From: Citrifermentans bemidjiense Bem
GTDB taxonomy: Bacteria; Desulfobacterota; Desulfuromonadia; Geobacterales; Geobacteraceae
Direction of reading: 5' to 3'
DNA: 64,000 nucleotides
Assembly (NCBI RefSeq): GCF_000020725.1
Contig: NC_011146.1
Coordinates: 3,657,501 to 3,721,500 of the forward strand
Shown here: one piece after another, positions 1-64,000 of the stretch
Numbering within the stretch: the stretch's first letter is position 1
Layout: every line of letters starts with the position of its first letter
Notes under the pieces: generated by a model
Databases searched by the model: none
What the model was told of the DNA's origin: nothing
The model's input: only the letters and a program-made list of their open reading frames with translations
Translations under genes and position numbers: made by a program

Positions 1-209
1 ATCTTGAGGTACACACCTTGGCGAACAGGCCCTTCGGCTCACCAAAGAGCATCATTTCGACGGTCGACAGCTTAAAGACCGCTTTTCGGCTGAAGGTTCG
101 CGAGCTGAAACAGATCATGCCCCCGCAACTCTCAGACGAAATCACCAAGTCGGCCGTCAAATACGATCTGACTTTCCTGGACCAGGAAAACGCAACGGGG
201 GAGAGGTAG
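1..209 (+). CDS. C-terminal fragment of an unidentified protein
   Basis: An open frame runs in from the left edge (in frame from base 3) and stops at 207-209. The codons look like coding DNA, and the peptide ends in a helix-like charged stretch (LKVRELKQIMPPQLSDEIT). The TTG at 18 could be a start but has no convincing ribosome binding site, so I read this as the 3' end of a gene that begins outside the window. I do not recognise the family. It converges on tamB, which ends 57 bp away. Confidence 0.35.
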   Translation, partial: LEVHTLANRPFGSPKSIISTVDSLKTAFRLKVRELKQIMPPQLSDEITKSAVKYDLTFLDQENATGER

Positions 210-265
210 TCCTCCGTGTCCAGCGTAGACCTCAGGGTCCTCTGTGTTCCGCTTCGGTTCGTTCC

Positions 266-3200
266 CTAATCGAACTCCAGCTTATAGTAGAGGTCGGCGC
301 CGCTTTCGCTGCCGCTTTGGGTCTCTATCTGCCAACGCCGGTAGATGTCGTAACGGAGCCTGAAGAGGTTTTCCCCGGTGATGAGCGAGCGCCCGTAGCT
401 CAGGTAAAGCTCCGGGGTCAGGTATTTGCCGACGGTGAACAGGGACTGCCCGCCTGCGGGTTCGGCCGCCGCGGCGCCGCCTGGGGTGGTAGATATCTCC
501 TTGTAACCCATCCTTCCGGCCTTGGAGGTGTCCACCGTCTCCAGCCCGAGCGTGCTCAGCCCCAGCCGGTCCTTCACCTGTTCCTGCACGGATTCGGACT
601 TGCCGAATGAGAAAAGAGAAGCTGCCGCGGTTGCCAGAAGGGCCCCCTGCTCACCGCTCGCGCCTAGCGGGTGGCCTAAAACCATGTAGGCGAGGATGTC
701 GACCTCGGGCATGGGAGGCTCGGAGTACAGCTTCACCACCGGGGTGTTCAGGAATCCCCCCACGGTGACACCGGCCTTGACATCGCCGACCGTGCGCAGC
801 GCGAGGATGTCGAGCGTGGGACGGTTTACCGGGTCGTTCACGTAGTAGATGCGTCCGCGCACGATCTCGAGATCCATGCCGTAGGCGCGGTAGCGTCCCT
901 GGACCACGCGGATCTCGCCGGAGCTCTCGATGTTGTCGATTCCCTTCAGCACGAGGTCCATGTCGCCTACCAGGCGCGCGTCGATGCCGGAGGCCTCTAC
1001 CCGGACCTTGTCGCCCAATACCACCTTGACCCGCCCATCGAGCACCAGCGGGAAGGGCTTTCGCGCGCTTTCGGCCGGCGCCCCCTCCAGGATCACGTCG
1101 GAACTCGCCGTTTCCGCCTGGTGCGCCGGCGACCCCAGGATCAGCATCTCGGGGACCCCGATCTCGCCCTGCAGGGTCACCCGGTCCCCTTCGCCCTTGA
1201 AGGTTAGCTGCGGCGAGGTCGTCATGCGGAGTTCCGGCAGGTAGACGGTCTGGAACCCTTGTCCGCTCAAGGTGCCGGTGTACCCGGCGATCTCCCTGCC
1301 GTTTAGCTGCACCAACAGATTCCCCACCAGTTCCCCCTCGCCGGAGCGGGCGCGCAGCCTTTCTATGCGTATCTGGTTGTGGGTTAGGAGGGCGGAGAGT
1401 TCAACGCCGGTGAGGCGGATTCCGGCGCTCGGGAGGTAGGCTCCGGCATCGGCGAGCCTGAGGCTCCCGACCAGCGCGGGGTCGCCCCAGGTGCCGCTCA
1501 GGGTGAGGTCGAGATCGAGGGCGCCGTGGGTCTCCTGGACCAGCCCCGGGAAAAGCGAGGTGAGGAAACCGCTTTCCTTCACTTTGCCGGCGAAACTCCC
1601 CCGCACCGCGCCTCGCGGGTCCTGCGCCACGGGGAGCCGGGCGGGAATGGGGAGCAGGATGTTCCCCTGAGCCTGCCCGTAGTCGGCAAGGGCCAGCGCC
1701 AGGTTACCGGTGAGCGTCTCGCCGCGCCAGGCGAAGGTGAGCGTGGCCGAGCGGAGGTTTGCGCCGATCACTCCGTTGCCCCCCTGCCAGCTCGCCCTCC
1801 CCTGGGAGAAGCCTGCCTCGCCGCTCAATTCGAGACGCTGCCCCGGCATGAGCCTGCCGTTGGCCTGTCCGCTCAGCTCCCCTTTGAGGTCCAGCGTCCC
1901 CGGAAGCCACGGCTTCAAGAGTTCGGGGCGGATGCCGCTCCAGCGCGCGGAAAGATCGCCCGTCTCCGGGATATTGAACCCGGCCGGGGAGTTGGAGAAG
2001 AAGGTGGCGGTCAGGCTCCCCCCTTGATCCAGCGTGAGGTCGACGGCGGCACGGCTGCCGGTGTTGTCCGCGTCCAGCCGCAGCGTGCTCTTCGCCACCA
2101 GCATCCGCTCCCCGTTCGAGGTGTAGGTTCCCGTGGCCGCGGCGCGGGCGCTCAGGGTCAGCTCTGCGCGCCTCCCCTTGGCGGGGTTGATCCGGCCGCG
2201 CCAGCCAAAGCCGATCTTGGCCTGGTCCAGCAAGGCGTCGAATTCCTCGCCCTGGGAAAGCCAGTTCAGATGCCCCTCCGAAACGCTACCTTCCCCTTTC
2301 ACGTCGACCCTGCCGCCGGGAAGGAGGTTCCCGGTGACGTCCCCCCGCATCTTGCCGTCCACCAGCATCCCGGAAGGGAGGAAGGGGCGCAGCAGCGCGA
2401 GGTCGACTCCAGAAAGGGCAATGGCGAGATCGCCGCGGTTTGGCAGCGAGAGCGACGCGGGATCGCTTGAGTGGAGGTCGAGACGGGCCGCGCCGGCACC
2501 CTCCTTGAGAGCCAGATCGGCCAGGGCGGTGAGGCCGCCGGCCCCGCCGTTAATGGTGGCCTGGAACCGCTCCAGGTCGAGGTGCTGCCCGTCGATAACC
2601 ATCCCCCCGTCAGCCTCCGCATGCCCGGAGACGTCGATCCGCCTGCGGCGCAGGAAAGCGACCTCCACCTCGCCCGAACTCTTGCCGTTAAGTTCGCCGC
2701 CGCTTAGCCAGTAGTTGGCGCGGGAGAGGTTTAGCGCGCTCCAGCTCGCTCGAAGGGAACCAGTCTTATCCCGCTCCAGGTTCCCGGCCAGCTCCACCCG
2801 CTCCCCCTGCGCCCCGACCAGTATCAGCGGCGAAAGGGCGAAGCGCCCCCCTCCCGCGACCACGGTCGCCGGGGCCGCGAGGGCGAAGGGGCCGACGCTG
2901 TCGGCGCCGGAGAAGCGCAGCAGCCGGCCGCGCCACTCGCCGCCGGCGTAGCCCCCCTCAATGCTCAGCTCGGCGTGATTCTCCCCGGAGGCCAGCCTCC
3001 CTTCGAGCTGGTGCCGCGCCAGCGTCCCCGCCAGCGAGAGGTGCGCTGTCTCCACCTGCGCTTTGCCGAGAGAGACCTCTTTCAAGGCCGCGTCCAGATG
3101 CACCGGGTACCCCTTTTCTTCGCCCAGGCTCGCCTTCACCTCCAGGGAGCCGACCCGGCCGCCGGAGGCGGCTATGTTGCGCCCGTTGCCGCTCACCGCA

Positions 3201-4723
3201 CCGCTCAAGACGCCGTCGCGCCACCTGAACCATCCCCCCGCCCGCAGTTCGCCAGAAGCGGCCGGCACCGCCCCGGAGAGATCGCTCACGTCGGCCGCGA
3301 AATCGAAGCGGCGGTCGAGTTGCCCCGAACCGCGGGCGCTGAACCCTTTGCCGGCAAGGACCAGGCGTTTTACCAGCATCGTCTTGCCGAGGAAGCTCCC
3401 CTGCAGGTCGCCGCGCAGTTCGTGACCCTGCAGCCTGCTCTGAAGCAGATGCGCGTCCAGGCTCCCCCGGACCTCCCCCTGTTCCGGCACGTCGACGCTG
3501 CCGGTGAGGTCGAGGTTGACGACCCCTTTCCAGCTTGCCGCCAGTTGCGAGGAGTCGAGCCTCCTCCCCGCGAGCTTCCCGCTCACCAGCACTCCCTTCT
3601 CCCAGCCGATATCCAGCGCACCGCGCACCCCTCCACCCAGCCACTGCCCGGAGAGCGGAGCTAGCTTCACCCCGCTTTTGCCGCCGCGGTAGCCGGCGGC
3701 AAGGGTCGCCTTGCGCCACCCCTTACCCTGGTTGGCGAGGGAGAAGTTCCCCAGGTAGTTGGACGGGGTCCCGGAGAAGTTGAGCGTGCCGGAGATGAGG
3801 TCGGGAGTATTGAGTTCCTTGGAGAGGTCGAGTTCCGCCGCCCTGAGGGCGAGGTTCAATACCGGCTCGGTCTTGGTGAGGGTCATGCTTCCGCTGCCGG
3901 ACAGGGTGCCGCGACGCCCGGGCCGCACCAGCTTGAGATTTCTCAGGTTGAAACCGGTGCTGGTGATGCCGAGTTCGCTGGTAAGCTCCAGGCGCGGTGC
4001 CCCCCCTCGCCTACCCGAAAGCACCAGCGGCCCCGCCATCTGCTCTGGGAGAGTCCCCGGCATAAGCCTCGCCTGCACCGAAAAAGCGTCCATATCAGCC
4101 ACCGCGGCCGAGGGGCTCAGGCGCAGGTCGAGCGAGAGCGATGGGCGCCAGAGCCCCGCGGCCAGTTCGCCCGAGGCGGTTCCCCGGGAGGCCGAGATGC
4201 TTCCTCCGGTTAGGGTCAGCGTCCCCTCTTTGAGCGCGAGCGACGCCGCGAGCTCCTTGAGCTCCGAGGGGGGCTGCTGCAGGTGCCGGTAGCTGAGCTC
4301 CTTGAGCGAGAAGCGGGTCACCTCCGCATCGATGCTGCGTGCCGCCCCGCTCACCCGGGGCCAGCGCAGTTCGGGGGCTTTTTCGCTGAGCGGGGTATCG
4401 TCCTCAATGCGCACCCCCCGAAGGGCCAGCTCGTGCACCAGGAGCTTCCCGCCCAATAGGCGCTCGGGGTCCCAGACCAGGCGCAGCTTTTCTACCCGGA
4501 CCAGCATCCGCGGCCGCGAAACGGTGACGCCTTGCAGCAGCAGGCGATCCCTTAGCCTCCCCTCCACCTTTTGCACCGTGACCTCGACGCCCGCGAAGCT
4601 GTCGAGGGTGGTGAGCGCGAAACGAGCGCCTGAGCTGGTATCGACCAGCCAGACGAGGCCGGCGAAGACGACCAGGGCGAGGGCCAGGATGGCTCCGCCT
4701 AAGTAGAGCGCGATCCGTTTCAT
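266..4723 (-). CDS. tamB: TamB translocation and assembly module subunit
   Basis: A 1485-residue protein with an N-terminal membrane anchor (residues about 5-28) followed by a very long periplasmic region rich in repeating beta-strand patterns (alternating G, L, S, V with recurrent 'GxLxGxA' turns). It closes with the conserved DUF490 C-terminal domain (about residues 1150-1485). TamB proteins are elongated beta-taco proteins that bridge the inner membrane to the Omp85 partner TamA. They act in outer-membrane protein assembly and, from work on related AsmA-like proteins, in phospholipid transport. The start codon overlaps the stop of the upstream tamA by 4 bp, so the two are translationally coupled. 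Length is slightly above the E. coli protein (about 1260). Confidence 0.92.
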   Translation of the reverse strand: MKRIALYLGGAILALALVVFAGLVWLVDTSSGARFALTTLDSFAGVEVTVQKVEGRLRDRLLLQGVTVSRPRMLVRVEKLRLVWDPERLLGGKLLVHELALRGVRIEDDTPLSEKAPELRWPRVSGAARSIDAEVTRFSLKELSYRHLQQPPSELKELAASLALKEGTLTLTGGSISASRGTASGELAAGLWRPSLSLDLRLSPSAAVADMDAFSVQARLMPGTLPEQMAGPLVLSGRRGGAPRLELTSELGITSTGFNLRNLKLVRPGRRGTLSGSGSMTLTKTEPVLNLALRAAELDLSKELNTPDLISGTLNFSGTPSNYLGNFSLANQGKGWRKATLAAGYRGGKSGVKLAPLSGQWLGGGVRGALDIGWEKGVLVSGKLAGRRLDSSQLAASWKGVVNLDLTGSVDVPEQGEVRGSLDAHLLQSRLQGHELRGDLQGSFLGKTMLVKRLVLAGKGFSARGSGQLDRRFDFAADVSDLSGAVPAASGELRAGGWFRWRDGVLSGAVSGNGRNIAASGGRVGSLEVKASLGEEKGYPVHLDAALKEVSLGKAQVETAHLSLAGTLARHQLEGRLASGENHAELSIEGGYAGGEWRGRLLRFSGADSVGPFALAAPATVVAGGGRFALSPLILVGAQGERVELAGNLERDKTGSLRASWSALNLSRANYWLSGGELNGKSSGEVEVAFLRRRRIDVSGHAEADGGMVIDGQHLDLERFQATINGGAGGLTALADLALKEGAGAARLDLHSSDPASLSLPNRGDLAIALSGVDLALLRPFLPSGMLVDGKMRGDVTGNLLPGGRVDVKGEGSVSEGHLNWLSQGEEFDALLDQAKIGFGWRGRINPAKGRRAELTLSARAAATGTYTSNGERMLVAKSTLRLDADNTGSRAAVDLTLDQGGSLTATFFSNSPAGFNIPETGDLSARWSGIRPELLKPWLPGTLDLKGELSGQANGRLMPGQRLELSGEAGFSQGRASWQGGNGVIGANLRSATLTFAWRGETLTGNLALALADYGQAQGNILLPIPARLPVAQDPRGAVRGSFAGKVKESGFLTSLFPGLVQETHGALDLDLTLSGTWGDPALVGSLRLADAGAYLPSAGIRLTGVELSALLTHNQIRIERLRARSGEGELVGNLLVQLNGREIAGYTGTLSGQGFQTVYLPELRMTTSPQLTFKGEGDRVTLQGEIGVPEMLILGSPAHQAETASSDVILEGAPAESARKPFPLVLDGRVKVVLGDKVRVEASGIDARLVGDMDLVLKGIDNIESSGEIRVVQGRYRAYGMDLEIVRGRIYYVNDPVNRPTLDILALRTVGDVKAGVTVGGFLNTPVVKLYSEPPMPEVDILAYMVLGHPLGASGEQGALLATAAASLFSFGKSESVQEQVKDRLGLSTLGLETVDTSKAGRMGYKEISTTPGGAAAAEPAGGQSLFTVGKYLTPELYLSYGRSLITGENLFRLRYDIYRRWQIETQSGSESGADLYYKLEFD

Positions 4724-6486
4724 AGCTGGAACCCCACGGTGAAATGGATGCGGTAGCTCCCCGCCCCGGAAGTCAGCGGCCTGGCGAGGTAGAGGTTCAG
4801 CCCCCCGACGGCGGTGTAGTAATGGACGCCTACGCCGGTCCCGTCTTTCAGGCGCATGTCCGCGTAGTTGTTGAAGGCGTTCCCTATGTCGTAGAAGACC
4901 GACACCCCCCAGTCCTTGTAAAGGGCGCGCAAAAGCTCCAGGCTCCCGACCAGCAGGTGCCTCCCCCCCACCACCTTCCCGGAGGAATCGCGGGGGCCTA
5001 AGCTCTGGTAGGTGTAGCCGCGCACGCTCTGGTCGCCACCGGCAAAGAAGCGGATGGACGGCGGGAGGTCCGAGAAGGGGTCATTGAGCAGGCTGTACGC
5101 CGCATCCCCCCGCGTTTGCAGGGACAGGCGCCAGGGTAGCGGAACCAGCAGGTTGGCATGGGCGATCCCCTGGATGAGCCCGGTGTCCGATCCCAGGTAC
5201 GGGTGGGCGCCGCGCAGTTCCAGGGTATAGGCGTAACCGCGCCTGGGGCGGACCAAGTCGTTGAAGGTTTCCTTGGAGAAACGGAATCCCGGGAGCACCA
5301 GCCTGGAGTTCGCGTTCACGTTGCCGACGGTGAAGACTTCCTGCAGCAGCCTAACGTACCCCGTCGCCAGTTCGCCGCGCCCCAACCCTATGTTTCGATC
5401 CAGTTCCAGCGCGACTATCTTGCTCAAGTAACTGGTGACGTCTTCCTTTTGCAGGTTCAATTGCAAGGCGGTGGAACTTCGGTAATCGCTGCTGCTCGGT
5501 ATGGTGTAGCGGCCGGCGAACCCCTGCAGGCGCTGCGCCGCGTAGAGGCTCAAGTCGAGGTCGTGCCCTTTGTGGAAGAGGTTCAAGTCGCGGTAGTGGG
5601 TGGAGAATCTGGCGCCGGTGTCGGTCCCGTACCCGATCCCGGGCCTTACCGTGCGGCGTGGCGCCTCGGTGAGCTGCACCACGACAGGTACCCGCGCGTT
5701 CTCGGCCCGCTCGCGCTCCGGCGTGACCACCACCTGCTTGAAGCGCTCGGAGTTGGCGAAATTGAGCTGCGTCTCTCCGATCTTCGCGTAGGAGAACGGT
5801 TCCCCCTCCTTGAAGGCGACGAAACGCTTCAGGTAGGACTCGGGGTACTCCGGCGCACCCTGGATCACCGCCGGGCCGAAATAGAACCGCGGGCCGGTGT
5901 CGAGCACCAGGGCGATCCGCGCGGAGGAACGGTCCTCGGCGATGCGGATCTCGTGACGGGGGAAAGCGGCATCGAGATACCCCAGCTTCTGGGCCATAGA
6001 CTGCAGCGCCCCCTTGCCCCGCTCGTAGTCGGGTTGCAGCAGCACCTCCCCCCTTTTCACCGGGAAGGCATCCCGCACCCGCGAGAGCCTTCTCTCCTCC
6101 GCTCCTGCCCCCTTGAGCTCCACCGTCACCTCGGTGACCCGCACCGGTTCCCCGGGGATGACGACGACCTGCAGGCTCGGTTTGCCGTCCCTTGTCTGAA
6201 CCACCCGGGCAGAAACCTCCGACTTGTAGTAGCCGTAAGGCTGCAGCGCCTGGCGTACCTTGTCCGGCGCCTGCTTGGCGAAGCGGTCCAGCCAGAGCCG
6301 ATCCACCTTCCCGTCCCGGACCAAGCCGTAGGGAAGCGCCAGCGCCTGCCGCGCGTTCTCCAGGGCATCGCCTTCCACACCTGTCACCTCGATCTCGACC
6401 GGATCGGCGGCGAGGGCGGCGGACGCAAGGAGAAGCAGCGCCGCGAGGCAGATAAGAGCCAGGTATGGAGGAAACCTCTTGGGCAT
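4720..6486 (-). CDS. tamA: TamA, Omp85-family outer membrane assembly protein
   Basis: A 588-residue exported outer-membrane protein. After a signal peptide (hydrophobic LALICLAALLLLASAALA, cleavage after about residue 25) come three POTRA-like repeats (about 30-290). A 16-strand Omp85 barrel follows, ending in the usual aromatic-terminal strand (HFTVGFQL). The barrel carries the family VRGY motif (within QSVRGYTYQSLG). I chose the ATG at 6486 because it is directly followed by the signal peptide and preceded by GAAGG. The frame stays open up to 6615, but the extra 43 residues would bury the signal sequence. It is first gene of the tamA-tamB pair, and acts with TamB in outer-membrane assembly. 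Confidence 0.9.
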   Translation of the reverse strand: MPKRFPPYLALICLAALLLLASAALAADPVEIEVTGVEGDALENARQALALPYGLVRDGKVDRLWLDRFAKQAPDKVRQALQPYGYYKSEVSARVVQTRDGKPSLQVVVIPGEPVRVTEVTVELKGAGAEERRLSRVRDAFPVKRGEVLLQPDYERGKGALQSMAQKLGYLDAAFPRHEIRIAEDRSSARIALVLDTGPRFYFGPAVIQGAPEYPESYLKRFVAFKEGEPFSYAKIGETQLNFANSERFKQVVVTPERERAENARVPVVVQLTEAPRRTVRPGIGYGTDTGARFSTHYRDLNLFHKGHDLDLSLYAAQRLQGFAGRYTIPSSSDYRSSTALQLNLQKEDVTSYLSKIVALELDRNIGLGRGELATGYVRLLQEVFTVGNVNANSRLVLPGFRFSKETFNDLVRPRRGYAYTLELRGAHPYLGSDTGLIQGIAHANLLVPLPWRLSLQTRGDAAYSLLNDPFSDLPPSIRFFAGGDQSVRGYTYQSLGPRDSSGKVVGGRHLLVGSLELLRALYKDWGVSVFYDIGNAFNNYADMRLKDGTGVGVHYYTAVGGLNLYLARPLTSGAGSYRIHFTVGFQL

Positions 6487-7061
6487 CGGGCCGGCCTTCA
6501 TCAGTGTCAGCAACAGACCCGGCATCGCCCTTTGCGCCGATGGAACCAGGGCCTTCGTACCGGCGCCGTCGCCAACCTCGGCTAAAGCCAACGTAGAGGT
6601 TTGCGCAGACGGCAAGACAGCTTGAGCTGGACACTCTTTTTTGGGAATGGGTACTGCCGAAGGCGCCGCGGATCAGGTGAGGCGGTCCCGCGAACCCGAG
6701 AATTCTACCATGCCGCGCAGCAATAGTTGGGAAGAGGGCCGCAATAACTGCAAATGAAAAACCAGTAGCAACATCTTTTGCCATCGATGGAGTTTAAGTC
6801 TCTTCCCTTTGAAAATTTCCCTATCCAAGTCGCCCGCCGCGCTGAGCCAGAAAAACCGGGTCGACCCTGCCGCAGGGAGTCACCAAAGAAGCGCCCCCTT
6901 CTCACAGCGGTCCAGATCATCCATCTCTCGCAAAGAGAACCGACAAAAGCAACGGAACCTGCACCTGCCCGACAGAATCAGAAAAAAATAGTGTCTCGGC
7001 TCGCAGTAAGGGACCTGTTATAATGTCCGTGAGGTAAATAAAACGTGTCACGAGGTACGCA
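6487..7061. other. Intergenic region between tamA and the GNAT gene
   Basis: This is the shared 5' region of the divergent tamA and acetyltransferase genes. On the plus strand a perfect TATAAT lies at 7019-7024 with a poor -35 at about 6996-7001. It would start transcription about 30 bp before the acetyltransferase ATG. A short CCCTGC/GCAGGG hairpin lies near 6865-6880. I found no recognisable riboswitch or further gene. Confidence 0.4.
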
Positions 7062-7574
7062 ATGCTGCCACAACATCCGCACGACGAAGAGACTCCCCGC
7101 ATCAGGGAAATGAGCATTGACGATCTGCCGGAGGTGTTTCACATAGGCGAGGAACTTTTCACCGCCGAATATTCACAAAGCCTCTACAGGACCTGGGACG
7201 AATACGAGATCACCACCCTTTTCAACAGCGACAACGAGCTCTGCATAGTGGCGGAGCACGAGGAGCGGATACTCGGCTTCGCCCTGGGGACCACGGTGAA
7301 AAAACACGGCTCCCCCTGGAAATACGGCTACCTCGTTTGGCTCGGGGTGCGGCGCGACCTGCAGAAAATGCACGTAGGCGAGCGCCTCTTCAAGGAGCTG
7401 AAGCGGCGCTTCAAGGAACAGGGGGTGCGCATGATCATCATCGATACCTCGGCCGACAACAAGCCGGCCATCAAGTTCTTTCAAAAGCATGGCTTCGACA
7501 ACATCCAGGAGCACGTGTACATGACCCTGAACCTGTCCAAGAGAAGCAAGAAGAAACCGGTGAAAAAGCCATGA
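7062..7574 (+). CDS. GNAT family N-acetyltransferase
   Basis: A 170-residue cytosolic protein with the GNAT fold. The beta4/alpha3 acetyl-CoA segment is near residues 95-125 (VWLGVRRDLQKMHVGERL, a degenerate Q/RxxGxG/A loop). A typical C-terminal 'NKPAIKFFQKHGF' follows, the strand-helix segment that covers the substrate. The tail is highly basic (KRSKKKPVKK). The ATG at 7062 is preceded by GAGG at good spacing. Its stop overlaps the start of the following M20 peptidase (ATGA), so the two form an operon. The substrate cannot be told from sequence. RimI-like protein acetylation or small-molecule acetylation are both possible. Confidence 0.85.
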   Translation: MLPQHPHDEETPRIREMSIDDLPEVFHIGEELFTAEYSQSLYRTWDEYEITTLFNSDNELCIVAEHEERILGFALGTTVKKHGSPWKYGYLVWLGVRRDLQKMHVGERLFKELKRRFKEQGVRMIIIDTSADNKPAIKFFQKHGFDNIQEHVYMTLNLSKRSKKKPVKKP

Positions 7575-8782
7575 CCGGGCGCCTGGAGGAGGTTTTCGCC
7601 GCCATCGATCCGGCACGTCTCAAGGGAACCCTGCTGGAGATGCTGGACATATATTCCCCCTCGGGGAAGGAGGAGGACATCCAGCTCTACCTCGAGGACC
7701 TGCTCGCTGGCGCCGGGTTCTACGTCGAGCGGCAGGAGGTGGAGGAGGAGCGCTACAACCTGCGGGTGACCATGGGGGAAGGCGAGCCTGAGCTTTACCT
7801 CGTGGGGCACGTGGACACGGTTCCGGCGTGGGACCTGGAGGAATTCGGCGCCAGGGTGGAAGGCGACGCCATCGGAGGGCTGGGGAGCGCCGACATGAAG
7901 GGGGGGTGCGCCGCCATGATCGAGGCGTGGCTCGCCATGGCCCAGGCCTTGAAACCGGGCCGGCGCCCGAACGTGGGGCTTTTGCTTGTGGTGGGGGAGG
8001 AGGAGAACGGCGACGGCAGCGCCAGTTTCCTGAAAAACTGCAGTCCCGCCTGGGCGGTGATCGGGGAGCCTACCGGCCTCTCAGCCTGCTTCGCCCACTA
8101 CGGCTACCTGGAGGCCGGCTTCGTCACCCACGGGTTGAGGAGCCACTCCTCCTTGCCGGAATTGGGGCACAACGCGGTGGAATCGATGCTGAGGGTGCTT
8201 TTGCACTTAAGCAAGGACCCGCTGTTCCACCGGGAGCAAGGGAGCATCGTCTACTCCATCAGGGAGATGCACTCCTCCCAGAAGGGGTTCGTGGTCCCGG
8301 ACCGGTGCGAATCCTGGATCGACCTGCATCTTCCCCCAGAGCTCGACCCGGAGTCCGTGCAGCGGGGAATTAGCCATATCGTCTCCAGCGCAGGTCAATA
8401 CATACCCGGTCTAGACTTAAACGTCGCCTTCAATTTCGCCTCGGCCGGCTACAACCTCGGTACCGACAACCCACTTTCCTGCATCCTGGAACAGGTCTAC
8501 CAGCGCCTTGGGCGCACCCTCAAATTCGATTCCTTCCGCTCGCACTCCGACGGCAACCTCTTCTACGCCGCCGGTTGCCGACCGCTGATCCTGGGCCCCG
8601 GCGCACTGGAGATTTCGCACACCCCCGAAGAACAGGTCGACTTCCCCGAGGTCTTGGCGGCGGCACAGATCTATGCCGCGCTTTGCTTGGGGCTCGACCG
8701 GTACGCGGTGCTGAACGTGGAGCGCTGCGGCTCCTGGGCTTCGTTCGACAGGCAGGGGAGCTGGGTGGGTTGCCGGGATTAG
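7571..8782 (+). CDS. M20 family metallopeptidase (ArgE/DapE-like)
   Basis: A 403-residue dinuclear zinc hydrolase of the ArgE/DapE/carboxypeptidase-G2 group. The visible metal and catalytic motifs are GHVDTVP (His and Asp), GSADMKGG (bridging Asp), GEEENGDG (catalytic Glu and ligand Glu), GEPTGL (ligand-loop region) and, near the end, HTPEEQVDF (last His ligand). The dimerisation domain occupies roughly residues 180-300. It starts at the ATG overlapping the acetyltransferase stop; the frame is open further upstream but this start is coupled and matches family length. Coupling to an N-acetyltransferase suggests an acetylated amino acid or peptide substrate, but this is inference. Acetylornithine or succinyl-diaminopimelate deacylase activity cannot be assigned. 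Confidence 0.85.
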   Translation: MTGRLEEVFAAIDPARLKGTLLEMLDIYSPSGKEEDIQLYLEDLLAGAGFYVERQEVEEERYNLRVTMGEGEPELYLVGHVDTVPAWDLEEFGARVEGDAIGGLGSADMKGGCAAMIEAWLAMAQALKPGRRPNVGLLLVVGEEENGDGSASFLKNCSPAWAVIGEPTGLSACFAHYGYLEAGFVTHGLRSHSSLPELGHNAVESMLRVLLHLSKDPLFHREQGSIVYSIREMHSSQKGFVVPDRCESWIDLHLPPELDPESVQRGISHIVSSAGQYIPGLDLNVAFNFASAGYNLGTDNPLSCILEQVYQRLGRTLKFDSFRSHSDGNLFYAAGCRPLILGPGALEISHTPEEQVDFPEVLAAAQIYAALCLGLDRYAVLNVERCGSWASFDRQGSWVGCRD

Positions 8783-8926
8783 ACGCGGACCCCCTTGCCC
8801 TCCTGCTTCGTTTTCTGTAAGCTGCTTCAGTATTTCCATCCCAAACCGATACGATACCCCAGGACAGGTTCCGCTGGAGTATCAGCATCGACCCCGTTCA
8901 ATTGACCCATAAGGCGGTACTTAGAG

Positions 8927-10261
8927 TTGCGACTGTTTCGCGTTTTGCCCTACCTGTTGTCCCTATCACTGATGCTGACCCTTTTCTCCCCCCCCCCTTC
9001 CCAGGCCGCACTGGTGAAAACCGGAGCGGAGGTACTCGCCGAGCAGAACTTCCTGCCGCTCAGGGGGAAGAACTTCGCCCTGGTGACCAATCACTCCGCC
9101 ATGGTGGGGGAGGTGCACCTGCTGGACCTTATGAAAAGCAAGGGTTTACAGCCGGCGGTGATCTTTACCCCGGAACACGGCCTGAAAGGGACCGCCGAAG
9201 ACGGGGTGCACCTGGCGGACGACTCCAGCGACGGCATCCCGGTGATAAGCCTCTACGGTGCGGTGAAGCAGCCCCGCCAGGAGGACCTCAAGGGAATCGA
9301 CCTGATCGTCTTCGATATCCAGGATGCGGGGGTGCGCTTCTATACCTACATCTCGACCATGGGGCTTGCCATGCAGGCTGCCGCCCGGGACGGGATTCCC
9401 TTCATGGTGCTGGACCGCGCCAACCCGCTGGGAGGTGATTACGTCGGAGGGTTCCTGAGGGACGGGATACCGGCGAGCTTCACCTCGCTCTACCCGATCC
9501 CGATTGCCCATGGCATGACTGTGGGCGAGCTTGCCGGCATGATTAAAGGGGAGGCGATGCTGCCGGGACTCGCGCAACTCGACCTGAAGGTGGTGCGGAT
9601 GCAGGGGTGGCAGCGCGCCATGCGCTGGCCCGACACCGGCCTTTCGTGGGTGGCGACCAGCCCCAACCTCGCCTCGTTCGAATCCGTGCTCCTTTACCCG
9701 GGAACCGGCCTTTTGGAGGGGACCAGCGCCTCCGAGGGGCGCGGCAGCACTCTCCCCTTCCAACTGGCGGGGTGGCCCGGCATCGACCCCCTGGCGCTCG
9801 CGGCCCGGCTGAACGGCGAACAGTTGCGGGGAATCCGTTTCGAGCCGGTGCAGTTTACGCCGGTGAGGATCCCCGGGGTATCGAGCGTGCCCAAGTACCG
9901 GGACCGAGAGGTGAATGGGGTGAGGATCGATATCACCGACTACAGCAAGGTCTTGCCGGTGGAGACCGGAATCGCGGTCCTGAGCGCGCTGCACGCCTTG
10001 GTACCGGAGCCGGTGCGCCCCTCCTTCTTCAGGGCGGGGTTCGACGACATGGCGGGTTCGGCTGAGTTGCGCAAGGCGGTGGAGCAGGGTGAGAGCGCCG
10101 CCGGCATCTCGGCACGCTGCAACGGCGAGCTCTCCAGGTTTCTGGCACTGCGCGAAGCGTACCTTTTGTACGGCGATGAGCCCGCTTCAACGGCCGGTGC
10201 TGCGGGGAAGGCGACGGATGCATCCGGTTTGGCTCAAAAAGAGGGGCACCCATCGCGGTAA
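8927..10261 (+). CDS. namZ: DUF1343 exo-beta-N-acetylmuramidase NamZ family protein
   Basis: A 444-residue exported protein. The N-terminal 27 residues form a signal peptide ending SQA. The mature part is a full DUF1343 domain with the family signatures LVTNHSA, FTPEHGLKG, DIQDAGVRFYTYI and LDRANPLGG. Characterised DUF1343 members (NamZ of Bacillus and Tannerella) remove terminal MurNAc from peptidoglycan fragments; Glu83 in the PEHG motif is the presumed catalytic residue by family comparison. The start is a TTG at 8927; the next ATG (8972) would cut the signal peptide. The last 35 residues (after LYGDEPAS) are low-complexity and outside the domain, and the stop codon lies inside a strong hairpin. 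murB follows, so the neighbourhood concerns cell-wall amino sugars. Confidence 0.85.
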   Translation: MRLFRVLPYLLSLSLMLTLFSPPPSQAALVKTGAEVLAEQNFLPLRGKNFALVTNHSAMVGEVHLLDLMKSKGLQPAVIFTPEHGLKGTAEDGVHLADDSSDGIPVISLYGAVKQPRQEDLKGIDLIVFDIQDAGVRFYTYISTMGLAMQAAARDGIPFMVLDRANPLGGDYVGGFLRDGIPASFTSLYPIPIAHGMTVGELAGMIKGEAMLPGLAQLDLKVVRMQGWQRAMRWPDTGLSWVATSPNLASFESVLLYPGTGLLEGTSASEGRGSTLPFQLAGWPGIDPLALAARLNGEQLRGIRFEPVQFTPVRIPGVSSVPKYRDREVNGVRIDITDYSKVLPVETGIAVLSALHALVPEPVRPSFFRAGFDDMAGSAELRKAVEQGESAAGISARCNGELSRFLALREAYLLYGDEPASTAGAAGKATDASGLAQKEGHPSR

Positions 10262-10276
10262 AGCGATGCGTGCCCC
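10243..10276 (+). terminator. Strong hairpin spanning the namZ stop codon
   Basis: GGGGCAC-C-CATCGC pairs with GCGATG-C-GTGCCCC around a GGTAAA loop, giving 13 pairs with one central mismatch. The TAA stop (10259-10261) sits in the loop. There is no T tract after it, so it is either an atypical terminator, an mRNA-stabilising end or a dispersed palindrome. Confidence 0.5.
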
Positions 10277-10472
10277 AAGTGCGCCATCTGATAGGTATCG
10301 GCCGCCAGAGCGCACCATATAAGAGGAGCTGCAGGATGGCGGAGCGCTGCCGTTCTGGCAGGGATGGTCCACCTTTTCGCGGCACCTTCTGTCCCGCCGG
10401 TTGTCCCGCTTGTCAACACCTCAGCTCTTATCGCCACCCGCCGGCGCTACTTGAGCTGAAAATGCCCCTTCG

Positions 10473-10501
10473 TTGGCTTGAGCGTAAACTGTTGCTATTA
10501 T
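10473..10501 (+). promoter_or_regulatory. Candidate promoter for murB, possibly leaderless
   Basis: TTGGCT (10473-10478) and TATTAT (10496-10501) are separated by 17 bp. The predicted start point is about 10508, one base before the murB ATG at 10509. No ribosome binding site precedes that ATG. Confidence 0.4.
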
Positions 10502-10508
10502 AGGGCCT

Positions 10509-11463
10509 ATGTATACCGACCAGAGAAAAGACAACCAGCCGTTAGAGCTTTCGCGGGACATCCCCCTCGCCCCCTTCACCTCGTTCAAGATCGGTGGCCC
10601 GGCCAGGTTTTTGACCAAGGCCCGGACGCTGGAACAGCTGAAGCAGGCGCTTTCCTTCGCTAAGGCAGAAGGGATTCCCTTCCTCATCGTCGGGGGTGGA
10701 TCCAACCTGCTGGTGAGCGACCGCGGTTTCGACGGCATCGCGATCAGGCTGCAGATGAAAGGGATCAAGGTCCAAGGGAACCGGGTCGAGGCGCAGGCGG
10801 GAGTCGACCTCATGGCGCTGGTGGAGCATGCGGCACACTGGGGGCTGGCGGGGATCGAGCGGCTGGCTGGCATTCCGGGGCTCTTCGGGGGGGCGGTGCG
10901 CGGCAATGCGGGCGCCTACGGCAGTTGCATCGGCGACGTGATCGAGAGGGTCCACGCGCTGCGGGCGGACACCCTGGAACTGGTCACGCTCGCGCGGGAC
11001 GCCTGCCAGTTCCAGTACCGCAACAGCCGTTTTAAGAAGGACCACGGGCTGGTGGTGGTGGCGGCGAGCCTGCTCCTTGAGCCGGGGGCCCCCCAGGAGA
11101 TCCTGAGCCGGGCGGAGGCGACGGTGAGAAAACGGCAAGCCCGCCAGCTGCAATGCGACCTGAGCGCAGGCTCGTTCTTCATGAATCCGGTGGTGCGCGA
11201 CCCCGAGCTGATCCAAAGGTTCGAGACCGAGCAGGGGACCCACTGCAGGGACGGCAGGATCCCGGCCGGATGGCTCATCGACAGGGCCAGGCTGCGCAGC
11301 CTTTCCGTGGGAGCGGCCATGGTCAGCCCAAGGCACGCCAATTACCTGATCAACACCGGCAACGCCAGCGCCCAGGAGATGGTCAGGCTCGCCGAACTGG
11401 TGAAGGACGAGGTGCGGGCGTCGCTGGGGGTGCAGCTGGAGGAGGAGGTGAGCTGCGTCGGCT

Positions 11464-11492
<29 letters not shown>
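10509..11492 (+). CDS. murB: UDP-N-acetylenolpyruvoylglucosamine reductase MurB
   Basis: A 327-residue cytosolic FAD enzyme that reduces UDP-GlcNAc-enolpyruvate to UDP-MurNAc with NADPH, the second committed step of peptidoglycan synthesis. Visible motifs: SFKIGGPA (substrate site), [14 protein letters not shown] (FAD pyrophosphate binding), a [18 protein letters not shown] stretch of the type II enzymes, and SAGSFFMNP with the Ser that acts as proton donor. The C-terminal Glu of the family is present in QLEEEVSC. Position 10509 is the only good ATG. The gene stands alone outside a mur/dcw cluster, so a second murB elsewhere is possible. Its 3' end overlaps the convergent histidine kinase by 29 bp. 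Confidence 0.93.
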
Positions 11493-13917
<2,425 letters not shown>

Positions 13918-14148
13918 TAGGTAGTTGTCCGTATAAAGGGTTGCCCGCCTTACCACTCGGCGGATCGGGAGGTTTGCCCAAAGCCATCGGGACAAACAGG
14001 GAGACACTTCCCTTCTCGGACTGCTATCGGGGGAACTTGAATGTTAAAGAATGGCGGGGATAGAAGGAGGGTGCGCCAAGGAAGATGCGGCTAGGTTTCT
14101 TCGGCTCCGCCCGCGCCGGATTCCGGTCTCGTCGGGCGAGAATGAAAG

Positions 14149-14173
14149 GTGCCCGGGACCAGGTCCCGGGCAC
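14149..14173. repeat. Perfect 12-bp inverted repeat
   Basis: GTGCCCGGGACC and GGTCCCGGGCAC are separated by a single base. It lies between the kinase start and the convergent-side end of the SYLF gene. It could end transcription of the SYLF gene on the minus strand, but it lacks a T run. Confidence 0.5.
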
Positions 14174-14206
14174 GCTTGAACGAAGGTACAAGTGAGTTTA
14201 AAGCTG

Positions 14207-14902
14207 CTACTTCGTGGTGGAATATTTCGCCAGTGCCTTTTGCAGATTCACCGTCGCCGGCTCCTTTTTTAGCCCTTGGCCGGCAAGAATATCCTTCGCG
14301 GTGAGGTCGCTCTTGTCGTAGTAGGCATGGTTCGCGTCGTCATCTACGAGCAGCGCAGCCCCTTCCAGCGAGACGCCGGCGAACAATCCGCGGCTGCGCG
14401 AGTAGGAGAGTATCCCGGTTTGGAGGGTGACGTCGGTCGCCGCACTTGCCTTGCGCCCCACCGGGCCGGCCGCGACAGCCGCGTCCGCCCCCAGAGTGAA
14501 CTTCCCTTGCAGCAGTTTATCGACGTCCTTGACCTCCTTGAAGACGAGGATGAGATCGGTGGAGGTTGCTCCCACCTGCCAGCCGACACTCCCCCCCGTT
14601 ATGCTCACGAAGACCGGGTCGCTCCAGCTGTTGTCCGCATTGCGCACGGAGAGGACGCCGGTACCGTGCCGGCCGCCCACGATGAAGGCGCCCTTGATGA
14701 CGCCCGGAATGATGGCGATCGCCTTGGCGTCGCGCAGAAGGACCGGCGGAATCCCCTTCTCGGGGATCTTCATGATCTGGGCGAGGACGTCGGCGGACTC
14801 CTGAACCTTCTTGGCCTCGTTCTTCGCGAAGGCGGCGGTGGACCACACCCAGAGAAGCATTACGGTAACCACTGCGATGGAAAGGACTTTACCGGATCTC
14901 AT
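14207..14902 (-). CDS. Exported SYLF-domain (Ysc84 type) lipid-binding protein
   Basis: A 231-residue protein with a signal peptide (residues 1-26, ending AFA). One SYLF/Ysc84 domain follows: 'IPEKGIPPVLLRDAKAIAII' near residue 50, then GGRHGTGVLSVR, SVGWQVGATSTDLILVF and SYSRSRGLFAGVSLEGA. Eukaryotic SYLF domains bind phosphoinositides; bacterial ones are periplasmic and of uncertain role, often found with envelope-stress genes. It is the last of three consecutive small exported protein genes on the minus strand (glycine-zipper lipoprotein and a 152-residue protein upstream), which probably share an envelope function. Confidence 0.88.
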   Translation of the reverse strand: MRSGKVLSIAVVTVMLLWVWSTAAFAKNEAKKVQESADVLAQIMKIPEKGIPPVLLRDAKAIAIIPGVIKGAFIVGGRHGTGVLSVRNADNSWSDPVFVSITGGSVGWQVGATSTDLILVFKEVKDVDKLLQGKFTLGADAAVAAGPVGRKASAATDVTLQTGILSYSRSRGLFAGVSLEGAALLVDDDANHAYYDKSDLTAKDILAGQGLKKEPATVNLQKALAKYSTTK

Positions 14903-14976
14903 GGTCTAACCTCCTTTGATTGGTTTTGCCTGTAGAATAGGTAGCTCCCGCCGTCGGATTTCCGCGGCGATACGAG

Positions 14977-15213
14977 CTATCTCCTGTGGCGCGCATTCCT
15001 GTCCCCGAGGATGTAGCCGGTCAAAGCGCCGGCCGCCCCGCCCAATGCCGCGCCTACCGCCGGCCTCCCCCCGGAGATCCCGCTTAAAACGGCCCCGCCG
15101 CCGGCGCCTATCGCCCCACCGGTCAAGGTCCTTTGCTCCCTCTCCGACATCCCGGCACAACCGGAGCATCCAGCAACAAACAGTGCCAGTATTGCGCATC
15201 TTCTCAGTCCCAT
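14977..15213 (-). CDS. Small glycine-zipper lipoprotein
   Basis: A 78-residue lipoprotein. Its signal sequence ends in the lipobox FVAGC, so Cys16 is the likely lipidated residue. The body is a glycine zipper (GGAIGAGGGAVLSGISGG, then GAALGGAAGALTGYILGD) that would pack as a membrane-inserting hairpin, and the end is basic (RNARHRR). The start is preceded by AAGGAGGAGA. Similar short proteins of the YMGG/OsmB kind are osmotic or stress-induced outer-membrane lipoproteins. Position next to the SYLF gene supports a shared envelope role, which is inference. Confidence 0.75.
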   Translation of the reverse strand: MGLRRCAILALFVAGCSGCAGMSEREQRTLTGGAIGAGGGAVLSGISGGRPAVGAALGGAAGALTGYILGDRNARHRR

Positions 15214-15292
15214 GGATTTCTCCTCCTTGACGACCGTCTCTGTTACCCCTTACCACCTACGCCTCACGCGCACCCCGCGGCTTCCCCCACGG

Positions 15293-15751
15293 CTAGGGCG
15301 CGGTCCCCTCCCCTTCGAAGGGAATGTCCGCGATGCCGCTTTTTAACCGCGGCTTCACGATCTGGGACCACATGACACGCAACACCGGCAGGTCCCGGTC
15401 CCCGGGGTTTTGACGGTAGTAGCTGTCTATACGGTCGATGATGCTGCTCATGGGAACGCCGCGCAGGCCTTCACCCAACTTGGCCACGAAGTCCTGCCTC
15501 TTCAACTCGGGGTGCCGCTGTACCACTGCCTCCTCGACGGTTACCACGTGTCCGACCCCCCAGATGAAGGCGATCTTCGCGTCCGGAGACATGCTCTGCC
15601 AGCTTTCCCCATCCAGTACCGGCATCTCCTTCAGCTCCGTACCGGTCTCCAGGGCGACCGGCAGCTCTGCCGCAAGGGCGTGATCGACCATCCCCACCCC
15701 AGCAGCAACTACCACAAGGCAACAGAATTTCTTGAGTTTGCTGACTTGCAT
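15293..15751 (-). CDS. Exported protein of unknown function, Rap1a/Tai-like
   Basis: A 152-residue protein with a signal peptide (about residues 1-28, ending ALA) and a compact alpha-helical mature domain. The pattern SWQSMSPDAKIAFIWGVGHV followed by IDSYYRQNPGDRDLPVLRVMW resembles the Rap1a/Tai-type domain known from type VI secretion immunity proteins, where tryptophan and 'YY..NP....PV' positions are conserved. No effector or secretion gene is nearby, so an immunity role is not suggested here. A good GGAGG lies before the ATG. The assignment to that fold is tentative. Confidence 0.6.
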   Translation of the reverse strand: MQVSKLKKFCCLVVVAAGVGMVDHALAAELPVALETGTELKEMPVLDGESWQSMSPDAKIAFIWGVGHVVTVEEAVVQRHPELKRQDFVAKLGEGLRGVPMSSIIDRIDSYYRQNPGDRDLPVLRVMWSQIVKPRLKSGIADIPFEGEGTAP

Positions 15752-15998
15752 GCTCCACCTCCAGCACTTGGTTAAATTTGGCTAATTATAAATATTACAG
15801 ATATTTGCTGTCAATGAATTTCAAAGGGCAAGTCTGCTAACTATATCGAGGCGGGGGACGCCGGTACCGGCGATTCTTTTGCGGCTGCGAGACGAATGGC
15901 ATGAGGCGTTGGCAGAAACAATCAGGGAGGGGTCAGTCTGTCATAGGTGCTAAAGCGGAAGTCATAGGAAGGGATAACGCTGACTCTGGACAAAAAAA

Positions 15999-16021
15999 AG
16001 TCCCGGATTATCTCCGGGACT
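15999..16021 (-). terminator. Rho-independent terminator of the cold-shock gene
   Basis: On the minus strand AGTCCCGGA pairs with TCCGGGACT over a GATAA loop and is followed by eight T (15992-15999). It lies 27 bp after the csp stop. The 240 bp further left (15752-15991) show no gene or clear signal. Confidence 0.9.
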
Positions 16022-16047
16022 CATATCAGCGCTGAAACTAGAAGTAC

Positions 16048-16248
16048 TTACTGCCTTGCGACGTTAGCAGCCTGAAGCCCTTTGGGCCCTTTTACCACGT
16101 CGAAGGTGACGCTATCGCCTTCAGCAAGGGACTTGAACCCGTCGCCGGTGATGGCAGAGAAATGGACGAACACGTCGTCGCCATTGTCCTGCTCGATGAA
16201 ACCAAACCCCTTGCTGTCGTTAAACCATTTTACAGTACCATTTGCCAT
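16048..16248 (-). CDS. Cold-shock protein, CspA family
   Basis: A 66-residue single cold-shock domain (five-stranded OB fold) that binds single-stranded RNA and DNA. Both RNA-binding motifs are intact: KGFGFIEQ (RNP1) and VFVHFSAI (RNP2), and the protein starts with the usual [10 protein letters not shown]. It is monocistronic, with its own promoter and terminator. The translation start is preceded by GGAGAAGG. Members act as RNA chaperones during cold shock or in growth; the sequence does not tell which. Confidence 0.95.
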
Positions 16249-16285
16249 TTACTTTTACCTTCTCCATGTCTTTCTACTGAGTTTT

Positions 16286-16340
16286 GTTTCGGTCATCCGA
16301 AACCTTCGACACATTAACAGAGTTCATATCGCCAATGCAA
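16286..16340 (-). promoter_or_regulatory. Promoter and 5' leader hairpin of the cold-shock gene
   Basis: On the minus strand TTGCAT (16335-16340) and TTAATG (16312-16317) are 17 bp apart. The transcript would begin near 16305, directly with a GTTTCGG/CCGAAAC hairpin (16286-16303), and have a leader of about 57 nt. That is shorter than the E. coli cspA thermosensor leader, but a 5'-end hairpin could still affect stability. Confidence 0.55.
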
Positions 16341-16463
16341 GCTATTTATTTTCCGTTATTTTTGCAGCACCGTTTAGCAGAGAGAGTCCCAGTGAGCCCG
16401 GGGCCTCACTGCCGCCATCAAGCCAAATGGCTGTTTTTTCACGCTTAATGAGCGGTCCCCGGG

Positions 16464-17231
16464 TCAAGGGGTCAGTTTGACCACGAAATCGGCCCCGTCT
16501 ATGGTGAGGATCGTGGTGGCCCCCGCATCGACGTTTGTGGTCAGGTTCCTGACAAAGATGCGCCGGTTGTTCAGGAAGGGCACCGTCTGGCTGGAGCTGT
16601 AAAAAGTAGGGATATCGTTGTCGCTCACGGAAAACTGGGCACCAGTGCTGTTTAGGGAGTCCTTGATGGTGATGACGTGCAGACCGGCGGTGCCGTCCCC
16701 CACGGCTACTAGCGTCGCCTGGACGCGGAACGAGGCGGCATCCAGCACCGGGGTACTGAAGACTGGGCTCTCGACGAACCTGTTCGTGCTGACGAAATTG
16801 GCGCTGACGGTCCCTATGGTCAGGGTGGTTTGGGTCGCTGTGCCCAAGTCGGCGGCCGATTTATGGCTCACCGTCACCTTGTCGCCGTTTTTCACCGTGC
16901 CCGCGGTGCTGGTGGCGCTAGCGCCGTTGATGGAGTAAGCACTCTCGCTCCCACTGGAACCGGTGACAAAGATGGGAGCATCCACGGTGAGGCCGGACAC
17001 GGTGATGGGTTCGGAGGTGACAGTGACACTCTTGTCGGTGCCGGTCTTAGCGGGAAAAGTGAACTGGTCCGGGGTGGTGCCGAGCCGCACGTACGGCGGA
17101 AACCAGACGATATCGCCGCAGCCGGACAAAAGCAGGATGGTGGCGAGAAGAAGCGCGGATGTCCGTAGCGGACGAAATCTCCCTCCAGCTAGACGACGCG
17201 CGCCGGCGGCAATGGCGCCTGAAATTGTCAT
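16464..17231 (-). CDS. Orphan lipoprotein of unknown function
   Basis: A 255-residue protein with an N-terminal basic region and a lipobox LLSGC near residue 38, followed by aromatic residues (DIVWFPPYVR). The rest is threonine- and serine-rich with beta-strand character, and several stretches look like repeated bacterial Ig-like or cadherin-like strands (VTVTSEPITVSGLTV, TTLTIGTVSANF, TTILTIDGADF). A GGAGGG precedes the ATG. I recognise no catalytic motif. It is probably a surface or outer-membrane lipoprotein; the neighbouring ehr operon ends 136 bp away and offers no functional link. Confidence 0.7.
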   Translation of the reverse strand: MTISGAIAAGARRLAGGRFRPLRTSALLLATILLLSGCGDIVWFPPYVRLGTTPDQFTFPAKTGTDKSVTVTSEPITVSGLTVDAPIFVTGSSGSESAYSINGASATSTAGTVKNGDKVTVSHKSAADLGTATQTTLTIGTVSANFVSTNRFVESPVFSTPVLDAASFRVQATLVAVGDGTAGLHVITIKDSLNSTGAQFSVSDNDIPTFYSSSQTVPFLNNRRIFVRNLTTNVDAGATTILTIDGADFVVKLTP

Positions 17232-17367
17232 GGCAGCCCTCCATGGTGATGACTTGAGAGGCCGGATACTACCTCAGATGACTCGGTTTCACAAGCTTCT
17301 CGGCAGTTCCGGCTCTCCACTTCCAGTTTCGGGTCCGCAACGCAACGCGGCAAAGGTTTCCAACGAG

Positions 17368-18126
17368 CTAGGGCATCCGGTCCAAAAGCCTCAGGAGCCC
17401 ATCCAGGATGGTGACCGGATGCGGCGGGCAACCGGGAATGTAGAGGTCGACCGGCAGCATCCCCTCTACGCCGTCGTGCGCCTCCGGCGAGCCCCGGAAG
17501 GGGCCGCCGCTGATGGCACAGGCGCCGCAGGCCACAACCAGCTTCGGCGCCGGTATCGCCTCGTAGGTCAGGAGGAGCGCCTCCCGCATATGCTCGGTGA
17601 CAGGTCCGGTGACCCAGAGGCCGTCGGCGTGCCTTGGGGAGGCCACGAACTGGATGCCGAAGCGCCCCAAGTCCCAGCCGATGGTGGAGAGGACGTTGGT
17701 GTCGGCCTCGCAGGCGTTGCACCCGCCGGCTACGACGGAGCGGAACTTGAGCGAGCGGCCGAAAAGCGAGAGCATCTTCTTTTCCAGCGCCTGCGCCAGC
17801 CGGTGCTCGTCCCCGGGCCTCACCACCAGTTCCTCCCGGTGGTTGGCAGCCAGCCTCGCGTCCGGGGTGTGGGTAATGGCGCCTTGGGGGCAGGCCCGGG
17901 AGCATTCGGGGCAGAAAAGGCATTTGCCCAGATCCAGCGATAGGTCGGGCTGGCACTCGAGCGCATCGACCGGGCAGGCATCGGCGCAGGCCCGGCAATC
18001 CTTCGGGCAGAGGTCGGCCTTTATCTCGGGATAGCCGCGGAAACGCTCCGGCAGGGCCAGCGGTTCCCTGGGGTAAGCCATGGTCCGGTGCCCCTGTTTG
18101 CAGCGTGCGATGATGGCCTTGAACAT
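17368..18126 (-). CDS. ehrS: Ehr complex small subunit fused to a 2[4Fe-4S] ferredoxin domain
   Basis: A 252-residue peripheral subunit. The N-terminal part holds two 4Fe-4S motifs, an unusual C40-x3-C44-x2-C47-x3-C51-P and a standard C69-x2-C72-x2-C75-x3-C79-P. The rest is a NuoB/[NiFe]-hydrogenase small subunit domain with the proximal-cluster cysteines: CNAC (136 and 139), GAC and PGCPPHP. The CxxC form, not the tandem CC of NuoB, is that of group 4 hydrogenases. It would pass electrons between EhrL and a soluble donor or acceptor. Last gene of the ehr operon. The symbol follows the Ehr nomenclature used for Geobacter (recalled, not checked). Confidence 0.85.
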   Translation of the reverse strand: MFKAIIARCKQGHRTMAYPREPLALPERFRGYPEIKADLCPKDCRACADACPVDALECQPDLSLDLGKCLFCPECSRACPQGAITHTPDARLAANHREELVVRPGDEHRLAQALEKKMLSLFGRSLKFRSVVAGGCNACEADTNVLSTIGWDLGRFGIQFVASPRHADGLWVTGPVTEHMREALLLTYEAIPAPKLVVACGACAISGGPFRGSPEAHDGVEGMLPVDLYIPGCPPHPVTILDGLLRLLDRMP

Positions 18127-18186
18127 GATGCAACTCCTGTTTGATCTCCGGCGCCGCGCCTTAGCCGCGCGGCGCGGGAGAGGTCG

Positions 18187-19698
18187 CTAAAGGTCGAACC
18201 CGCAGTAAGAGAGGTTGAAGCTCTTGTTGCAGAGAGGAAAGTCGGAAATCTGCCCCCCGCGCAGCGCCATGGCGAGACCGCTCCAGTTGTGGAAGGAGGG
18301 GTCGGTGATCTTGTAGCGCTGGAAATCGCCGCTCCCGTCGGTCAGGGCGACGTGGCAGACCTCGCCGCGCCATCCCTCGACCAGTGCCAACGCCATCCGG
18401 TTTTCACCCAGCTGCGCCGTCGGCGAGACGATGCTTCCCCCCGGAAGCTGCGCCAGTTGCTCCTCTATGAAATGGAGCGACTTCTCGATCTCCAGCCAGC
18501 GCACCAGGGTGCGGGCATAGACGTCCCCCCCCTTGGCCGTCTCCACCGGGAGCTGCGTCACGTTGTAGATGCCGAAGGGATGGTCCCGGCGGATATCGCG
18601 GTTGAGTCCGCTGGCCCGCGCCGCCGGCCCGACCAGGCCTAGATCGAGCGCGTCCTTTTCGCTCACCACCCCGGTCCCTTCCAGCCTCCCCATCACCGAG
18701 GGGCTGTCCCAGAGGAGCTCCACCGCGTTGGTCACCTCGCGGCGCGCCACGTCTATCCTCTTCCTCAGCTTGTCCGCCAGCTCCCTCCCCACGTCGAACT
18801 GGACCCCGCCCGGGGTCACGAGGCCGCGCCCGAAGCGGCTGCCGCAAAGCTCGGCGCTCATGTTCAGGAAGTCGCCGCGGATTCTGCCGCAGAAGGACGC
18901 GGTGGGAAGGTAGCCGACGTCGCCGGCTATGGCCCCGAGGTCGCCGGTGTGGTTCGCCAGCCGCTCCAATTCCAGCGCTATGCCGCGAATCGCCTCGGCC
19001 TTGGCCGGTACCCGCGCGCCGCAAAGGGCCTCGACAACCATGGCGTAGGCGGTGCCGTGGCCGATGGTGGTGTCGCCGGCGACCGTTTCCATGCACTTGA
19101 GGGTGCGCAGACCGGGGCGCCCGAGCACCATGCGCTCGACGGCGCGGTGCTGGTAGCCCAGCGAGATCTCCAGGTGCATCACCTCCTCGCCGAAGCACTG
19201 GAAGCGGAAATGCCCCGGCTCGATGATCCCGGCATGCACCGGCCCTACCGCGACCTCGTGCACCTCGTCTCCCGCTACGCGGTAGAAATCCATGATGCCG
19301 GCTTTTTCGGGAGCCTTCGGGGGCACCGCCGGAAGCGAGGCAAGCTGGGCCTCGAACCGGACCGGCTTTAGCCAGGGATGCCCCTCGAAGCAGATGCCGA
19401 ACTGCTCGGCGATCTCGCGCTCGAACAGGTGCAGTTGGGGGACAGCCTCGACCAGCGAGGGGAAGCTGTTGCCGGTGACGGTGGTGCTCATGATGCCGAG
19501 CGCCGCGTGGCTTTTGAAGGAGAGGATGCAGTAAAGCCGCAGGGAGCCGGCCTCCGCGGCGCCAAAGTAGGAAACCACCCGCCATCCCCCATCGACCGCG
19601 GAGATGAGCGTCTCGCAGAACCGGTCGCCGGAACGTTCCGGTATCTCGCTGCGAGCGACGGCGCTCCCGTTTTGAGTGAAGAGCATCCCCGGCGTCAT
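18187..19698 (-). CDS. ehrL: Ehr complex large subunit (NuoCD/hydrogenase-like, lacking Ni-Fe ligands)
   Basis: A 503-residue fusion of a NuoC-like N-terminal domain (about 1-150) and a NuoD/hydrogenase-large-subunit domain. The family core is clear (GPVHAGIIEPGHFRF, YQHRAVERMVLG). Where [NiFe] enzymes have the CxxC of motif L1, this protein has METVAGDTTIGH. At the C-terminus the DPCxxC pair is replaced by a sequence ending SDFPLCNKSFNLSYCGFDL. All four Ni-Fe ligands are thus missing and no hydrogenase activity is expected. This is the defining trait of Ehr complexes. The gene overlaps ehrD by 4 bp; a GC-rich hairpin (18152-18176) lies between it and ehrS. Confidence 0.88.
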   Translation of the reverse strand: MTPGMLFTQNGSAVARSEIPERSGDRFCETLISAVDGGWRVVSYFGAAEAGSLRLYCILSFKSHAALGIMSTTVTGNSFPSLVEAVPQLHLFEREIAEQFGICFEGHPWLKPVRFEAQLASLPAVPPKAPEKAGIMDFYRVAGDEVHEVAVGPVHAGIIEPGHFRFQCFGEEVMHLEISLGYQHRAVERMVLGRPGLRTLKCMETVAGDTTIGHGTAYAMVVEALCGARVPAKAEAIRGIALELERLANHTGDLGAIAGDVGYLPTASFCGRIRGDFLNMSAELCGSRFGRGLVTPGGVQFDVGRELADKLRKRIDVARREVTNAVELLWDSPSVMGRLEGTGVVSEKDALDLGLVGPAARASGLNRDIRRDHPFGIYNVTQLPVETAKGGDVYARTLVRWLEIEKSLHFIEEQLAQLPGGSIVSPTAQLGENRMALALVEGWRGEVCHVALTDGSGDFQRYKITDPSFHNWSGLAMALRGGQISDFPLCNKSFNLSYCGFDL

Positions 19699-21128
19699 GC
19701 CCCACCTCCCAATTGCCCGGCCGCCTCATGCAACAGCTGCTGCAACGGCGCCGGGAGCCAGAGCCCCATGGTCAGGATGATTCCCATGAGCAGCAAGGGG
19801 GGAAGTACCGTCGGGAGCGTGTCGCGGTACCTGGTCCTCTCGATGTCTGCCGGCACCTCGCCCAGCACCACCGGAAGCACGGTCGAAGCCATGCCTATGA
19901 AGATGAGCGCCAGGAAGACGAGGAAGAGCCCCCCGGTCCAGAAGTTCCCCTGAACGAAGGCGGAGGAGACGATGAGGAACTCACTCACGAAGGGGGAGAA
20001 CGGGGGGGAGCCGGTGATGGCGAGAAAGGCGGCCAGAAAGAGCGCCCCCGACCAGGGGGTGCGCCTGAGCGCACCGCGCACCGTAGTGGTGCTCTTCGAG
20101 TTGTAGGCCCGGTGTATGTTGCCGCAGGAGAGGAAGAGGACCCCCTTGGTCATCGAGTTGTTGATCATGTGCAGAAGTCCGGCGAAGAGCGCACCCTTGC
20201 CCAGCCCAAGCGCCACCGTGATGATGCCTATGTGCTCGACGCTCGAGTAGGCGAGCATCCTCTTGAAATCGCTCTGCCTCGCCATGAAGACGGCGGCAAA
20301 CGCCATGGAGATAAGCCCCATGACGAGGAGCACACCCTGGAACATGGCGCCTTCGGTCGAGGCGACGGCGATCTGGTACACCCTCAAGAGCGCCAGGAGC
20401 GCACAGTTCACCAGCCCCCCGGCGAGCAGCGCCCCCACCAGCCCCGGCGCCTCGCCGTAGGCGTCCGGTTTCCAGGTGTGCAGCGGGGCGAGCCCCATCT
20501 TCGAGCCGAAGCCGACCAGGAGGAAGATGAAGGCCGCGTGGCGCCAGCCGGGGTGGAGCGCCGCGGCGTCGGAGATGAGCGAAGGGAGCAGAAGGGTCAC
20601 GTCCTGCTTGGCCACGATGGTGGAGTAAGCCAGGAAGAAGAGTCCCAAAAGGGCGATGGCGATCCCGACCGAGCAGATCAGTAGGTACTTCCAGGTGGCC
20701 TCGATGGAGCGGGCGTTATGGTTGAAGTAGATGAGCGGCGCCATGGTAAGCGTGGTCGCTTCGAGAGCGATCCAGAGGAGCCCCAGGTGCTGCGAGATGG
20801 TGACCAGGGTCATGGCGGAGAGGCAGACCAAGAGCGCCGCGCAAAGAACCCGGTTCGGACGTCTTCTGCGGTAGGCTAAGTACCCGACGGCGTAGAAGGC
20901 GCATACCGCGAAGAGGACGCTGTTACTGATCAGGGCGAGCTTTCCCAGCGGGTCGAGCAGTATCCACCCGGCCGGGGAGACGGGAGGGGTGTCGACGAGG
21001 AGCGCTCCCACCAGGAAAAGCTGCGCCAGCGCGAATACCGGCAGCACCAGGGCGCGCTTCCTGTTGTCGGGGATCAGCCAGGCGATCAGGGCCCCCGCGA
21101 GGGGGAGAAGGACCAGGGCCCACATCAT
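19695..21128 (-). CDS. ehrD: Ehr complex antiporter-like subunit (HyfF/NuoN type)
   Basis: A 477-residue polytopic protein with about 14 membrane helices, of the Mrp-antiporter/NuoL-M-N family. The conserved segment around FKRMLAYSSVEHIGIITVALG and the 'FGSKMGLAPLHTWKPDAYGEAPG' region (key Lys and His) are present. Such subunits form the proton or sodium channel of complex I and group 4 hydrogenases. It is shorter than NuoL and lacks its long lateral helix, matching HyfF. It is coupled to ehrL by a 4-bp overlap and to ehrC by a 4-bp gap. Confidence 0.88.
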   Translation of the reverse strand: MMWALVLLPLAGALIAWLIPDNRKRALVLPVFALAQLFLVGALLVDTPPVSPAGWILLDPLGKLALISNSVLFAVCAFYAVGYLAYRRRRPNRVLCAALLVCLSAMTLVTISQHLGLLWIALEATTLTMAPLIYFNHNARSIEATWKYLLICSVGIAIALLGLFFLAYSTIVAKQDVTLLLPSLISDAAALHPGWRHAAFIFLLVGFGSKMGLAPLHTWKPDAYGEAPGLVGALLAGGLVNCALLALLRVYQIAVASTEGAMFQGVLLVMGLISMAFAAVFMARQSDFKRMLAYSSVEHIGIITVALGLGKGALFAGLLHMINNSMTKGVLFLSCGNIHRAYNSKSTTTVRGALRRTPWSGALFLAAFLAITGSPPFSPFVSEFLIVSSAFVQGNFWTGGLFLVFLALIFIGMASTVLPVVLGEVPADIERTRYRDTLPTVLPPLLLMGIILTMGLWLPAPLQQLLHEAAGQLGGGA

Positions 21129-21132
21129 GTCG

Positions 21133-21774
21133 TTATTCCTCCCTGAGCGCGCTGAGCCTCGACGTGTCGATGCTCGAGAATTCGCGGCTTATGTGATTGA
21201 TGACGATCCCCATGACGAAGATGCCTACCAGAAGGTCCAGAAGCGCTCCCGCCTCTACCATGACCGGCATGGCGTCGGCCAGAAGCAGGCCGAAGAGGAA
21301 GATCCCGTTCTCCATGAGGAGGTAACCCAGGACCTGCGAGATCGCCTTGCGCCTTCCCATGAGCACCAGGAACCCGCACATGAGGGTCGCCAGCGACGCC
21401 GGGACCACCAAAAGCCCCGCGTGCTCCGGGGCCAGCGGCAGCTTCGCCGCGAAGATGAAGGCGAGCGTGGTGAAGAGCGCCCCCAACACCAGCGAGGGGA
21501 TGTAGCCGATGAAGGGCTGGAACTCGCGCTCGATCTCGGCCCTTTTGATGGCACGGATGATCAGGAACGGGATCAGCGCCCCCTTTACCAGCACGATGCT
21601 CACCACGATGAAGGCGAGGTGCCAGGAGAAGGGGTGCACCAGCGCCGGAAGGATGCCCAAGAGCACCCCCTGCAGCGCCACCGAGCGCACGGAGAAGTTG
21701 AGCCTGCTGGTCCCGAGGACGGCGAAGTTCAAAAGCAGGCAGAGCACCAGGAATTGGTCGGCCAGGGAGTTCAT
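21133..21774 (-). CDS. ehrC: Ehr complex small membrane subunit (HyfE type)
   Basis: A 213-residue integral membrane protein with about six helices. The pattern (NFAVLGTSRLNFSVRSVALQG near the start, then MGRRKAISQVLGYLLMENGI around residue 135) is that of HyfE/NuoK-MnhC-like subunits. It probably contributes to the membrane ion pathway between the antiporter-like subunits and EhrB. It is packed between ehrB and ehrD with 4-bp gaps on both sides, so a single transcript is expected. Confidence 0.82.
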   Translation of the reverse strand: MNSLADQFLVLCLLLNFAVLGTSRLNFSVRSVALQGVLLGILPALVHPFSWHLAFIVVSIVLVKGALIPFLIIRAIKRAEIEREFQPFIGYIPSLVLGALFTTLAFIFAAKLPLAPEHAGLLVVPASLATLMCGFLVLMGRRKAISQVLGYLLMENGIFLFGLLLADAMPVMVEAGALLDLLVGIFVMGIVINHISREFSSIDTSRLSALREE

Positions 21775-21778
21775 CGGG

Positions 21779-22687
21779 TCACCTCACTACCAGAACCAGG
21801 GAAAAGGCGGTCAGTATCATGGCCGCCACCAAAAGCTGCGGCACGCGGATCAGCCTCAGGCGCGCCATCACCGATTCCACCACGCCGATGGCGACGGCCA
21901 GAACCAGCATGGAGAGCGCGAAGAGGGCCCAGTCGACAAACGCGTTCCCCGAGGCGAAGGGGACGGCGATGTTCACGAAGAGAGCGCCCAGGAGATAGAG
22001 CTTCAAGGCGGCGCCGTAGAGGATGCAGCCGAAATAGGGACCGCTGTGGTCCAGCACCATCACCTCGTGGATCATGGTGAGTTCCAGGTGGGTGTTGGGG
22101 TCGTCGAACGGTATGCGGCAGTTCTCCGCCAAAAGGACCACGAAGAGCCCCGCGAGAAGCAGTATCAAAGAGGCGCCGGCGGCAACCCACACCGGAGAGG
22201 TGACGTGGTTCAGCATGGGGGTGAGGCTCATGGTCCCGGAGAGCCTGGTCAAAGTGATCAGGGCGAAGAAGAGCGCCGGTTCGGCGAGGCAGGAGAAGGT
22301 GACCTCGCGGGCCGCTCCCATCCCCTCGAAACTGGAGCCGGTATCGAGGGCGGCCACCGTGGTGAAGAAGCGCCCCAGGGCGAAGAGATAGGCGAAGAGG
22401 ATCATGTCCCCCTCGAAGGAGACCGGTGCGGCGTGCTTGCCGAGCGGCACCAACAGCGCCGCGAAGAGGGTGGCCGCCAGGGTGACCGCCGGGCCGGCTT
22501 TGAAGATCCAGGTGGTGGTGTCGGAGATGACCACCCCCTTGCGCATCAGCCGCGACAGGTCGTAGTAGGGCTGCAGGAACGGAGCCCCCACCCTGCCGGC
22601 GAAGGCCGCCTTGGTCTTGCCGATCACCCCCAAAAGCAGCGGGGGCATGGCCAGAACCAGCACCATATGGAAGAGCGTGTCGATCAT
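21779..22687 (-). CDS. ehrB: Ehr complex membrane anchor subunit (HyfC/NuoH type)
   Basis: A 302-residue protein with eight or so helices, homologous to NuoH/HyfC/HycD. This subunit links the peripheral arm to the membrane arm at the quinone-chamber end in complex I. Visible features: 'GRVGAPFLQPYYDLSRLMRKG' near residue 35 and 'RIPFDDPNTHLELTMIHEVM' (acidic loop of the family). The start is ATG 22687 with GGAG upstream. Immediately upstream is a dispersed palindrome interrupted by an insertion sequence, so this gene is now separated from ehrA by about 1.5 kb. Confidence 0.88.
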   Translation of the reverse strand: MIDTLFHMVLVLAMPPLLLGVIGKTKAAFAGRVGAPFLQPYYDLSRLMRKGVVISDTTTWIFKAGPAVTLAATLFAALLVPLGKHAAPVSFEGDMILFAYLFALGRFFTTVAALDTGSSFEGMGAAREVTFSCLAEPALFFALITLTRLSGTMSLTPMLNHVTSPVWVAAGASLILLLAGLFVVLLAENCRIPFDDPNTHLELTMIHEVMVLDHSGPYFGCILYGAALKLYLLGALFVNIAVPFASGNAFVDWALFALSMLVLAVAIGVVESVMARLRLIRVPQLLVAAMILTAFSLVLVVR

Positions 22688-22798
22688 GTCGAGTCTCCTA
22701 AAGCTAATCTCAATTGCGCCTTTTCAATTCACAGCAGTTGCGCCCATCCGTTTGCGCCAACGTTCACCCGGAGAACTCCGGCAACGGCGGCACTTGGT

Positions 22799-22891
22799 CC
22801 CCCCTCCCCTTGCGGGAGGGGGTTAGGGGGTGGGGGTAGGTGCCACATTTGCGCTGTGGGCAACTTCACCCACCCCCCTGCCCCCTCCCGT
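22799..22891. repeat. Dispersed C-rich palindromic element, left part (interrupted by IS)
   Basis: CCCCTCCC/GGGAGGGG forms a hairpin at 22801-22822. The segment GGGAGGGGGTTAGGGGG (from 22815) pairs with the later CACCCCCCTGCCCCCTCCC (to 22889). The third hairpin half, TCAAGGGAGGGGG, is found on the far side of the IS (from 24166). An intact copy of the same element lies at 51701-51812. Confidence 0.8.
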
Positions 22892-24161
22892 TGTATGGAC
22901 CGGGGTCAAGGTTTACAGTTGTTCGGGGACATGGTTTACACTTTTTGTTCTTTGAGATCGACTTCTGCGATTTTCTGGCTGCAGAAATAAACGCCATATT
23001 CGCCATCGCGTATGGTTGGCCGAAATGCCACCGGCTGCCCCCTGAGCGCCTTCGCGAGGCGCACACATCGGCCTTTGAATGACACCTTACCCTCGGCCTG
23101 GACCTTTCGGATCTCGTCGTCTGGGGCGTACTGAATCTCGGGCAGTATTTCTGAGTAAGTCCGCCGGCTAGGCTTATAACGCGTCATCGGAGTTTCCATA
23201 CCTAGTGATTCGTGTGGGCGCTCCAAGTTGTAGCAATGCCTGAAGGTGTCGAATCTAAGCTGGCAGTCAGCTAGGTCTTCGAAGACTCTTCCAGCGATTG
23301 CTTCTGCAACCAGAGTTCTGTGAAACCGCTCGTCCTTACCCTGTGTTTGAGGATGATAGGGGCGAGAGTGGCTGACCCGTATCTCGTTTCTGATAAGCCA
23401 GACCGTTAATGGCGTAAGGTCGTTGTATTGATCGTTACCCCATGGGCTGCCATTGTCCATGGTCATTCGATATGGCAATCCATATTGCCTGAATGCCTCA
23501 ATCAAAGCAGCTTTAACCGTTTCTGTTCGCTCATTGGCACAGGCTACAAGCACCACACTAAACCGGGAATGGTCATCCAGAACAGTCAACGGATGACAGC
23601 GACCATGATGCTTCATCGGAATACTGCCCTTGAAATCCATCTGCCATAGGTCGTTTGGGTATGGGTGCTCGAACCGTTGGAAAGCAGTATGTTTATCTGA
23701 CTCAGCTGGATCAATGCAGCCGTTGCGGCGCAAGATTGCTGTTATGGTCGAAGGTACAGGCACCCCCTGATGCCCAAGTTTTTCAAGACGCTTACGTAGC
23801 TTACGTGCTCCCCAAGCCTGATGTTCTTCGCGAAGCTTGAGAATAGCATCTTCGGTCGCAGTGACCGTCTTATGTGGACAGGTCAGTGGCTTGCGAGATA
23901 AGTCAATTAGGCCTTCGACGCCGGTTTCAAGGAACCTGCTAATCCATTTGTAGCCGGTCGGACGGCTGATGTTAAAGCGTTTGCAAAGGAAGGCTATGTT
24001 GCTGCCTTCCTGCAACGCCAAATGAACGAACTCGAATCTCAGGGTCATAGTATCCACCGGTCGCCAAGGCATGGTCTCCCTCCTCCGAGGAAAGGTCATT
24101 CTTGGCAAAAGTGTTAACTATGTCCCCGAACATTTGTAAACCATGTCCCCAGTCTATACAT
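22892..24161 (-). mobile_element. IS481-family insertion sequence, complete
   Basis: An element of about 1.27 kb bounded by 50-bp imperfect inverted repeats (22892-22941 and 24111-24160; about 42 of 50 positions match). Each end contains two copies of a GGGGACATGGTTTACA-like motif, probably paired transposase binding sites. The ends begin TGTAT. It carries one transposase gene. Flanking CCGT is present on both sides (22888-22891 and 24162-24165), the likely 4-bp target duplication. Removing the IS joins CCCCCTCCCG to TCAAGGGAGGGGG, restoring an intact copy of the element at 51.7 kb. It therefore inserted into an intergenic palindrome between ehrA and ehrB. Confidence 0.9.
22936..24072 (-). 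CDS. IS481-family DDE transposase
   Basis: A 378-residue transposase. The N-terminal half is a helix-turn-helix pair (SNIAFLCKRFNISRPTGYKW). The DDE catalytic core shows WQMDFKG, TMDNGSPWGND and GKDERFHRTL. A C-terminal extension of about 70 residues follows PMTRYKPS. The ATG at 24072 has GGAGGGAG at good spacing; the upstream in-frame ATG at 24108 does not. No frameshift or stop is seen, so the enzyme looks active. The gene reads in the same direction as the ehr genes, so its promoter could drive ehrB onward. Confidence 0.92.
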   Translation of the reverse strand: MPWRPVDTMTLRFEFVHLALQEGSNIAFLCKRFNISRPTGYKWISRFLETGVEGLIDLSRKPLTCPHKTVTATEDAILKLREEHQAWGARKLRKRLEKLGHQGVPVPSTITAILRRNGCIDPAESDKHTAFQRFEHPYPNDLWQMDFKGSIPMKHHGRCHPLTVLDDHSRFSVVLVACANERTETVKAALIEAFRQYGLPYRMTMDNGSPWGNDQYNDLTPLTVWLIRNEIRVSHSRPYHPQTQGKDERFHRTLVAEAIAGRVFEDLADCQLRFDTFRHCYNLERPHESLGMETPMTRYKPSRRTYSEILPEIQYAPDDEIRKVQAEGKVSFKGRCVRLAKALRGQPVAFRPTIRDGEYGVYFCSQKIAEVDLKEQKV

Positions 24162-24230
24162 CCGTCAAGGGAGGGGGAGAGCTGAAAACTGTCGTTAAGT
24201 TCCAGCTTGGCAACTGGACGCTCCACCTCT

Positions 24231-26210
24231 CTAATGCACCCACAACATCAGCAGCAACAGCGTGGCGAAGATGTAGAGGATGTAGACGTGCACCTCTCCG
24301 TGCTGCAGGCGCCGCACGAAGGCAAAGCCAACGCCTATGATGCTTATCGTCGGCAGCACGATGCGCTGCAGCACGGTCTCCTCGGGGGTGTAGCTCAGCT
24401 TAGTTGCAGCCGGCGCCACCCCGGCCACCTTGCCGGCGCTGATGCGCGAGCGGACCAGCGTCGAGGCGAGGGAGCCGAACAGGGCGCCGAAAGAGCTCCC
24501 GCTGTACTGCATGCTGGCGGCCGGGCGGATATAGCCGCATCCCCAGGTCGGTCCGGCGCCGGCGGGGACCGCCTTGGCCCTCCCCTTGAGGAAGAAAAAC
24601 AGGGCAGCGGAGAGGACCAGCAGGCTTCCTCCGGCGACCGCGAACCACGCAGGCGCCACCGGAAGCGTTACGGCGTCCGCGCCGGGGCCTGCGAGTGCCG
24701 CGACTGCCGGGTTCACCAGCGCGAGGAAAAGCTGCGGAAAGAGCCCCCCGGTTAAGGCGAGCAGGGCAAGAAGCCCCATCGGGGCGAGCATGCTGAAGGG
24801 GGCCTCGTGGCTGCGGGCGGAGCCATCGGTGCGCGGGGCGCCCAAGAAGGCGATGCCGTAGAGCTTCACGAAGCTGATCACGGCGACGCCGCCGACAAGC
24901 GCCAGCACCGGCGCCCCCAGCGCAAGGTACGGCGCCCCCGCCTGGGCCTCCCCGAAGAAGCCTAAGTACAGGAGCATCTCGCTGGCAAAGCCGTTGAAGG
25001 GGGGAAGCCCGCAGATGGCGACGGCCCCGCAAAGCGAGAGGAAGGCGGTGCGGGGCATGCGCTTGGCGAGCCCCCCCATGCGGTCCAGTTCGCGAGTGCC
25101 GGCGGCATGGATCACGCTCCCCGCCGAAAAGAAGAGGAGCGGCTTGAAGATGGCGTGGTTCAGGACGTGGAACAGGGCGGCGGCGAGCCCCAGGTAGGCA
25201 AGCAGCCGGTTGCCGCTTACCGCGGCGAGGAGGTAGACGCCGATCCCGGTGCAGATGATGCCCAGGTTCTCGATGCTGCTGTAGGCCAAAAGCCGCTTGA
25301 TGTCCTTTTGCGCCGAGGCGATGCAGATTCCCATCAAGGCAGAGGTGAGGCCGGCGGCGGTGAGAAGCGCGCCCCACCAGAAAGGGGGATGGGGGAAAAA
25401 GGAGATGACCCGCAAGAGGCCGTAGATGCCGACCTTCAGCATCACCCCGGAGAGAAGGGCGGAGACGTGGCTCGGGGCGTTGGCGTGGGCGGACGGGAGC
25501 CAGATGTGCAGCGGCATGAGCCCCGCCTTGGAACCGAAGCCGCCGAGTGCCGCGCAAAAAATAAGGGTCGAGAGCCCGGCAGTTAGCTGCAGCGAGCCGG
25601 CGGCGGGGAATTGGAAGGCGCCGGTGGAGAAAAAGAGCGTGGAGAAAAGGACCATCAGCGCCCCCGCCCCCAGGTGGCTCGCCACCAGGTACACCGTCCC
25701 CGCTCCCCTCACCTCCTCCTCGGCGTGTTCCGCCACCAGCAGGAAATAGCCGGAGACGGCCATCACCTCCCAGGCGATCAGGAAGAGCGCGCCGTTTCGG
25801 GCAACCACCACCAGCGCCATGGCGCAGGCCAAGAGCCCGTAGAAGAAGGTGACGCTCCGCTCCGAGGCGCGGCGCTCGGCTGCGGGCCAGTAACCAAGGG
25901 CATAGAGGGCGCCTGCCGGAAAGACAAGGAAGATGGGGATCAGGAAGAATGCAGAGAGAGGGTCTAGAGCGATTTCGCAGGGGCCGAAAGGGAGGTTCCA
26001 GTTGAGGGTGAAGCTTGATGTTTGTCGCCAGAAGAGCAGATAGACCAGCGACGGTAAAGCAATCAGCGACGAGAGTAGCGCGGCTGCCGCGGCCAATCGC
26101 TGTCCCAGCGGGCCATGCCTTAGCAACACACCGGGAAGGCCGGAACAGCCGGCAAGGGTTATGGCGCAGAGGACCAAGAGGGCGGGGTCCCGCAACATGT
26201 CAAAAAGCAT
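24231..26210 (-). CDS. ehrA: Ehr complex antiporter-like subunit A, copy 1 (HyfB/NuoL type)
   Basis: A 659-residue polytopic protein of the NuoL/HyfB family with about 15-16 membrane helices. Conserved regions: LIAWEVMAVSGYFLLV, 'FGSKAGLMPLHIWLPSAHANAPSHVSAL' (channel Lys and His), DIKRLLAYSSIENLGII and LPPFNGFASEMLLY. The C-terminus carries the HyfB/HycC-type GCGYIRPAASMQYSGSSF. I use ATG 26210, which has AGGA six bases upstream; a TTG two codons earlier is also in frame. It is closely similar to 29230-31230, most likely through duplication. An own promoter lies at 26400-26428, and an IS now separates it from ehrB. Confidence 0.9.
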   Translation of the reverse strand: MLFDMLRDPALLVLCAITLAGCSGLPGVLLRHGPLGQRLAAAAALLSSLIALPSLVYLLFWRQTSSFTLNWNLPFGPCEIALDPLSAFFLIPIFLVFPAGALYALGYWPAAERRASERSVTFFYGLLACAMALVVVARNGALFLIAWEVMAVSGYFLLVAEHAEEEVRGAGTVYLVASHLGAGALMVLFSTLFFSTGAFQFPAAGSLQLTAGLSTLIFCAALGGFGSKAGLMPLHIWLPSAHANAPSHVSALLSGVMLKVGIYGLLRVISFFPHPPFWWGALLTAAGLTSALMGICIASAQKDIKRLLAYSSIENLGIICTGIGVYLLAAVSGNRLLAYLGLAAALFHVLNHAIFKPLLFFSAGSVIHAAGTRELDRMGGLAKRMPRTAFLSLCGAVAICGLPPFNGFASEMLLYLGFFGEAQAGAPYLALGAPVLALVGGVAVISFVKLYGIAFLGAPRTDGSARSHEAPFSMLAPMGLLALLALTGGLFPQLFLALVNPAVAALAGPGADAVTLPVAPAWFAVAGGSLLVLSAALFFFLKGRAKAVPAGAGPTWGCGYIRPAASMQYSGSSFGALFGSLASTLVRSRISAGKVAGVAPAATKLSYTPEETVLQRIVLPTISIIGVGFAFVRRLQHGEVHVYILYIFATLLLLMLWVH

Positions 26211-26399
26211 AGCCAATCCTTTCGAAACGGATCGTCACGCCGCTCCCTTTGGGGAGCAGTATTCTCTCATCAAGTTTCAACCTCTCCCGCGCGGGCTGAG
26301 CCGGTCAGGAAAGGGGAGCGAAAAAGTTGCTGCGTGACTGCGGTGGTGGCACGGCGCGGAGTCCGCCGGTAGCGCCCCAAAGGGGGGTCCGAGTGGCTC

Positions 26400-26428
26400 A
26401 ACATACTCCGTGAGAACAAATTTGTCAA
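26400..26428 (-). promoter_or_regulatory. Sigma-70 type promoter for ehrA copy 1
   Basis: On the minus strand TTGACA (26423-26428) and TATGTT (26400-26405) are 17 bp apart, with a T-rich UP-like stretch directly upstream. Transcription would start near 26393, giving a leader of about 180 nt. The rest of 26211-26622, the divergent region with the cytochrome gene, also has small hairpins (CTCC-TTTG-GGAG type). A weak plus-strand promoter, TTGTTT-N16-TATCAT (26495-26522), may serve the cytochrome. Confidence 0.6.
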
Positions 26429-26622
26429 AAAAAGATTTCTAATATTAAGAGGCTCCCGTAAAACAACACTATATGGCAATACGCCTCAAGTTACTTGTTT
26501 TCCTGCCGACAACAGTTATCATTAAAGGCAAAACGTCCCCCTCTTACGAACAGCGTTATACGGCTGGAGAAATTCCCGGCCGGATGTCAGTAAGTTTCCC
26601 GACCCCTTATGGAGGAGCAGCT

Positions 26623-27099
26623 GTGAAGAATCATGTTTGGCGCCCCCTCTACGTGGTGCTTGCGGTAGTGGCCCTGGTGCTTTTGGCCAGGAAGGTCCTG
26701 GTCCCGGCCGACTTCGGCATCGGGCCGCGCGGGTACATGTACGGCTGGCACCGCCCCAGCAACGAGCAGCAGTGGAAAGATGTCAAGGTGAAGTACCGGA
26801 CCGCCGTCTACTGCATGGAGTGCCACCGGGACAAGTACGACGAGATGAAAGAGTCCCCGCACCGCAACATCAACTGCGAGAACTGCCACGGCGCCGCCGG
26901 AAACCACCCGGACGATCCCCGCTACCTCACCATCGACCGCAGCCGCGAGCTCTGCGCCCGCTGCCACACCCGCCTCCCCTACCCCACCAGCAGCCGCGGC
27001 GTCATGAAGGGGGTCGATCCGAAGACGCACCACGTAGGCCTTGACTGCGTCACCTGCCATTGGCCGCACGACCCGAGGAAGGAGGGGCACCAGAGATGA
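26623..27099 (+). CDS. Membrane-anchored tetraheme c-type cytochrome (CbcS-like)
   Basis: A 158-residue protein with an uncleaved N-terminal helix (about 5-22) and a periplasmic domain with four CxxCH heme motifs: CMECH (64), CENCH (85), CARCH (111) and CVTCH (142). I use the GTG at 26623 because GGAGGAG lies 7 bp before it; the frame is open to 26473, but those extra residues look non-coding. It is coupled by ATGA overlap to an FeS protein and then to an NrfD-like protein. Together they form a quinol-oxidoreductase cassette that resembles the Cbc4 (CbcSTU) complex described for Geobacter. It would carry electrons between menaquinol and periplasmic cytochromes. Confidence 0.85.
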   Translation: MKNHVWRPLYVVLAVVALVLLARKVLVPADFGIGPRGYMYGWHRPSNEQQWKDVKVKYRTAVYCMECHRDKYDEMKESPHRNINCENCHGAAGNHPDDPRYLTIDRSRELCARCHTRLPYPTSSRGVMKGVDPKTHHVGLDCVTCHWPHDPRKEGHQR

Positions 27100-27878
27100 T
27101 CGACAGAAGAACTTTTTGCAAGAACACGCTGCTCATCGCCGGGGGCCTCGCGCTCCCGCTCTCGGCGCTGGAACTCTTCGACCCGAAGCGGCTTTTGGCC
27201 GAGAAGGACCAAAAAGGGGCGCGCTGGGTGTTCCTGGTGGACACCCGCAAATGCGTCGGCTGCGGTTTCTGCGTCAAGGGGTGCAAGGTGGAGAACGAGG
27301 TTCCCTATGACGCCAACGTGACCCGCACCTGGGTCGAGCGCTACCTGGTCACCAGCGACAGCAAGACCCACATCGACTCCCCCAAGGGGGCGCGCGACGG
27401 CTTCCCAAGGAAGGAGGTCGAGATAGGGCACGGAAAGCTGGAGGAGGTCCGCGACGAGGATCTCGAGAAGGCGTTCTTCGTCCCCAAGCTCTGCAACCAG
27501 TGCGACAATCCCCCCTGCGTCCAGGTCTGCCCGGTGGGGGCGACCTACCAAACCGAGGACGGTGTGGTGCTGGTGGACCGTAGCTGGTGCATCGGCTGCG
27601 GCTACTGCATCATGGGGTGCCCATACGGGGTCCGCTTCTTCCACCCGGTGTACCACGTGGCCGACAAGTGCAACTTCTGCTACCACCGGATCAGCAAGGG
27701 GATGCAGACCGCCTGCGTGGACAGCTGCGCTTTCGGGGCCAGGCGCATCGGGAACCTCAGGGACCCCGAGGACCCGGTCACCAAGGTGATCATGACCGAG
27801 CGGGTCAACGTCCTCAAAGAGGAGTACGGCACCAAGCCGCAGGTCTTCTACCTGGGGCTTTCCAAGGAGGTGAAGTAG
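27096..27878 (+). CDS. Four-cluster iron-sulfur subunit of quinol oxidoreductase (CbcT/NrfC-like)
   Basis: A 260-residue ferredoxin-like protein. The N-terminus (MIDRRTFCKNTLLIAGGLAL) looks like a Tat signal, so it is probably exported folded with its clusters. Four 4Fe-4S sites are visible: CVGCGFCVKGC (53-63), CNQCDNPPCVQVCP, CIGCGYCIMGCP and a split CNFC...CVDSC, the NrfC/HybA/PsrB arrangement. It should relay electrons between the NrfD-type membrane subunit and the tetraheme cytochrome. The ATG overlaps the stop of the cytochrome gene; the NrfD gene starts 2 bp after its stop. Confidence 0.9.
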   Translation: MIDRRTFCKNTLLIAGGLALPLSALELFDPKRLLAEKDQKGARWVFLVDTRKCVGCGFCVKGCKVENEVPYDANVTRTWVERYLVTSDSKTHIDSPKGARDGFPRKEVEIGHGKLEEVRDEDLEKAFFVPKLCNQCDNPPCVQVCPVGATYQTEDGVVLVDRSWCIGCGYCIMGCPYGVRFFHPVYHVADKCNFCYHRISKGMQTACVDSCAFGARRIGNLRDPEDPVTKVIMTERVNVLKEEYGTKPQVFYLGLSKEVK

Positions 27879-27880
27879 CC

Positions 27881-29119
27881 ATGATGGTGCACGGAGAAGC
27901 CTGGACCCTCAAAGAATTCTTCACCTACCCCAACGAGTACATCTACTGGACCATCCAGATCGTGATGTATCCCTTCATGACCGGCCTCGTGGCCGGGGCC
28001 TTCGTGCTCTCCTCGCTGTACCACGTCTTCGGCGTGAAACAGCTGAAAGGGATCGCGCGCTTTTCGCTGGTCTTTTCCTTCGCGCTGCTGCCGGTCGCCA
28101 TGCTACCGCTCATGCTGCACCTGCAGCAGCCGCTAAGGGGTATCGAGGTGATGCTGACGCCTCATTTCACCTCGGCCATCGCCGCCTTCGGCATCGTCTT
28201 CACCACCTACGGCATGATCGTCGCCTCCGAGCTCTGGTTCGTCTACCGCAAGCACTTCGTCGAAACAGCGCTGGCCTTGAAGGCTAAAGAGCGGCGCGGC
28301 GCGGGCGAGCAGTTCGCCTGTCTCCTTTTCTCCGCGCTCACCATGGGCGCCTACGACGTGAGCCACGAGGCGCTGGAGGCGGACGAGCGGGCGGTGAAGA
28401 AGCTTGCCGCCGCCGGGATTCCCGTCGCCTGCTTCCTGCACGGCTACGCCGGATTCATCTTCGGCTCGGTGAAGGCGAACGCCCTTTGGATGACGCCGCT
28501 CATGCCGGTCATCTTCATCTGCTCCGCGGTGGTTTCGGGGATTGCGCTCTGCATCCTGACCTACATCGTCACCATGGAGATCAGGAAGGCGCTGGCGGCC
28601 AGGCGTCCCGAACTCCCCAGCAAGGAGGAGCTGAAGAGCGCCGAGAGTCAGGTAGTGGTGATGACCTCGCGCTACCTGCTCATGTTCATGGTCGCAGCCA
28701 TCACGCTGGAGCTGCTCGACTTGGTCTTCAGGGGGTACACGGCTGTGAAATCATGGGACATCCTGAGAAGCGTCATCTACGAGCGGGATTTCGTGAACAT
28801 CTTCGTGGTGCAGTACGGGCTGGGGAACCTGGTCCCACTGGTGCTGTTCCTCGTCCCGGGGCTCACCATCCGGCGCGCCATCCTGGGGACGGCGCTGGTG
28901 CTACTCGGGGTTTTCATGATGCGCTGGAACGTGGTCATCGGCGGCCAGGCCTTCTCCTCGTCCTTCTCGGGCTTCATGCACTACACCCTGCCCATCTGGC
29001 CCGACAGCATGGAAACCTTCAAGGAAGGGCTAGGCGGCGCACTCTTGGTGGCCGTGGTCCCCTTCTGCCTGTTCTGGATCCTGAACAAGGTGATGCCCGT
29101 CTTCAAGGAGACGCACTAA
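27881..29119 (+). CDS. NrfD/PsrC-like menaquinol-oxidising membrane subunit (CbcU-like)
   Basis: A 412-residue integral membrane protein with about ten helices of the NrfD/PsrC/HybB family, which binds and oxidises or reduces menaquinol without heme. The N-terminal 'EFFTYPNEYIYWTIQIVMYP' and the first helix bundle (VAGAFVLSSLYHVFG) are typical. It completes the cytochrome/FeS/NrfD cassette. Its 3' end faces the second ehrA copy, with a C-rich palindrome (29129-29155) between them. Whether the cassette works toward acceptors or toward quinone reduction cannot be told from sequence. Confidence 0.88.
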   Translation: MMVHGEAWTLKEFFTYPNEYIYWTIQIVMYPFMTGLVAGAFVLSSLYHVFGVKQLKGIARFSLVFSFALLPVAMLPLMLHLQQPLRGIEVMLTPHFTSAIAAFGIVFTTYGMIVASELWFVYRKHFVETALALKAKERRGAGEQFACLLFSALTMGAYDVSHEALEADERAVKKLAAAGIPVACFLHGYAGFIFGSVKANALWMTPLMPVIFICSAVVSGIALCILTYIVTMEIRKALAARRPELPSKEELKSAESQVVVMTSRYLLMFMVAAITLELLDLVFRGYTAVKSWDILRSVIYERDFVNIFVVQYGLGNLVPLVLFLVPGLTIRRAILGTALVLLGVFMMRWNVVIGGQAFSSSFSGFMHYTLPIWPDSMETFKEGLGGALLVAVVPFCLFWILNKVMPVFKETH

Positions 29120-29125
29120 TTGGAG

Positions 29126-29229
29126 AAGAGTCCCCCCCTCCCGCAAGGGGAGGGGAACCTGGAGCGGCTCTCCCTGATATTTTCCGATGAACCTTTGCGA
29201 AGGGGGGACAGGGGGGATTCCCCTCACTC
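29126..29229. repeat. C-rich palindrome between convergent genes
   Basis: CCCCTCCCGCAAGGGGAGGGG forms a hairpin at about 29132-29155, and the segment ends in a run of G blocks (GAAGGGGGGACAGGGGGGA). It looks like an eroded relative of the elements at 22.8 and 51.7 kb and may end transcription from both sides. Confidence 0.5.
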
Positions 29230-31230
29230 CTAGCGGCTGGTGAGCGCCAGAAGCACCACGAGGGTGATGAAGGTGTAGAAAATGTAGATGTTCAGCTTGC
29301 CGTGCTGCAGCCTGCGGACCGGCAGCGCCTTTTCGAACAGGTATTCCAGGAAGGGGAGATAGATCCGCTCCAGCACGGTCTCAGGGACGTGGCTTGCAAA
29401 CCGGGCCCGCTCGGGAAAGAGCCCCGTCACCTCCTCCCGGTGCACCTCGGGGCGCAGCACGATCTTGAACCAGCTCACCAAGGTCGCGCCGAAGGAGCTC
29501 GCGGTGTATTGCATGGCGCTCGTGGGTCTCAGGTAGCCGCAGCCCCAGGTGGGGCCTGAGCCGACCGGGAGCCTCGTTGCGCGCCGCTGCAGCAGATACG
29601 CCGCCAGCAGCGCGGCCGTGATAAGCCCTGCGGCCAGCGCCGAGACCCAGGTAAACGGGACCAGGTTCTCGATCCATTCCCCGGAGAGGGAGGAGCGGTA
29701 GACCGAGAGCGCGTTGTTGAGCGGCTTGGCTAAAAGTCCCGGCGCGACCCCTATCAAGGTGCAGCAAAGAGCCAACACCCCCATCGGCGCCAACATCCCC
29801 CCGGGCGCCTCGTGTCCCCCCGCATGCTCTTCGGAGCGGGGCGCCCCCAGAAAAGCAATCCCGAACACCTTGACGAAGCAGGCCACGGCCAGCCCCCCCA
29901 CCAGCGCCAGCACGGGGGCGGTAAGCGCAGGGAACATCCCCGACAGCCCCCCCGTGGAACTGATGGCGGTAAAGGAGCCCAGGTAGATCATCAGCTCGCT
30001 CACGAAGCCGTTCAACGGGGGGAGCCCGCAGATGGCGACGGCGCCTGCCAGGAAGAAGAGCGCGGTGTACGGGAGGCGGCGCGCCACCCCGCCCATGAGG
30101 TCGATTTCCCTGGTGCCGGTGGCGTGGATGACCGAACCGGCGGAAAGAAAGAGCAGCGCCTTGAAAAGAGCGTGGTTCACCACGTGCAGCAGCGCCCCCG
30201 CCACCCCCAGCGCCGTCAGCGCCGGGTTCCCCTGACTCTCCCCTATGAGCGCGATGCCGATCCCCATCATGATGATGCCGATGTTCTCGATGCTGTGATA
30301 GGCCAGGAGCCTCTTGATGTCGTGCTGCGCTATGGCGAAGGCCACCCCGAGGACGCCGGAGACAAGCCCCAGGACCAGCACGGTCCCCCCCCACCAAAGG
30401 GGGGGATCGGAAAAGGCGGAAAAGACGCGCATCATGCCGTAAATGCCGGTCTTCAAGACGATGCCGGAGAGGATGGCGGAGATGTGGCTGGGGGCGTTCG
30501 CGTGCGCCGAAGGGAGCCAGATGTGCAGCGGCATGCAGCCGGCCTTCAGGCCGAACCCCAGGATGGCGGTGAGAAAGATGGCGGCGGCGGGCCCCGTCTG
30601 CGCCGAAAGCGTGCCGGCCGCGGGGAAAAGCCATTCCCCGGTTTCCCCCTTGAGCAGCGAGAACATGGCGAAGAGCGCCAGCGCGCCCAGGTGCGCCGTG
30701 ATGAGGTAGAGGGTCCCCGCCTCCCGCACCTGGGGCTTTTCATCCTCGGTGGTGAGGGCGAAGTAGGCCGCGAAGGCCATCACCTCCCAGGCGAGCAGGA
30801 AGAGAATCGTGCTCTTCGCGATCAACAGCGTGGTGAGGGACGCCGCCAAAAGCCCCAGGAAAAAAGTGAGCTTGCCGCAGTTGCCGGCATGAAGAGCGGC
30901 GGGCCAATAGGCTACGCCGTAGAGCGCCGCGCAGCCGGTCACGATGAACATCGGAAGCAGGAAGAACCCGGAAAGGGGGTCCACCCCTGCCTCGAAGGGG
31001 CCGAAGGGGAGGCCGGAAGCGATGGTGACTGTGGCGATGGAGGGGGAAAGAAGAGCTATCAGGGCGCCGGAGAGGCCGGCCAGGGAAGCTGCGGCGAGAA
31101 GTGCTGCGGATAGGCGCTGTGCTTGGGCTGAGCCGCGCCGGAAAAGAAGGGGGAGGCCGGAGAGCGCCTGGCAGGCGACGGCGAGCAACAACAGGTAGAT
31201 ACAGGTCGCAGGCTCGCCGGAAAAGATCAT
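29230..31230 (-). CDS. ehrA: Ehr complex antiporter-like subunit A, copy 2 (HyfB/NuoL type)
   Basis: A 666-residue paralogue of the protein at 24231-26210. The two share long near-identical stretches such as MPLHIWLPSAHANAPSH and DIKRLLAYxSIENxGII, the HyfB-type end GCGYLRPTSAMQYTASSF and the closing RRLQHGKLNIYIFY. About 15 helices are expected. I use ATG 31230; the frame is open to 31917 but that part overlaps the upstream regulator gene in another frame. It is coupled to the HTH-PTS gene with a 2-bp gap. If both copies join one complex it would have three antiporter-like channels with EhrD. Confidence 0.88.
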   Translation of the reverse strand: MIFSGEPATCIYLLLLAVACQALSGLPLLFRRGSAQAQRLSAALLAAASLAGLSGALIALLSPSIATVTIASGLPFGPFEAGVDPLSGFFLLPMFIVTGCAALYGVAYWPAALHAGNCGKLTFFLGLLAASLTTLLIAKSTILFLLAWEVMAFAAYFALTTEDEKPQVREAGTLYLITAHLGALALFAMFSLLKGETGEWLFPAAGTLSAQTGPAAAIFLTAILGFGLKAGCMPLHIWLPSAHANAPSHISAILSGIVLKTGIYGMMRVFSAFSDPPLWWGGTVLVLGLVSGVLGVAFAIAQHDIKRLLAYHSIENIGIIMMGIGIALIGESQGNPALTALGVAGALLHVVNHALFKALLFLSAGSVIHATGTREIDLMGGVARRLPYTALFFLAGAVAICGLPPLNGFVSELMIYLGSFTAISSTGGLSGMFPALTAPVLALVGGLAVACFVKVFGIAFLGAPRSEEHAGGHEAPGGMLAPMGVLALCCTLIGVAPGLLAKPLNNALSVYRSSLSGEWIENLVPFTWVSALAAGLITAALLAAYLLQRRATRLPVGSGPTWGCGYLRPTSAMQYTASSFGATLVSWFKIVLRPEVHREEVTGLFPERARFASHVPETVLERIYLPFLEYLFEKALPVRRLQHGKLNIYIFYTFITLVVLLALTSR

Positions 31231-31232
31231 GA

Positions 31233-31910
31233 TCAGCTCCTTTTGCCGCGCTCGAAGCGCCGGGCGGCTTCCAGAATGGCCGCGGGGTCGCAGGCGTGGT
31301 TCAAAGTCGCCCTGAATTCGGCATCGTGCAGGGCGTAGGCTAGCCGCGACAAAAGGTGCAGGTGCACCTTCACGGTCGGACTGGTCAGCATGAAGAGAAT
31401 CCTGACCGGCTCGCCGTCGAGAGCGCCGAAATCCACGGCATGCTCCAGGAAACAGAGCGAGATGGCGGGGACCGGCTTGTCCTGCAAGAGGATCGGGTTG
31501 CGGACGTGGGGGATGGCGATCCCGTCCCCGATGGCGGTGGTCCCCAAGGCCTCGCGCGCCAGAAGCACCTGGAGCAGGAACTCCGGGTCCATCCTGGGAG
31601 GGAGCTTCATCAGGCTCACCACGTTTCTCAGCACGGAAAGCTTTTCGTCCCCGGGAACCCCGCAGTGCACCCCGCCCGCCTCCAGTGCCTGGCTCAGGGT
31701 CGGCAACACGACATCCGCCTGCGCCGCCTCGAACAGTTCGGGCGGTACCTTGATGCTGTGGTCGGTCGCCCATTCCAGGAGATCGACGCGGTTGATCCGG
31801 TAACTCCCCTGCACCATGGTGGCCGGCAGCTTTTCCTTCTTGATCCACTTGGCCACCACGCTCTCGTCCACCTTGAGCAGCGTGGCCACTTCCGACGCCT
31901 TCATCAACAT
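31233..31910 (-). CDS. HTH-domain PTS IIA-Ntr-like protein
   Basis: A 225-residue two-domain protein. The N-terminus (about 1-55) is an excisionase/MerR-like DNA-binding domain (KASEVATLLKVDESVVAKWI, then YRINRVDLLEW). The C-terminal 150 residues are a PTS EIIA domain of the PtsN (nitrogen) type with the phospho-accepting His135 in GIAIPHVRNP. No sugar permease is nearby, so the role is regulatory. By analogy with PtsN it may sense PEP-linked phosphate flow, and the link to ehrA suggests it controls the Ehr transporter-like complex. That link is inference from operon structure. The ATG at 31910 has GGAG upstream. Confidence 0.85.
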   Translation of the reverse strand: MLMKASEVATLLKVDESVVAKWIKKEKLPATMVQGSYRINRVDLLEWATDHSIKVPPELFEAAQADVVLPTLSQALEAGGVHCGVPGDEKLSVLRNVVSLMKLPPRMDPEFLLQVLLAREALGTTAIGDGIAIPHVRNPILLQDKPVPAISLCFLEHAVDFGALDGEPVRILFMLTSPTVKVHLHLLSRLAYALHDAEFRATLNHACDPAAILEAARRFERGKRS

Positions 31911-32032
31911 CTGTCACTCCACGTGTAGGGGCTGGGAAAAATTTATAACACCCTTAGCGGCAAGACACAAGGTCGTTAATGTAGAAAAGCGCCTGTGTTA
32001 CTGGCGGGTTGCCGGATCGCTCGTCTAATAAA

Positions 32033-32077
32033 AAGGGGACAGGCTACTTTTTTATTAGAAAAGTAGCCTGTCCCCTT
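32033..32077. repeat. Dispersed palindrome GGGGACAGGCTACTTTT, copy 1
   Basis: Two 19-bp arms (AAGGGGACAGGCTACTTTT and its complement) surround a 7-bp centre. Two further copies with nearly the same arms are at 34996-35037 and 59656-59697. It lies beyond the imcH terminator, where its A/T-flanked stem could serve as a second terminator. Confidence 0.9.
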
Positions 32078-32081
32078 CCAT

Positions 32082-32116
32082 AAAAAAAGCCCCCGGATCG
32101 CTCCGGGGGCTTTTTT
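32082..32116. terminator. Bidirectional terminator downstream of imcH
   Basis: GCCCCCGGA and TCCGGGGGC form a stem over a short loop, with seven A before and six T after it. It can end the imcH transcript on the minus strand 19 bp after the stop codon. Confidence 0.92.
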
Positions 32117-32134
32117 GGCTTTTCTGCCAAGATG

Positions 32135-33658
32135 CTAGTGCTTCGCGTGCTGCTCGCCGCCGGGGACGTCCTCCCCGCCGGCTGCATGGCAGTCGCTGCA
32201 GTTGGCCTTGAAGAGCTCGTCGCCGATGTCGACCGGGTGCACGAACTCCTTCACCTGCTTGCCGGCCGGGATGTTCTCCTGCTTCTGGCTCAGCACCGTA
32301 TGGCACATGTTGCAGTCCTTGGAGATGACCTTGCCCGCCGCGGTCTTGTGTTTGCCGTCATGGCAGCGGAAGCAGCCCGGGGTGTAGAAGTGCCCGATAT
32401 GGTTCGGATAGGTGTTCCAGGAGACCTTCATGCTCGGGAAGAAGTTCCTGTTGTAGATGTCCTGAACCACGACGACCGCGTGGTCGATCTCCTTCTGCTT
32501 GCCCTTGGAGACCGCCGGATAGTTCTTGGCATAGTACTCCGGCAGCTCCTTCGCGATGGTGGCCTTGGCCTCTTCCTTTTTGGCGTAAGGCCTGGTGAGG
32601 ATCTCCACCGCGACCTTCTTCAGGTACGGCAGGCTCCCGTCGATCCTTCTGGCCGCGAAAGCCTCGTCCATCTCGATGCCGGGGGCGCGGTAGATGTGGG
32701 CCGGGCGGTTGTGGCAATCGAGGCAGTCCATGACGCGTTTCTGGGACTTGGCCACCTCTTCCTTGCTCAGGGGCTTTTCGCTATCCATGTACTCGGTGAT
32801 CGTGCCGTCCTTCTCCTTGACCGCGATGTACGGGATGTTCAGGCGCTGCCTGTCGGTGGCGATGTAGGTAACCTCCTGGCCGATGTGCCAGTGGATTCCC
32901 TTGGCATGCTCGCTCTTGGGCGTACCGCCGATGTTGATCAGCATGTTGATCTCGCGCGGGGAGTTCTCCTCGTTGGGCGCGTAGTGGTAGAACACCTTCT
33001 GGCGGCCGGCGTAGAACTTCTCGGGCCAGTGGCAGTGCTCGCAGGTGTCGCGAGCCGGGCGGAGGTTGTCGATCGGGGTGCCGATGGTTTCCGGGTAGGT
33101 CTTGAAGAGGACCGCATAGAGCTGCCTCATGCCGGAGATCTTAGCCTTGACGTACCAGGCAGCACCGGGGCCTACGTGGCACTCTACGCATTTAACCTTG
33201 GCGTGCGGGGAGTTGCTCCAGGCGACGTGCTCGGGCTCCATGACCACGTGGCAAAGCTCGCCGCAGAAGGTGGTCGATTCGGTGAACTCGTACCCTTTGA
33301 GCGAGGCGACCGAGACGATGAGCACGAAGATGATGCTGGCGATTACGAAGAAGAGGAACATGTGCCGCTTGTGCGGCTCGTTGAAATCGACCGTGGGGAA
33401 GGGGTGGATCTCCGCCTCTGGGTGCCTGCGCCTCTTCTCCCGCACCAGGTAGGCGCCGAGCGGAACCAGGATAAGGCCCACGATGAGCATCCCCGGGAAG
33501 AGGAAGTAGGTCATCAGTCCGAGGTAAGGTTTCTCCACGCCGGTGATCCCCTCGTACGAGAGGAAACCGATGATGAGACCGGTCGCGGTGACGGCCAGTA
33601 TCATGCCAACCAAGCTGATCAAGTTCCAGGCGTAGCCGGCATATTTCTTTAGTGCCAT
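32135..33658 (-). CDS. imcH: Heptaheme inner-membrane cytochrome ImcH (NapC/NirT type)
   Basis: A 507-residue cytochrome with three membrane helices (about 10-33, 50-72, 98-120). The periplasmic domain has seven heme c sites: one CX3CH (C132-H137, as in NapC) and six CxxCH at 157, 206, 312, 429, 449 and 487. Size, topology and heme count match ImcH of Geobacter sulfurreducens. There it is needed to pass electrons from menaquinol to the periplasm when acceptors of higher redox potential are used. It is monocistronic with its own strong promoter, AAGGAG before the ATG, and a terminator. A general NapC-type role is the alternative. Confidence 0.88.
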   Translation of the reverse strand: MALKKYAGYAWNLISLVGMILAVTATGLIIGFLSYEGITGVEKPYLGLMTYFLFPGMLIVGLILVPLGAYLVREKRRRHPEAEIHPFPTVDFNEPHKRHMFLFFVIASIIFVLIVSVASLKGYEFTESTTFCGELCHVVMEPEHVAWSNSPHAKVKCVECHVGPGAAWYVKAKISGMRQLYAVLFKTYPETIGTPIDNLRPARDTCEHCHWPEKFYAGRQKVFYHYAPNEENSPREINMLINIGGTPKSEHAKGIHWHIGQEVTYIATDRQRLNIPYIAVKEKDGTITEYMDSEKPLSKEEVAKSQKRVMDCLDCHNRPAHIYRAPGIEMDEAFAARRIDGSLPYLKKVAVEILTRPYAKKEEAKATIAKELPEYYAKNYPAVSKGKQKEIDHAVVVVQDIYNRNFFPSMKVSWNTYPNHIGHFYTPGCFRCHDGKHKTAAGKVISKDCNMCHTVLSQKQENIPAGKQVKEFVHPVDIGDELFKANCSDCHAAGGEDVPGGEQHAKH

Positions 33659-33741
33659 GTTCTCTTCTCCTTGCCGTTTCTTATGGTGTCAGCCATTTAG
33701 CGAAAAAGTGCCGTGATATGGCGTAACGATAATAGCGGAGC

Positions 33742-33770
33742 ACATTACACGCGGATATGATCTTTGTCAA
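33742..33770 (-). promoter_or_regulatory. Sigma-70 type promoter of imcH
   Basis: On the minus strand TTGACA (33765-33770) and TAATGT (33742-33747) are 17 bp apart, and an AT-rich stretch with eight T lies directly upstream. Transcription would begin near 33735, giving a leader of about 77 nt. The remaining intergenic part to 33972 shows no other clear signal. Confidence 0.7.
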
Positions 33771-33972
33771 AAAAAAGAAATTTAATATATAAAACAATTG
33801 TCTGCTGAAAAACCACAATGTTTACTAGGGAATGGCGTATATGTACGAGAACAGTGCTGGTTTGCATAAACAGCGTTATATTACTGTAGAAACAGTGGCG
33901 GCACGACTATTTCGGGCTGACAAGGGTGAGGTACCCGCAAAATGACGCGGTATTCGCCCCGCGTAAGCCGGG

Positions 33973-34865
33973 CTACTCGTAGCCGAACTCCTTAAGCATG
34001 CGGCTATTGTCGCTCCACTCGCCGCTAACCCGCACGAAGAGCTCAAGGAACACCTTGGTGTCGAGCAGACGCTCGATCTCCTGCCTGGACTGGGTGCCGA
34101 TTCGTTTCAGCATTTCGCCTTTCTTGCCGATGATGATCCCCTTTTGCGAGTCCCGCTCCACGTTGATGGTGGCGGAGATGGCGACCACGCCGTTTTCACG
34201 CTCCTTGAAGCTGTCCACCACTACGGCGGTGGAATAGGGGACCTCGTCGTGGGTGAGCCGGAAGATCTTCTCGCGCACGATCTCGGCGACGATGAAGCGC
34301 TCCGGGACGTCGGTCAGGATGTCGTCCGGAAAATAGCAGGGTCCCTCCGGGAGCAGGCCGTGCACCAGTTGCACCAGCTGCTCCACTCCGTCTCCGGTAC
34401 CAGCGGAAACCGGGATAATCTCCTTGAAAGGATAGGTATCGCCGTAGCAGGACATCCGCTCCAGCAGCTCCCCCTTGGGGACGAGGTCGATCTTGTTCAT
34501 GACCAGGATCACCGGGGCGTCGACCCCCGAGAGCACCTCCTTGATCATGCCCGCTTCCTTTTCCGGATCTACGGCGCCGTCCACGAGGAACAGGATCAGG
34601 TCCACCCCCTGCACCGAGGAGAGGGCCTCGTCGACCATGAACTTGTTCAGGCGGCTTTTGGCGCGATGGATGCCCGGGGTGTCGATGAAGACGATCTGCC
34701 CCCCGGCACGTTGTGGATCCCCTTGATGCGGTTCCTGGTGGTCTGCGGTTTGTCCGAGGTGATCATCAGCTTTTCACCCAGGATCCGGTTTAAAAGTGTG
34801 GATTTACCTACATTGGGACGCCCCACGATGGAGACGAACCCGGAACGGAACTTCTTTTCTGACAT
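33973..34865 (-). pseudogene. era: GTPase Era, interrupted by a single-base frameshift
   Basis: Era binds 16S rRNA and assists 30S assembly. The N-terminal part (start ATG 34865, AGGAGG upstream) has the P-loop GRPNVGKST and the switch TTRNRIKG. The C-terminal part has the G4 motif NKID, the KH domain ([15 protein letters not shown]) and the normal end. The frame breaks at a run of six C (34699-34704; six G in the coding sense). One extra G would restore [12 protein letters not shown] and join both parts into a full-length protein of about 297 residues. Because Era is normally essential, a sequencing or assembly error in the homopolymer is the simplest explanation. A real mutation or slippage is possible. 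It follows rnc and a radical SAM gene. Confidence 0.88.
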
Positions 34866-34995
34866 TTCCATGCCTCCTGGCTCTATTGCAACTATTCGAA
34901 GCGGTACAAGATACGGGAAAAGGTGCTGGAAGGAAAGCGTTCTTTGCACGGCAGGTCTGGGTTCAGACACAAGGGGAGAGTATACGAAGAAAAAA

Positions 34996-35037
34996 GGGGA
35001 CAGGCTACTTTTTCAAATCAAAAAGTAGCCTGTCCCC
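34996..35037. repeat. Dispersed palindrome GGGGACAGGCTACTTTTT, copy 2
   Basis: Two perfect 18-bp arms around a 6-bp centre (CAAATC). It starts 17 bp after the radical SAM gene stop and, read on the minus strand, is followed by a T run, so it probably acts as a terminator between that gene and era. Confidence 0.9.
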
Positions 35038-35053
35038 CTTTTTCTCTTTTGTG

Positions 35054-36082
35054 TCACAAGCCCGCACTCATGGCCCCGCCGTCCCACTCCACCGATACTG
35101 TGTGCGGCGCAAGGGAAGGGTCCTCGCGCACGGCGACGACATCTGTCTGGAACAGGCGCCGTATCCGGGAAAGGTTCTCCCGTTTCTGCCCCACCAGGTC
35201 CGATGTCTTCCCCTTAGGCACCACGAAGCTGACCCGGCTACCGCGGGGAAGGGCCGACAGTAGCCGGCTCATCTGGTCGAAGCAGAGCTCGCTTTCCACC
35301 AGCTGGCGAAACGCCGGGTGATAAGGGCCGGCCAGAACCACTCCCGGCGCCTCCAGTTCGGCCGTAGGCTGCAGTCCCATGCGTATTACCGGGATACTCT
35401 CCCGGTTCGCCGCCACGAGCATCTCCTTGCAGAGGCTGACGGCATCCTGCAGGGAGAGGGGGTGATAGCTTCCGGCTTCGTACATGCGGGAAAGCTCGGT
35501 CCCGGAGATGACCAGCGTGGGATAGATGCGCAAAAAGGAGGGGGAAAGCGCCAGCACGCGTGAGAGGGAATTCAGCGAGCGGGCGGGGGAGTCACCGGGG
35601 AGCCCGGGCATGAGCTGGATGCCGACCTCGATGTCCGCTTCCTTAAGTGCTGCCACCGCGGATTCGACGCTAGCTGCATCATGGCCGCGCCCGGAGAGCC
35701 TCAGCACCTCGGCGTCCATGGACTGCACCCCCAGTTCGACAGTAGCGACGCCGAAGCTTTTCAAAAAGGAGGCGGTATCGGCATCTACCGAGTCGGGCCG
35801 GGTGGAGACCCGCAACGACTTCAGCGCGCCTTGAGCCAGAAGCGGCTGCAGCGGGGAGAGGAGCCGCTCCTGGTCGGCGCGGGGAAGGGCGGTAAAGGTC
35901 CCGCCGTAGAAGGCGGCCTCCAGGTCCCTGCCGCGCGCCTTTTCCGCGTACTGCGCGACCCGCGCCAAGAGTTCGGCCGGCGCCGGAAGCCCACCCGAGG
36001 CGCCCGCCACCTTTTCCTGGTCGCAGAAGACGCAGCGGTGCGGACAGCCCAGGTGCGGGATGAAGAAGGGGACGACGCTCAC
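35054..36082 (-). CDS. Radical SAM protein, Elp3-like
   Basis: A 342-residue protein whose radical SAM cluster motif is C-x3-C-x2-C near the N-terminus (GCPHRCVFCDQ). AFYGGTFTALP and VELGVQSMD follow, the latter typical of the Elp3/coproporphyrinogen-oxidase-like MiaB-type barrels. It lacks the acetyltransferase domain of Elp3, so the reaction is unknown; a tRNA or protein modification is plausible. It overlaps rnc by 4 bp. The order rnc - radical SAM - era suggests a role in RNA processing or ribosome maturation, which is inference from context. Confidence 0.82.
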   Translation of the reverse strand: MSVVPFFIPHLGCPHRCVFCDQEKVAGASGGLPAPAELLARVAQYAEKARGRDLEAAFYGGTFTALPRADQERLLSPLQPLLAQGALKSLRVSTRPDSVDADTASFLKSFGVATVELGVQSMDAEVLRLSGRGHDAASVESAVAALKEADIEVGIQLMPGLPGDSPARSLNSLSRVLALSPSFLRIYPTLVISGTELSRMYEAGSYHPLSLQDAVSLCKEMLVAANRESIPVIRMGLQPTAELEAPGVVLAGPYHPAFRQLVESELCFDQMSRLLSALPRGSRVSFVVPKGKTSDLVGQKRENLSRIRRLFQTDVVAVREDPSLAPHTVSVEWDGGAMSAGL

Positions 36083-36777
36083 CCCTCCCCCTTCAAAAGT
36101 AGAAAGGCTGCGCGGGCGGCATCCTGCTCCGCCTCCTTCTTGGTCCTCCCTACCCCCTCACCCATCAGCTCCTCGCCAAGGTAGACCTCGACGGTAAAGC
36201 GCTTGTCGTGGTCCGGGCCGGTGACCTGTTTCAACTGGTAACGGGGGAGCTCCCCCTTGAAGAGTCTCGCTGTTTCCTGCAGCTCGGTCTTTGCGTCGCG
36301 TCCGGAGAGGAGGTCGCGGCTGGACAATAGCGGCGCGAAAAGCGCCTCGACCACCCGGCGCGCCGGGTCCAGGCCGCCGTCGAGATAGAGCGCGGCCAAA
36401 AGCGCCTCGAAGGCATCGGCCAGAAGCGAGCGTTTCTGCCTCCCTCCCCCTTTCTCTTCGCCGCGCCCGAGACGCAGCGCCTGCCCGAGGTCGAGCTCCG
36501 AAGCGATCTTCCCCAGGCTCGCCTCATCCACCAGCGCCGCCCGAATCCTTGTCAACTCCCCTTCCCGGCTGTCGGGGAAACGCACCAGCAGCATGTCGGA
36601 GAGCAAAAAGTCGAGCACGGCGTCGCCGAAGAACTCGAGGCGCTGGTTGTCCCTTCCCCCCGCCTCGTTGACGTAGGTACGATGGGTCAGCGCCTCTACC
36701 AAAAGACCGCGGTCGCTGAACCGGTAGCCTAGGCGCCCCTCGATCCCCTCCAGGGGGTCATGCAGCATGTCGCTCAT
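36079..36777 (-). CDS. rnc: Ribonuclease III
   Basis: A 232-residue double-strand-specific endoribonuclease that processes rRNA precursors and some mRNAs. The catalytic signature NQRLEFFGDAVLDFLL (with the metal-binding Glu and Asp) is near residue 42. The second acidic site is in LADAFEALLAALYLDGG (about 115). The dsRNA-binding domain occupies residues about 160-230, ending GRTKKEAEQDAARAAF. Length is normal. It is the first gene of rnc - radical SAM - era, a common pairing of RNase III with Era for ribosome assembly. Confidence 0.95.
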   Translation of the reverse strand: MSDMLHDPLEGIEGRLGYRFSDRGLLVEALTHRTYVNEAGGRDNQRLEFFGDAVLDFLLSDMLLVRFPDSREGELTRIRAALVDEASLGKIASELDLGQALRLGRGEEKGGGRQKRSLLADAFEALLAALYLDGGLDPARRVVEALFAPLLSSRDLLSGRDAKTELQETARLFKGELPRYQLKQVTGPDHDKRFTVEVYLGEELMGEGVGRTKKEAEQDAARAAFLLLKGEG

Positions 36778-36927
36778 AATGAAAACCTGCTCTCCTGAGT
36801 TTAATGTGCGTAACTATAAGGCAAAGGGTTAAAGCAGGCAATAGCCATCTCCGGCGCACCCCGCGCCCCGTTGCTGCCGGGGGCCGTACCAAGGCACTAG
36901 CCACGCGGGTTTGCGGCCATTTAAGTC

Positions 36928-36956
36928 TTGCATATTCATCCCCCCTCCCATATAAT
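36928..36956 (+). promoter_or_regulatory. Promoter of the tmk-holB operon
   Basis: TTGCAT (36928-36933) and a perfect TATAAT (36951-36956) are 17 bp apart. The start point would be near 36963, 28 bp before the tmk ATG. It lies in the divergent region with rnc. Confidence 0.75.
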
Positions 36957-36990
36957 TCAGTGATTTTATAAGGATCATGAGACAAGAGCT

Positions 36991-37668
36991 ATGGGCTTTT
37001 TCATTACATTTGAAGGTATAGAAGGGTGCGGCAAGACCACCCAGCTGAGGCTTTTGAAGGAGCGTCTGGAAGCTGCGGGCGAGAAGGTGACCGTGACCCG
37101 GGAGCCTGGAGGGTGCCCGGTCGCCGACCAGATGCGCGCCATCCTGCTGGATGCCAAAAACAGCGCCATCACCCCTTTGGCTGAACTCCTTTTGTACGCG
37201 GCGGCCCGGGCGCAGCACGTGCAGGAAGTCATCGTCCCAGCGCTTGAGCGTGGCGAGACGGTCCTTTGCGACCGCTTTACCGACGCGACCGTCGCCTACC
37301 AGGGGCACGGCAGGGGTCTCGACCTCACCGTCATCGAAGAACTCAACACCCTTGCCACCGGGAGGGTGCAGCCGGCGCTCACCGTGCTCATCGACTGCCC
37401 GGTGGAAGTGGGACTTTCCCGCGCCCTGGCCCGGATCGAGGCGACCAGCGGGGCGAAGGAAGAACGTTTCGAGCGCGAGTCCCTGCTCTTCCACCAAAAG
37501 GTACGCAACGGCTACCTGACGCTGGCGGCCGCTTTCCCGGAACGCTTCGTGGTTGTCGACGGCTCGGGAGACGTGCGGCAGACCGGGCTCCTCGTCGCAG
37601 AGGCCCTTCGCCAGAGGATGCAGAGCCTTGGCAAGGCCGGACTCGCAGCAGTCAAGGCAGGGTGCTAG
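36991..37668 (+). CDS. tmk: Thymidylate kinase
   Basis: A 225-residue kinase that converts dTMP to dTDP with ATP. The P-loop GIEGCGKTTQ is near residue 9, the DR(F/Y) dTMP-binding motif is in CDRFTDATVAYQG (about 93), and TREPGG matches the substrate loop. The lid segment around residue 150 carries Arg residues (RIEATSGAKEERFERES). holB starts at the base directly after its stop codon, an arrangement common in bacteria. Confidence 0.95.
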   Translation: MGFFITFEGIEGCGKTTQLRLLKERLEAAGEKVTVTREPGGCPVADQMRAILLDAKNSAITPLAELLLYAAARAQHVQEVIVPALERGETVLCDRFTDATVAYQGHGRGLDLTVIEELNTLATGRVQPALTVLIDCPVEVGLSRALARIEATSGAKEERFERESLLFHQKVRNGYLTLAAAFPERFVVVDGSGDVRQTGLLVAEALRQRMQSLGKAGLAAVKAGC

Positions 37669-38631
37669 ATGCCTTTTTCCGAGGTACTCGGCCAGGACTT
37701 GGCCGTATCCGTGCTCAGGCGCTCCATCGCCATGAACCGCGTTTCCCACGCCTACCTCTTCTCCGGAATCGAGGGGTGCGGGAAGAAAAAGACCGCCCTG
37801 GCCTTCGTGCAGGCGGTCTTCTGCGGCCGCGACGAAGCCTGCGGCGTCTGCTCCTCCTGCCGCAAGATCGCCTCGGGGCAGCACCCGGACCTGCACATCC
37901 TGGAGCCCGACGGCGCGTTCATCAAGATCGACCAGGTGCGTGAGCTGCAAAAAGAGCTATCCTACCGCCCCTTCGAGGCTCCCAAGAAGGCGTGCATCAT
38001 CGACGGGGCCGACAAGTTCAACCTCGCCTCAGGCAACGCGCTCCTGAAGACGCTGGAGGAACCGCCGGGGAACGCCCTGATGATCCTGATCGCCACGGAG
38101 CGCTCGACTGTGCTGCAGACCATCCTGTCGCGCTGCCAGGCGCTCACCTTTCAGCCGCTTCCGGCCGCGCTCATCGAGGAGCGGCTGGTGAGGGAGCAGT
38201 TCCCGGCGGAGGCGGCGCGGGTGGCCGCCACCCTTTGCGGGGGGAGTCTCAGAAGGGGAATCGAGATCGCCACCGACGGCGTGCTCGAAGGTAGGGTGAG
38301 GTTCCTGGAGCGGGTGCTCGCCCTGGAGCTTAAAGATATTGCCAAGCTTTTCGCCGCGGCCGAGGAGTTCGCGGCCGACAAAGAAGGGCTCCCTGGGCTT
38401 TTGGAGCTGCTGCTCTCGTTTTTGAGGGACGTGCTGATCTACCGCTCAGCCCCGGAGGCCTTGGCCAACGCGGACCTGGCGCAACTGGTGGAGCGGGAGG
38501 CGTCCCGCTGCCGCGAGGGACGGGTGATGGAGCTGATCGAGCAGTTGGCGGCAATGCGCCGGATGCTCGCCCGCAACGTGAACGCGCGGCTCGCCCTGGA
38601 AGTTTTCTTCATGAAGCTTGCGACGCGCTAG
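37669..38631 (+). CDS. holB: DNA polymerase III delta-prime subunit
   Basis: A 320-residue AAA+ clamp-loader subunit. It has the modified P-loop (SGIEGCGKKKTA), a zinc-binding cysteine set (CGRDEACGVCSSCRK), ILEPDGAFIKIDQVR and a sensor-1 region (NALLKTLEEPPGNALMIL). The C-terminal collar domain spans about residues 220-320. The protein is part of the DnaX complex that loads the sliding clamp. It is contiguous with tmk; 144 bp with no clear signal separate it from ricT. Confidence 0.93.
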   Translation: MPFSEVLGQDLAVSVLRRSIAMNRVSHAYLFSGIEGCGKKKTALAFVQAVFCGRDEACGVCSSCRKIASGQHPDLHILEPDGAFIKIDQVRELQKELSYRPFEAPKKACIIDGADKFNLASGNALLKTLEEPPGNALMILIATERSTVLQTILSRCQALTFQPLPAALIEERLVREQFPAEAARVAATLCGGSLRRGIEIATDGVLEGRVRFLERVLALELKDIAKLFAAAEEFAADKEGLPGLLELLLSFLRDVLIYRSAPEALANADLAQLVEREASRCREGRVMELIEQLAAMRRMLARNVNARLALEVFFMKLATR

Positions 38632-38775
38632 GGCCGCGAGAGCTTCAGCTCCCGGGCGGGATTAAGATAGCAGTAGAAGCGCCTGATGCCGGCTTGGCCG
38701 GCGGGCAATGCAGCACCCAGACACAGCAAACGACAGGACCTCAGACCACGGCCTGTTTCTCTTTTGGAGGATTTT

Positions 38776-39714
38776 TTGGCTAAGATCGCAAGGATACAAT
38801 TCAACACAGCAGGCAAGCTCTACGACTTCACCCTCGGCAAGACCACGGTCAAGCCGGGCGACCGGGTCATCGTCGAGACCGAGCGCGGCAAGAGCATAGG
38901 GCAGGTCGTTGCCGGCCCCATCGAAGTGGACGACGCGCTGGTGCCGGAAGGAATCAAACCGGTTCAACGCCTGGCGGAGGCCAGCGACCTGGCGACGCTG
39001 GCGACCAACACGGCAAAAGAGAAAGAGGCGCACAAGTTCTGCCTGACCCGGATCAAGGAACGGGGCATGGACATGAAGCTGGTGCGGGTCGAGTACCTAT
39101 TCGACGGCAGCAAGGCGATCTTCTACTTCACGGCCGACGGCCGGGTCGATTTTCGCGAACTGGTCAAGGACTTGGCGCATGCCTTCCACACCAGGATCGA
39201 GATGCGCCAGATAGGCGTCAGGGACGAGTCGAAGATGGTCGGCGGCATCGGGATCTGCGGGCGCGAACTCTGCTGCTCCTCCTACCTGCGCGAGTTCGAG
39301 CCGGTCTCGGTGAAGATGGCCAAGGAGCAGAACCTGGCGCTCAACCCGAGCAAGATCTCCGGGCAGTGCGGCAGGCTTCTTTGCTGCCTCTCCTACGAGT
39401 TCGACACCTACTGCAGCCTGAGAAAGGGGCTCCCCAAGTGCGGCAAAAGGGTCCAGTGCGGCTGCGTCGACGGCGAAGTGGTGAAGGTGAACGTGCTGCA
39501 GCAGACCGTCACCGTGAGAAACGTAGACGACACTATGGTCACGCTGAACGGCGACGAGATCAGCCCCGAGAACGTCAGCGACCGCGTCAAGAAACCGCAG
39601 GGCAAGGGAGAGCAGCAGCAGGGCGACAAGGGCAAAGGCCCGCAGGGCTCCGGCAAGCAGCGCCGCAACAGGCCCCAGGACGTTAAGGAAAGAAAAAAGG
39701 AGAAACCACAATGA
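38776..39714 (+). CDS. ricT: PSP1 domain protein, RicT/YaaT family
   Basis: A 312-residue cytosolic protein. The PSP1 domain covers roughly residues 60-145. Cysteine-rich motifs follow (GICGRELCCSSYL, SGQCGRLLCCLSYEFD, then CGKRVQCGC), of the kind that bind an iron-sulfur cluster in Bacillus RicT. There, RicT with RicA and RicF affects RNase Y processing, sporulation and competence. In proteobacteria its role is not known. The last 40 residues are basic and Gln/Gly-rich (low complexity). I use the TTG at 38776 with GGAGG 5 bp upstream; the open frame further upstream has no such site. It overlaps metG by 4 bp. Confidence 0.88.
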   Translation: MAKIARIQFNTAGKLYDFTLGKTTVKPGDRVIVETERGKSIGQVVAGPIEVDDALVPEGIKPVQRLAEASDLATLATNTAKEKEAHKFCLTRIKERGMDMKLVRVEYLFDGSKAIFYFTADGRVDFRELVKDLAHAFHTRIEMRQIGVRDESKMVGGIGICGRELCCSSYLREFEPVSVKMAKEQNLALNPSKISGQCGRLLCCLSYEFDTYCSLRKGLPKCGKRVQCGCVDGEVVKVNVLQQTVTVRNVDDTMVTLNGDEISPENVSDRVKKPQGKGEQQQGDKGKGPQGSGKQRRNRPQDVKERKKEKPQ

Positions 39715-41240
39715 AGCCCGCCTACTACGTCACCACCCCCATCTACTACGTAAACGACGTCCCGCACATAGGCCACGCATACACCACGCTTGCCGCGGAC
39801 GTACTGGCGCGCTACAAGCGGCTCAAGGGCTTCGACGTCTTCTTCCTGACCGGCACCGACGAGCACGGACAGAAGGTGGAGAAGGCTGCCATCGCCGCCG
39901 GCGAGACCCCGCTGGAGCTGGCCGACCGCGTCATGAAGCGTTTCCAGTCGCTTTGGGAGAAGCTGGAGATCTCCAACACCGACTTCATCAGGACCACCCA
40001 GGAGCGCCACAAGAAAGGCGTTTCGGTGCTCTTCGAGAGGGTGATGGAGAAAGGGGACATCTACCTCGGGGAGTATGAGGACTGGTACTGCACCCCGTGC
40101 GAAACCTTCTGGACCGAGACGCAGTTGATCGACTACAAGTGCCCTGACTGCAACAGGCCTACCGAGAAGCTGAAGGAGGAGTCGTACTTCTTCAGGATGA
40201 GCAAGTATCAGGACCAGCTTCTGGCCCACATAGAGGCGAACCCGGACTTCATCCAGCCCAAGAGCCGCAGAAACGAGATCATCTCCTTCGTCAAGGAAGG
40301 GCTTCGCGACCTCTCCGTCTCCCGCACCACCTTCCAGTGGGGGATCCCGGTCCCGGGCAACGACAAGCACGTGGTCTACGTCTGGTTCGATGCGCTGACG
40401 AACTACATCACCGCGCTCGGCTACCCCGACGAGCAAGGGAACTTCGGCAAGTACTGGCCCTGCGACGTGCACCTGATCGGCAAGGACATCCTGCGTTTCC
40501 ACACCGTCTACTGGCCCACCTTCCTGATGGCGGCCGGGCTCCCGATCCCCAAGAAGGTGTTCGCCCACGGCTGGTGGACCGTCGAAGGGCAGAAGATGAG
40601 CAAGAGCCTGCAGAACGTGGTCGAGCCCAACATGCTGGTCGACAAGTACGGGGTGGACGCGGTGCGCTACTTCCTGCTGCGCGAAGTCCCCTTCGGCCTG
40701 GACGGCGACTTCTCGCACCAGGCGCTGGTGCACAGGATCAACTCCGATCTCGCCAACGACCTCGGTAACCTCCTGAACCGTTCCACCGCGATGCTGGGGA
40801 AATACTTCGGAGGCGTTTTGCAGGCCCCCGGCGAGGAGACCGACCTGGACGCGGCCTACCGCGAGAAAACCGCGGCCATGATCGGCCAGGTGGACGGGTT
40901 CATCGAGGACCTAGCCTTCAGCCGCGCGCTGCAGGCGATCTGGGAGGTCATCTCCGCCGGCAACAAGTACATCGACGAGACCGCCCCCTGGACCCTCGCC
41001 AAGGACCCGGAAAAAAGGGAGCGCCTGGCGACCGTCATGTACTACATGCTGGAGTCGCAGAGGGTGGTCTACTCGCTTCTCTCCGCCTTCATGCCCAAGA
41101 CCTCCGAGAAGGGGCTTTGCTGCCTGGGTTGGCCGCAGGCGCCCGACGCCGGCGACCTCGCCTGGGGTGGGCTCAAGCCCGGCACCCCCATAGCCAAGGC
41201 CGAGGCGCTCTTCCCGAGGATCGAGGAAAAAGCGGAATAG
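39711..41240 (+). CDS. metG: Methionyl-tRNA synthetase
   Basis: A 509-residue class I synthetase that charges tRNA-Met. The HIGH motif is YYVNDVPHIGHAYT (about residue 10-24), the zinc knuckle is CTPCETFW...CPDC (about 127-147), and the KMSKS loop is GQKMSKSLQN (about 297). The anticodon-binding domain follows. The C-terminal EMAP/Trbp111 dimerisation domain found in larger MetG proteins is absent, as in the shorter bacterial type. It is the last gene of tmk-holB-ricT-metG and is followed by a terminator. Confidence 0.95.
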   Translation: MKPAYYVTTPIYYVNDVPHIGHAYTTLAADVLARYKRLKGFDVFFLTGTDEHGQKVEKAAIAAGETPLELADRVMKRFQSLWEKLEISNTDFIRTTQERHKKGVSVLFERVMEKGDIYLGEYEDWYCTPCETFWTETQLIDYKCPDCNRPTEKLKEESYFFRMSKYQDQLLAHIEANPDFIQPKSRRNEIISFVKEGLRDLSVSRTTFQWGIPVPGNDKHVVYVWFDALTNYITALGYPDEQGNFGKYWPCDVHLIGKDILRFHTVYWPTFLMAAGLPIPKKVFAHGWWTVEGQKMSKSLQNVVEPNMLVDKYGVDAVRYFLLREVPFGLDGDFSHQALVHRINSDLANDLGNLLNRSTAMLGKYFGGVLQAPGEETDLDAAYREKTAAMIGQVDGFIEDLAFSRALQAIWEVISAGNKYIDETAPWTLAKDPEKRERLATVMYYMLESQRVVYSLLSAFMPKTSEKGLCCLGWPQAPDAGDLAWGGLKPGTPIAKAEALFPRIEEKAE

Positions 41241-41249
41241 CAAAACCAG

Positions 41250-41362
41250 TTCACGCAAAGACGCGAAGACGCAAAGAAAGACAAAAGGCGCTGCACAGGG
41301 TCCCCCTTGTGAAGCGCCTTTTTTGCTTTTGCAGTTCTTTGCGCCTTTGCGTCTTTGCGTGA
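41250..41362. repeat. Inverted repeat of CAAAGACGC heptad-like units with internal terminator
   Basis: Left arm 41250-41277 (TTCACGCAAAGACGCGAAGA and on) is the inverse of the right arm 41335-41362. Each arm is built of short CTTTGCG(T/C) units. Between the arms, AAAAGGCGCT (41283-41292) and AGCGCCTTTT (41313-41322) form a terminator with a T run, ending metG transcription. The whole looks like a small dispersed element. Confidence 0.75.
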
Positions 41363-41369
41363 GAGCGGT

Positions 41370-41960
41370 TTACCCCGTGCCCGGCAGCGGGCGGAGTTCG
41401 CCGGGGGCGAACAGGAAGAAGACACGCAGGATGCAGTACTTGTAGAATTCGGAGAAGAGAAGCTTGAAGCTCCCCTTGTGGTTCCACCACTCTTCCTTCA
41501 AGTTGCTGGAGTCGACCGGATGGGGATAAATGGCGACGTCCTTGGGGAACGCGTTCCGGAACAGGATGGTGGAGCGCTTCATATGGTAGCGCGAGGTGAT
41601 CAGCTTGATGGAGCTCACCTTGTGCTTCATGATCATGTCCCGGGCGTAGATGGCGTTCTCCAAGGTGTTCCTCGACGTCTTCTCCAGATAGACGTTCTCA
41701 GCGCCTGCTCCCTGGTAAAGCTCGTGCTTTTTCACCAGGGGATCGACCCCGATCAGAAAGAGGAGCTTTCCCTGTCCGGCCCGGTACAGCTTCACCCCCT
41801 CCTCGACCCGCCCCCGACCGCCGGTCAAGACCACGATGGCGTCGGCGTGCACGTCGCGCTGAGACAGTGAAAAGGTCTTATAGACGAAGTCCACGAACAA
41901 AACACTCAGGACGATCAGTATCAACACCATGAGCGAAAACAGTCCCTTCAATAAAGCCAT
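41370..41960 (-). CDS. DUF218 (YdcF/SanA/ElyC-like) membrane protein
   Basis: A 196-residue protein with an N-terminal membrane helix (about 5-25) and a DUF218 domain facing the periplasm. The motifs ADAIVVLTGGRGRVEEGVKL (about 38-57), SRNTLENAIYA and 'SIKLITSRYHMKRS' are typical. E. coli members (SanA, ElyC) affect envelope polysaccharide synthesis and antibiotic barrier function; the biochemical activity is not known. The ORF ends close to the metG repeat. No operon partner. Confidence 0.83.
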   Translation of the reverse strand: MALLKGLFSLMVLILIVLSVLFVDFVYKTFSLSQRDVHADAIVVLTGGRGRVEEGVKLYRAGQGKLLFLIGVDPLVKKHELYQGAGAENVYLEKTSRNTLENAIYARDMIMKHKVSSIKLITSRYHMKRSTILFRNAFPKDVAIYPHPVDSSNLKEEWWNHKGSFKLLFSEFYKYCILRVFFLFAPGELRPLPGTG

Positions 41961-42002
41961 GATTTAGCACCCGAAAAAAAGCATCGTTCGCCACTTTTTG
42001 CT

Positions 42003-42031
42003 TGCATCGAAAGTGCGACTCTGCTATTAAT
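42003..42031 (+). promoter_or_regulatory. Promoter of rpmB
   Basis: TTGCAT (42003-42008) and TATTAA (42026-42031) are 17 bp apart. Transcription would start near 42038, 28 bp before the rpmB ATG, which has CGGAGG upstream. Confidence 0.65.
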
Positions 42032-42065
42032 TACGACTTCAGTAACCACCGGAGGGTAGAAAGAA

Positions 42066-42257
42066 ATGTCCAGAATATGCGAGATTTGCGGTAAAGGCCC
42101 TAGCTTCGGGAATAATGTCAGCCACGCTAACAACAAGACCAGCAAAATCTGGCGCCCGAACCTGCAGAAGATCAAGGCCGTTAAAAACGGTACCGTCAGG
42201 AGCATCAAGGTCTGCACCCGCTGCATCCGCTCCGGTCACGTCACCAAGGCCCTCTAG
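42066..42257 (+). CDS. rpmB: 50S ribosomal protein L28
   Basis: A 63-residue ribosomal protein with the typical start [12 protein letters not shown] and [20 protein letters not shown]. Two cysteine pairs (CEIC at 5-8 and CTRC near residue 50) form a zinc ribbon, so this is the zinc-binding (C+) type rather than the zinc-free version. It is monocistronic, away from rpmG. Confidence 0.95.
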
Positions 42258-42278
42258 TAGATCTTCCGCAAAGCAATT

Positions 42279-42316
42279 AAAGCCGCGGCGCAGCATGCGT
42301 CCGCGGCTTTATTTTT
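42279..42316 (+). terminator. Terminator of rpmB
   Basis: AAAGCCGCGG (42279-42288) and CCGCGGCTTT (42301-42310) form the stem, extended by CGCA/TGCG in the loop. ATTTTT follows. It also faces the 3' end of the convergent ridA gene. Confidence 0.9.
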
Positions 42317-42331
42317 GCCCGCAGGATACAT

Positions 42332-42715
42332 CTAGCCGCAGAGGGCGGTCACCTCGATCTCGACCAGCGCGCCGCGCGGCAGCCCTTTCACCTCGACGGT
42401 GACCCGTGCCGGAGCCTCGGCTTCGAAGAAACGGCCGTAGATCCCGTTCACCGTGGCGAAGTCCGCCATGTTGGCTAGGTAGATCACGGTCTTCACCACG
42501 TCGCCAAAGTCGACGCCTGCCGCCTGCAAAAGCGCGCCGATGTTCTTCATCACCTGCTCGGTCTCGGCGACGATCCCCCCCTGTACTATCTCCCCAGACA
42601 CCGGGTCGAGAGCGATGGCGCCGGAAAGAAAGAGAAACCCTCCCGCCTTCACGCCCTGCGAATACGGGCCGATCGCCTTGGGCGCCTGCTCCGTTACGAT
42701 GATCTCCTTTTTCAT
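42332..42715 (-). CDS. ridA: RidA family reactive intermediate/imine deaminase
   Basis: A 127-residue protein of the YjgF/YER057c/UK114 family, a trimer that hydrolyses reactive enamine/imine intermediates made by PLP enzymes. Family signatures: 'AIGPYSQGVKAGGFLFLSG' near residue 15 and the end ARVTVEVKGLPRGALVEIEV, with the substrate-carboxylate-binding Arg about residue 105. Length is standard. It lies 31 bp after rel and is probably the last gene of the rel-side operon. Confidence 0.93.
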   Translation of the reverse strand: MKKEIIVTEQAPKAIGPYSQGVKAGGFLFLSGAIALDPVSGEIVQGGIVAETEQVMKNIGALLQAAGVDFGDVVKTVIYLANMADFATVNGIYGRFFEAEAPARVTVEVKGLPRGALVEIEVTALCG

Positions 42716-42746
42716 GCTATCCCCCTTGCTGCCTTGAATGTTGTTC

Positions 42747-44897
42747 CTAGCTTCTCAGCCTTTCCACCTTGATGACACCCTTCACCTTCATGATGGCGGC
42801 GAACACCTTCTTCAGGTGGTCTAGGTCGGTTACGTCCACCTCGAAGAGGTTCTCGCCCCGCTTGTCGAGGGTGCTCTGGATGGAGGCGCTGGAGATGTTG
42901 GCCTCGCAGTTGGTGATGGCGGTGGCGATGTTCGCCAGGATCCCCTTTTCGTCGTTGCAGACGACGCGGATCTTGACCGGAAGCGCGCTCTTTCTCCCCT
43001 TGTTCCAGGCCACCTCGATGCGGCGCTCGGGCTCCAGCGCCATGGCGAAGGGGCAGTCCGCAGTGTGGATGGTGACCCCGCGCCCGCGGGTGATGAAGCC
43101 GGTGATCTCGTCGCCGGGAAGAGGGTTGCAGCACTTGCCGAAGCGCACCAGCACGTCCTCGACGCCGCTGATCTCGATCGCCGAGGAGGATTTCCCCTTC
43201 AGCTTCTCGATCACCTTACCGATGCGCGTTTCCTTCTGCTCCTTCGCGGCATCGAGCTTTTCGGCAGGGATCAGCTTGGAAAGGATCTGGTTCACGGAGA
43301 GCTTGCCGTAGCCCACCGACGCCATCAGGTCGTCCTCTGCCACGAAGCCGAACTCCTGGGCCACCTTCTTCAACTCGCCGGTTTTTTGCAGCTTCCCGAA
43401 GTTGAGCGAGAAGCGGCGGAACTCCTTCTCACAGATCTCGCGACCCAGCGTGATGCTCCGCATCCGCTCTTCGGTCTTAACCCAGGCCCTGATCTTGTTG
43501 CGCGCGCGGGAGCTCTTGACTATCTTCAGCCAGTCCTTGGAGGGGGTGTGGTGCGGCGAGGTAATCACTTCGACGATGTCGCCTGTCTTCAGCTCGTACT
43601 TGAGCGGGACCAGCTTGCCGTTCACCTTGGCGCCGACGCAGCGGTGCCCCACGTCGGTGTGGACCGAATAGGCGAAATCTATGGGGGTCGACCCCTTGGG
43701 GAACCCCTTCACGTCCCCTTTCGGTGTGAAGATGAAGACGTCCTCGGGGAAGAGCTCGACCTTGACGGTGTCCATGAACTCCTTGGAGTCGTCGAGTTCC
43801 TGCTGCCATTCGAGGAGCTGCCTGATCCAGGTGAAGCGCTTGACGTCCTTGTCGTCGTACCCCTTCCCTTCTTTGTACTTCCAGTGTGCCGCGATCCCGG
43901 ACTCCGCCACGCGGTGCATCTCCACGGTACGGATCTGCACCTCCATGCGTTCGCCGTAAGGGCCGATGACCGTCGTGTGCAGCGACTGGTACATGTTCCC
44001 CTTGGGCATGGCGATGTAGTCCTTGAAGCGTCCCGGGATCGGCTTCCAGGTGGAATGAATGATCCCCAACACCTCGTAGCACTCGCGGATGTCCTCCACC
44101 GAGACGCGGATGGCGATCAGGTCGTAGATCTCGTCGATGTCGACGTTGCGGCTCTGCATCTTGCGGTAGATGGAGTAGAGGTGCTTGGAGCGCCCGGAGA
44201 CGTCCCCCTTGATGCCGTGCTCCTCCAACTGTTTCTTGATGATCTCCTTCACCGTCGCGACGTAGGACTCTCGCTCCTGCTTCTTCTTCGCCACCTTGCC
44301 GGCCAAATCGTAGTAGAGCTGGGGCTCCAGGTAGCGGAAGGAAAGGTCCTCCAGCTCCCCCTTGACCCAGGAGATCCCGAGCCGGTTGGCGATGGGGGCG
44401 TAGATGTCGAGGGTTTCCTTGGCGATGGTGCGCTGCTTGGGCTCGGGCTGGTACTGCAGGGTGCGCATGTTGTGCAGACGGTCGGCGAGTTTCACCAGGA
44501 TGACCCTGATGTCGGTGGCCATGGCGAGGAGCATCTTGCGGAAGTTCTCCGCCTGGCTCTCCTCCTTGGTCTTGAAGTGGATCTTGCCGATCTTGGTGAC
44601 GCCGTCGACGAGCCTCGCCACCTCGGCGCCGAAAAGCGACTCCAGCTCCTCGTGCGTGGTCAGGGTGTCCTCGACCGTGTCGTGCAAAAGCCCGGTGACC
44701 ACGGCAGGGAGGTCCAGGCGCAGGTCCGCCAGTATCCCGGCCACCTCCATGGGGTGGATCAGGTACGGCTCTCCCGAGAGCCTGGTCTGCCCCTGGTGCA
44801 CCTTGGCACAGAAGACGTAGGCCTTGCGGAGCAGGTCGAGGTCGCAACCGGGATTGTAGGAGGCGACCTTTTCAAGTATGTCGTTGAGTCTTATCAT
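42747..44897 (-). CDS. Bifunctional (p)ppGpp synthetase/hydrolase, RelA/SpoT family
   Basis: A 716-residue stringent-response enzyme. Domain order: HD hydrolase (about 20-190, with GLLHDTVEDT and the ADRLHNMRTL helix), synthetase (about 200-360, with GRSKHLYSIYRKM and RFKDYIAMPKGN), TGS (about 385-450), helical/zinc-finger-like region, and ACT (about 640-716). The intact HD motif argues for a bifunctional Rel/SpoT enzyme rather than a synthetase-only RelA. Rel makes (p)ppGpp from GTP/GDP and ATP on amino-acid starvation and degrades it again. It is followed upstream by rpoZ and gmk, a classic arrangement. Confidence 0.95.
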   Translation of the reverse strand: MIRLNDILEKVASYNPGCDLDLLRKAYVFCAKVHQGQTRLSGEPYLIHPMEVAGILADLRLDLPAVVTGLLHDTVEDTLTTHEELESLFGAEVARLVDGVTKIGKIHFKTKEESQAENFRKMLLAMATDIRVILVKLADRLHNMRTLQYQPEPKQRTIAKETLDIYAPIANRLGISWVKGELEDLSFRYLEPQLYYDLAGKVAKKKQERESYVATVKEIIKKQLEEHGIKGDVSGRSKHLYSIYRKMQSRNVDIDEIYDLIAIRVSVEDIRECYEVLGIIHSTWKPIPGRFKDYIAMPKGNMYQSLHTTVIGPYGERMEVQIRTVEMHRVAESGIAAHWKYKEGKGYDDKDVKRFTWIRQLLEWQQELDDSKEFMDTVKVELFPEDVFIFTPKGDVKGFPKGSTPIDFAYSVHTDVGHRCVGAKVNGKLVPLKYELKTGDIVEVITSPHHTPSKDWLKIVKSSRARNKIRAWVKTEERMRSITLGREICEKEFRRFSLNFGKLQKTGELKKVAQEFGFVAEDDLMASVGYGKLSVNQILSKLIPAEKLDAAKEQKETRIGKVIEKLKGKSSSAIEISGVEDVLVRFGKCCNPLPGDEITGFITRGRGVTIHTADCPFAMALEPERRIEVAWNKGRKSALPVKIRVVCNDEKGILANIATAITNCEANISSASIQSTLDKRGENLFEVDVTDLDHLKKVFAAIMKVKGVIKVERLRS

Positions 44898-45018
44898 CGC
44901 GCCTGTCTTTGCTGAAAAAGAAGGGGCTAGCGGCAGCAGGTCCCGATTCCCCTTTAGCCGTTAGCCCCCAGCTCGTGAAAAAAAGGGAGACCGCGCAGCG
45001 AGTCCCCCTTCCTGTCTT

Positions 45019-45225
45019 TTAACGACCTTTCTTGCCTATTTCACAGCCGATTTTGCCAGCGGCGATCTCCCTCAGGGAGACGACCACGTTCTTGTTGGCG
45101 CCCCTGTTGTCGATGAGCGGCCTTGCCCCTTTGAAAAGCTGCTTCACCCTCTTGGAGGCGAGCATGACGAGAAGGAAGCGGTTGTCCACCTTCTCGAGAC
45201 AATCTTCTACGGTTACCCTTGCCAT
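45019..45225 (-). CDS. rpoZ: RNA polymerase omega subunit
   Basis: A 68-residue subunit that stabilises the beta-prime subunit and forms part of a ppGpp-binding site in many bacteria. The start [20 protein letters not shown] and the following ASKRVKQL segment are diagnostic. It lies between gmk (28 bp upstream) and rel, so the ppGpp target subunit and the ppGpp enzyme are co-transcribed. The 121 bp between rpoZ and rel contain no clear signal. Confidence 0.95.
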
Positions 45226-45253
45226 AATTTGAATCCCCTTTGTGGTTTAACTG

Positions 45254-45862
45254 TTAGATCTCGAAGGTCGCGGAAAGACCCTGGATGAGTCGGGTGGTTC
45301 TGCAGCGCTCGGCTATAAGCACGCTCTTCAGCTGCTCGACAGCCTCGCTGAACCGGTCGTTGACGATGATGTAGTCGTACCAGCGCGCTTCCTTGATCTC
45401 GCCGGCGGCGTTGTTGATGCGGCGCTCGATCACCTCCGGGGAGTCGGAGGAGCGGTGGTCGAGGCGGCGGCGCAGCTCCTCGATGTTCGGTGGGAGCACG
45501 AAGATGTAAACGCCCCCTTCGAAGCGTCCCTTGAGCTGCCGCGCACCCTGGCAGTCGATATCAAGGATCAGGTCGATCCCGTCGGTGCGGGATTCCTTCA
45601 AGGTGGCAAGCGAGGTGCCGTACAGGTTGCCGTGAACCTCGGCCCACTCCGCGAACTCGCCCGCCTCGACCATGCGGTTGAATTCTTCCTTGCCCACAAA
45701 AAAATAATCACGCCCGTGCACCTCTCCGGTACGGGGAGGGCGCGTCGTGTGGCTGACAGAATGCCGTAGGTTCGGGAAAATGTCAATTATTTCCTTGCAG
45801 AGCGAGGTCTTGCCCGCCCCCGAGGGTGCCGATATCACATACAGTACGCCTTCTCGTTTCAT
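45254..45862 (-). CDS. gmk: Guanylate kinase
   Basis: A 202-residue nucleotide kinase converting GMP to GDP. The P-loop SAPSGAGKTSL is at about 12-22, the GMP-binding VSHTTRPPRTGEVHGRDYFF is near 36-55, and DIDCQGARQLK is around 100. Standard length. It lies between yicC and rpoZ; ppGpp is known to inhibit guanylate kinases in many bacteria, so its link with rel is sensible. Confidence 0.95.
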   Translation of the reverse strand: MKREGVLYVISAPSGAGKTSLCKEIIDIFPNLRHSVSHTTRPPRTGEVHGRDYFFVGKEEFNRMVEAGEFAEWAEVHGNLYGTSLATLKESRTDGIDLILDIDCQGARQLKGRFEGGVYIFVLPPNIEELRRRLDHRSSDSPEVIERRINNAAGEIKEARWYDYIIVNDRFSEAVEQLKSVLIAERCRTTRLIQGLSATFEI

Positions 45863-45920
45863 GGTTCTCCATCCGTTTATGCGTTATGCCCGCCGGGAGT
45901 TCCCGGCAAGGCCCAAGCCG

Positions 45921-46799
45921 CTACTCGATGTTCTGCACCTGCTCCCGGATCTTCTCCAGCTCTGCCTTCAGCTCCACCACCAGGGCTGCCATTTGCGCGT
46001 CGTTCGCCTTGGAGCCTGTGGTGTTCACCTCGCGGTTGATCTCCTGGAGCAGGAAATCGAGCTTGCGCCCCACCGGCTCGCCGCTATTGAGCGTCTCGTC
46101 GAACTGGCGCAGATGGCTCTCCAGGCGCACCAGCTCTTCGGTCACGTCGCACTTGTCGGCCAAAAGGGCGACCTCGACTGCCAGGCGCTCCTCCGGAACA
46201 TTCCCCTCGGTGAGGAGCTGCCCGATCCTCTCCTTGAGGCGCTGCGCGTACTCCTGCACCACGAGCGGGGAACGCGCCCCCACCTTGGCGATCAGCTGGG
46301 CCAGCACCTCGCGCCGCTTCTGGAAATCGGCGTAGAGCGATTCCCCCTCGAAAAGCCGCATCTCGTCCACCCGGCGCAGCGCGTCCTCCAAGGCGACGAC
46401 AAGCTCCGGCGGGATCTCCTCCAGGGTAGCCTCGGCCTCGGCGGCCACCGTGACCACGTCGCGCTGGCAGGCGATCAGCGAGAGCTTCACCTCCCCTTCC
46501 AGCCCCAGCGCCTCCTTGATGCTGGTGAACGCCTTGAGGTAGCCGCGCGCAAGCGGCAGGTTCGCCGTCGGCACCCCGAGCGACACCGCGTTTTCGACCT
46601 GGATGAATACGTCGATCTTGCCGCGCACCAGCCTCTCGGCCACCCGCTTCTTGATCTCGTTCTCGAACTGCATCAGCGCGCGCGGGAGCTTTACCGTCAC
46701 CTCGCCGTAGCGGTGGTTCACGCAGCGCACCTCGACTACGAACCTTCCCCCCTCGTGGGTGGACTCTCCCTTGCCATACCCCGTCATGCTCTTGATCAT
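45921..46799 (-). CDS. yicC: YicC/YloC family endoribonuclease
   Basis: A 292-residue protein with the family start MIKSMTGYGKGES and the C-terminal DUF1732 region (GRKLDFLLQEINREVNTTGSKA, then LKAELEKIREQVQNIE). YicC of E. coli and YloC of Bacillus are endoribonucleases; in E. coli it takes part in small-RNA decay. It is co-directional with gmk, rpoZ and rel, with gaps below 60 bp, the usual order in many bacteria. Confidence 0.92.
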   Translation of the reverse strand: MIKSMTGYGKGESTHEGGRFVVEVRCVNHRYGEVTVKLPRALMQFENEIKKRVAERLVRGKIDVFIQVENAVSLGVPTANLPLARGYLKAFTSIKEALGLEGEVKLSLIACQRDVVTVAAEAEATLEEIPPELVVALEDALRRVDEMRLFEGESLYADFQKRREVLAQLIAKVGARSPLVVQEYAQRLKERIGQLLTEGNVPEERLAVEVALLADKCDVTEELVRLESHLRQFDETLNSGEPVGRKLDFLLQEINREVNTTGSKANDAQMAALVVELKAELEKIREQVQNIE

Positions 46800-46828
46800 G
46801 CGCTCTCCTTAGTGAAAGCCTTGTACGG

Positions 46829-47818
46829 CTATTTCTGTTTTTCGAACAGTTTTTTCTCCCAGCGCCAGGCATCCTCGATGATGGTGCGCAGGCTGTTGTA
46901 GCGGGGGGTCCAGCCGAGCACGCTGCGGATGCGGTCGGCGACGGCCACCAGATCAGCCGGATCCCCCGGGCGGCGCGGCCCCTCGACTACCTTGAAGTCG
47001 ACCCCGCTTACCTCCTTGACCACCTTGATCACTTCCCGGACGCTCCCGCCCTGCCCATATCCGACGTTGATGGTGCTCGACGTCCCCCCCTGCTCCAGGT
47101 ACTTAAGAGCGTAGAGATGGGCGGCGGCGAGATCCTCGATGTGGATATAGTCGCGGATGCCGGTCCCGTCGGGGGTATTGTAGTCGGTGCCGAAGATGGA
47201 AACGCTGTCGCGCATCCCCAGAGCCGCCTGGCAGGCGACCTTGATCAGGTGCGTCGCGTCCGGGGTGCGCTGTCCCATCCGCGCCTGCGGATCGGCGCCG
47301 GCCACGTTGAAGTAGCGTAGCGCCACGTAGGAAAACCCGTAGGCGAAGGCGGCATCCCTCAGCATCCATTCGCTCATCAGCTTCGAGGTGCCATAGGGGT
47401 TGATGGGGACGGTGGGGCTATCCTCGGCGGCATGCCCCCCCTCGGGAATGCCGTAGACGGCGGCGGTGCTGGAGAAGATAAAGCGCTCCACCTGGTTGTC
47501 GACGCAGGCCTTGATCAGGTTCAGGGTGTTGCGGGTGTTGTTGGAATAATACTTGAGCGGCAGCAGCACCGATTCCGGTGCTACGATGGCGGCGGCGAAA
47601 TGCAGCACCGATTTGCACCCGGTTTCCCGCAGCACCTCGCCTATCTTTTTTTCGTCCGCCAGGTCGCCGACTATGAGCCGCTCCCCGTTGATCAAGGCGT
47701 CGGCGCTCCCGGTCGAAAGGTTGTCGAAGACAATCACCTCGTGGCCCGCCTCGGAAAGCTGTCTTACTACATGGCTTCCAATGTAGCCAGCCCCACCTGT
47801 AACAAGAATCGCACCCAT
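46829..47818 (-). CDS. galE: UDP-glucose 4-epimerase
   Basis: A 329-residue short-chain dehydrogenase-type enzyme that interconverts UDP-glucose and UDP-galactose. The NAD-binding motif is VTGGAGYIGSHVVRQL (residues about 5-20). The catalytic Ser and Tyr-x3-Lys appear in SSTAAVYG and NPYGTSK, and the substrate loop RYFNVAGADP follows. I start at ATG 47818 with GGAGG 7 bp upstream; the frame is open to 47956, but those residues look non-coding. Probable first gene of the galE-yicC-gmk-rpoZ-rel-ridA run. Confidence 0.93.
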   Translation of the reverse strand: MGAILVTGGAGYIGSHVVRQLSEAGHEVIVFDNLSTGSADALINGERLIVGDLADEKKIGEVLRETGCKSVLHFAAAIVAPESVLLPLKYYSNNTRNTLNLIKACVDNQVERFIFSSTAAVYGIPEGGHAAEDSPTVPINPYGTSKLMSEWMLRDAAFAYGFSYVALRYFNVAGADPQARMGQRTPDATHLIKVACQAALGMRDSVSIFGTDYNTPDGTGIRDYIHIEDLAAAHLYALKYLEQGGTSSTINVGYGQGGSVREVIKVVKEVSGVDFKVVEGPRRPGDPADLVAVADRIRSVLGWTPRYNSLRTIIEDAWRWEKKLFEKQK

Positions 47819-47847
47819 AGATGCCTCCATCGTTTTGGATAATGAAA

Positions 47848-47875
47848 GAGGGTCTAGCCCTTGGACTAGACCCTC
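47848..47875. promoter_or_regulatory. Hairpin in the galE leader region
   Basis: GAGGGTCTAG and CTAGACCCTC are perfectly complementary 10-bp arms with an 8-base loop. It ends 30 bp before the galE ATG. No T run follows on the minus strand, so a terminator is unlikely; a stabilising or regulatory leader element is possible. The rest of 47876-48081 shows no gene. Confidence 0.5.
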
Positions 47876-48081
47876 GATACTTCGGCGCTCTCGCCGGCAA
47901 GGCCACATGTGCAAACCCGAAGCCACAACCGCAGCGCGGACGGTATCAACAGCCAATAAGGCGAATATTTATAGCATCTACCCACTCCCCGCGCAACGAT
48001 TAATTCGGTCCAAGAACCGATTGAACCGCCCCCCCTACCGGTCGCAGCATCTGCTATTTCGCATATAGCTCTCGCACACAA

Positions 48082-48109
48082 AAAGGCCGCATCGTTTGAT
48101 GCGGCCTTT
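48082..48109 (-). terminator. Terminator of the small exported protein gene
   Basis: AAAGGCCGCATC and GATGCGGCCTTT form a perfect 12-bp stem with a GTTT loop, followed on the minus strand by T residues. It lies 21 bp after the stop codon. Confidence 0.88.
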
Positions 48110-48130
48110 CCGAGTTCAGGAACCAAAGCG

Positions 48131-48505
48131 TCACCTTCCGCCACCACCGGTCCCCGCGCCGCCTGCGCCTGCCCCGCCTTCGGTGCCGCCCGGGGTTCCC
48201 ATGGTCCCGCTCGGGCCGCCGGTAGCAGGTGTGCCGTAGTTGGGCTCGGTAGTGTTAGTGGTCCCGGTAGTTGCCCGGCGCGTCGATTTCTTCGACTTCT
48301 TGCTTCTTTTCTTTTTCTTCTTCTTGGTAGTGTCCTGGGTCTTGGTCTTGTCCCCCGCCGCACCCGCGGTCGGGACGTCATAGGGTGGTTGGCCTTTGGT
48401 GTCCATGGTTTCCGCCGGCACGCTGGGACTATCTACGGCCGAGACAATACCAGCAAACGACACGGCAACCAGGGCACTAACAATGATGGACAGCACTCTT
48501 TTCAT
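48131..48505 (-). CDS. Small exported Lys-rich/Gly-rich protein
   Basis: A 124-residue protein with a signal peptide (residues 1-23, ending VSA). The mature part has an acidic/proline-rich start, a run of lysines (KKKKKKRSKKSKKS, about residues 61-74), a Thr/Asn region and a Gly-rich end (GGTEGGAGAGGAGTGGGG). It contains no Cys and no recognisable domain and should be mostly disordered. The charge pattern would suit binding to polyanions (DNA, polyphosphate, LPS) outside the membrane. It has its own terminator. I do not recognise the family. Confidence 0.7.
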   Translation of the reverse strand: MKRVLSIIVSALVAVSFAGIVSAVDSPSVPAETMDTKGQPPYDVPTAGAAGDKTKTQDTTKKKKKKRSKKSKKSTRRATTGTTNTTEPNYGTPATGGPSGTMGTPGGTEGGAGAGGAGTGGGGR

Positions 48506-48606
48506 GATGAGCCTCCCCTTGTTTATTAAACAACCGCCCCACTATATCATGAAATTAAAAAATGCAAATTTTTACCCGATTTTTTCCCGCGCACCGTTGA
48601 ACCCCA

Positions 48607-48704
48607 CTCACCACAGAGGTACACAGAGGAGAACCAAGGCCAAAGCTGACGTTTTCAGTTTTGCCTGTACTGTATTTCGTTTTTGATTCTCCTCTGTGGT
48701 GGAG
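48607..48704. repeat. Inverted repeat of CACAGAGG units
   Basis: CTCACCACAGAGGTACACAG (from 48607) is matched inversely by TTCTCCTCTGTGGTGGAG (48687-48704). The 52 bp between are AT-rich and show no gene. This resembles a small dispersed element with CACAGAGG units. The surrounding 48506-48819 gap otherwise contains only the leader of the 54-residue gene. Confidence 0.65.
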
Positions 48705-48819
48705 CTTTTGTCTGCGTCACGCCCTCGAAGTGGAGCAGCGGCAGCGCCCCGACACCTTGACACGTCGAAAACAATGGTTATATTTCTCTAACCAAAAATC
48801 AAACAAAGGAGGAAAAGCG

Positions 48820-48984
48820 TTGAAGACCCCGAAGCCGCTCGACCTAGTGATCGACCAGTACCAGATTCTTATGACAAAGCTAAAGTCAACCCGCGACGTT
48901 CAGGAGAAGAACAAGCTCTTCCGCAGACTGGCCAACCTTCTTGCCGTGATGGAATTTCTCCTCACAGTTAACAAATCTTCTTAA
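48820..48984 (+). CDS. Conserved-looking 54-residue protein
   Basis: Starts at TTG 48820 with a very strong AAAGGAGG site 8 bp upstream. The peptide (MKTPKPLDLVIDQYQILMTK and on) is amphipathic and helical, with no Cys and no membrane segment. It looks like a two-helix hairpin or coiled-coil protein. The longer open frame upstream of the TTG has no signal and overlaps a dispersed repeat. Function unknown; it precedes the CHAD gene by 77 bp. Confidence 0.65.
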   Translation: MKTPKPLDLVIDQYQILMTKLKSTRDVQEKNKLFRRLANLLAVMEFLLTVNKSS

Positions 48985-49061
48985 GACAGAGATCCTGACA
49001 TGAAGATGGTGCTATAATCCTGCCTGTCACAGTATCGGCACTTACATGAAAGGCGAAGGTC

Positions 49062-50039
49062 ATGGCCCGCACCATTCCAAGCACAGGCGAACCAGATTCC
49101 ATTCGGACCTGGTTCGCCTCCCGCACCATACTTACCGCAGCCGCAAAACTCTTTTTCGCCAACTGGAAGCAAGTATCGAAGACGCTGGAGGAGGAACAAC
49201 TCCACGACCTGCGCGTCGCCTCACGCCGCCTGCGGGAGGCACTGGCACTCTTCGAACCCTGCTCTCCCTCGGATGCAGCGAGCAAGCTGTCAAAGCGGGT
49301 CAGAAAGGTGACCCGGATGCTGGGCCCGATACGCAATGCCGACGAGGCCCATCTCTTTTTCCTTGAACTAAAGCAAAGCAGGCCACAGACCGACACGGCG
49401 GTGCTGGACGAGCTTTTGCGCGCACTTGAGCAGGAGCGCGAGCTAGCGCGCAGCCAACTCGCCGCGACCTTGCGCCACCCCCGCGAGCGCAGGCAGACCA
49501 CCACGCTGCTGGACGCTCTGCACGACCGGCTCAACCTCTTCCGGGGCCAGAAGGCAAATCCCTTCCTCGACTTCCGCACCTTCGCGGAGGGGGCGCTCAC
49601 GGAGCGCGCCGAAACTCTCGCGCTACTCCTCCCGGCGGCGGCCATTGAAGGAGATCCCGCAGCACAGCACAGGCTGAGGATTGCGGTGAAGAAGATGCGT
49701 TACCGGGTGGAGCTCATGGAACCGCAGCTGCCATCGGCGGGTGCCTTGAGGGACAAGCTGAAGAGCCACCAGGAGGTGCTCGGGAAACTGCACGACCTGG
49801 ACGTTTTTACCGGGATGGTGCGGGAAAGGATGGCCGAGGGGTCGGCCAAGGAGAAACTGCTGGACGTAATGGAGCAGCTAAGGCATGAGCTTTTCAAACG
49901 GTTTATGGAGCAGCTCCAGGCGATGCCATTGGCGGCGGTGCCGGAAGAGGTCAGACTTCTCTTTCCTCGACGCCCCCAGCCAGATCCAGCAGGCAGCCGG
50001 CAGTCGCGCGGCAGACCTTTTCCGCGAAGGAAAGGTTGA
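49062..50039 (+). CDS. CHAD domain protein
   Basis: A 325-residue all-helical protein with the conserved CHAD histidines and basic residues: LHDLRVASRRLREALALFEP (about 47-66), a second half with HRLRIAVKKMRYRVELMEP (about 205-223) and KLHDLDVFTGM. CHAD domains bind inorganic polyphosphate and localise proteins to polyphosphate granules. No CYTH (polyphosphatase-like) domain is fused. The last 30 residues overlap the convergent peptidase gene by 89 bp and are Arg/Pro/Gly-rich, so the true family end is near residue 295 and the tail is an extension. Confidence 0.85.
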   Translation: MARTIPSTGEPDSIRTWFASRTILTAAAKLFFANWKQVSKTLEEEQLHDLRVASRRLREALALFEPCSPSDAASKLSKRVRKVTRMLGPIRNADEAHLFFLELKQSRPQTDTAVLDELLRALEQERELARSQLAATLRHPRERRQTTTLLDALHDRLNLFRGQKANPFLDFRTFAEGALTERAETLALLLPAAAIEGDPAAQHRLRIAVKKMRYRVELMEPQLPSAGALRDKLKSHQEVLGKLHDLDVFTGMVRERMAEGSAKEKLLDVMEQLRHELFKRFMEQLQAMPLAAVPEEVRLLFPRRPQPDPAGSRQSRGRPFPRRKG

Positions 50040-50871
50040 GGGTGTCGAGCGTGTCGCTCGGCTCGTGGTAGTTGGGATTTCTGAAATTTGTCGTGTCGGT
50101 CAGCATCACCGCGGGGAAACCGAGGTCCCAGAAGGGGGCATGATCCGACCTCCTGGTGTCGCGGAACATCTCCCCGTTGCCCGGAACCGCCAGGGGAACT
50201 AACGGAAGAGCGGCGCCATGGCGCTTGATCGCCTGGGAAAACCCCTGCAGCAGCGCCTTTGAGTTTTCGTTGCCGATCGCGGCGAGGAAGTTCCCCTGAG
50301 AAGGCACCTCCAGCGGCAGCCCCGCCGGCACGGTCTGCAAGGCGGAGTCGGATGCGAAGGCGACCGATTCCAGCACCAGCACCCCCTCGATATCCCACCC
50401 TTCCTCTTTGGCCCGGGCAGCGAGCGCCCGGCTCCCCCTGAGTCCGCTGCCTGAAACCTCTTCGTCGGCATTTTCCTCCAGGTTCACCGCCACGAACTGG
50501 ACCGTCTTTTCCATGGAGAGCCCGCTCAAAACAGTGGCTATCTCCAGGAGAACCGCCACACCGCTTGCGTTGTCGTCGGCCCCGGGGGAGTTGGAAACGG
50601 TATCGTAATGAGCCAGCACCAGCAGCCGGCGCCTGGGAAAAAGCCTGCCGCGCCGGGTAGCAATCACGTTGCTGAACTCGCTGCCGTTGTCGAGGAACAG
50701 GTGCTGTTCGATGCTGTACCCCAAGGCTTTCAGGTTGTCGCTTACATAAGCCCGCGCGCGCTCCAGGGCGGCCGGGGCCGCCACCGGGTGCCTCACCCCT
50801 TCCAGCACCTCGATGTGCTTTCTTATCCGTTCCACCGAGATCTTCGCCAACGCCTGCCGAACCAGTTCCAT
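49951..50871 (-). CDS. M28 family zinc aminopeptidase-like protein
   Basis: A 306-residue peptidase without an obvious signal peptide. The dinuclear zinc motifs are AHYDTV (His), PGADDNASG (bridging Asp), LEENADEE (catalytic and ligand Glu) and SDHAPF (last His). The protein starts with a helical segment and seems cytoplasmic; most M28 family members are secreted, so this location is uncertain. The start ATG is 50871. It ends inside the convergent CHAD gene (89-bp overlap) and lies 25 bp downstream of the DUF4124 gene on the same strand. Confidence 0.85.
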   Translation of the reverse strand: MELVRQALAKISVERIRKHIEVLEGVRHPVAAPAALERARAYVSDNLKALGYSIEQHLFLDNGSEFSNVIATRRGRLFPRRRLLVLAHYDTVSNSPGADDNASGVAVLLEIATVLSGLSMEKTVQFVAVNLEENADEEVSGSGLRGSRALAARAKEEGWDIEGVLVLESVAFASDSALQTVPAGLPLEVPSQGNFLAAIGNENSKALLQGFSQAIKRHGAALPLVPLAVPGNGEMFRDTRRSDHAPFWDLGFPAVMLTDTTNFRNPNYHEPSDTLDTLNLSFAEKVCRATAGCLLDLAGGVEEREV

Positions 50872-50896
50872 CCTCGCTCCTTACGCCTATCTGCCT

Positions 50897-51466
50897 TTAC
50901 TTTCCCTGCGCCTTAAGTTGCTGCTCCAGTTGCCGGATCCGCTCCTCGTCCTTTTGCACCTCTTCCAGTTTCCTCAAGTAAGCGATGCGGGCGGGAATGG
51001 GGGACGAGAGCGGCGATCTGTTGACGTAGGGGTTGTCCTCGAAGGTCGCTTTACCATCGGCTCGCTTCTTCTCGAATTCCTTTATCTCTTTCTGAGAAGG
51101 GTTGCGCCCCTTGGCCAGTTGCCACTTGCGACGCAGGCGGGCCAGTTCGGCCTGCTTCGCCGCCAGGTCCTCTCTGAGCTTGTTCAACTCCGCGCTCGCG
51201 TGATCCCCCTCAGGAGATGTGGGCGCGGGCGCTGCCGCGGGAGCACCCTCCCCTTTAATTGCGGGTGGTGTCGGGGAGGCAGTTTTCTTTTCCCCGGCGA
51301 CCGATTGAATCTCCCTCGCCCGATTCAGGTACTTCTCCGGCACGCGGTCGGCATCGTCGGTGAAATGGGTCACGCCCTGGTCGTCGCGCCACTGGTAACT
51401 CGCAGCAGGGGCGAGGGCCGGCGTCAAAAATGCGAGAAGCAGGGTACTAATCACGAGATGTCGCAT
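50897..51466 (-). CDS. Exported DUF4124 domain protein
   Basis: A 189-residue protein with a signal peptide (1-21) followed by a DUF4124 domain: YQWRDDQGVTHFTDDADRVP at about 24-43. The rest is a Pro/Ala-rich linker and a long charged coiled coil (KLREDLAAKQAELARLRRK and a C-terminal LEEVQKDEERIRQLEQQL). I use ATG 51466 with GGGGGA upstream, not the first in-frame ATG at 51496. DUF4124 domains are periplasmic and of unknown function. It is co-directional with the M28 gene (25-bp gap). Confidence 0.82.
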   Translation of the reverse strand: MRHLVISTLLLAFLTPALAPAASYQWRDDQGVTHFTDDADRVPEKYLNRAREIQSVAGEKKTASPTPPAIKGEGAPAAAPAPTSPEGDHASAELNKLREDLAAKQAELARLRRKWQLAKGRNPSQKEIKEFEKKRADGKATFEDNPYVNRSPLSSPIPARIAYLRKLEEVQKDEERIRQLEQQLKAQGK

Positions 51467-51667
51467 ATGTCCCCCAAGAAACGAACCGTCAGCCACGGAG
51501 AAAATCCAAGAACATCAAAGTCAAAGCGACGCTTCCGGTACAAGGTTCGCCTGACCGGCATCCGAGGCAGGGACGATAATATGCATATCGTCGAAATTGT
51601 CAATTTTCTTTTAAATACTCTCATGGGTTGCGCCGCATTCTGGCGCAAAGAAGCCAGACGTAAAAAA

Positions 51668-51690
51668 GGCCGGGAAGTGTCTCCCCGGCC
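51668..51690 (-). terminator. Terminator downstream of the ribbon-helix-helix gene
   Basis: Read on the minus strand, GGCCGGG pairs with CCCGGCC over a short loop and is followed by six T (51662-51667). It would end the sucCD/RHH transcript. The rest of 51467-51660 shows nothing recognisable. Confidence 0.8.
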
Positions 51691-51700
51691 TTCGTCGCAA

Positions 51701-51812
51701 GCCCCCTCCCCCCTTGCGGGGGAGGGTTGGGGTGGGGGGTAAAAGCGCCATGTACGACTTCGTTGGCAGCTTCACCCACCCCCCGGCCCCCTCCCGTCAA
51801 AGGAGGGGGGAG
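51701..51812. repeat. Dispersed C-rich palindromic element, intact copy
   Basis: Three complementary blocks: GCCCCCTCCC and its inverse near 51720, GGGGTGGGGGG pairing with CACCCACCCCCC, and CCCCCTCCCGTCAAAGGAGGGGG as the final hairpin (51788-51810). It matches the element at 22.8 kb that is split by the IS; the shared core TTCACCCACCCCCC(T/G)GCCC and the end are nearly identical. Confidence 0.85.
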
Positions 51813-51827
51813 AGGATCGTTCCCCGG

Positions 51828-51992
51828 TCAGGAAGGATCCTTCGCGGGGACCGCCAATAGCGCCTCCCGCATCAGGTCCGAGACCTTCATGTTGGTCTGT
51901 TTCGACAGGTGTTCCAGGGTCTCGCGGTCTTCATGGGTTACCCGTACCGAGACCACATGGTAGCGTACGTTCTCCTTCTTCTTCTTTCTCAT
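51828..51992 (-). CDS. Ribbon-helix-helix protein (54 residues)
   Basis: An ATG at 51992 with GGGGAG 6 bp upstream opens a 54-residue frame. It reads MRKKKKENVRYHVVSVRV, then THEDRETLEHLSKQTN and VSDLMREALLAV, ending AKDPS. The beta strand (HVVSVRV) followed by two helices is the MetJ/Arc ribbon-helix-helix fold with a basic N-terminal tail, so it should be a dimeric DNA-binding repressor or antitoxin-like protein. No toxin gene is adjacent; sucD starts 39 bp upstream on the same strand, so it may be co-transcribed with sucCD. Target unknown. Confidence 0.75.
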   Translation of the reverse strand: MRKKKKENVRYHVVSVRVTHEDRETLEHLSKQTNMKVSDLMREALLAVPAKDPS

Positions 51993-52031
51993 ACGCACTC
52001 CCCATTGCCACCTCGCCGTGGCAGTAAGTAC

Positions 52032-52904
52032 TTACGGCTTGTAGACCTGCAGCAGCGCCTGGGCCATCTCCGCCGGGCTGTCGGCAACGCTGATGCCGCA
52101 TTCCCTCAAGACAGCTACCTTCTCGGTCGCGGTCCCCTTGCCGCCGGAGATGATGGCGCCGGCATGCCCCATCCTTTTACCCGGGGGAGCGGTGACGCCG
52201 GCGATGTAGGCCGCCACCGGCTTTTTCATATTCTCCTTCACGAAGCGCGCGGCCTCCTCCTCGGCGTTCCCCCCGATCTCCCCGATCATGATCACCGCAT
52301 CGGTGTCGGGATCCGCCTCGAAGAGCCTCAAGCAGTCGATATGGCTCGTGCCGTTCACCGGGTCGCCGCCGATGCCGACGCAGGTGGATTGCCCGAGCCC
52401 GATGGAGGTGAGCTGCCATACCGCCTCGTAGGTGAGGGTGCCGGAGCGCGACACGACGCCGATCCTGCCGGGCTTGTGGATGTAACCGGGCATGATGCCG
52501 ATCTTGCACTGGCCGGGAGTGATCACCCCGGGGCAGTTGGGTCCCACCAGGCGGGTCCTCTTCCCCACCAGGTACTGCTTCACCTTCACCATGTCTAGAA
52601 CCGGTATCCCTTCGGTGATGCAGCAGACCAGTTCAACGCCGGCGTCGACCGCCTCCATGATGGAGTCCGCAGCGAAGGGGGGCGGTACGTAGATGACGGA
52701 CGCGGTGGCGCCGGTCTCGTGAACCGCTTCGGCTACCGTATCGAATACCGGGAAACCGTCTATGACCGTCCCCCCCTTCCCCGGCGTTACCCCACCGACC
52801 ATCTGCGTTCCGTACTCGCGCGCCCCTTGGGCGTGGAAGAGCCCCGTGGCGCCGGTGATCCCCTGGGTGATGACCCTGGTTTCCTTGTTGATCATTATGC
52901 TCAT
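52032..52904 (-). CDS. sucD: Succinyl-CoA synthetase alpha subunit
   Basis: A 290-residue subunit carrying the CoA-binding Rossmann domain ([20 protein letters not shown]) and the catalytic phospho-His in [14 protein letters not shown] (about residue 245). With SucC it makes succinate, CoA and ATP from succinyl-CoA, a TCA-cycle step. I use ATG 52904, which has GGGGGG at normal spacing and gives the standard length; ATG 52910 lies too close to that site. It follows sucC with a 12-bp gap. Confidence 0.95.
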
Positions 52905-52916
52905 GGTCATCCCCCC

Positions 52917-54086
<1,170 letters not shown>

Positions 54087-54511
54087 ACTCCCTCCTTAAA
54101 GATCGGGTTCTGACATATCACCAGCAAACTGCCAACAGCATTAACCATCGCTTGTTTTATTTTGGTTCAAAAGCGGCCAAGAAAGAATGGGGCATAGCAT
54201 AATATGCCAGCATCGTTTTAGCAAACAGTTTTATAAACAATTTATGAGAAAATTGGTCCTACCGAAAACACCACTGAAAGCTACAGCTAAAGGCGAGGTG
54301 AGTTTGATATTTTTTCGCGCAGTAACAGTGAGTTAGATCATCATACAAACAAAGACACTACCAGCGACAATCTGCCACATCCGCAGCTACCAGTCATTGG
54401 GTATGTGGTAAAACACGAGCACGAAGTCTACCCACGCACAAACAAGAGTGTGACCAAAATAAAACACACCGTAAACGAAACTGATCGTGACCGCATTTTT
54501 CAGCATAAAAA
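54087..54511. other. Intergenic region upstream of sucC
   Basis: An AT-richer stretch of more than 400 bp between the sucC start and the dctA terminator. A GCATAGCATAATATGC near-palindrome lies at about 54194-54210. I did not find a clear -35/-10 pair for sucC, and no gene. The long open frame on the plus strand across this region and dctA is an antisense shadow. Confidence 0.4.
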
Positions 54512-54542
54512 AACCCCCATCCCTGCAATGGGGATGGGGGTT
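54512..54542 (-). terminator. Terminator of dctA
   Basis: AACCCCCATCCC and GGGATGGGGGTT form a 12-bp stem with a 7-base loop; on the minus strand T residues follow (54507-54513). It lies 40 bp after the dctA stop. Confidence 0.9.
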
Positions 54543-54581
54543 CGACACGAGGTCAGAATATGCAGGAGGGAATTACACGCC

Positions 54582-55901
54582 CTAAGCTTCTTCGGGCTCG
54601 GGGTCCATCATCAGCAGGTCAGCCTCCACGGCAGCCTCATCCAATTCCTTGTTCAGCACCTGCGACATGCGGGTCGCGTTCAGCTCGTTTTCCCAGCGGG
54701 AGACGACCACGGTAGCGACGCCGTTGCCGACCAGGTTGGTGAGGGCACGCGCCTCGGACATGAAGCGGTCGATCCCGAGGATGAGGGCAAGCCCCGCAAC
54801 CGGGATGGTGGGGATGGCGGCAAAGGTTGCTGCCAGGGTGACGAAACCGCTGCCGGTGACGCCTGCGGCCCCTTTCGAGGTAAGCATCAGCACGCCCAGG
54901 ATGGTCAGCGTCTGGGTCAGATCCAGCGGGGTGTTGGTCGCCTGCGCCACGAACACCGCGGCCATGGTGAGGTAGATGGAGGTGCCGTCCAGGTTGAAGG
55001 AATAGCCGGTGGGAATCACCAGACCGACCACGGACTTGGAGCAGCCGAGGTTCTCCAGCTTCGCCATCAAGCGGGGAAGCGCGGATTCGGAAGAGGAGGT
55101 CCCCAGCACGATGAGGAGCTCTTCCTTGATATAGGAGATGAACTTGAAGATGTTGAAGCCGCACAGCTTTCCGATGGTCCCGAGCACCACGAAGATAAAG
55201 AGCAGGCAGGTCAGGTAGAAGCTCCCCATCAGCATCCCGAGCTTGGTCAGCGAGCCCAGGCCGAACTTCCCGATGGTGAAGGCCATGGCGCCGAAGGCGC
55301 CGATGGGAGCGAACTTCATGATGATGTTCACGACGCCGAAGAAGGCGTGAGCCACATCGTCGATCATGCGGTACACCGGCTTGCCCTTCTCGCCCATGGC
55401 GGACAGCGCCAGGCCGAACAGGATGGCAAAGAAGAGCACCTGGAGGATTTCGCCCTTGGCGAAGGCGTCGACCACGCTATTGGGGATGATCCCCAGCGCA
55501 AAATCGGCGAAGCTGTGGGACTTGGCGGCGGTAGCCGTGTAGGTGGCGAGCCCCTTGGTGTCCAGCTTGGTGACATCGGCGTTCATGCCGACTCCCGGCT
55601 GGATCACGTTGATCACCATGAGCCCGATGGCAAGCGCGAGAGTGGAGACCGCCTCGAAGTAGAGGAGCGCCTTGCCGCCAACGCGGCCGACCTTCTTCAT
55701 GTCGTCCATGCCGGCGATGCCGGTGACCACGGTGCAGAAGATGATGGGGGTGATGATCATTTTGATCATCTTGATGAACCCGTCACCCAGCGGCTTCATC
55801 GCGGTACCGGTGTCCGGCATGTAATAACCGACCGCTACGCCGATAGATATCGCCGTCAATACCTGGAAGTACAGATGCTGGTAAAACTTCTTTGTTTTCA
55901 T
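54582..55901 (-). CDS. dctA: Dicarboxylate/cation symporter, DctA type (DAACS family)
   Basis: A 439-residue secondary transporter with the eight-helix/two-hairpin DAACS fold. Family signatures: [20 protein letters not shown] (HP1 serine-rich), [20 protein letters not shown] (helix 7 with the NxDGT-type motif) and [16 protein letters not shown] (HP2). The pattern favours C4-dicarboxylates (succinate, fumarate, malate) over glutamate, but the choice is not certain. The upstream region has a sigma-54 promoter and palindromes, and a sigma-54 activator system is encoded next to it, the arrangement known for rhizobial dctA-dctBD. Confidence 0.9.
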
Positions 55902-55985
55902 GGGCTCTCCTTTTACTGTGACTATTTCAACTTCAATGAAGCGTCATCGCATAAAAATCGCAGCGGCTCTCGACACCACATATCA

Positions 55986-56000
55986 GCAAGAGGAGTACCA
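55986..56000 (-). promoter_or_regulatory. Sigma-54 promoter of dctA
   Basis: On the minus strand the sequence is TGGTACTCCTCTTGC. It fits TGGCAC-N5-TTGC with one mismatch and has the required GG-N10-GC spacing. Transcription would start about 12 bp downstream (near 55974), giving a leader of about 73 nt before dctA. Confidence 0.82.
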
Positions 56001-56068
56001 ATCATCTGTTTACATTTACAAGTTACTGTGAGAACACAAGAAAATAGTGTTTTAGAAGAAAAGGGGCA

Positions 56069-56177
56069 CCGCAATGGTATTAACCAAAGTAAATACCATT
56101 GCGGAACAGCGACAAAAGGGACGTGAAAGCGGAAAGATAACCGACTTAACCATGGTTAAGGCCTTAACCTTGGTTAA
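56069..56177. promoter_or_regulatory. Tandem palindromes upstream of dctA (candidate activator sites)
   Basis: TTAACCATGGTTAA (56146-56159) and TTAACCTTGGTTAA (56164-56177) are perfect or near-perfect palindromes with centres 18 bp apart. A 13-bp hairpin (CCGCAATGGTATT and its inverse, 56069-56104) contains a TTAACC half-site. They lie about 70-180 bp upstream of the sigma-54 promoter, the usual distance for upstream activating sequences. Confidence 0.7.
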
Positions 56178-56239
56178 CACCATTGAGGGATGTGGTTGAT
56201 ATTGCATGAAAAGAGAGGGAATACTCCACGAAAGTCAGG

Positions 56240-56362
56240 CTCCCTCTGGGAGAGGGCCGGAGTGAGGGAAGGATGAAACTACTTGATCTTGATCTCGTTC
56301 CCAAGGTCCAGCTTGGGAACCAGGAATTCTCCCTCTCCCTCTGGGAGAGGGTCGGGGTGAGG
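56240..56362. repeat. Direct repeats CTCCCTCTGGGAGAGGG with a GTTCCCAAG palindrome between
   Basis: A unit of about 30 bp (CTCCCTCTGGGAGAGGG, then CGGAGTGAGGGA or variant) occurs at 56240-56270 and again at about 56334-56362. Between them GTTCCCAAG and CTTGGGAAC (56298-56321) form a perfect hairpin. It lies between the response-regulator stop and the dctA regulatory region. Confidence 0.65.
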
Positions 56363-56391
56363 GAACCGCAATGAGGGGAGAGAAGTGTTAA

Positions 56392-57798
56392 CTACTTCCG
56401 CTTGAGCTTGAGCCGCTTGTTCAGCGCGGGGGCCGAGATACCCAAGAGCCTCGCGGCGATGGCCTGGACGCCGTTCGCGCGCGAAACAGCCGCCTCCACC
56501 AGCAGTTCGGCCGCTTCAGCGAAGGTGGGGAGGCGCTCGAAGGACTGGAACGGGTTCTCGTGCAGTGCGGGAAGCGGCTGCTCCACGCGGGAGCGGCCGA
56601 TCGCCTTCAGGAAGCTGTCCATGGAGAGGATCCTCTCCTTGTGCAGACTAACCGCGTTGTAGACCATGCCGCGCAATTCGCGCACGTTGCCTGGGAAGCT
56701 GTAGGTGGCGAGGATCTGGGCCAGCTCCTTGGGAGGAGTCGGCTTCTTCTTACCCAGCGACTCCGCCGCCTGCTCCAGGAAATAGTCGAGCAGAAGCGGG
56801 ATGTCGGCGGTCCGCTCCCGAAGCGGCGGGATCTGGATGCGATGCGTGCAAAGACGGTAGTAAAGGTCGCGCCTGAAAGCCCCGGCGGCCTCCTTGGCGG
56901 AAAGATCGCGGTGCGTCGCGACCACGATGCGCGCGTTCATCCGTTTCGGCCGGTCGCTCCCCAGCTGGAAATACTCCCCTTCCTGCAGCAGGCGCAGCAG
57001 TTTCACCTGCGAGGCGATGCTCAGGTCCCCGATCTCGTCTAAGAAAAGCGTCCCGTTTCCCGCCTGTTCGATCATCCCGAGGCGCGCCTGGTCCGCGCCG
57101 GTATAGGCGCCGCGCACGTGCCCGAATAGCGTGTCGGCAAAGACGGTATCGTCGAGCCCCGCGACGTTGACGGCGACCAGCGGCCCTTGGCAGCCGCTCA
57201 AGGCGTGCACGGCGCGGGCGATCAGTTCCTTCCCCACTCCGCTCTCGCCGGTGATCAAAAGCGGCTGATGGCTGGGCGACACCGCTTCGACGTAGTTGAA
57301 CAAGTCGTGCATGCCGCGGTCGCTGGTGACGATTTCGGCGAACGCCTCCGGGTGCTTCAACTCGCGGGAGATCATCCGGTCCGACATGGCGCGGAACTCG
57401 TTGTGCAGTTCCAGCATCCGGATCGCCCTCATCGCCCCCCCAACCAGCCTGTCCTCCTCGTCGGTCTTAACTATGTAGTCGAAGGCGCCAAGCTTCATGC
57501 AGCGCACCGCGGTGTCGAGCTGGTTCATACCGCTCACGATGATGGTCATGATCTCCGGGTGGCTCTCCGCGATCTGTTGCAGAAGCGTCTCGCCGGAGAT
57601 GTGCGGCATGGTCAGGTCGAGGAGTACCAACCCCACTCCCCCCCGGTCCAGAAGCCCCATCACCTCGCGGCTGTCCTGGCAGATGAGCACGTTGTTGATC
57701 CCCGCCCGGCTCTTCAATGTGAGCGAGAAGGACTTGAGCCAGGACGGCTCGTCGTCGACCAGCAGTATGCTGAAGCTGGGATACGGCGTTGACTTCAT
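56392..57798 (-). CDS. Sigma-54-dependent response regulator (DctD-like)
   Basis: A 468-residue NtrC-family regulator. The receiver (about 10-130) has the phospho-acceptor Asp in LLDLTMP (about residue 61). The AAA+ domain has the Walker A GESGVGKE, the GAYTGAD loop (GAFTGA variant that contacts sigma-54), FLDEIGDLS and the arginine finger region FRRDLYYRL. A Fis-type HTH ends it (VQAIAARLLGISAPALNKRL). I use ATG 57798 with AGGAGG 8 bp upstream. It lies 2 bp after its sensor kinase and next to dctA. It is expected to bind the palindromes at 56069-56177 and activate the sigma-54 promoter. Confidence 0.9.
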   Translation of the reverse strand: MKSTPYPSFSILLVDDEPSWLKSFSLTLKSRAGINNVLICQDSREVMGLLDRGGVGLVLLDLTMPHISGETLLQQIAESHPEIMTIIVSGMNQLDTAVRCMKLGAFDYIVKTDEEDRLVGGAMRAIRMLELHNEFRAMSDRMISRELKHPEAFAEIVTSDRGMHDLFNYVEAVSPSHQPLLITGESGVGKELIARAVHALSGCQGPLVAVNVAGLDDTVFADTLFGHVRGAYTGADQARLGMIEQAGNGTLFLDEIGDLSIASQVKLLRLLQEGEYFQLGSDRPKRMNARIVVATHRDLSAKEAAGAFRRDLYYRLCTHRIQIPPLRERTADIPLLLDYFLEQAAESLGKKKPTPPKELAQILATYSFPGNVRELRGMVYNAVSLHKERILSMDSFLKAIGRSRVEQPLPALHENPFQSFERLPTFAEAAELLVEAAVSRANGVQAIAARLLGISAPALNKRLKLKRK

Positions 57799-57800
57799 TT

Positions 57801-59630
57801 TCACGACCTCCTGGAAGTAACGGGAAGGGAAAGGGTGACCGTGGTCCCCTCCCCCGGCGTCGACGCGAAGCAGAGCGTCCCCCCGTGCTCCTTGACGATT
57901 CCCGCGGAGACGGAGAGGCCGAGCCCGGTGCCTCCGGTCTCCCGCTTGGTGGTGAAGAAGGGATCCACTAGCTGCGGCAGGTGCTCCTGCGCTATCCCCA
58001 CCCCTTCGTCCCGCACCTCGATCAGCACGCTGTCGCTCTCGCTGTCCAGCGAGGTGGTAAGCGTCACCCCCTGGTCCCGGCCGGGGAGGGACTGGCAGGC
58101 GTTGAGCACCAGGTTGACGATGACCTGCTCTATGCGCTGCGCGTTGCCCAATACCGGCGGGAGGTTCCCCGCATAAAGCGCCTCGAACCTGTTGGTCGCG
58201 GAACGTATAGTCGGCTCGACCAGGCGCACGGCCCTCTTGGCTGCCGCCTCCACGTCGATCGGCTCCATGTAGCCTGCGTCGTCGCGCCGCGCGAAGTCCT
58301 TCAGATCGTTCACGATCCTCTTGATGCGCTGCGCCCCGTCCTGCATCTCCTCCAGGATGCGCGGGATCTCCTCGCGCATCTCGGAATACGGAACTCCCCC
58401 GAGCATGAAATCCCCCTCCTGCAGGTAGCGGGCTTCGAGGATCTCCTCCGCGTCCTCGTGCACGCGCCGCAGAATCGGGATATCAAGCAGCAAGAGGCCG
58501 TTGGGGTTGTTGATCTCGTGGGCGACGCCGGAAACCAGCGTCCCGAGAGAGGCCATCTTGTCGGCCTGGATCAGCTTGTCCTGGTGGCGCCTTAACGCCT
58601 CCAGAGCCTTGTTGCGCTCCGAGACCTCCTGCGCCAGCTCGGTGGTGCGCTCGACGACACGTTTGTGCAGCGTCTTGTTCCAAAGCGCGGTCCCCGCCAA
58701 GACCAGCAAAAGCGGCACCAGGATCATGGCGCCGTACTTGAGCGCCATCTCCCTGGTGACCCGGGGAGGCTCGTGCACGCCGAGCCACCTGTTGTAGATC
58801 TGGGCGTACTGGCCGGTCTTGATGACGATGGCGAGCCCCTCGTTGAAGCGGGTCAGAAGCTCCTTATTCCCCTTGGCGACTCCGTAGCCGTACTGCTCGC
58901 TCACCACGGCCTTTGCCACCGGAACCAGGTTGGTCAAGTGCAGTTCGCGGATCAGGTACATCCCCGGGAGTTGCGCCACCACCGCGTAGTCGTACTGACC
59001 CGAGGCCAAAAGCCTGAGGGCCTCCGCAGGCGTCGGGGTGAGCACCAGGTCCTTCCCGAAGCCTAAGAGCTTCAAGCGCTCGTGCATGATGCCGTCCTGG
59101 AAGACGATCACCTTCTTCCCCTTCAGTTCCTCCAGGGTGCGGACCCGTTTCGAGTCCCTGCGGGCGAAGATGGCGTGGTGCACCATGGCGTGGGGGGGCG
59201 AGAAGTCGACGCTCCGGGAGCGCTCATCCGAATAGGAGAGCCCCTGCAGGATGTTGATCTTTCCCTGCTGGAGACCTGCGCGCATCTCCGCCCAGCTTCC
59301 GAAGCGGAATTCCACCTTCATCCCCATCACCTCGGCGATCGCCTTGGTGAGATCCACGTTATAGCCTGCCGGGCGGCCGTCCTTGTCGATGAATTCGTAC
59401 GGAGGATAGGAGCGGTCGCCGCCGACCACGATGGTGGCCGCGGGGTCGTAGTGGACCGGGGCGGATTGCTGCGCCTGAGCAAGCGGGGCCAGAGAGAGCA
59501 GCAGGACCAGCAGAAGGAGCGAGAAAAGCGCCCGGTTGCCGGCGGCGGGGGAAGGATTCGTGCTGAAAGGAGGGAAGAAACGAAACCTCGATGCGGGTTT
59601 TGGTGTGTCAGTGAAGACGCAGTGAGACAC
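57801..59630 (-). CDS. Sensor histidine kinase with periplasmic solute-binding domain
   Basis: A 609-residue membrane kinase. A signal/anchor segment (about 33-53) is followed by a periplasmic SBP_bac_3 domain (about 65-290; YPPYEFIDKDGRPAGYNVDL), which in the ABC-transporter family binds polar amino acids. After a membrane helix (about 298-320) and coiled coil come HisKA (GVAHEINNP with the phospho-His) and HATPase (DEGVGIA, GTGLGLSV). The rhizobial DctB has a Cache-type sensor instead, so ligand recognition differs. The GTG at 59630 has AGGA upstream. The pair probably controls dctA. Confidence 0.88.
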   Translation of the reverse strand: MSHCVFTDTPKPASRFRFFPPFSTNPSPAAGNRALFSLLLLVLLLSLAPLAQAQQSAPVHYDPAATIVVGGDRSYPPYEFIDKDGRPAGYNVDLTKAIAEVMGMKVEFRFGSWAEMRAGLQQGKINILQGLSYSDERSRSVDFSPPHAMVHHAIFARRDSKRVRTLEELKGKKVIVFQDGIMHERLKLLGFGKDLVLTPTPAEALRLLASGQYDYAVVAQLPGMYLIRELHLTNLVPVAKAVVSEQYGYGVAKGNKELLTRFNEGLAIVIKTGQYAQIYNRWLGVHEPPRVTREMALKYGAMILVPLLLVLAGTALWNKTLHKRVVERTTELAQEVSERNKALEALRRHQDKLIQADKMASLGTLVSGVAHEINNPNGLLLLDIPILRRVHEDAEEILEARYLQEGDFMLGGVPYSEMREEIPRILEEMQDGAQRIKRIVNDLKDFARRDDAGYMEPIDVEAAAKRAVRLVEPTIRSATNRFEALYAGNLPPVLGNAQRIEQVIVNLVLNACQSLPGRDQGVTLTTSLDSESDSVLIEVRDEGVGIAQEHLPQLVDPFFTTKRETGGTGLGLSVSAGIVKEHGGTLCFASTPGEGTTVTLSLPVTSRRS

Positions 59631-59655
59631 TGTGAATCCTTGTGCTTAAAAAAAG

Positions 59656-59697
59656 GGGGACAGGCTACTTTTTTAAATGAAAAAGTAGCCTGTCCCC
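59656..59697. repeat. Dispersed palindrome GGGGACAGGCTACTTTTT, copy 3
   Basis: Two perfect 18-bp arms around a 6-bp centre, as at 32.0 and 35.0 kb. It lies just upstream of the sensor kinase gene. Confidence 0.9.
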
Positions 59698-59771
59698 TTT
59701 TCGGAGGTAAGGGCTACGGCTACGACAATATAGTATGCGCCGGGACAAGTCAATGAAGCTCATGAGAAAAC

Positions 59772-59852
59772 AAGGGGACTGGCTCCGCCAGGTGCCTATC
59801 CCCCTTAGACAGTGGCAAGGGGACTGGCTCCGCCAGGTGCCTGTCCCCCTTG
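59772..59852. repeat. Tandem GGGGACTGGCTCCGCCAGGT palindromes
   Basis: Two nearly identical copies of a 35-37 bp imperfect palindrome (59772-59806 and 59816-59852) beginning AAGGGGACTGGC and ending CC(T/-)GTCCCCCTT, 44 bp apart. The outer GGGGAC and GTCCCC arms match the palindrome family at 32.0, 35.0 and 59.7 kb. Confidence 0.85.
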
Positions 59853-59863
59853 CCTCAGTGGCC

Positions 59864-61849
59864 TCAGGCGATCCGCTCCGCGAGAATCTCCGCCAGATCC
59901 CTCGCGGCGACGCTCCCCTCCGCGCCGCCGGTCTTGATGCCGTCCTCGAACATGGTTAGACAGAACGGGCAGTTGGAGACCAGCATGGGAGCGGCGGTTT
60001 CCTGCGCCATCTGCACCCGCGCCACGTTGATCCGCGTGCCGCGCTTCTCCTCCGCCAGGATGCGCCCCCCTCCGGCGCCGCAGCAAAAGCTCTCCAAGCG
60101 GCTCGCCCCCATCTCCGTTATGCTCCCGCCGGCGCGGCCGAGGAGCTCGCGCGGCTCCTGGAAGATGTCCATGTAGCGCCCGATGTAGCAGGAGTCGTGA
60201 TAGGTGCAGGCAAAGGGCTCCGCCTTCAGCTTCAGCCTCCCCTGCTGCACCAGGTCATGGAGGAAGGTGGTGTAATGTTCGACCGGGATGTCGAAACCGA
60301 GGTCGCGGTAGTCCCTGGCGAGCGTATTGAAGCAGTGCGGGCAGGTGGTCACCACCCGCGGCACCCCGTACCCCTTGATCTTCTCGATGTTCTCCTGCGC
60401 CATCCCCTGGTACAGGTACTCGTTCCCGAGCTTCCTGGGGGGCTCGCCGCAGCACTTCTCCTCCTTGCCGAGGATGCCGACCCTGACGCCGGCGGCGGTG
60501 CAGAGTTTCACGAAGGCGCGGGCCACCTCCTGGTTCCTGCGGTCGAAGGAGGCGTAACAGCCGACGAAGTAAAGGACGTCGACCGCGGCTCCTTTCTCCA
60601 TCACGGCGACGTCAAGGCCGTCGGCCCAGGCGCCGCGCTCGGCATAGGCCATGCCGAAGGGGTTGCCGTTCACCTCGTAGTTGGCCATGGCCACGCGCAC
60701 CTCGTCGCCGGGGAAGGAGCCTTCCATGAGCGCAAGGTTCCTGCGCATCTCCAGTATCTTGTTCACGTGCTCGATCTCGGCCGGACAGATCTCCTGGCAG
60801 GCCCGACAGGTGGTGCAGTCCCAAAGGACATCCTCGGTGACGGTCCGGCAGAGGTCGGCCTGCGGCGTCGCGGCCGCCACCTCGCCTATCTGCAATACCA
60901 CCTTCATGGGGGAAAGCGGTTTCTCCGTGTTCCAGGCCGGACAGCGGTCCTGGCAGCGCTTGCAGAGCGTGCAGGCATCGGGGTCGTAGAGATCCTTCCA
61001 GGAGAAGTGCTCCACCTTTGCCACGCCGAACTGCTCCGCCCCCTCGTCCTCCAGGTTGATGGTCGCAATCGACCCCTTAGGCCTTAAGTCGGTAAAGAGG
61101 TAGTTGACCGGCGTGGTGAAGAGATGGCGTAGCTTGGTGAAGGGGATGGCCACGATGAAGGAGAGCGCCAGGAACAGGTGCCCCCACCACAGGGCCTTGT
61201 GGGTCAGGGAAATCCGCCCCCAGTCCATCCCCACGAACAGTTGGCCGAAGAGCCCCCCTACCGGGGACCAGCGCGCGAGTTCCGGGTTGATCCCGATCTC
61301 CGTCGAGGCCATGCGAAGCCCCTCCACCACGAACCCGGTGACGAGGATGGCAAAGAGGAGGGCGTGCGCCAGGTAGTCGTCTCCGCTGGTCGGGAGCCCC
61401 TTCGGCTTCACGAACCAGCGGCGCACCAAAAGCCCCCCCAGCATGACGATCGCCACCAGCCCCGCCAGATCCAGCACCAGCGAATAGCCGCGGTAGAAGT
61501 TCCCCTGCAAAAACACCCTGTGGAACAGTGGCGCGGTGAAGTCGGCCTGCAGCATGATCAAGAGGGTCCCGATGAAAAGGAGCAGGAAGCCCCAGTAGAA
61601 AAATGCATGCAGCATCCCCGGCACGGGAACCCGCAGCACCTTCACCTGCGAAAACATCCCCTTTAGGAAGTGCCGGACGCGCTCGGGGAGCCGGTCCAGC
61701 CGGTCAAGCGGCTCTTTCCCCTGCCGGTACATGGGGAGACGCCTCCAAAAGCCCCAGGCGCAAGCCGCCAGGGCAATGAAGGCGAAGAGGTACATCACCC
61801 AGATCAGGGCGTGATTCACGTTCCAGTATATTTCGCGGGTGGCATGCAT
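59864..61849 (-). CDS. HdrDE-like membrane iron-sulfur oxidoreductase (EMO type)
   Basis: A 661-residue fusion. The N-terminal 250 residues form a b-type cytochrome/nitrate-reductase-gamma-like membrane domain with about six helices and several His. A 2[4Fe-4S] ferredoxin part follows (CTLCKRCQDRCP at about 293, CTTCRACQEICP at about 350), then two CCG (DUF224) domains: VGCYASFDRRN...EKCCGEPPRKLG and TYHDSCYIGRYM...ESFCCGAGGG. This is the HdrD + HdrE layout. Related proteins in anaerobes act as electron-transfer-flavoprotein:menaquinone oxidoreductase (EMO); without adjacent etf genes that role is inference. Electron transfer between a soluble donor and menaquinone is likely. Confidence 0.85.
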   Translation of the reverse strand: MHATREIYWNVNHALIWVMYLFAFIALAACAWGFWRRLPMYRQGKEPLDRLDRLPERVRHFLKGMFSQVKVLRVPVPGMLHAFFYWGFLLLFIGTLLIMLQADFTAPLFHRVFLQGNFYRGYSLVLDLAGLVAIVMLGGLLVRRWFVKPKGLPTSGDDYLAHALLFAILVTGFVVEGLRMASTEIGINPELARWSPVGGLFGQLFVGMDWGRISLTHKALWWGHLFLALSFIVAIPFTKLRHLFTTPVNYLFTDLRPKGSIATINLEDEGAEQFGVAKVEHFSWKDLYDPDACTLCKRCQDRCPAWNTEKPLSPMKVVLQIGEVAAATPQADLCRTVTEDVLWDCTTCRACQEICPAEIEHVNKILEMRRNLALMEGSFPGDEVRVAMANYEVNGNPFGMAYAERGAWADGLDVAVMEKGAAVDVLYFVGCYASFDRRNQEVARAFVKLCTAAGVRVGILGKEEKCCGEPPRKLGNEYLYQGMAQENIEKIKGYGVPRVVTTCPHCFNTLARDYRDLGFDIPVEHYTTFLHDLVQQGRLKLKAEPFACTYHDSCYIGRYMDIFQEPRELLGRAGGSITEMGASRLESFCCGAGGGRILAEEKRGTRINVARVQMAQETAAPMLVSNCPFCLTMFEDGIKTGGAEGSVAARDLAEILAERIA

Positions 61850-61898
61850 GATGAGACCTCTCTGGATCGGTGGGATGGGCGCTGCCTTTTGCGGGTGC

Positions 61899-62849
61899 TT
61901 AAGCGTGGTTGCGCAGCATCAGCTCCGCCGGATGGGGGGAGAGGTAAACCTGCTGCTGCAGATACTGCTGCCGGTACTTGTTGACGTAGTGCCTCAGGAG
62001 GGTGACCGGCACCACCAGGGGGACCAGGCCGTCGTGGTACTGCCCGATCAACTCCAAAAGCTCCTGTTTTTCCTCGGCCCCCAGCTCTTTTTTGAAGTAC
62101 CCCATGATGTGCATCAGCACGTTGGTCTGCTTCTTCACCGTGGCCTGCAGCTCCAAGGCCCGCAGGAAAAGCTCCTGGTAGCGCTCCGCGAGTTCCGGCC
62201 AGGCGATCTCCTTGCCGCGCGCGACAAGCGCCCCCATTTCGCGGTAGAGCTGCGTGCTGTGGGACATGACCAATAGCTTTTGCCGGGTATGGAACTGCAC
62301 CAGCTTCCCCAGGTCCGGTCCCTGCGCCAGGAAGTCCTTCCAGCGCCGGTAGCTGAAGACCCGCTCGATGAAGTTCTCCCGCAAAAAGGCGTCGGCGAGC
62401 CTCCCCTCCTCTTCCATGGGAAGGTGCGGGAAACGCCTGGCCACGGCGGCCGCGAAAAGGCCGCTGCCGGTCTTCGACGGCACGCCGGCTTGGTCGTAGA
62501 CCTTGACCCGGAACAGGCCGGAACTGGGGGAGCCCTTCTTGAAGATGAAGCCGCAGAGATCCTCCAAGGCCAACGCCTCCACCTTGGCCCGGCAAAAGGC
62601 CAGCATCTGCTCGGTCTTGTCCGCCCGGCTCTTGTGGGTGAAAAGCCTGGGCGCCGCAGGATCCCCCTCCAGCCGCATCGCCTCGCGCGGCACGGGCATG
62701 CCGCACTCCACCTCCGGACAGACCGGGACGAAGAGGAAGAACCTGCCCAGCACGTCCGTGATGTAGCGGTCATGCTTGTGCCCTCCGTCATAGCGGACCT
62801 TCTCACCCAGAAGGCACGAACTCACACCGATCTTTATAGGTGAAGTCAT
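61899..62849 (-). CDS. DUF523/DUF1722 protein
   Basis: A 316-residue protein with an N-terminal DUF523 domain (about 1-150; SSCLLGEKVRYDGGHKHD and VCPEVECGMPVPRE) and a C-terminal DUF1722 domain (about 165-300; LVQFHTRQKLLVMSHS, then VLMHIMGYFKKEL). E. coli YbgA has the DUF1722 part. The function of both domains is unknown. Conserved Cys and His in the DUF523 part suggest metal binding. I use ATG 62849 with GGAGAG upstream; an upstream in-frame start lacks a site. It precedes the HdrDE-like gene by 49 bp on the same strand. Confidence 0.85.
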   Translation of the reverse strand: MTSPIKIGVSSCLLGEKVRYDGGHKHDRYITDVLGRFFLFVPVCPEVECGMPVPREAMRLEGDPAAPRLFTHKSRADKTEQMLAFCRAKVEALALEDLCGFIFKKGSPSSGLFRVKVYDQAGVPSKTGSGLFAAAVARRFPHLPMEEEGRLADAFLRENFIERVFSYRRWKDFLAQGPDLGKLVQFHTRQKLLVMSHSTQLYREMGALVARGKEIAWPELAERYQELFLRALELQATVKKQTNVLMHIMGYFKKELGAEEKQELLELIGQYHDGLVPLVVPVTLLRHYVNKYRQQYLQQQVYLSPHPAELMLRNHA

Positions 62850-63066
62850 TAAAACTCTCCTTGCATGGCAGATTCGACGAAGGCACATGATACCACAGTA
62901 GCAGCCGGTGCGACAGGATCAGTGGGGACTAACTTCAGCTCTATCTGCAGTGGCTATGAGTGCTGCTGTGTCGCCTGCGGATGGTTCAATTAAAGCTACG
63001 GCAGCACCACACCGATAAGATGTTATGAAACAAGCAATTCCAGCAAAACAGCTCTGACACAAAACG

Positions 63067-63095
63067 TTGAACCGTCACCTGTATCCTGTTATAAG
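63067..63095 (+). promoter_or_regulatory. Promoter of the PAS sensor gene
   Basis: TTGAAC (63067-63072) and TATAAG (63090-63095) are 17 bp apart, giving a start point near 63102 and a leader of about 56 nt. The rest of the gap (62850-63066) has no other recognisable signal. Confidence 0.65.
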
Positions 63096-63157
63096 CATCG
63101 ATAGGTTCATACTCTGCTGACAGTGCTGAGCCTTTTCCACCTTTCCGAGGAGGGCCG

Positions 63158-64000
63158 ATGTTTCATTCGCTTCAGAACTGGCAGACATTGTTCGACAGCA
63201 TGTCCCAGGGCATGTTCTGCCAGAACGCGGAGGGAAGCCCCGTCGAGGCAAATGCATCGGCACTTTCCCTTCTGGGCCTGGACCGCGAAGCGTTCATGGC
63301 GCACACCCCGCAAAAGCCGCAATGGCGCCTCCTCGCTCAGGACGGAGGCGACCTTCCCCCGGAACAACACCCGGCCTCCGTAGCGCTTACTAAAGGAGAG
63401 GCCGTAACCGGCTTCACCGCCGGCATCTACACCCCCCACAATGACGCCACGATCTGGGTAAAGATCGATGCCATCCCGATCCAGCAGGGACTTGTCTGCG
63501 TCGTCCTGAACGACATAACCCAAGAAAAGCTGATAAAGGAGCAGGAACACCAGGCCGCGCTGCAGTACGAGCTTCTTGCCAATACCTCCATGGACGGCTT
63601 CTGGGTCGTCGACATGGAAGGAGAGATCCTCTCGGTGAACGAAGCCGCCTGCCGCATGTACGGCTACAGCCGCGACGAGTTCAGTTCCATGTTCGTCTAC
63701 GAGATCGAGGCGCGGGAGGACCGCCACGAGGTCAGGCAGCATACAGAGAAGGTAGCTGCGACACGCTACGACCGCTTCGAGACCGTACACCGCACGAAGG
63801 ACGGCACCCTGATCGAAGTGGAGGTGAGCACCACCTTCATGCCGCAGAACAGGCGGTTCCTCACCTTCTTGCAGGACATAACCAGCAAGAAGGACGCGGA
63901 AAGAGCCCTTCAGCAAAGCGAGGAGAAGTACCGCTCGCTGTTCGACAACATGCTGAACGGCTTCGCCTACTGCAAGATGATCCTTGACTCCGATCTCCCC
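63158..64000 (+). CDS. PAS-domain sensor protein, C-terminus outside the window
   Basis: The ATG at 63158 has GAGGAGG upstream and opens a frame that stays open to the edge (281 codons). There are at least two PAS domains: one from residue 1 to about 120 and one from about 140 to 255 (DGFWVVDMEGEILSVNEAAC and 'YGYSRDEF'), with the next beginning at 'EEKYRSLFDNML'. The PAS junction ending DITSKKDAE is typical. No membrane segment or signal peptide is seen, so it is a cytosolic sensor; the output (histidine kinase or c-di-GMP domain) lies beyond the window. Confidence 0.85.
   Translation, partial: MFHSLQNWQTLFDSMSQGMFCQNAEGSPVEANASALSLLGLDREAFMAHTPQKPQWRLLAQDGGDLPPEQHPASVALTKGEAVTGFTAGIYTPHNDATIWVKIDAIPIQQGLVCVVLNDITQEKLIKEQEHQAALQYELLANTSMDGFWVVDMEGEILSVNEAACRMYGYSRDEFSSMFVYEIEAREDRHEVRQHTEKVAATRYDRFETVHRTKDGTLIEVEVSTTFMPQNRRFLTFLQDITSKKDAERALQQSEEKYRSLFDNMLNGFAYCKMILDSDLP

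Follow-up and report, generated by a model that had tools for sequence, protein, structure and literature searches.

How did genes for a quinol:cytochrome-type complex come to lie, in the opposite orientation, inside an operon for an ion-pump-like complex? In the window, i.e., the whole 64-kb stretch of Citrifermentans bemidjiense Bem analysed here, a cbcSTU-type cassette (26623–29119, plus strand) separates ehrA2 from ehrA1, both on the minus strand. The reading that we favour, with a probability of roughly 0.7, is a clade-specific local rearrangement of old neighbours, the most likely route being a tandem duplication with reciprocal loss; it put a copied imcH promoter in front of the core Ehr operon.

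The Nested Cassette and Its Neighbours

The cassette consists of a gene for a tetraheme c-type cytochrome (cbcS type, 26623–27099; four CX2CH motifs and one N-terminal transmembrane helix as anchor), one for an FeS protein (cbcT type, 27096–27878; Pfam Fer4_11 and others, a Tat-like RRTFCK start and, by eye, four [4Fe-4S] clusters, with NrfC/DsrO/TtrB-like matches all below cut-off) and one for an NrfD-type membrane protein (cbcU type, 27881–29119; Pfam NrfD, 1.2e-36). We take GTG 26623 as the probable start of the cytochrome, because it follows a Shine-Dalgarno site (GGAGGAG at 26611) and agrees with the starts in relatives, where an ATG or GTG follows a comparable site in the same position; ATG 26473 was set aside in its favour. 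According to PMC11434368, the CbcSTU (Cbc4) complex of Geobacter sulfurreducens and G. metallireducens combines a b-type/NrfD-like membrane protein with an FeS protein and a c-type cytochrome, and PMC10989804 lists CbcS with four hemes. As far as these accounts go, the window cassette is alike in its three-part make-up, encoded together on one strand, and in its four-heme cytochrome, and it was assigned to the CbcSTU type by this gene content and heme count, the Geobacter complex being compared by description. It differs in lying between ehrA1 and ehrA2, parted from its older head-to-head partner imcH. In G. sulfurreducens strain PCA, the corresponding genes are presumably GSU0068-0070; the 80 named loci included none by the name of G. 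sulfurreducens. A second full-length CbcU-like protein was not found in the window's own genome at E 0.001, nor was a solved structure related to CbcU by sequence at E 0.01.

The ehr genes, all on the minus strand and named by analogy, are ehrS (17368–18126; NuoB-like small subunit with a ferredoxin-like part, Pfam Oxidored_q6 and Fer4, conserved order), ehrL (18187–19698; HyfG/NuoCD-like large subunit, Complex1_49kDa and Complex1_30kDa), ehrD (19695–21128; a third antiporter-like subunit, Proton_antipo_M, 2e-43), ehrC (21133–21774; HyfE/NuoK-like, conserved order, Oxidored_q2 at 25.0 bits, just under the cut-off of 26.1), ehrB (21779–22687; NuoH/HyfC-like, NADHdh, 1.9e-32) and the HyfB/NuoL-like ehrA2 (24231–26210; 659 aa) and ehrA1 (29230–31230; 666 aa). 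Next to ehrA1 is a PTS gene with HTH_17 and PTS_EIIA_2 domains (31233–31910, minus strand). Both EhrA proteins match Proton_antipo_M and, with scores below the family cut-off, the NCBIfam model 'hydrogenase 4 subunit B', while among solved chains EhrA2 has its best match in subunit 3 of formate hydrogenlyase (7z0s, E 1.2e-59). These gene and domain calls bear out the first-pass annotation, which had described a tetraheme cytochrome/FeS/NrfD cassette on the plus strand between two HyfB-like paralogues on the minus strand. It had called the latter close paralogues; judging by pairwise comparison, their paralogy is clear but their kinship is not very close (49% identity across 649 residues).

In group 4 [NiFe] hydrogenases, the large subunit carries CxxC pairs for the [NiFe] site. 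By motif count, EhrL has no CxxC at all, and hence should have no [NiFe] site; the window proteins are thus akin to formate hydrogenlyase and hydrogenase 4 (HycC, HyfB) in their HyfB-like EhrA, but differ in a large subunit devoid of [NiFe] ligands. The Ech-hydrogenase-related complex Ehr (GSU0739-0745) is described from G. sulfurreducens, which has EhrA-1 and ehrA-2 (PMC7894505, PMC13194489), as a complex without a [NiFe] centre (PMC13194489). The window genes resemble it in their clustered hydrogenase-4-like subunits (A, B, C, D, L and S), their two EhrA and the CxxC-free EhrL, whereas their operon is broken between the ehrA genes by cbcSTU and again by an IS481 element.

ImcH has been proposed as central to respiration at high potential. 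The window's imcH (32135–33658, minus strand), a predicted 7-heme menaquinol-oxidase gene, encodes 507 aa with three transmembrane helices, one CX3CH and six CX2CH, in agreement with the signature given for this family of quinol oxidases (495–519 aa, three N-terminal transmembrane helices, one CX3CH by the membrane, six CX2CH; PMC6295460). It differs from the family in its surroundings, with the PTS-type gene and then ehrA1 behind it and its control region repeated before ehrA2. A terminator-like hairpin of 15 pairs lies 3' of imcH (32083–32116), such hairpins being no more frequent there than in shuffles.

Gene Order in Related Genomes

The nested order, i.e., cbcSTU between ehrA2 and ehrA1, is shared by 17 of the 19 same-genus genomes (the layout of one, G025, being pieced from two contigs, L047 and L032). 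In the remaining two (G018 and G024), one of which matches Geomonas limicola, PTS-ehrA1-ehrA2-ehrB runs uninterrupted. In these two and in G006, from another genus, ehrA2, ehrA1, PTS and imcH adjoin cbcSTU with orientations unchanged, and cbcSTU stands head-to-head with imcH, as in further genera of Geobacterales. The divergent imcH/cbcS gap measures 251–474 bp in 21 fetched loci, none of them nested; these (18 of 80 named loci plus L040, L046 and L051) were drawn from 40 stretches and 80 loci, with imcH, cbcS, cbcU and a divergent gap <900 bp required. The two ehrA genes are also neighbours in G038 (306 bp between them) and consecutive in G006 except for one intervening carbonic anhydrase gene. 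Further out in the family, the arrangement of the pair is variable: A1-PTS is inverted in G036, G008 and G010, while G029, G030 and G033 have one ehrA inside the operon and another elsewhere.

In a tree of EhrB, C, D and L, the nested genomes form one clade, with G018 and G024 as sister, followed by G006 and then G038, and the nested order is the derived state. Support for the basal node of the nested clade is weak, at 73 in this first tree and at 31 and 0.53 in a second one (IQ-TREE), which kept 15 of 22 planned taxa and groups G006 with G018 and G024. The nested order is a local, orientation-preserving rearrangement that parted imcH from cbcSTU. Moreover, a DUF2339 gene stands 3' of cbcU in the ancestral-order loci L040 and L051 and also in the nested G025-G027 (in G026 and G027 it accounts for an extra 2 kb; Pfam was run on the G027 copy), and so belonged to the moved block.

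The first-pass annotation had proposed that a CbcSTU-like cassette was placed into an ehr operon whose earlier order was PTS-ehrA-ehrA-ehrB. This order survives in G018 and G024, with near-adjacent ehrA pairs in G038 and G006, and gene order in Geobacterales does include, as foreseen, an adjacent ehrA pair in some genomes and the nested order in others; since G018 and G024 keep the uninterrupted operon, the objection that all relatives might be nested does not hold. The earlier operon is thus supported, but not an origin of the cassette from outside: a foreign insertion was rejected, because cbcSTU already adjoined imcH in G018, G024 and G006.

Two Copies of the imcH Control Region

The divergent region between ehrA2 and cbcS (26211–26622), which had been named as one border of the cassette, is real. 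A promoter profile for imcH was trained on 20 non-nested loci only (L059 was omitted, as it is identical to L040 there), before both places had been seen, and scanned over both strands of the 64 kb of the window and of 20-kb stretches for the other nested genomes. The best site in 64 kb is the predicted imcH promoter (33742–33770, minus strand; TTGACA-17-TAATGT, 29.1 bits) and the second a predicted copy facing ehrA2 (26400–26428, minus strand; TTGACA-17-TATGTT, 28.7 bits); the following scores, 22.2 and 18.0 bits, are overlapping reverse-strand readings of those places, and the next is 15.6. These two places hold the two best profile sites in 14 of the 17 nested genomes, while the single hits of G018, G024 and G006 arise by construction, as all three were among the 20 training loci. 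In G026, the imcH promoter ranks only fourth, and the best site on the ehrA2 side precedes a carbonic anhydrase gene, itself ahead of ehrA2.

An upstream element, TATAACGCTGTT, accompanies both sites on the minus strand (26549–26560 on the ehrA2/cbcS side, 33869–33880 on the imcH side), and a blind repeat search pairs 26549–26572 with 33869–33892 (24 nt, 83%). The two-element pattern TATAACNNNGTT-N90..119-TTTGACA, composed after both places had been seen, occurs exactly twice per whole genome in 14/17 nested genomes; in all 13 fetched nested genomes with two patterns, as in the window, these lie at the imcH and ehrA2/cbcS places. Of 98 genomes from outside the genus, 11 contain the pattern, always as a single copy, which in 10 of them lies no more than 1.5 kb from the CbcU match. 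It is absent in its exact form from the other 87 (including G006) and from G018 and G024, these three having it with mismatches; on the imcH side of G026 and G027, the TATAAC element is missing. No other 30 bp of the region on the ehrA2 side are as well conserved as the predicted promoter there (0.89 vs. a mean of 0.46 in 16 nested genomes; G026 was omitted for its 2-kb gap, leaving 16 genomes on the ehrA2 side and 15 on the imcH side). A known RNA element in the divergent region was also considered, but the whole window gave no Rfam match that reached the gathering score.

Origin and Possible Meaning of the Rearrangement

Taken with the gene orders of the relatives, the two promoter-like copies point to the following history. 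The ancestral order would have been ehrS-L-D-C-B-A2-A1-PTS-imcH (minus), cbcS-T-U (plus), era (minus), with a single divergent control region common to imcH and cbcS. In the window's lineage, the segment [ehrA1-PTS-imcH / cbcSTU] would then have been duplicated in tandem, after which reciprocal loss would have removed ehrA1-PTS-imcH from one copy and cbcSTU from the other, yielding ehrSLDCB-A2 (minus) / cbcSTU (plus) / A1-PTS-imcH (minus) / era, with the control region retained in both copies. The core Ehr operon ehrA2BCDLS would thereafter start behind the imcH promoter copy, divergent from cbcSTU and with the upstream element at ancestral-like spacing ahead of that copy, while PTS-ehrA1 would have turned into a separate unit.

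A rather unlikely alternative is a cut-and-paste move, in which the cbcSTU block and its whole upstream region shifted by ~5 kb into the ehrA1-ehrA2 gap, with no gene duplicated, imcH having afterwards evolved a promoter or kept part of its own. All blocks keep their orientation and three breakpoints are enough. A version in which the control region was copied would fit the fate of the junctions: comparison of the window's genes with 49 junction sequences of nested genomes gave no relics of lost copies at E 0.01, and the ehrA2-proximal spacer aligns no better than shuffles with the spacer that parts ehrA1 from ehrA2 in the ancestral order of G018/G024 (a 15-bp match between the G027 and G038 spacers, around the Shine-Dalgarno site, does align). 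The retention of the promoter alone at imcH in G026 and G027 also fits a move. Yet both elements, at ancestral-like spacing, stand at both places in 14/17 nested genomes, which a simple move would not yield. Repeats able to serve a move were sought within the window; those within 24200–34000 are chiefly the two ehrA genes, plus the upstream-element pair. In another search for such relics, the best match, of CbcU (65 aa, E 0.010) in G026, was at chance level.

Duplication and reciprocal loss aside, the shuffle might be an accident fixed by neutral drift and the ehrA2 site a generic housekeeping-type promoter, as needed at any operon start, a reading that we also hold to be improbable. Ehr has been called non-functional (PMC13194489), ehrA gene order is variable in the family anyway, and in this genome IS481 cuts ehrA2 off from ehrB; furthermore, a plain promoter consensus scan of 24000–34100 found two sites (one of them the ehrA2 site) vs. 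1.8 in shuffles. Against drift, the profile from outgroup imcH loci picks the ehrA2 site out of 64 kb on both strands, and the conservation of this site in nested genomes is as described above.

As the imcH control region is present twice, once before the ehr operon, shared control is suggested, i.e., a regulatory link among imcH, cbcSTU and ehrA2BCDLS. The cell would then be expected to switch on together ImcH, as a menaquinol oxidase towards extracellular acceptors, CbcSTU, as a further quinol:cytochrome c oxidoreductase, and the ion-pump module Ehr. To our knowledge, Ehr has no established function. Higher abundance has been reported for it in cells grown on formate or in syntrophy (PMC7894505, PMC8691401), and the imcH promoter copy gives a concrete hint of when the cell wants Ehr. 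More tentatively, and with the odds rather against it, promoter-sharing duplication with reciprocal gene loss may have made ImcH, CbcSTU and Ehr one regulon in the Geomonas/Citrifermentans clade. If so, the Ehr pump would work in menaquinol-linked extracellular respiration and be open to study as such. The locus would also illustrate operon re-wiring through local duplication and loss, with stages surviving in living relatives (the old order in G. limicola, the DUF2339 passenger in G025-G027), and TATAACnnnGTT, with an imcH-type promoter ~100–130 bp away, offers a specific target in the search for the imcH regulator.

A single physical unit coupling Ehr ion pumping to menaquinol oxidation by CbcSTU, as the first-pass annotation had further suggested, is very improbable: CbcU and EhrL are encoded no more than 30 kb apart on a single contig in just 6 of the 54 non-genus genomes of the order having both (G006, G007, G009, G033, G035 and G067, from five genera and two families, so that the two can be close without the nested order) and not in the other 48 (46 with the two on separate contigs, not decisive and no proof of distance; G029 and G084 with 0.77 and 2.9 Mb between them on the same contig), at E 1e-100 EhrL was not matched in 6 of the 60 genomes that have CbcU, and the opposite strands mean separate transcripts.

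Insertion Sequence and Dispersed Repeats

Between ehrB and ehrA2 lies an IS481 element (22893–24160, minus strand; transposase 22936–24108, NCBIfam transpos_IS481 at 290.8 bits for a cut-off of 224), one of nine identical copies of 1268 bp in this genome. It had no match in the corresponding loci of relatives, the ehrB-ehrA2 gap of G014 is 24 bp, and the nested C. bremense has no IS481 at this place; the insertion between ehrA2 and ehrBCDLS in this genome is recent. As a cause of the rearrangement, the element was rejected, given its position at ehrA2-ehrB and its absence from those loci. Finally, the C-rich palindrome (29136–29154) between the convergent cbcU and ehrA1, regarded in the first-pass annotation as the other border of the cassette, is real but marks no border and was rejected as such: its pattern is a dispersed repeat, with 190 occurrences in the genome vs. 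5 for a reversed control, three of them within the window.

Genes of the Locus

The genome carrying the window is a single contig of 4,615,150 bp, and the 15 window proteins compared with those of Citrifermentans bremense R1 are 93–100% identical to them. On the minus strand, imcH (33658–32135) is followed by an HTH/PTS-EIIA gene (PTS; 31910–31233), ehrA1 (31230–29230) and, beyond a cassette of three genes, ehrA2 (26210–24231), an IS481 element (24160–22893) and ehrB, C, D, L and S (22687–17368). The cassette, cbcSTU, separates ehrA1 from ehrA2 and is read from the plus strand; it encodes a tetraheme cytochrome (26623–27099), an FeS protein (27096–27878) and an NrfD protein (27881–29119). This layout and its coordinates, first proposed from the sequence, are confirmed; EhrA1 and EhrA2 are indeed paralogues, but at only 49% identity they are not the close ones first described. 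Ehr is a putative complex-I-like pump. EhrL lacks a [NiFe] site, because it contains no CxxC motif (motif count of 0), and Ehr is likewise stated to be without one in the available part of PMC13194489 (citing Coppi 2005). NrfD-type subunits are considered to be quinone-binding and perhaps also proton-conducting (PMC8076601, available part). The multiheme gene just upstream of ehrA1–PTS is identified as imcH, since its product (507 aa, 3 TM helices, one CX3CH beside the membrane part and six CX2CH) matches the family signature in the available text of PMC6295460, where ImcH is a proposed quinol oxidase.

Gene Order in Relatives

ehrA2 was searched for across 48 genomes of the family (matches in 37), and the window's genes were mapped onto 40 stretches from relatives. 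The nested order, i.e., ehrSLDCB-A2(-)/cbcSTU(+)/A1-PTS-imcH(-), was found in 17 of the 19 genomes of the genus, including the window's (one, G025, pieced from two contigs). In the other two (G018 and G024) the order is ehrB-ehrA2-ehrA1-PTS-imcH, and cbcSTU adjoins imcH on its far side, head-to-head with it. The uninterrupted ehrA pair into which the first-pass annotation had the cassette inserted thus exists, and not all relatives are nested. G006, from another genus, has the order of G018 and G024 except that a carbonic anhydrase gene separates its ehrA1 and ehrA2. The ehrA genes adjoin in G038 (CbcU match absent) and lie side by side in G034; A1-PTS is inverted relative to A2 in G036, G008 and G010, G037 shows an A-PTS-A arrangement, and a single operonic ehrA is found in G007, G029, G030 and G033.

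Among the best 80 of 362 loci from named genomes, the nested order was seen in C. bremense, Geomonas paludis, anaerohicana, diazotrophica, propionica, oryzae and edaphica, and strain Red32, and the uninterrupted order in Geomonas limicola, whose sequence is identical to that of G018 over the region compared. A head-to-head imcH/cbcS pair (gap of 251–474 bp) occurs in 18 of these 80 loci, including Geobacter OR-1, Geotalea, Oryzomonas and Pelotalea, plus three fetched loci (L040 from G018, L046, and L051 from G006); in the remaining named loci, imcH is farther off, on the other side, or outside the fetched stretch. The occurrence of this pair in G018, G024, G006 and other genera shows that it is the older arrangement and that the nested order is derived. 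In a first tree, built from EhrB, EhrC, EhrD and EhrL, the nested genomes form one clade (support of 73 at its basal node), sister to G018 and G024, with G006 and G038 outside; in a second tree, G006 groups with G018 and G024 and the basal node receives 31 (0.53 in FastTree). The polarity is independent of this weakly supported node.

Carbonic anhydrase genes (Pfam Pro_CA) adjoin ehrA2 in two genomes: upstream of it in G026 (L048:13307–14011) and, as mentioned, in G006 (L051:9915–10511). At E 1e-4 they show no match to one another, and neither turned up in the window or in any further locus among the 40 stretches; a link of Ehr to CO2/bicarbonate is possible.

A Doubled Control Region

A profile of the imcH promoter (TTTGACAAA, 17–18 bases, TGTAAATT) was built from 20 non-nested head-to-head loci. 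In the 64-kb window the imcH promoter scores highest (29.1 bits), followed by a site that faces ehrA2 from the gap between that gene and cbcS (28.7 bits); once reverse-strand readings overlapping these two places are set aside, the next site reaches 15.6 bits. These places are the two best of the scanned stretch in 14 of the 17 nested genomes; imcH is not on the contig scanned for G025, and its site ranks third in G027 (22.41 vs. 22.46) and fourth in G026, where the ehrA2-side site precedes the carbonic anhydrase gene. G018, G024 and G006, all among the training loci, have one high site each. With gaps counted as differences, conservation across the ehrA2-side intergenic region peaks at the promoter (0.89 over 30 bp vs. 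0.46, 16 nested genomes), and the imcH side shows 0.86 vs. 0.51 (15 genomes). A plain sigma-70 consensus scan recovers the ehrA2 site, with a number of sites not above that of shuffles.

Thirteen of the 20 training loci carry a second element, TATAACnnTGTT, 100–123 bases upstream of TTGACA; in the remaining seven, every match has at least three mismatches. The element recurs 121–132 bases upstream in the ehrA2 copy (16 of 17 nested genomes, not G026) and 110–124 bases upstream in the imcH copy (absent in G026 and G027); in the window it reads TATAACGCTGTT, at 33869–33880 and 26549–26560. Because it is kept at imcH where cbcS is gone, it probably serves imcH and not only cbcS, as a candidate regulator site.

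Written as one exact pattern, element and promoter give exactly two hits genome-wide for 14 of the 17 nested genomes; G025, G026 and G027 have a single hit each, and G018 and G024 have none (reversed control: 0/19). Both copies lie at the two expected places in the window and in all 13 fetched two-hit genomes. Outside the genus, 11 of the 98 genomes of the order have the pattern, once each (10 within 1.5 kb of a CbcU match), and it was not found in the other 87; the reversed control gave 5 hits across all 117. This pattern, unlike the profile, was written after both places were known. A motif-free repeat search also pairs 26549–26572 with 33869–33892 (24 nt, 83%), short two-copy families being often due to chance according to the tool. 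These sequence comparisons indicate that the imcH control region is present twice in nested genomes.

Origin and Consequences of the Nested Order

The simplest account is a tandem duplication of the ehrA1-PTS-imcH/cbcSTU segment followed by reciprocal loss, since all orientations are kept and two control regions are left. A cut-and-paste move would agree with the lack of relics of lost genes in 49 junction sequences of nested genomes, and with a spacer before ehrA2 that does not align with that of G018 and G024; we nevertheless regard it as less likely. A DUF2339 gene follows cbcU in G018, G006, G025, G026 and G027 and is gone from the other nested genomes and from G024, a distribution that fits a moved block carrying a passenger. 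This membrane protein gene (L049:9659–11554 in one fetched locus) is present in some early-branching genomes and absent in later nested ones.

After duplication and loss, transcription of ehrA2BCDLS would start at the copied imcH promoter and diverge from that of cbcSTU; PTS-ehrA1 would form a separate unit behind a terminator-like hairpin after imcH (32083–32116).

Of the 117 genomes of the order, 79 have CbcU (E 1e-150) and 99 have EhrL (E 1e-100). Both are present in 54 genomes outside the genus, on one contig in eight, of which six (G006, G007, G009, G033, G035 and G067) have them less than 30 kb apart and two 0.77 and 2.9 Mb apart. The neighbourhood therefore recurs without being obligatory. 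With such closeness seen in only 6 of 54, the proposal that Ehr and Cbc form one physically linked unit is rejected as a default, and we favour a regulatory link. A second kind of Ehr-Cbc neighbourhood, in which cbcSTU lies downstream of ehrS at about 3.5 kb and in the same orientation, is seen in Geomobilimonas luticola (L083), Geobacter sp. AOG1 (L086) and a MAG (L064), among the best 80 of 362 named loci.

The searched literature, mostly open-access, yielded no account of the nested order or of the doubling of the control region, and the available part of the G. bemidjiensis genome paper (PMC2996986) mentions neither. Figure 7 of PMC6295460 treats imcH neighbours, so the head-to-head pairing may already be known.

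Repeats and Other Observations

The IS481 element (1268 bp, present as nine identical genomic copies) sits between ehrA2 and ehrB, which are 24 bp apart in G014, and was not found in the relatives' loci of the gene-order comparison. It has inverted ends of about 50 bp and a candidate 4-bp target duplication (CCGT), and lies beside C-rich repeats. The C-rich palindrome CCCTCCCN2-10GGGAGGG (window 22802, 29136 and 51704) is a REP-like repeat dispersed through the genome (190 exact matches vs. 5 for the reversed control). Perhaps another dispersed repeat is the 22-nt inverted repeat with AAGTAGCCTGTCCCC (1-nt gap, 95% complementary) between PTS and imcH (32033–32077), a similar stretch lying near 35016. 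Finally, era (GTPase; 33973–34970) is frameshifted, its N-terminal and C-terminal parts being 227 bases apart vs. 228 in 17/17 relative loci compared, which is either a true mutation or a sequencing error.
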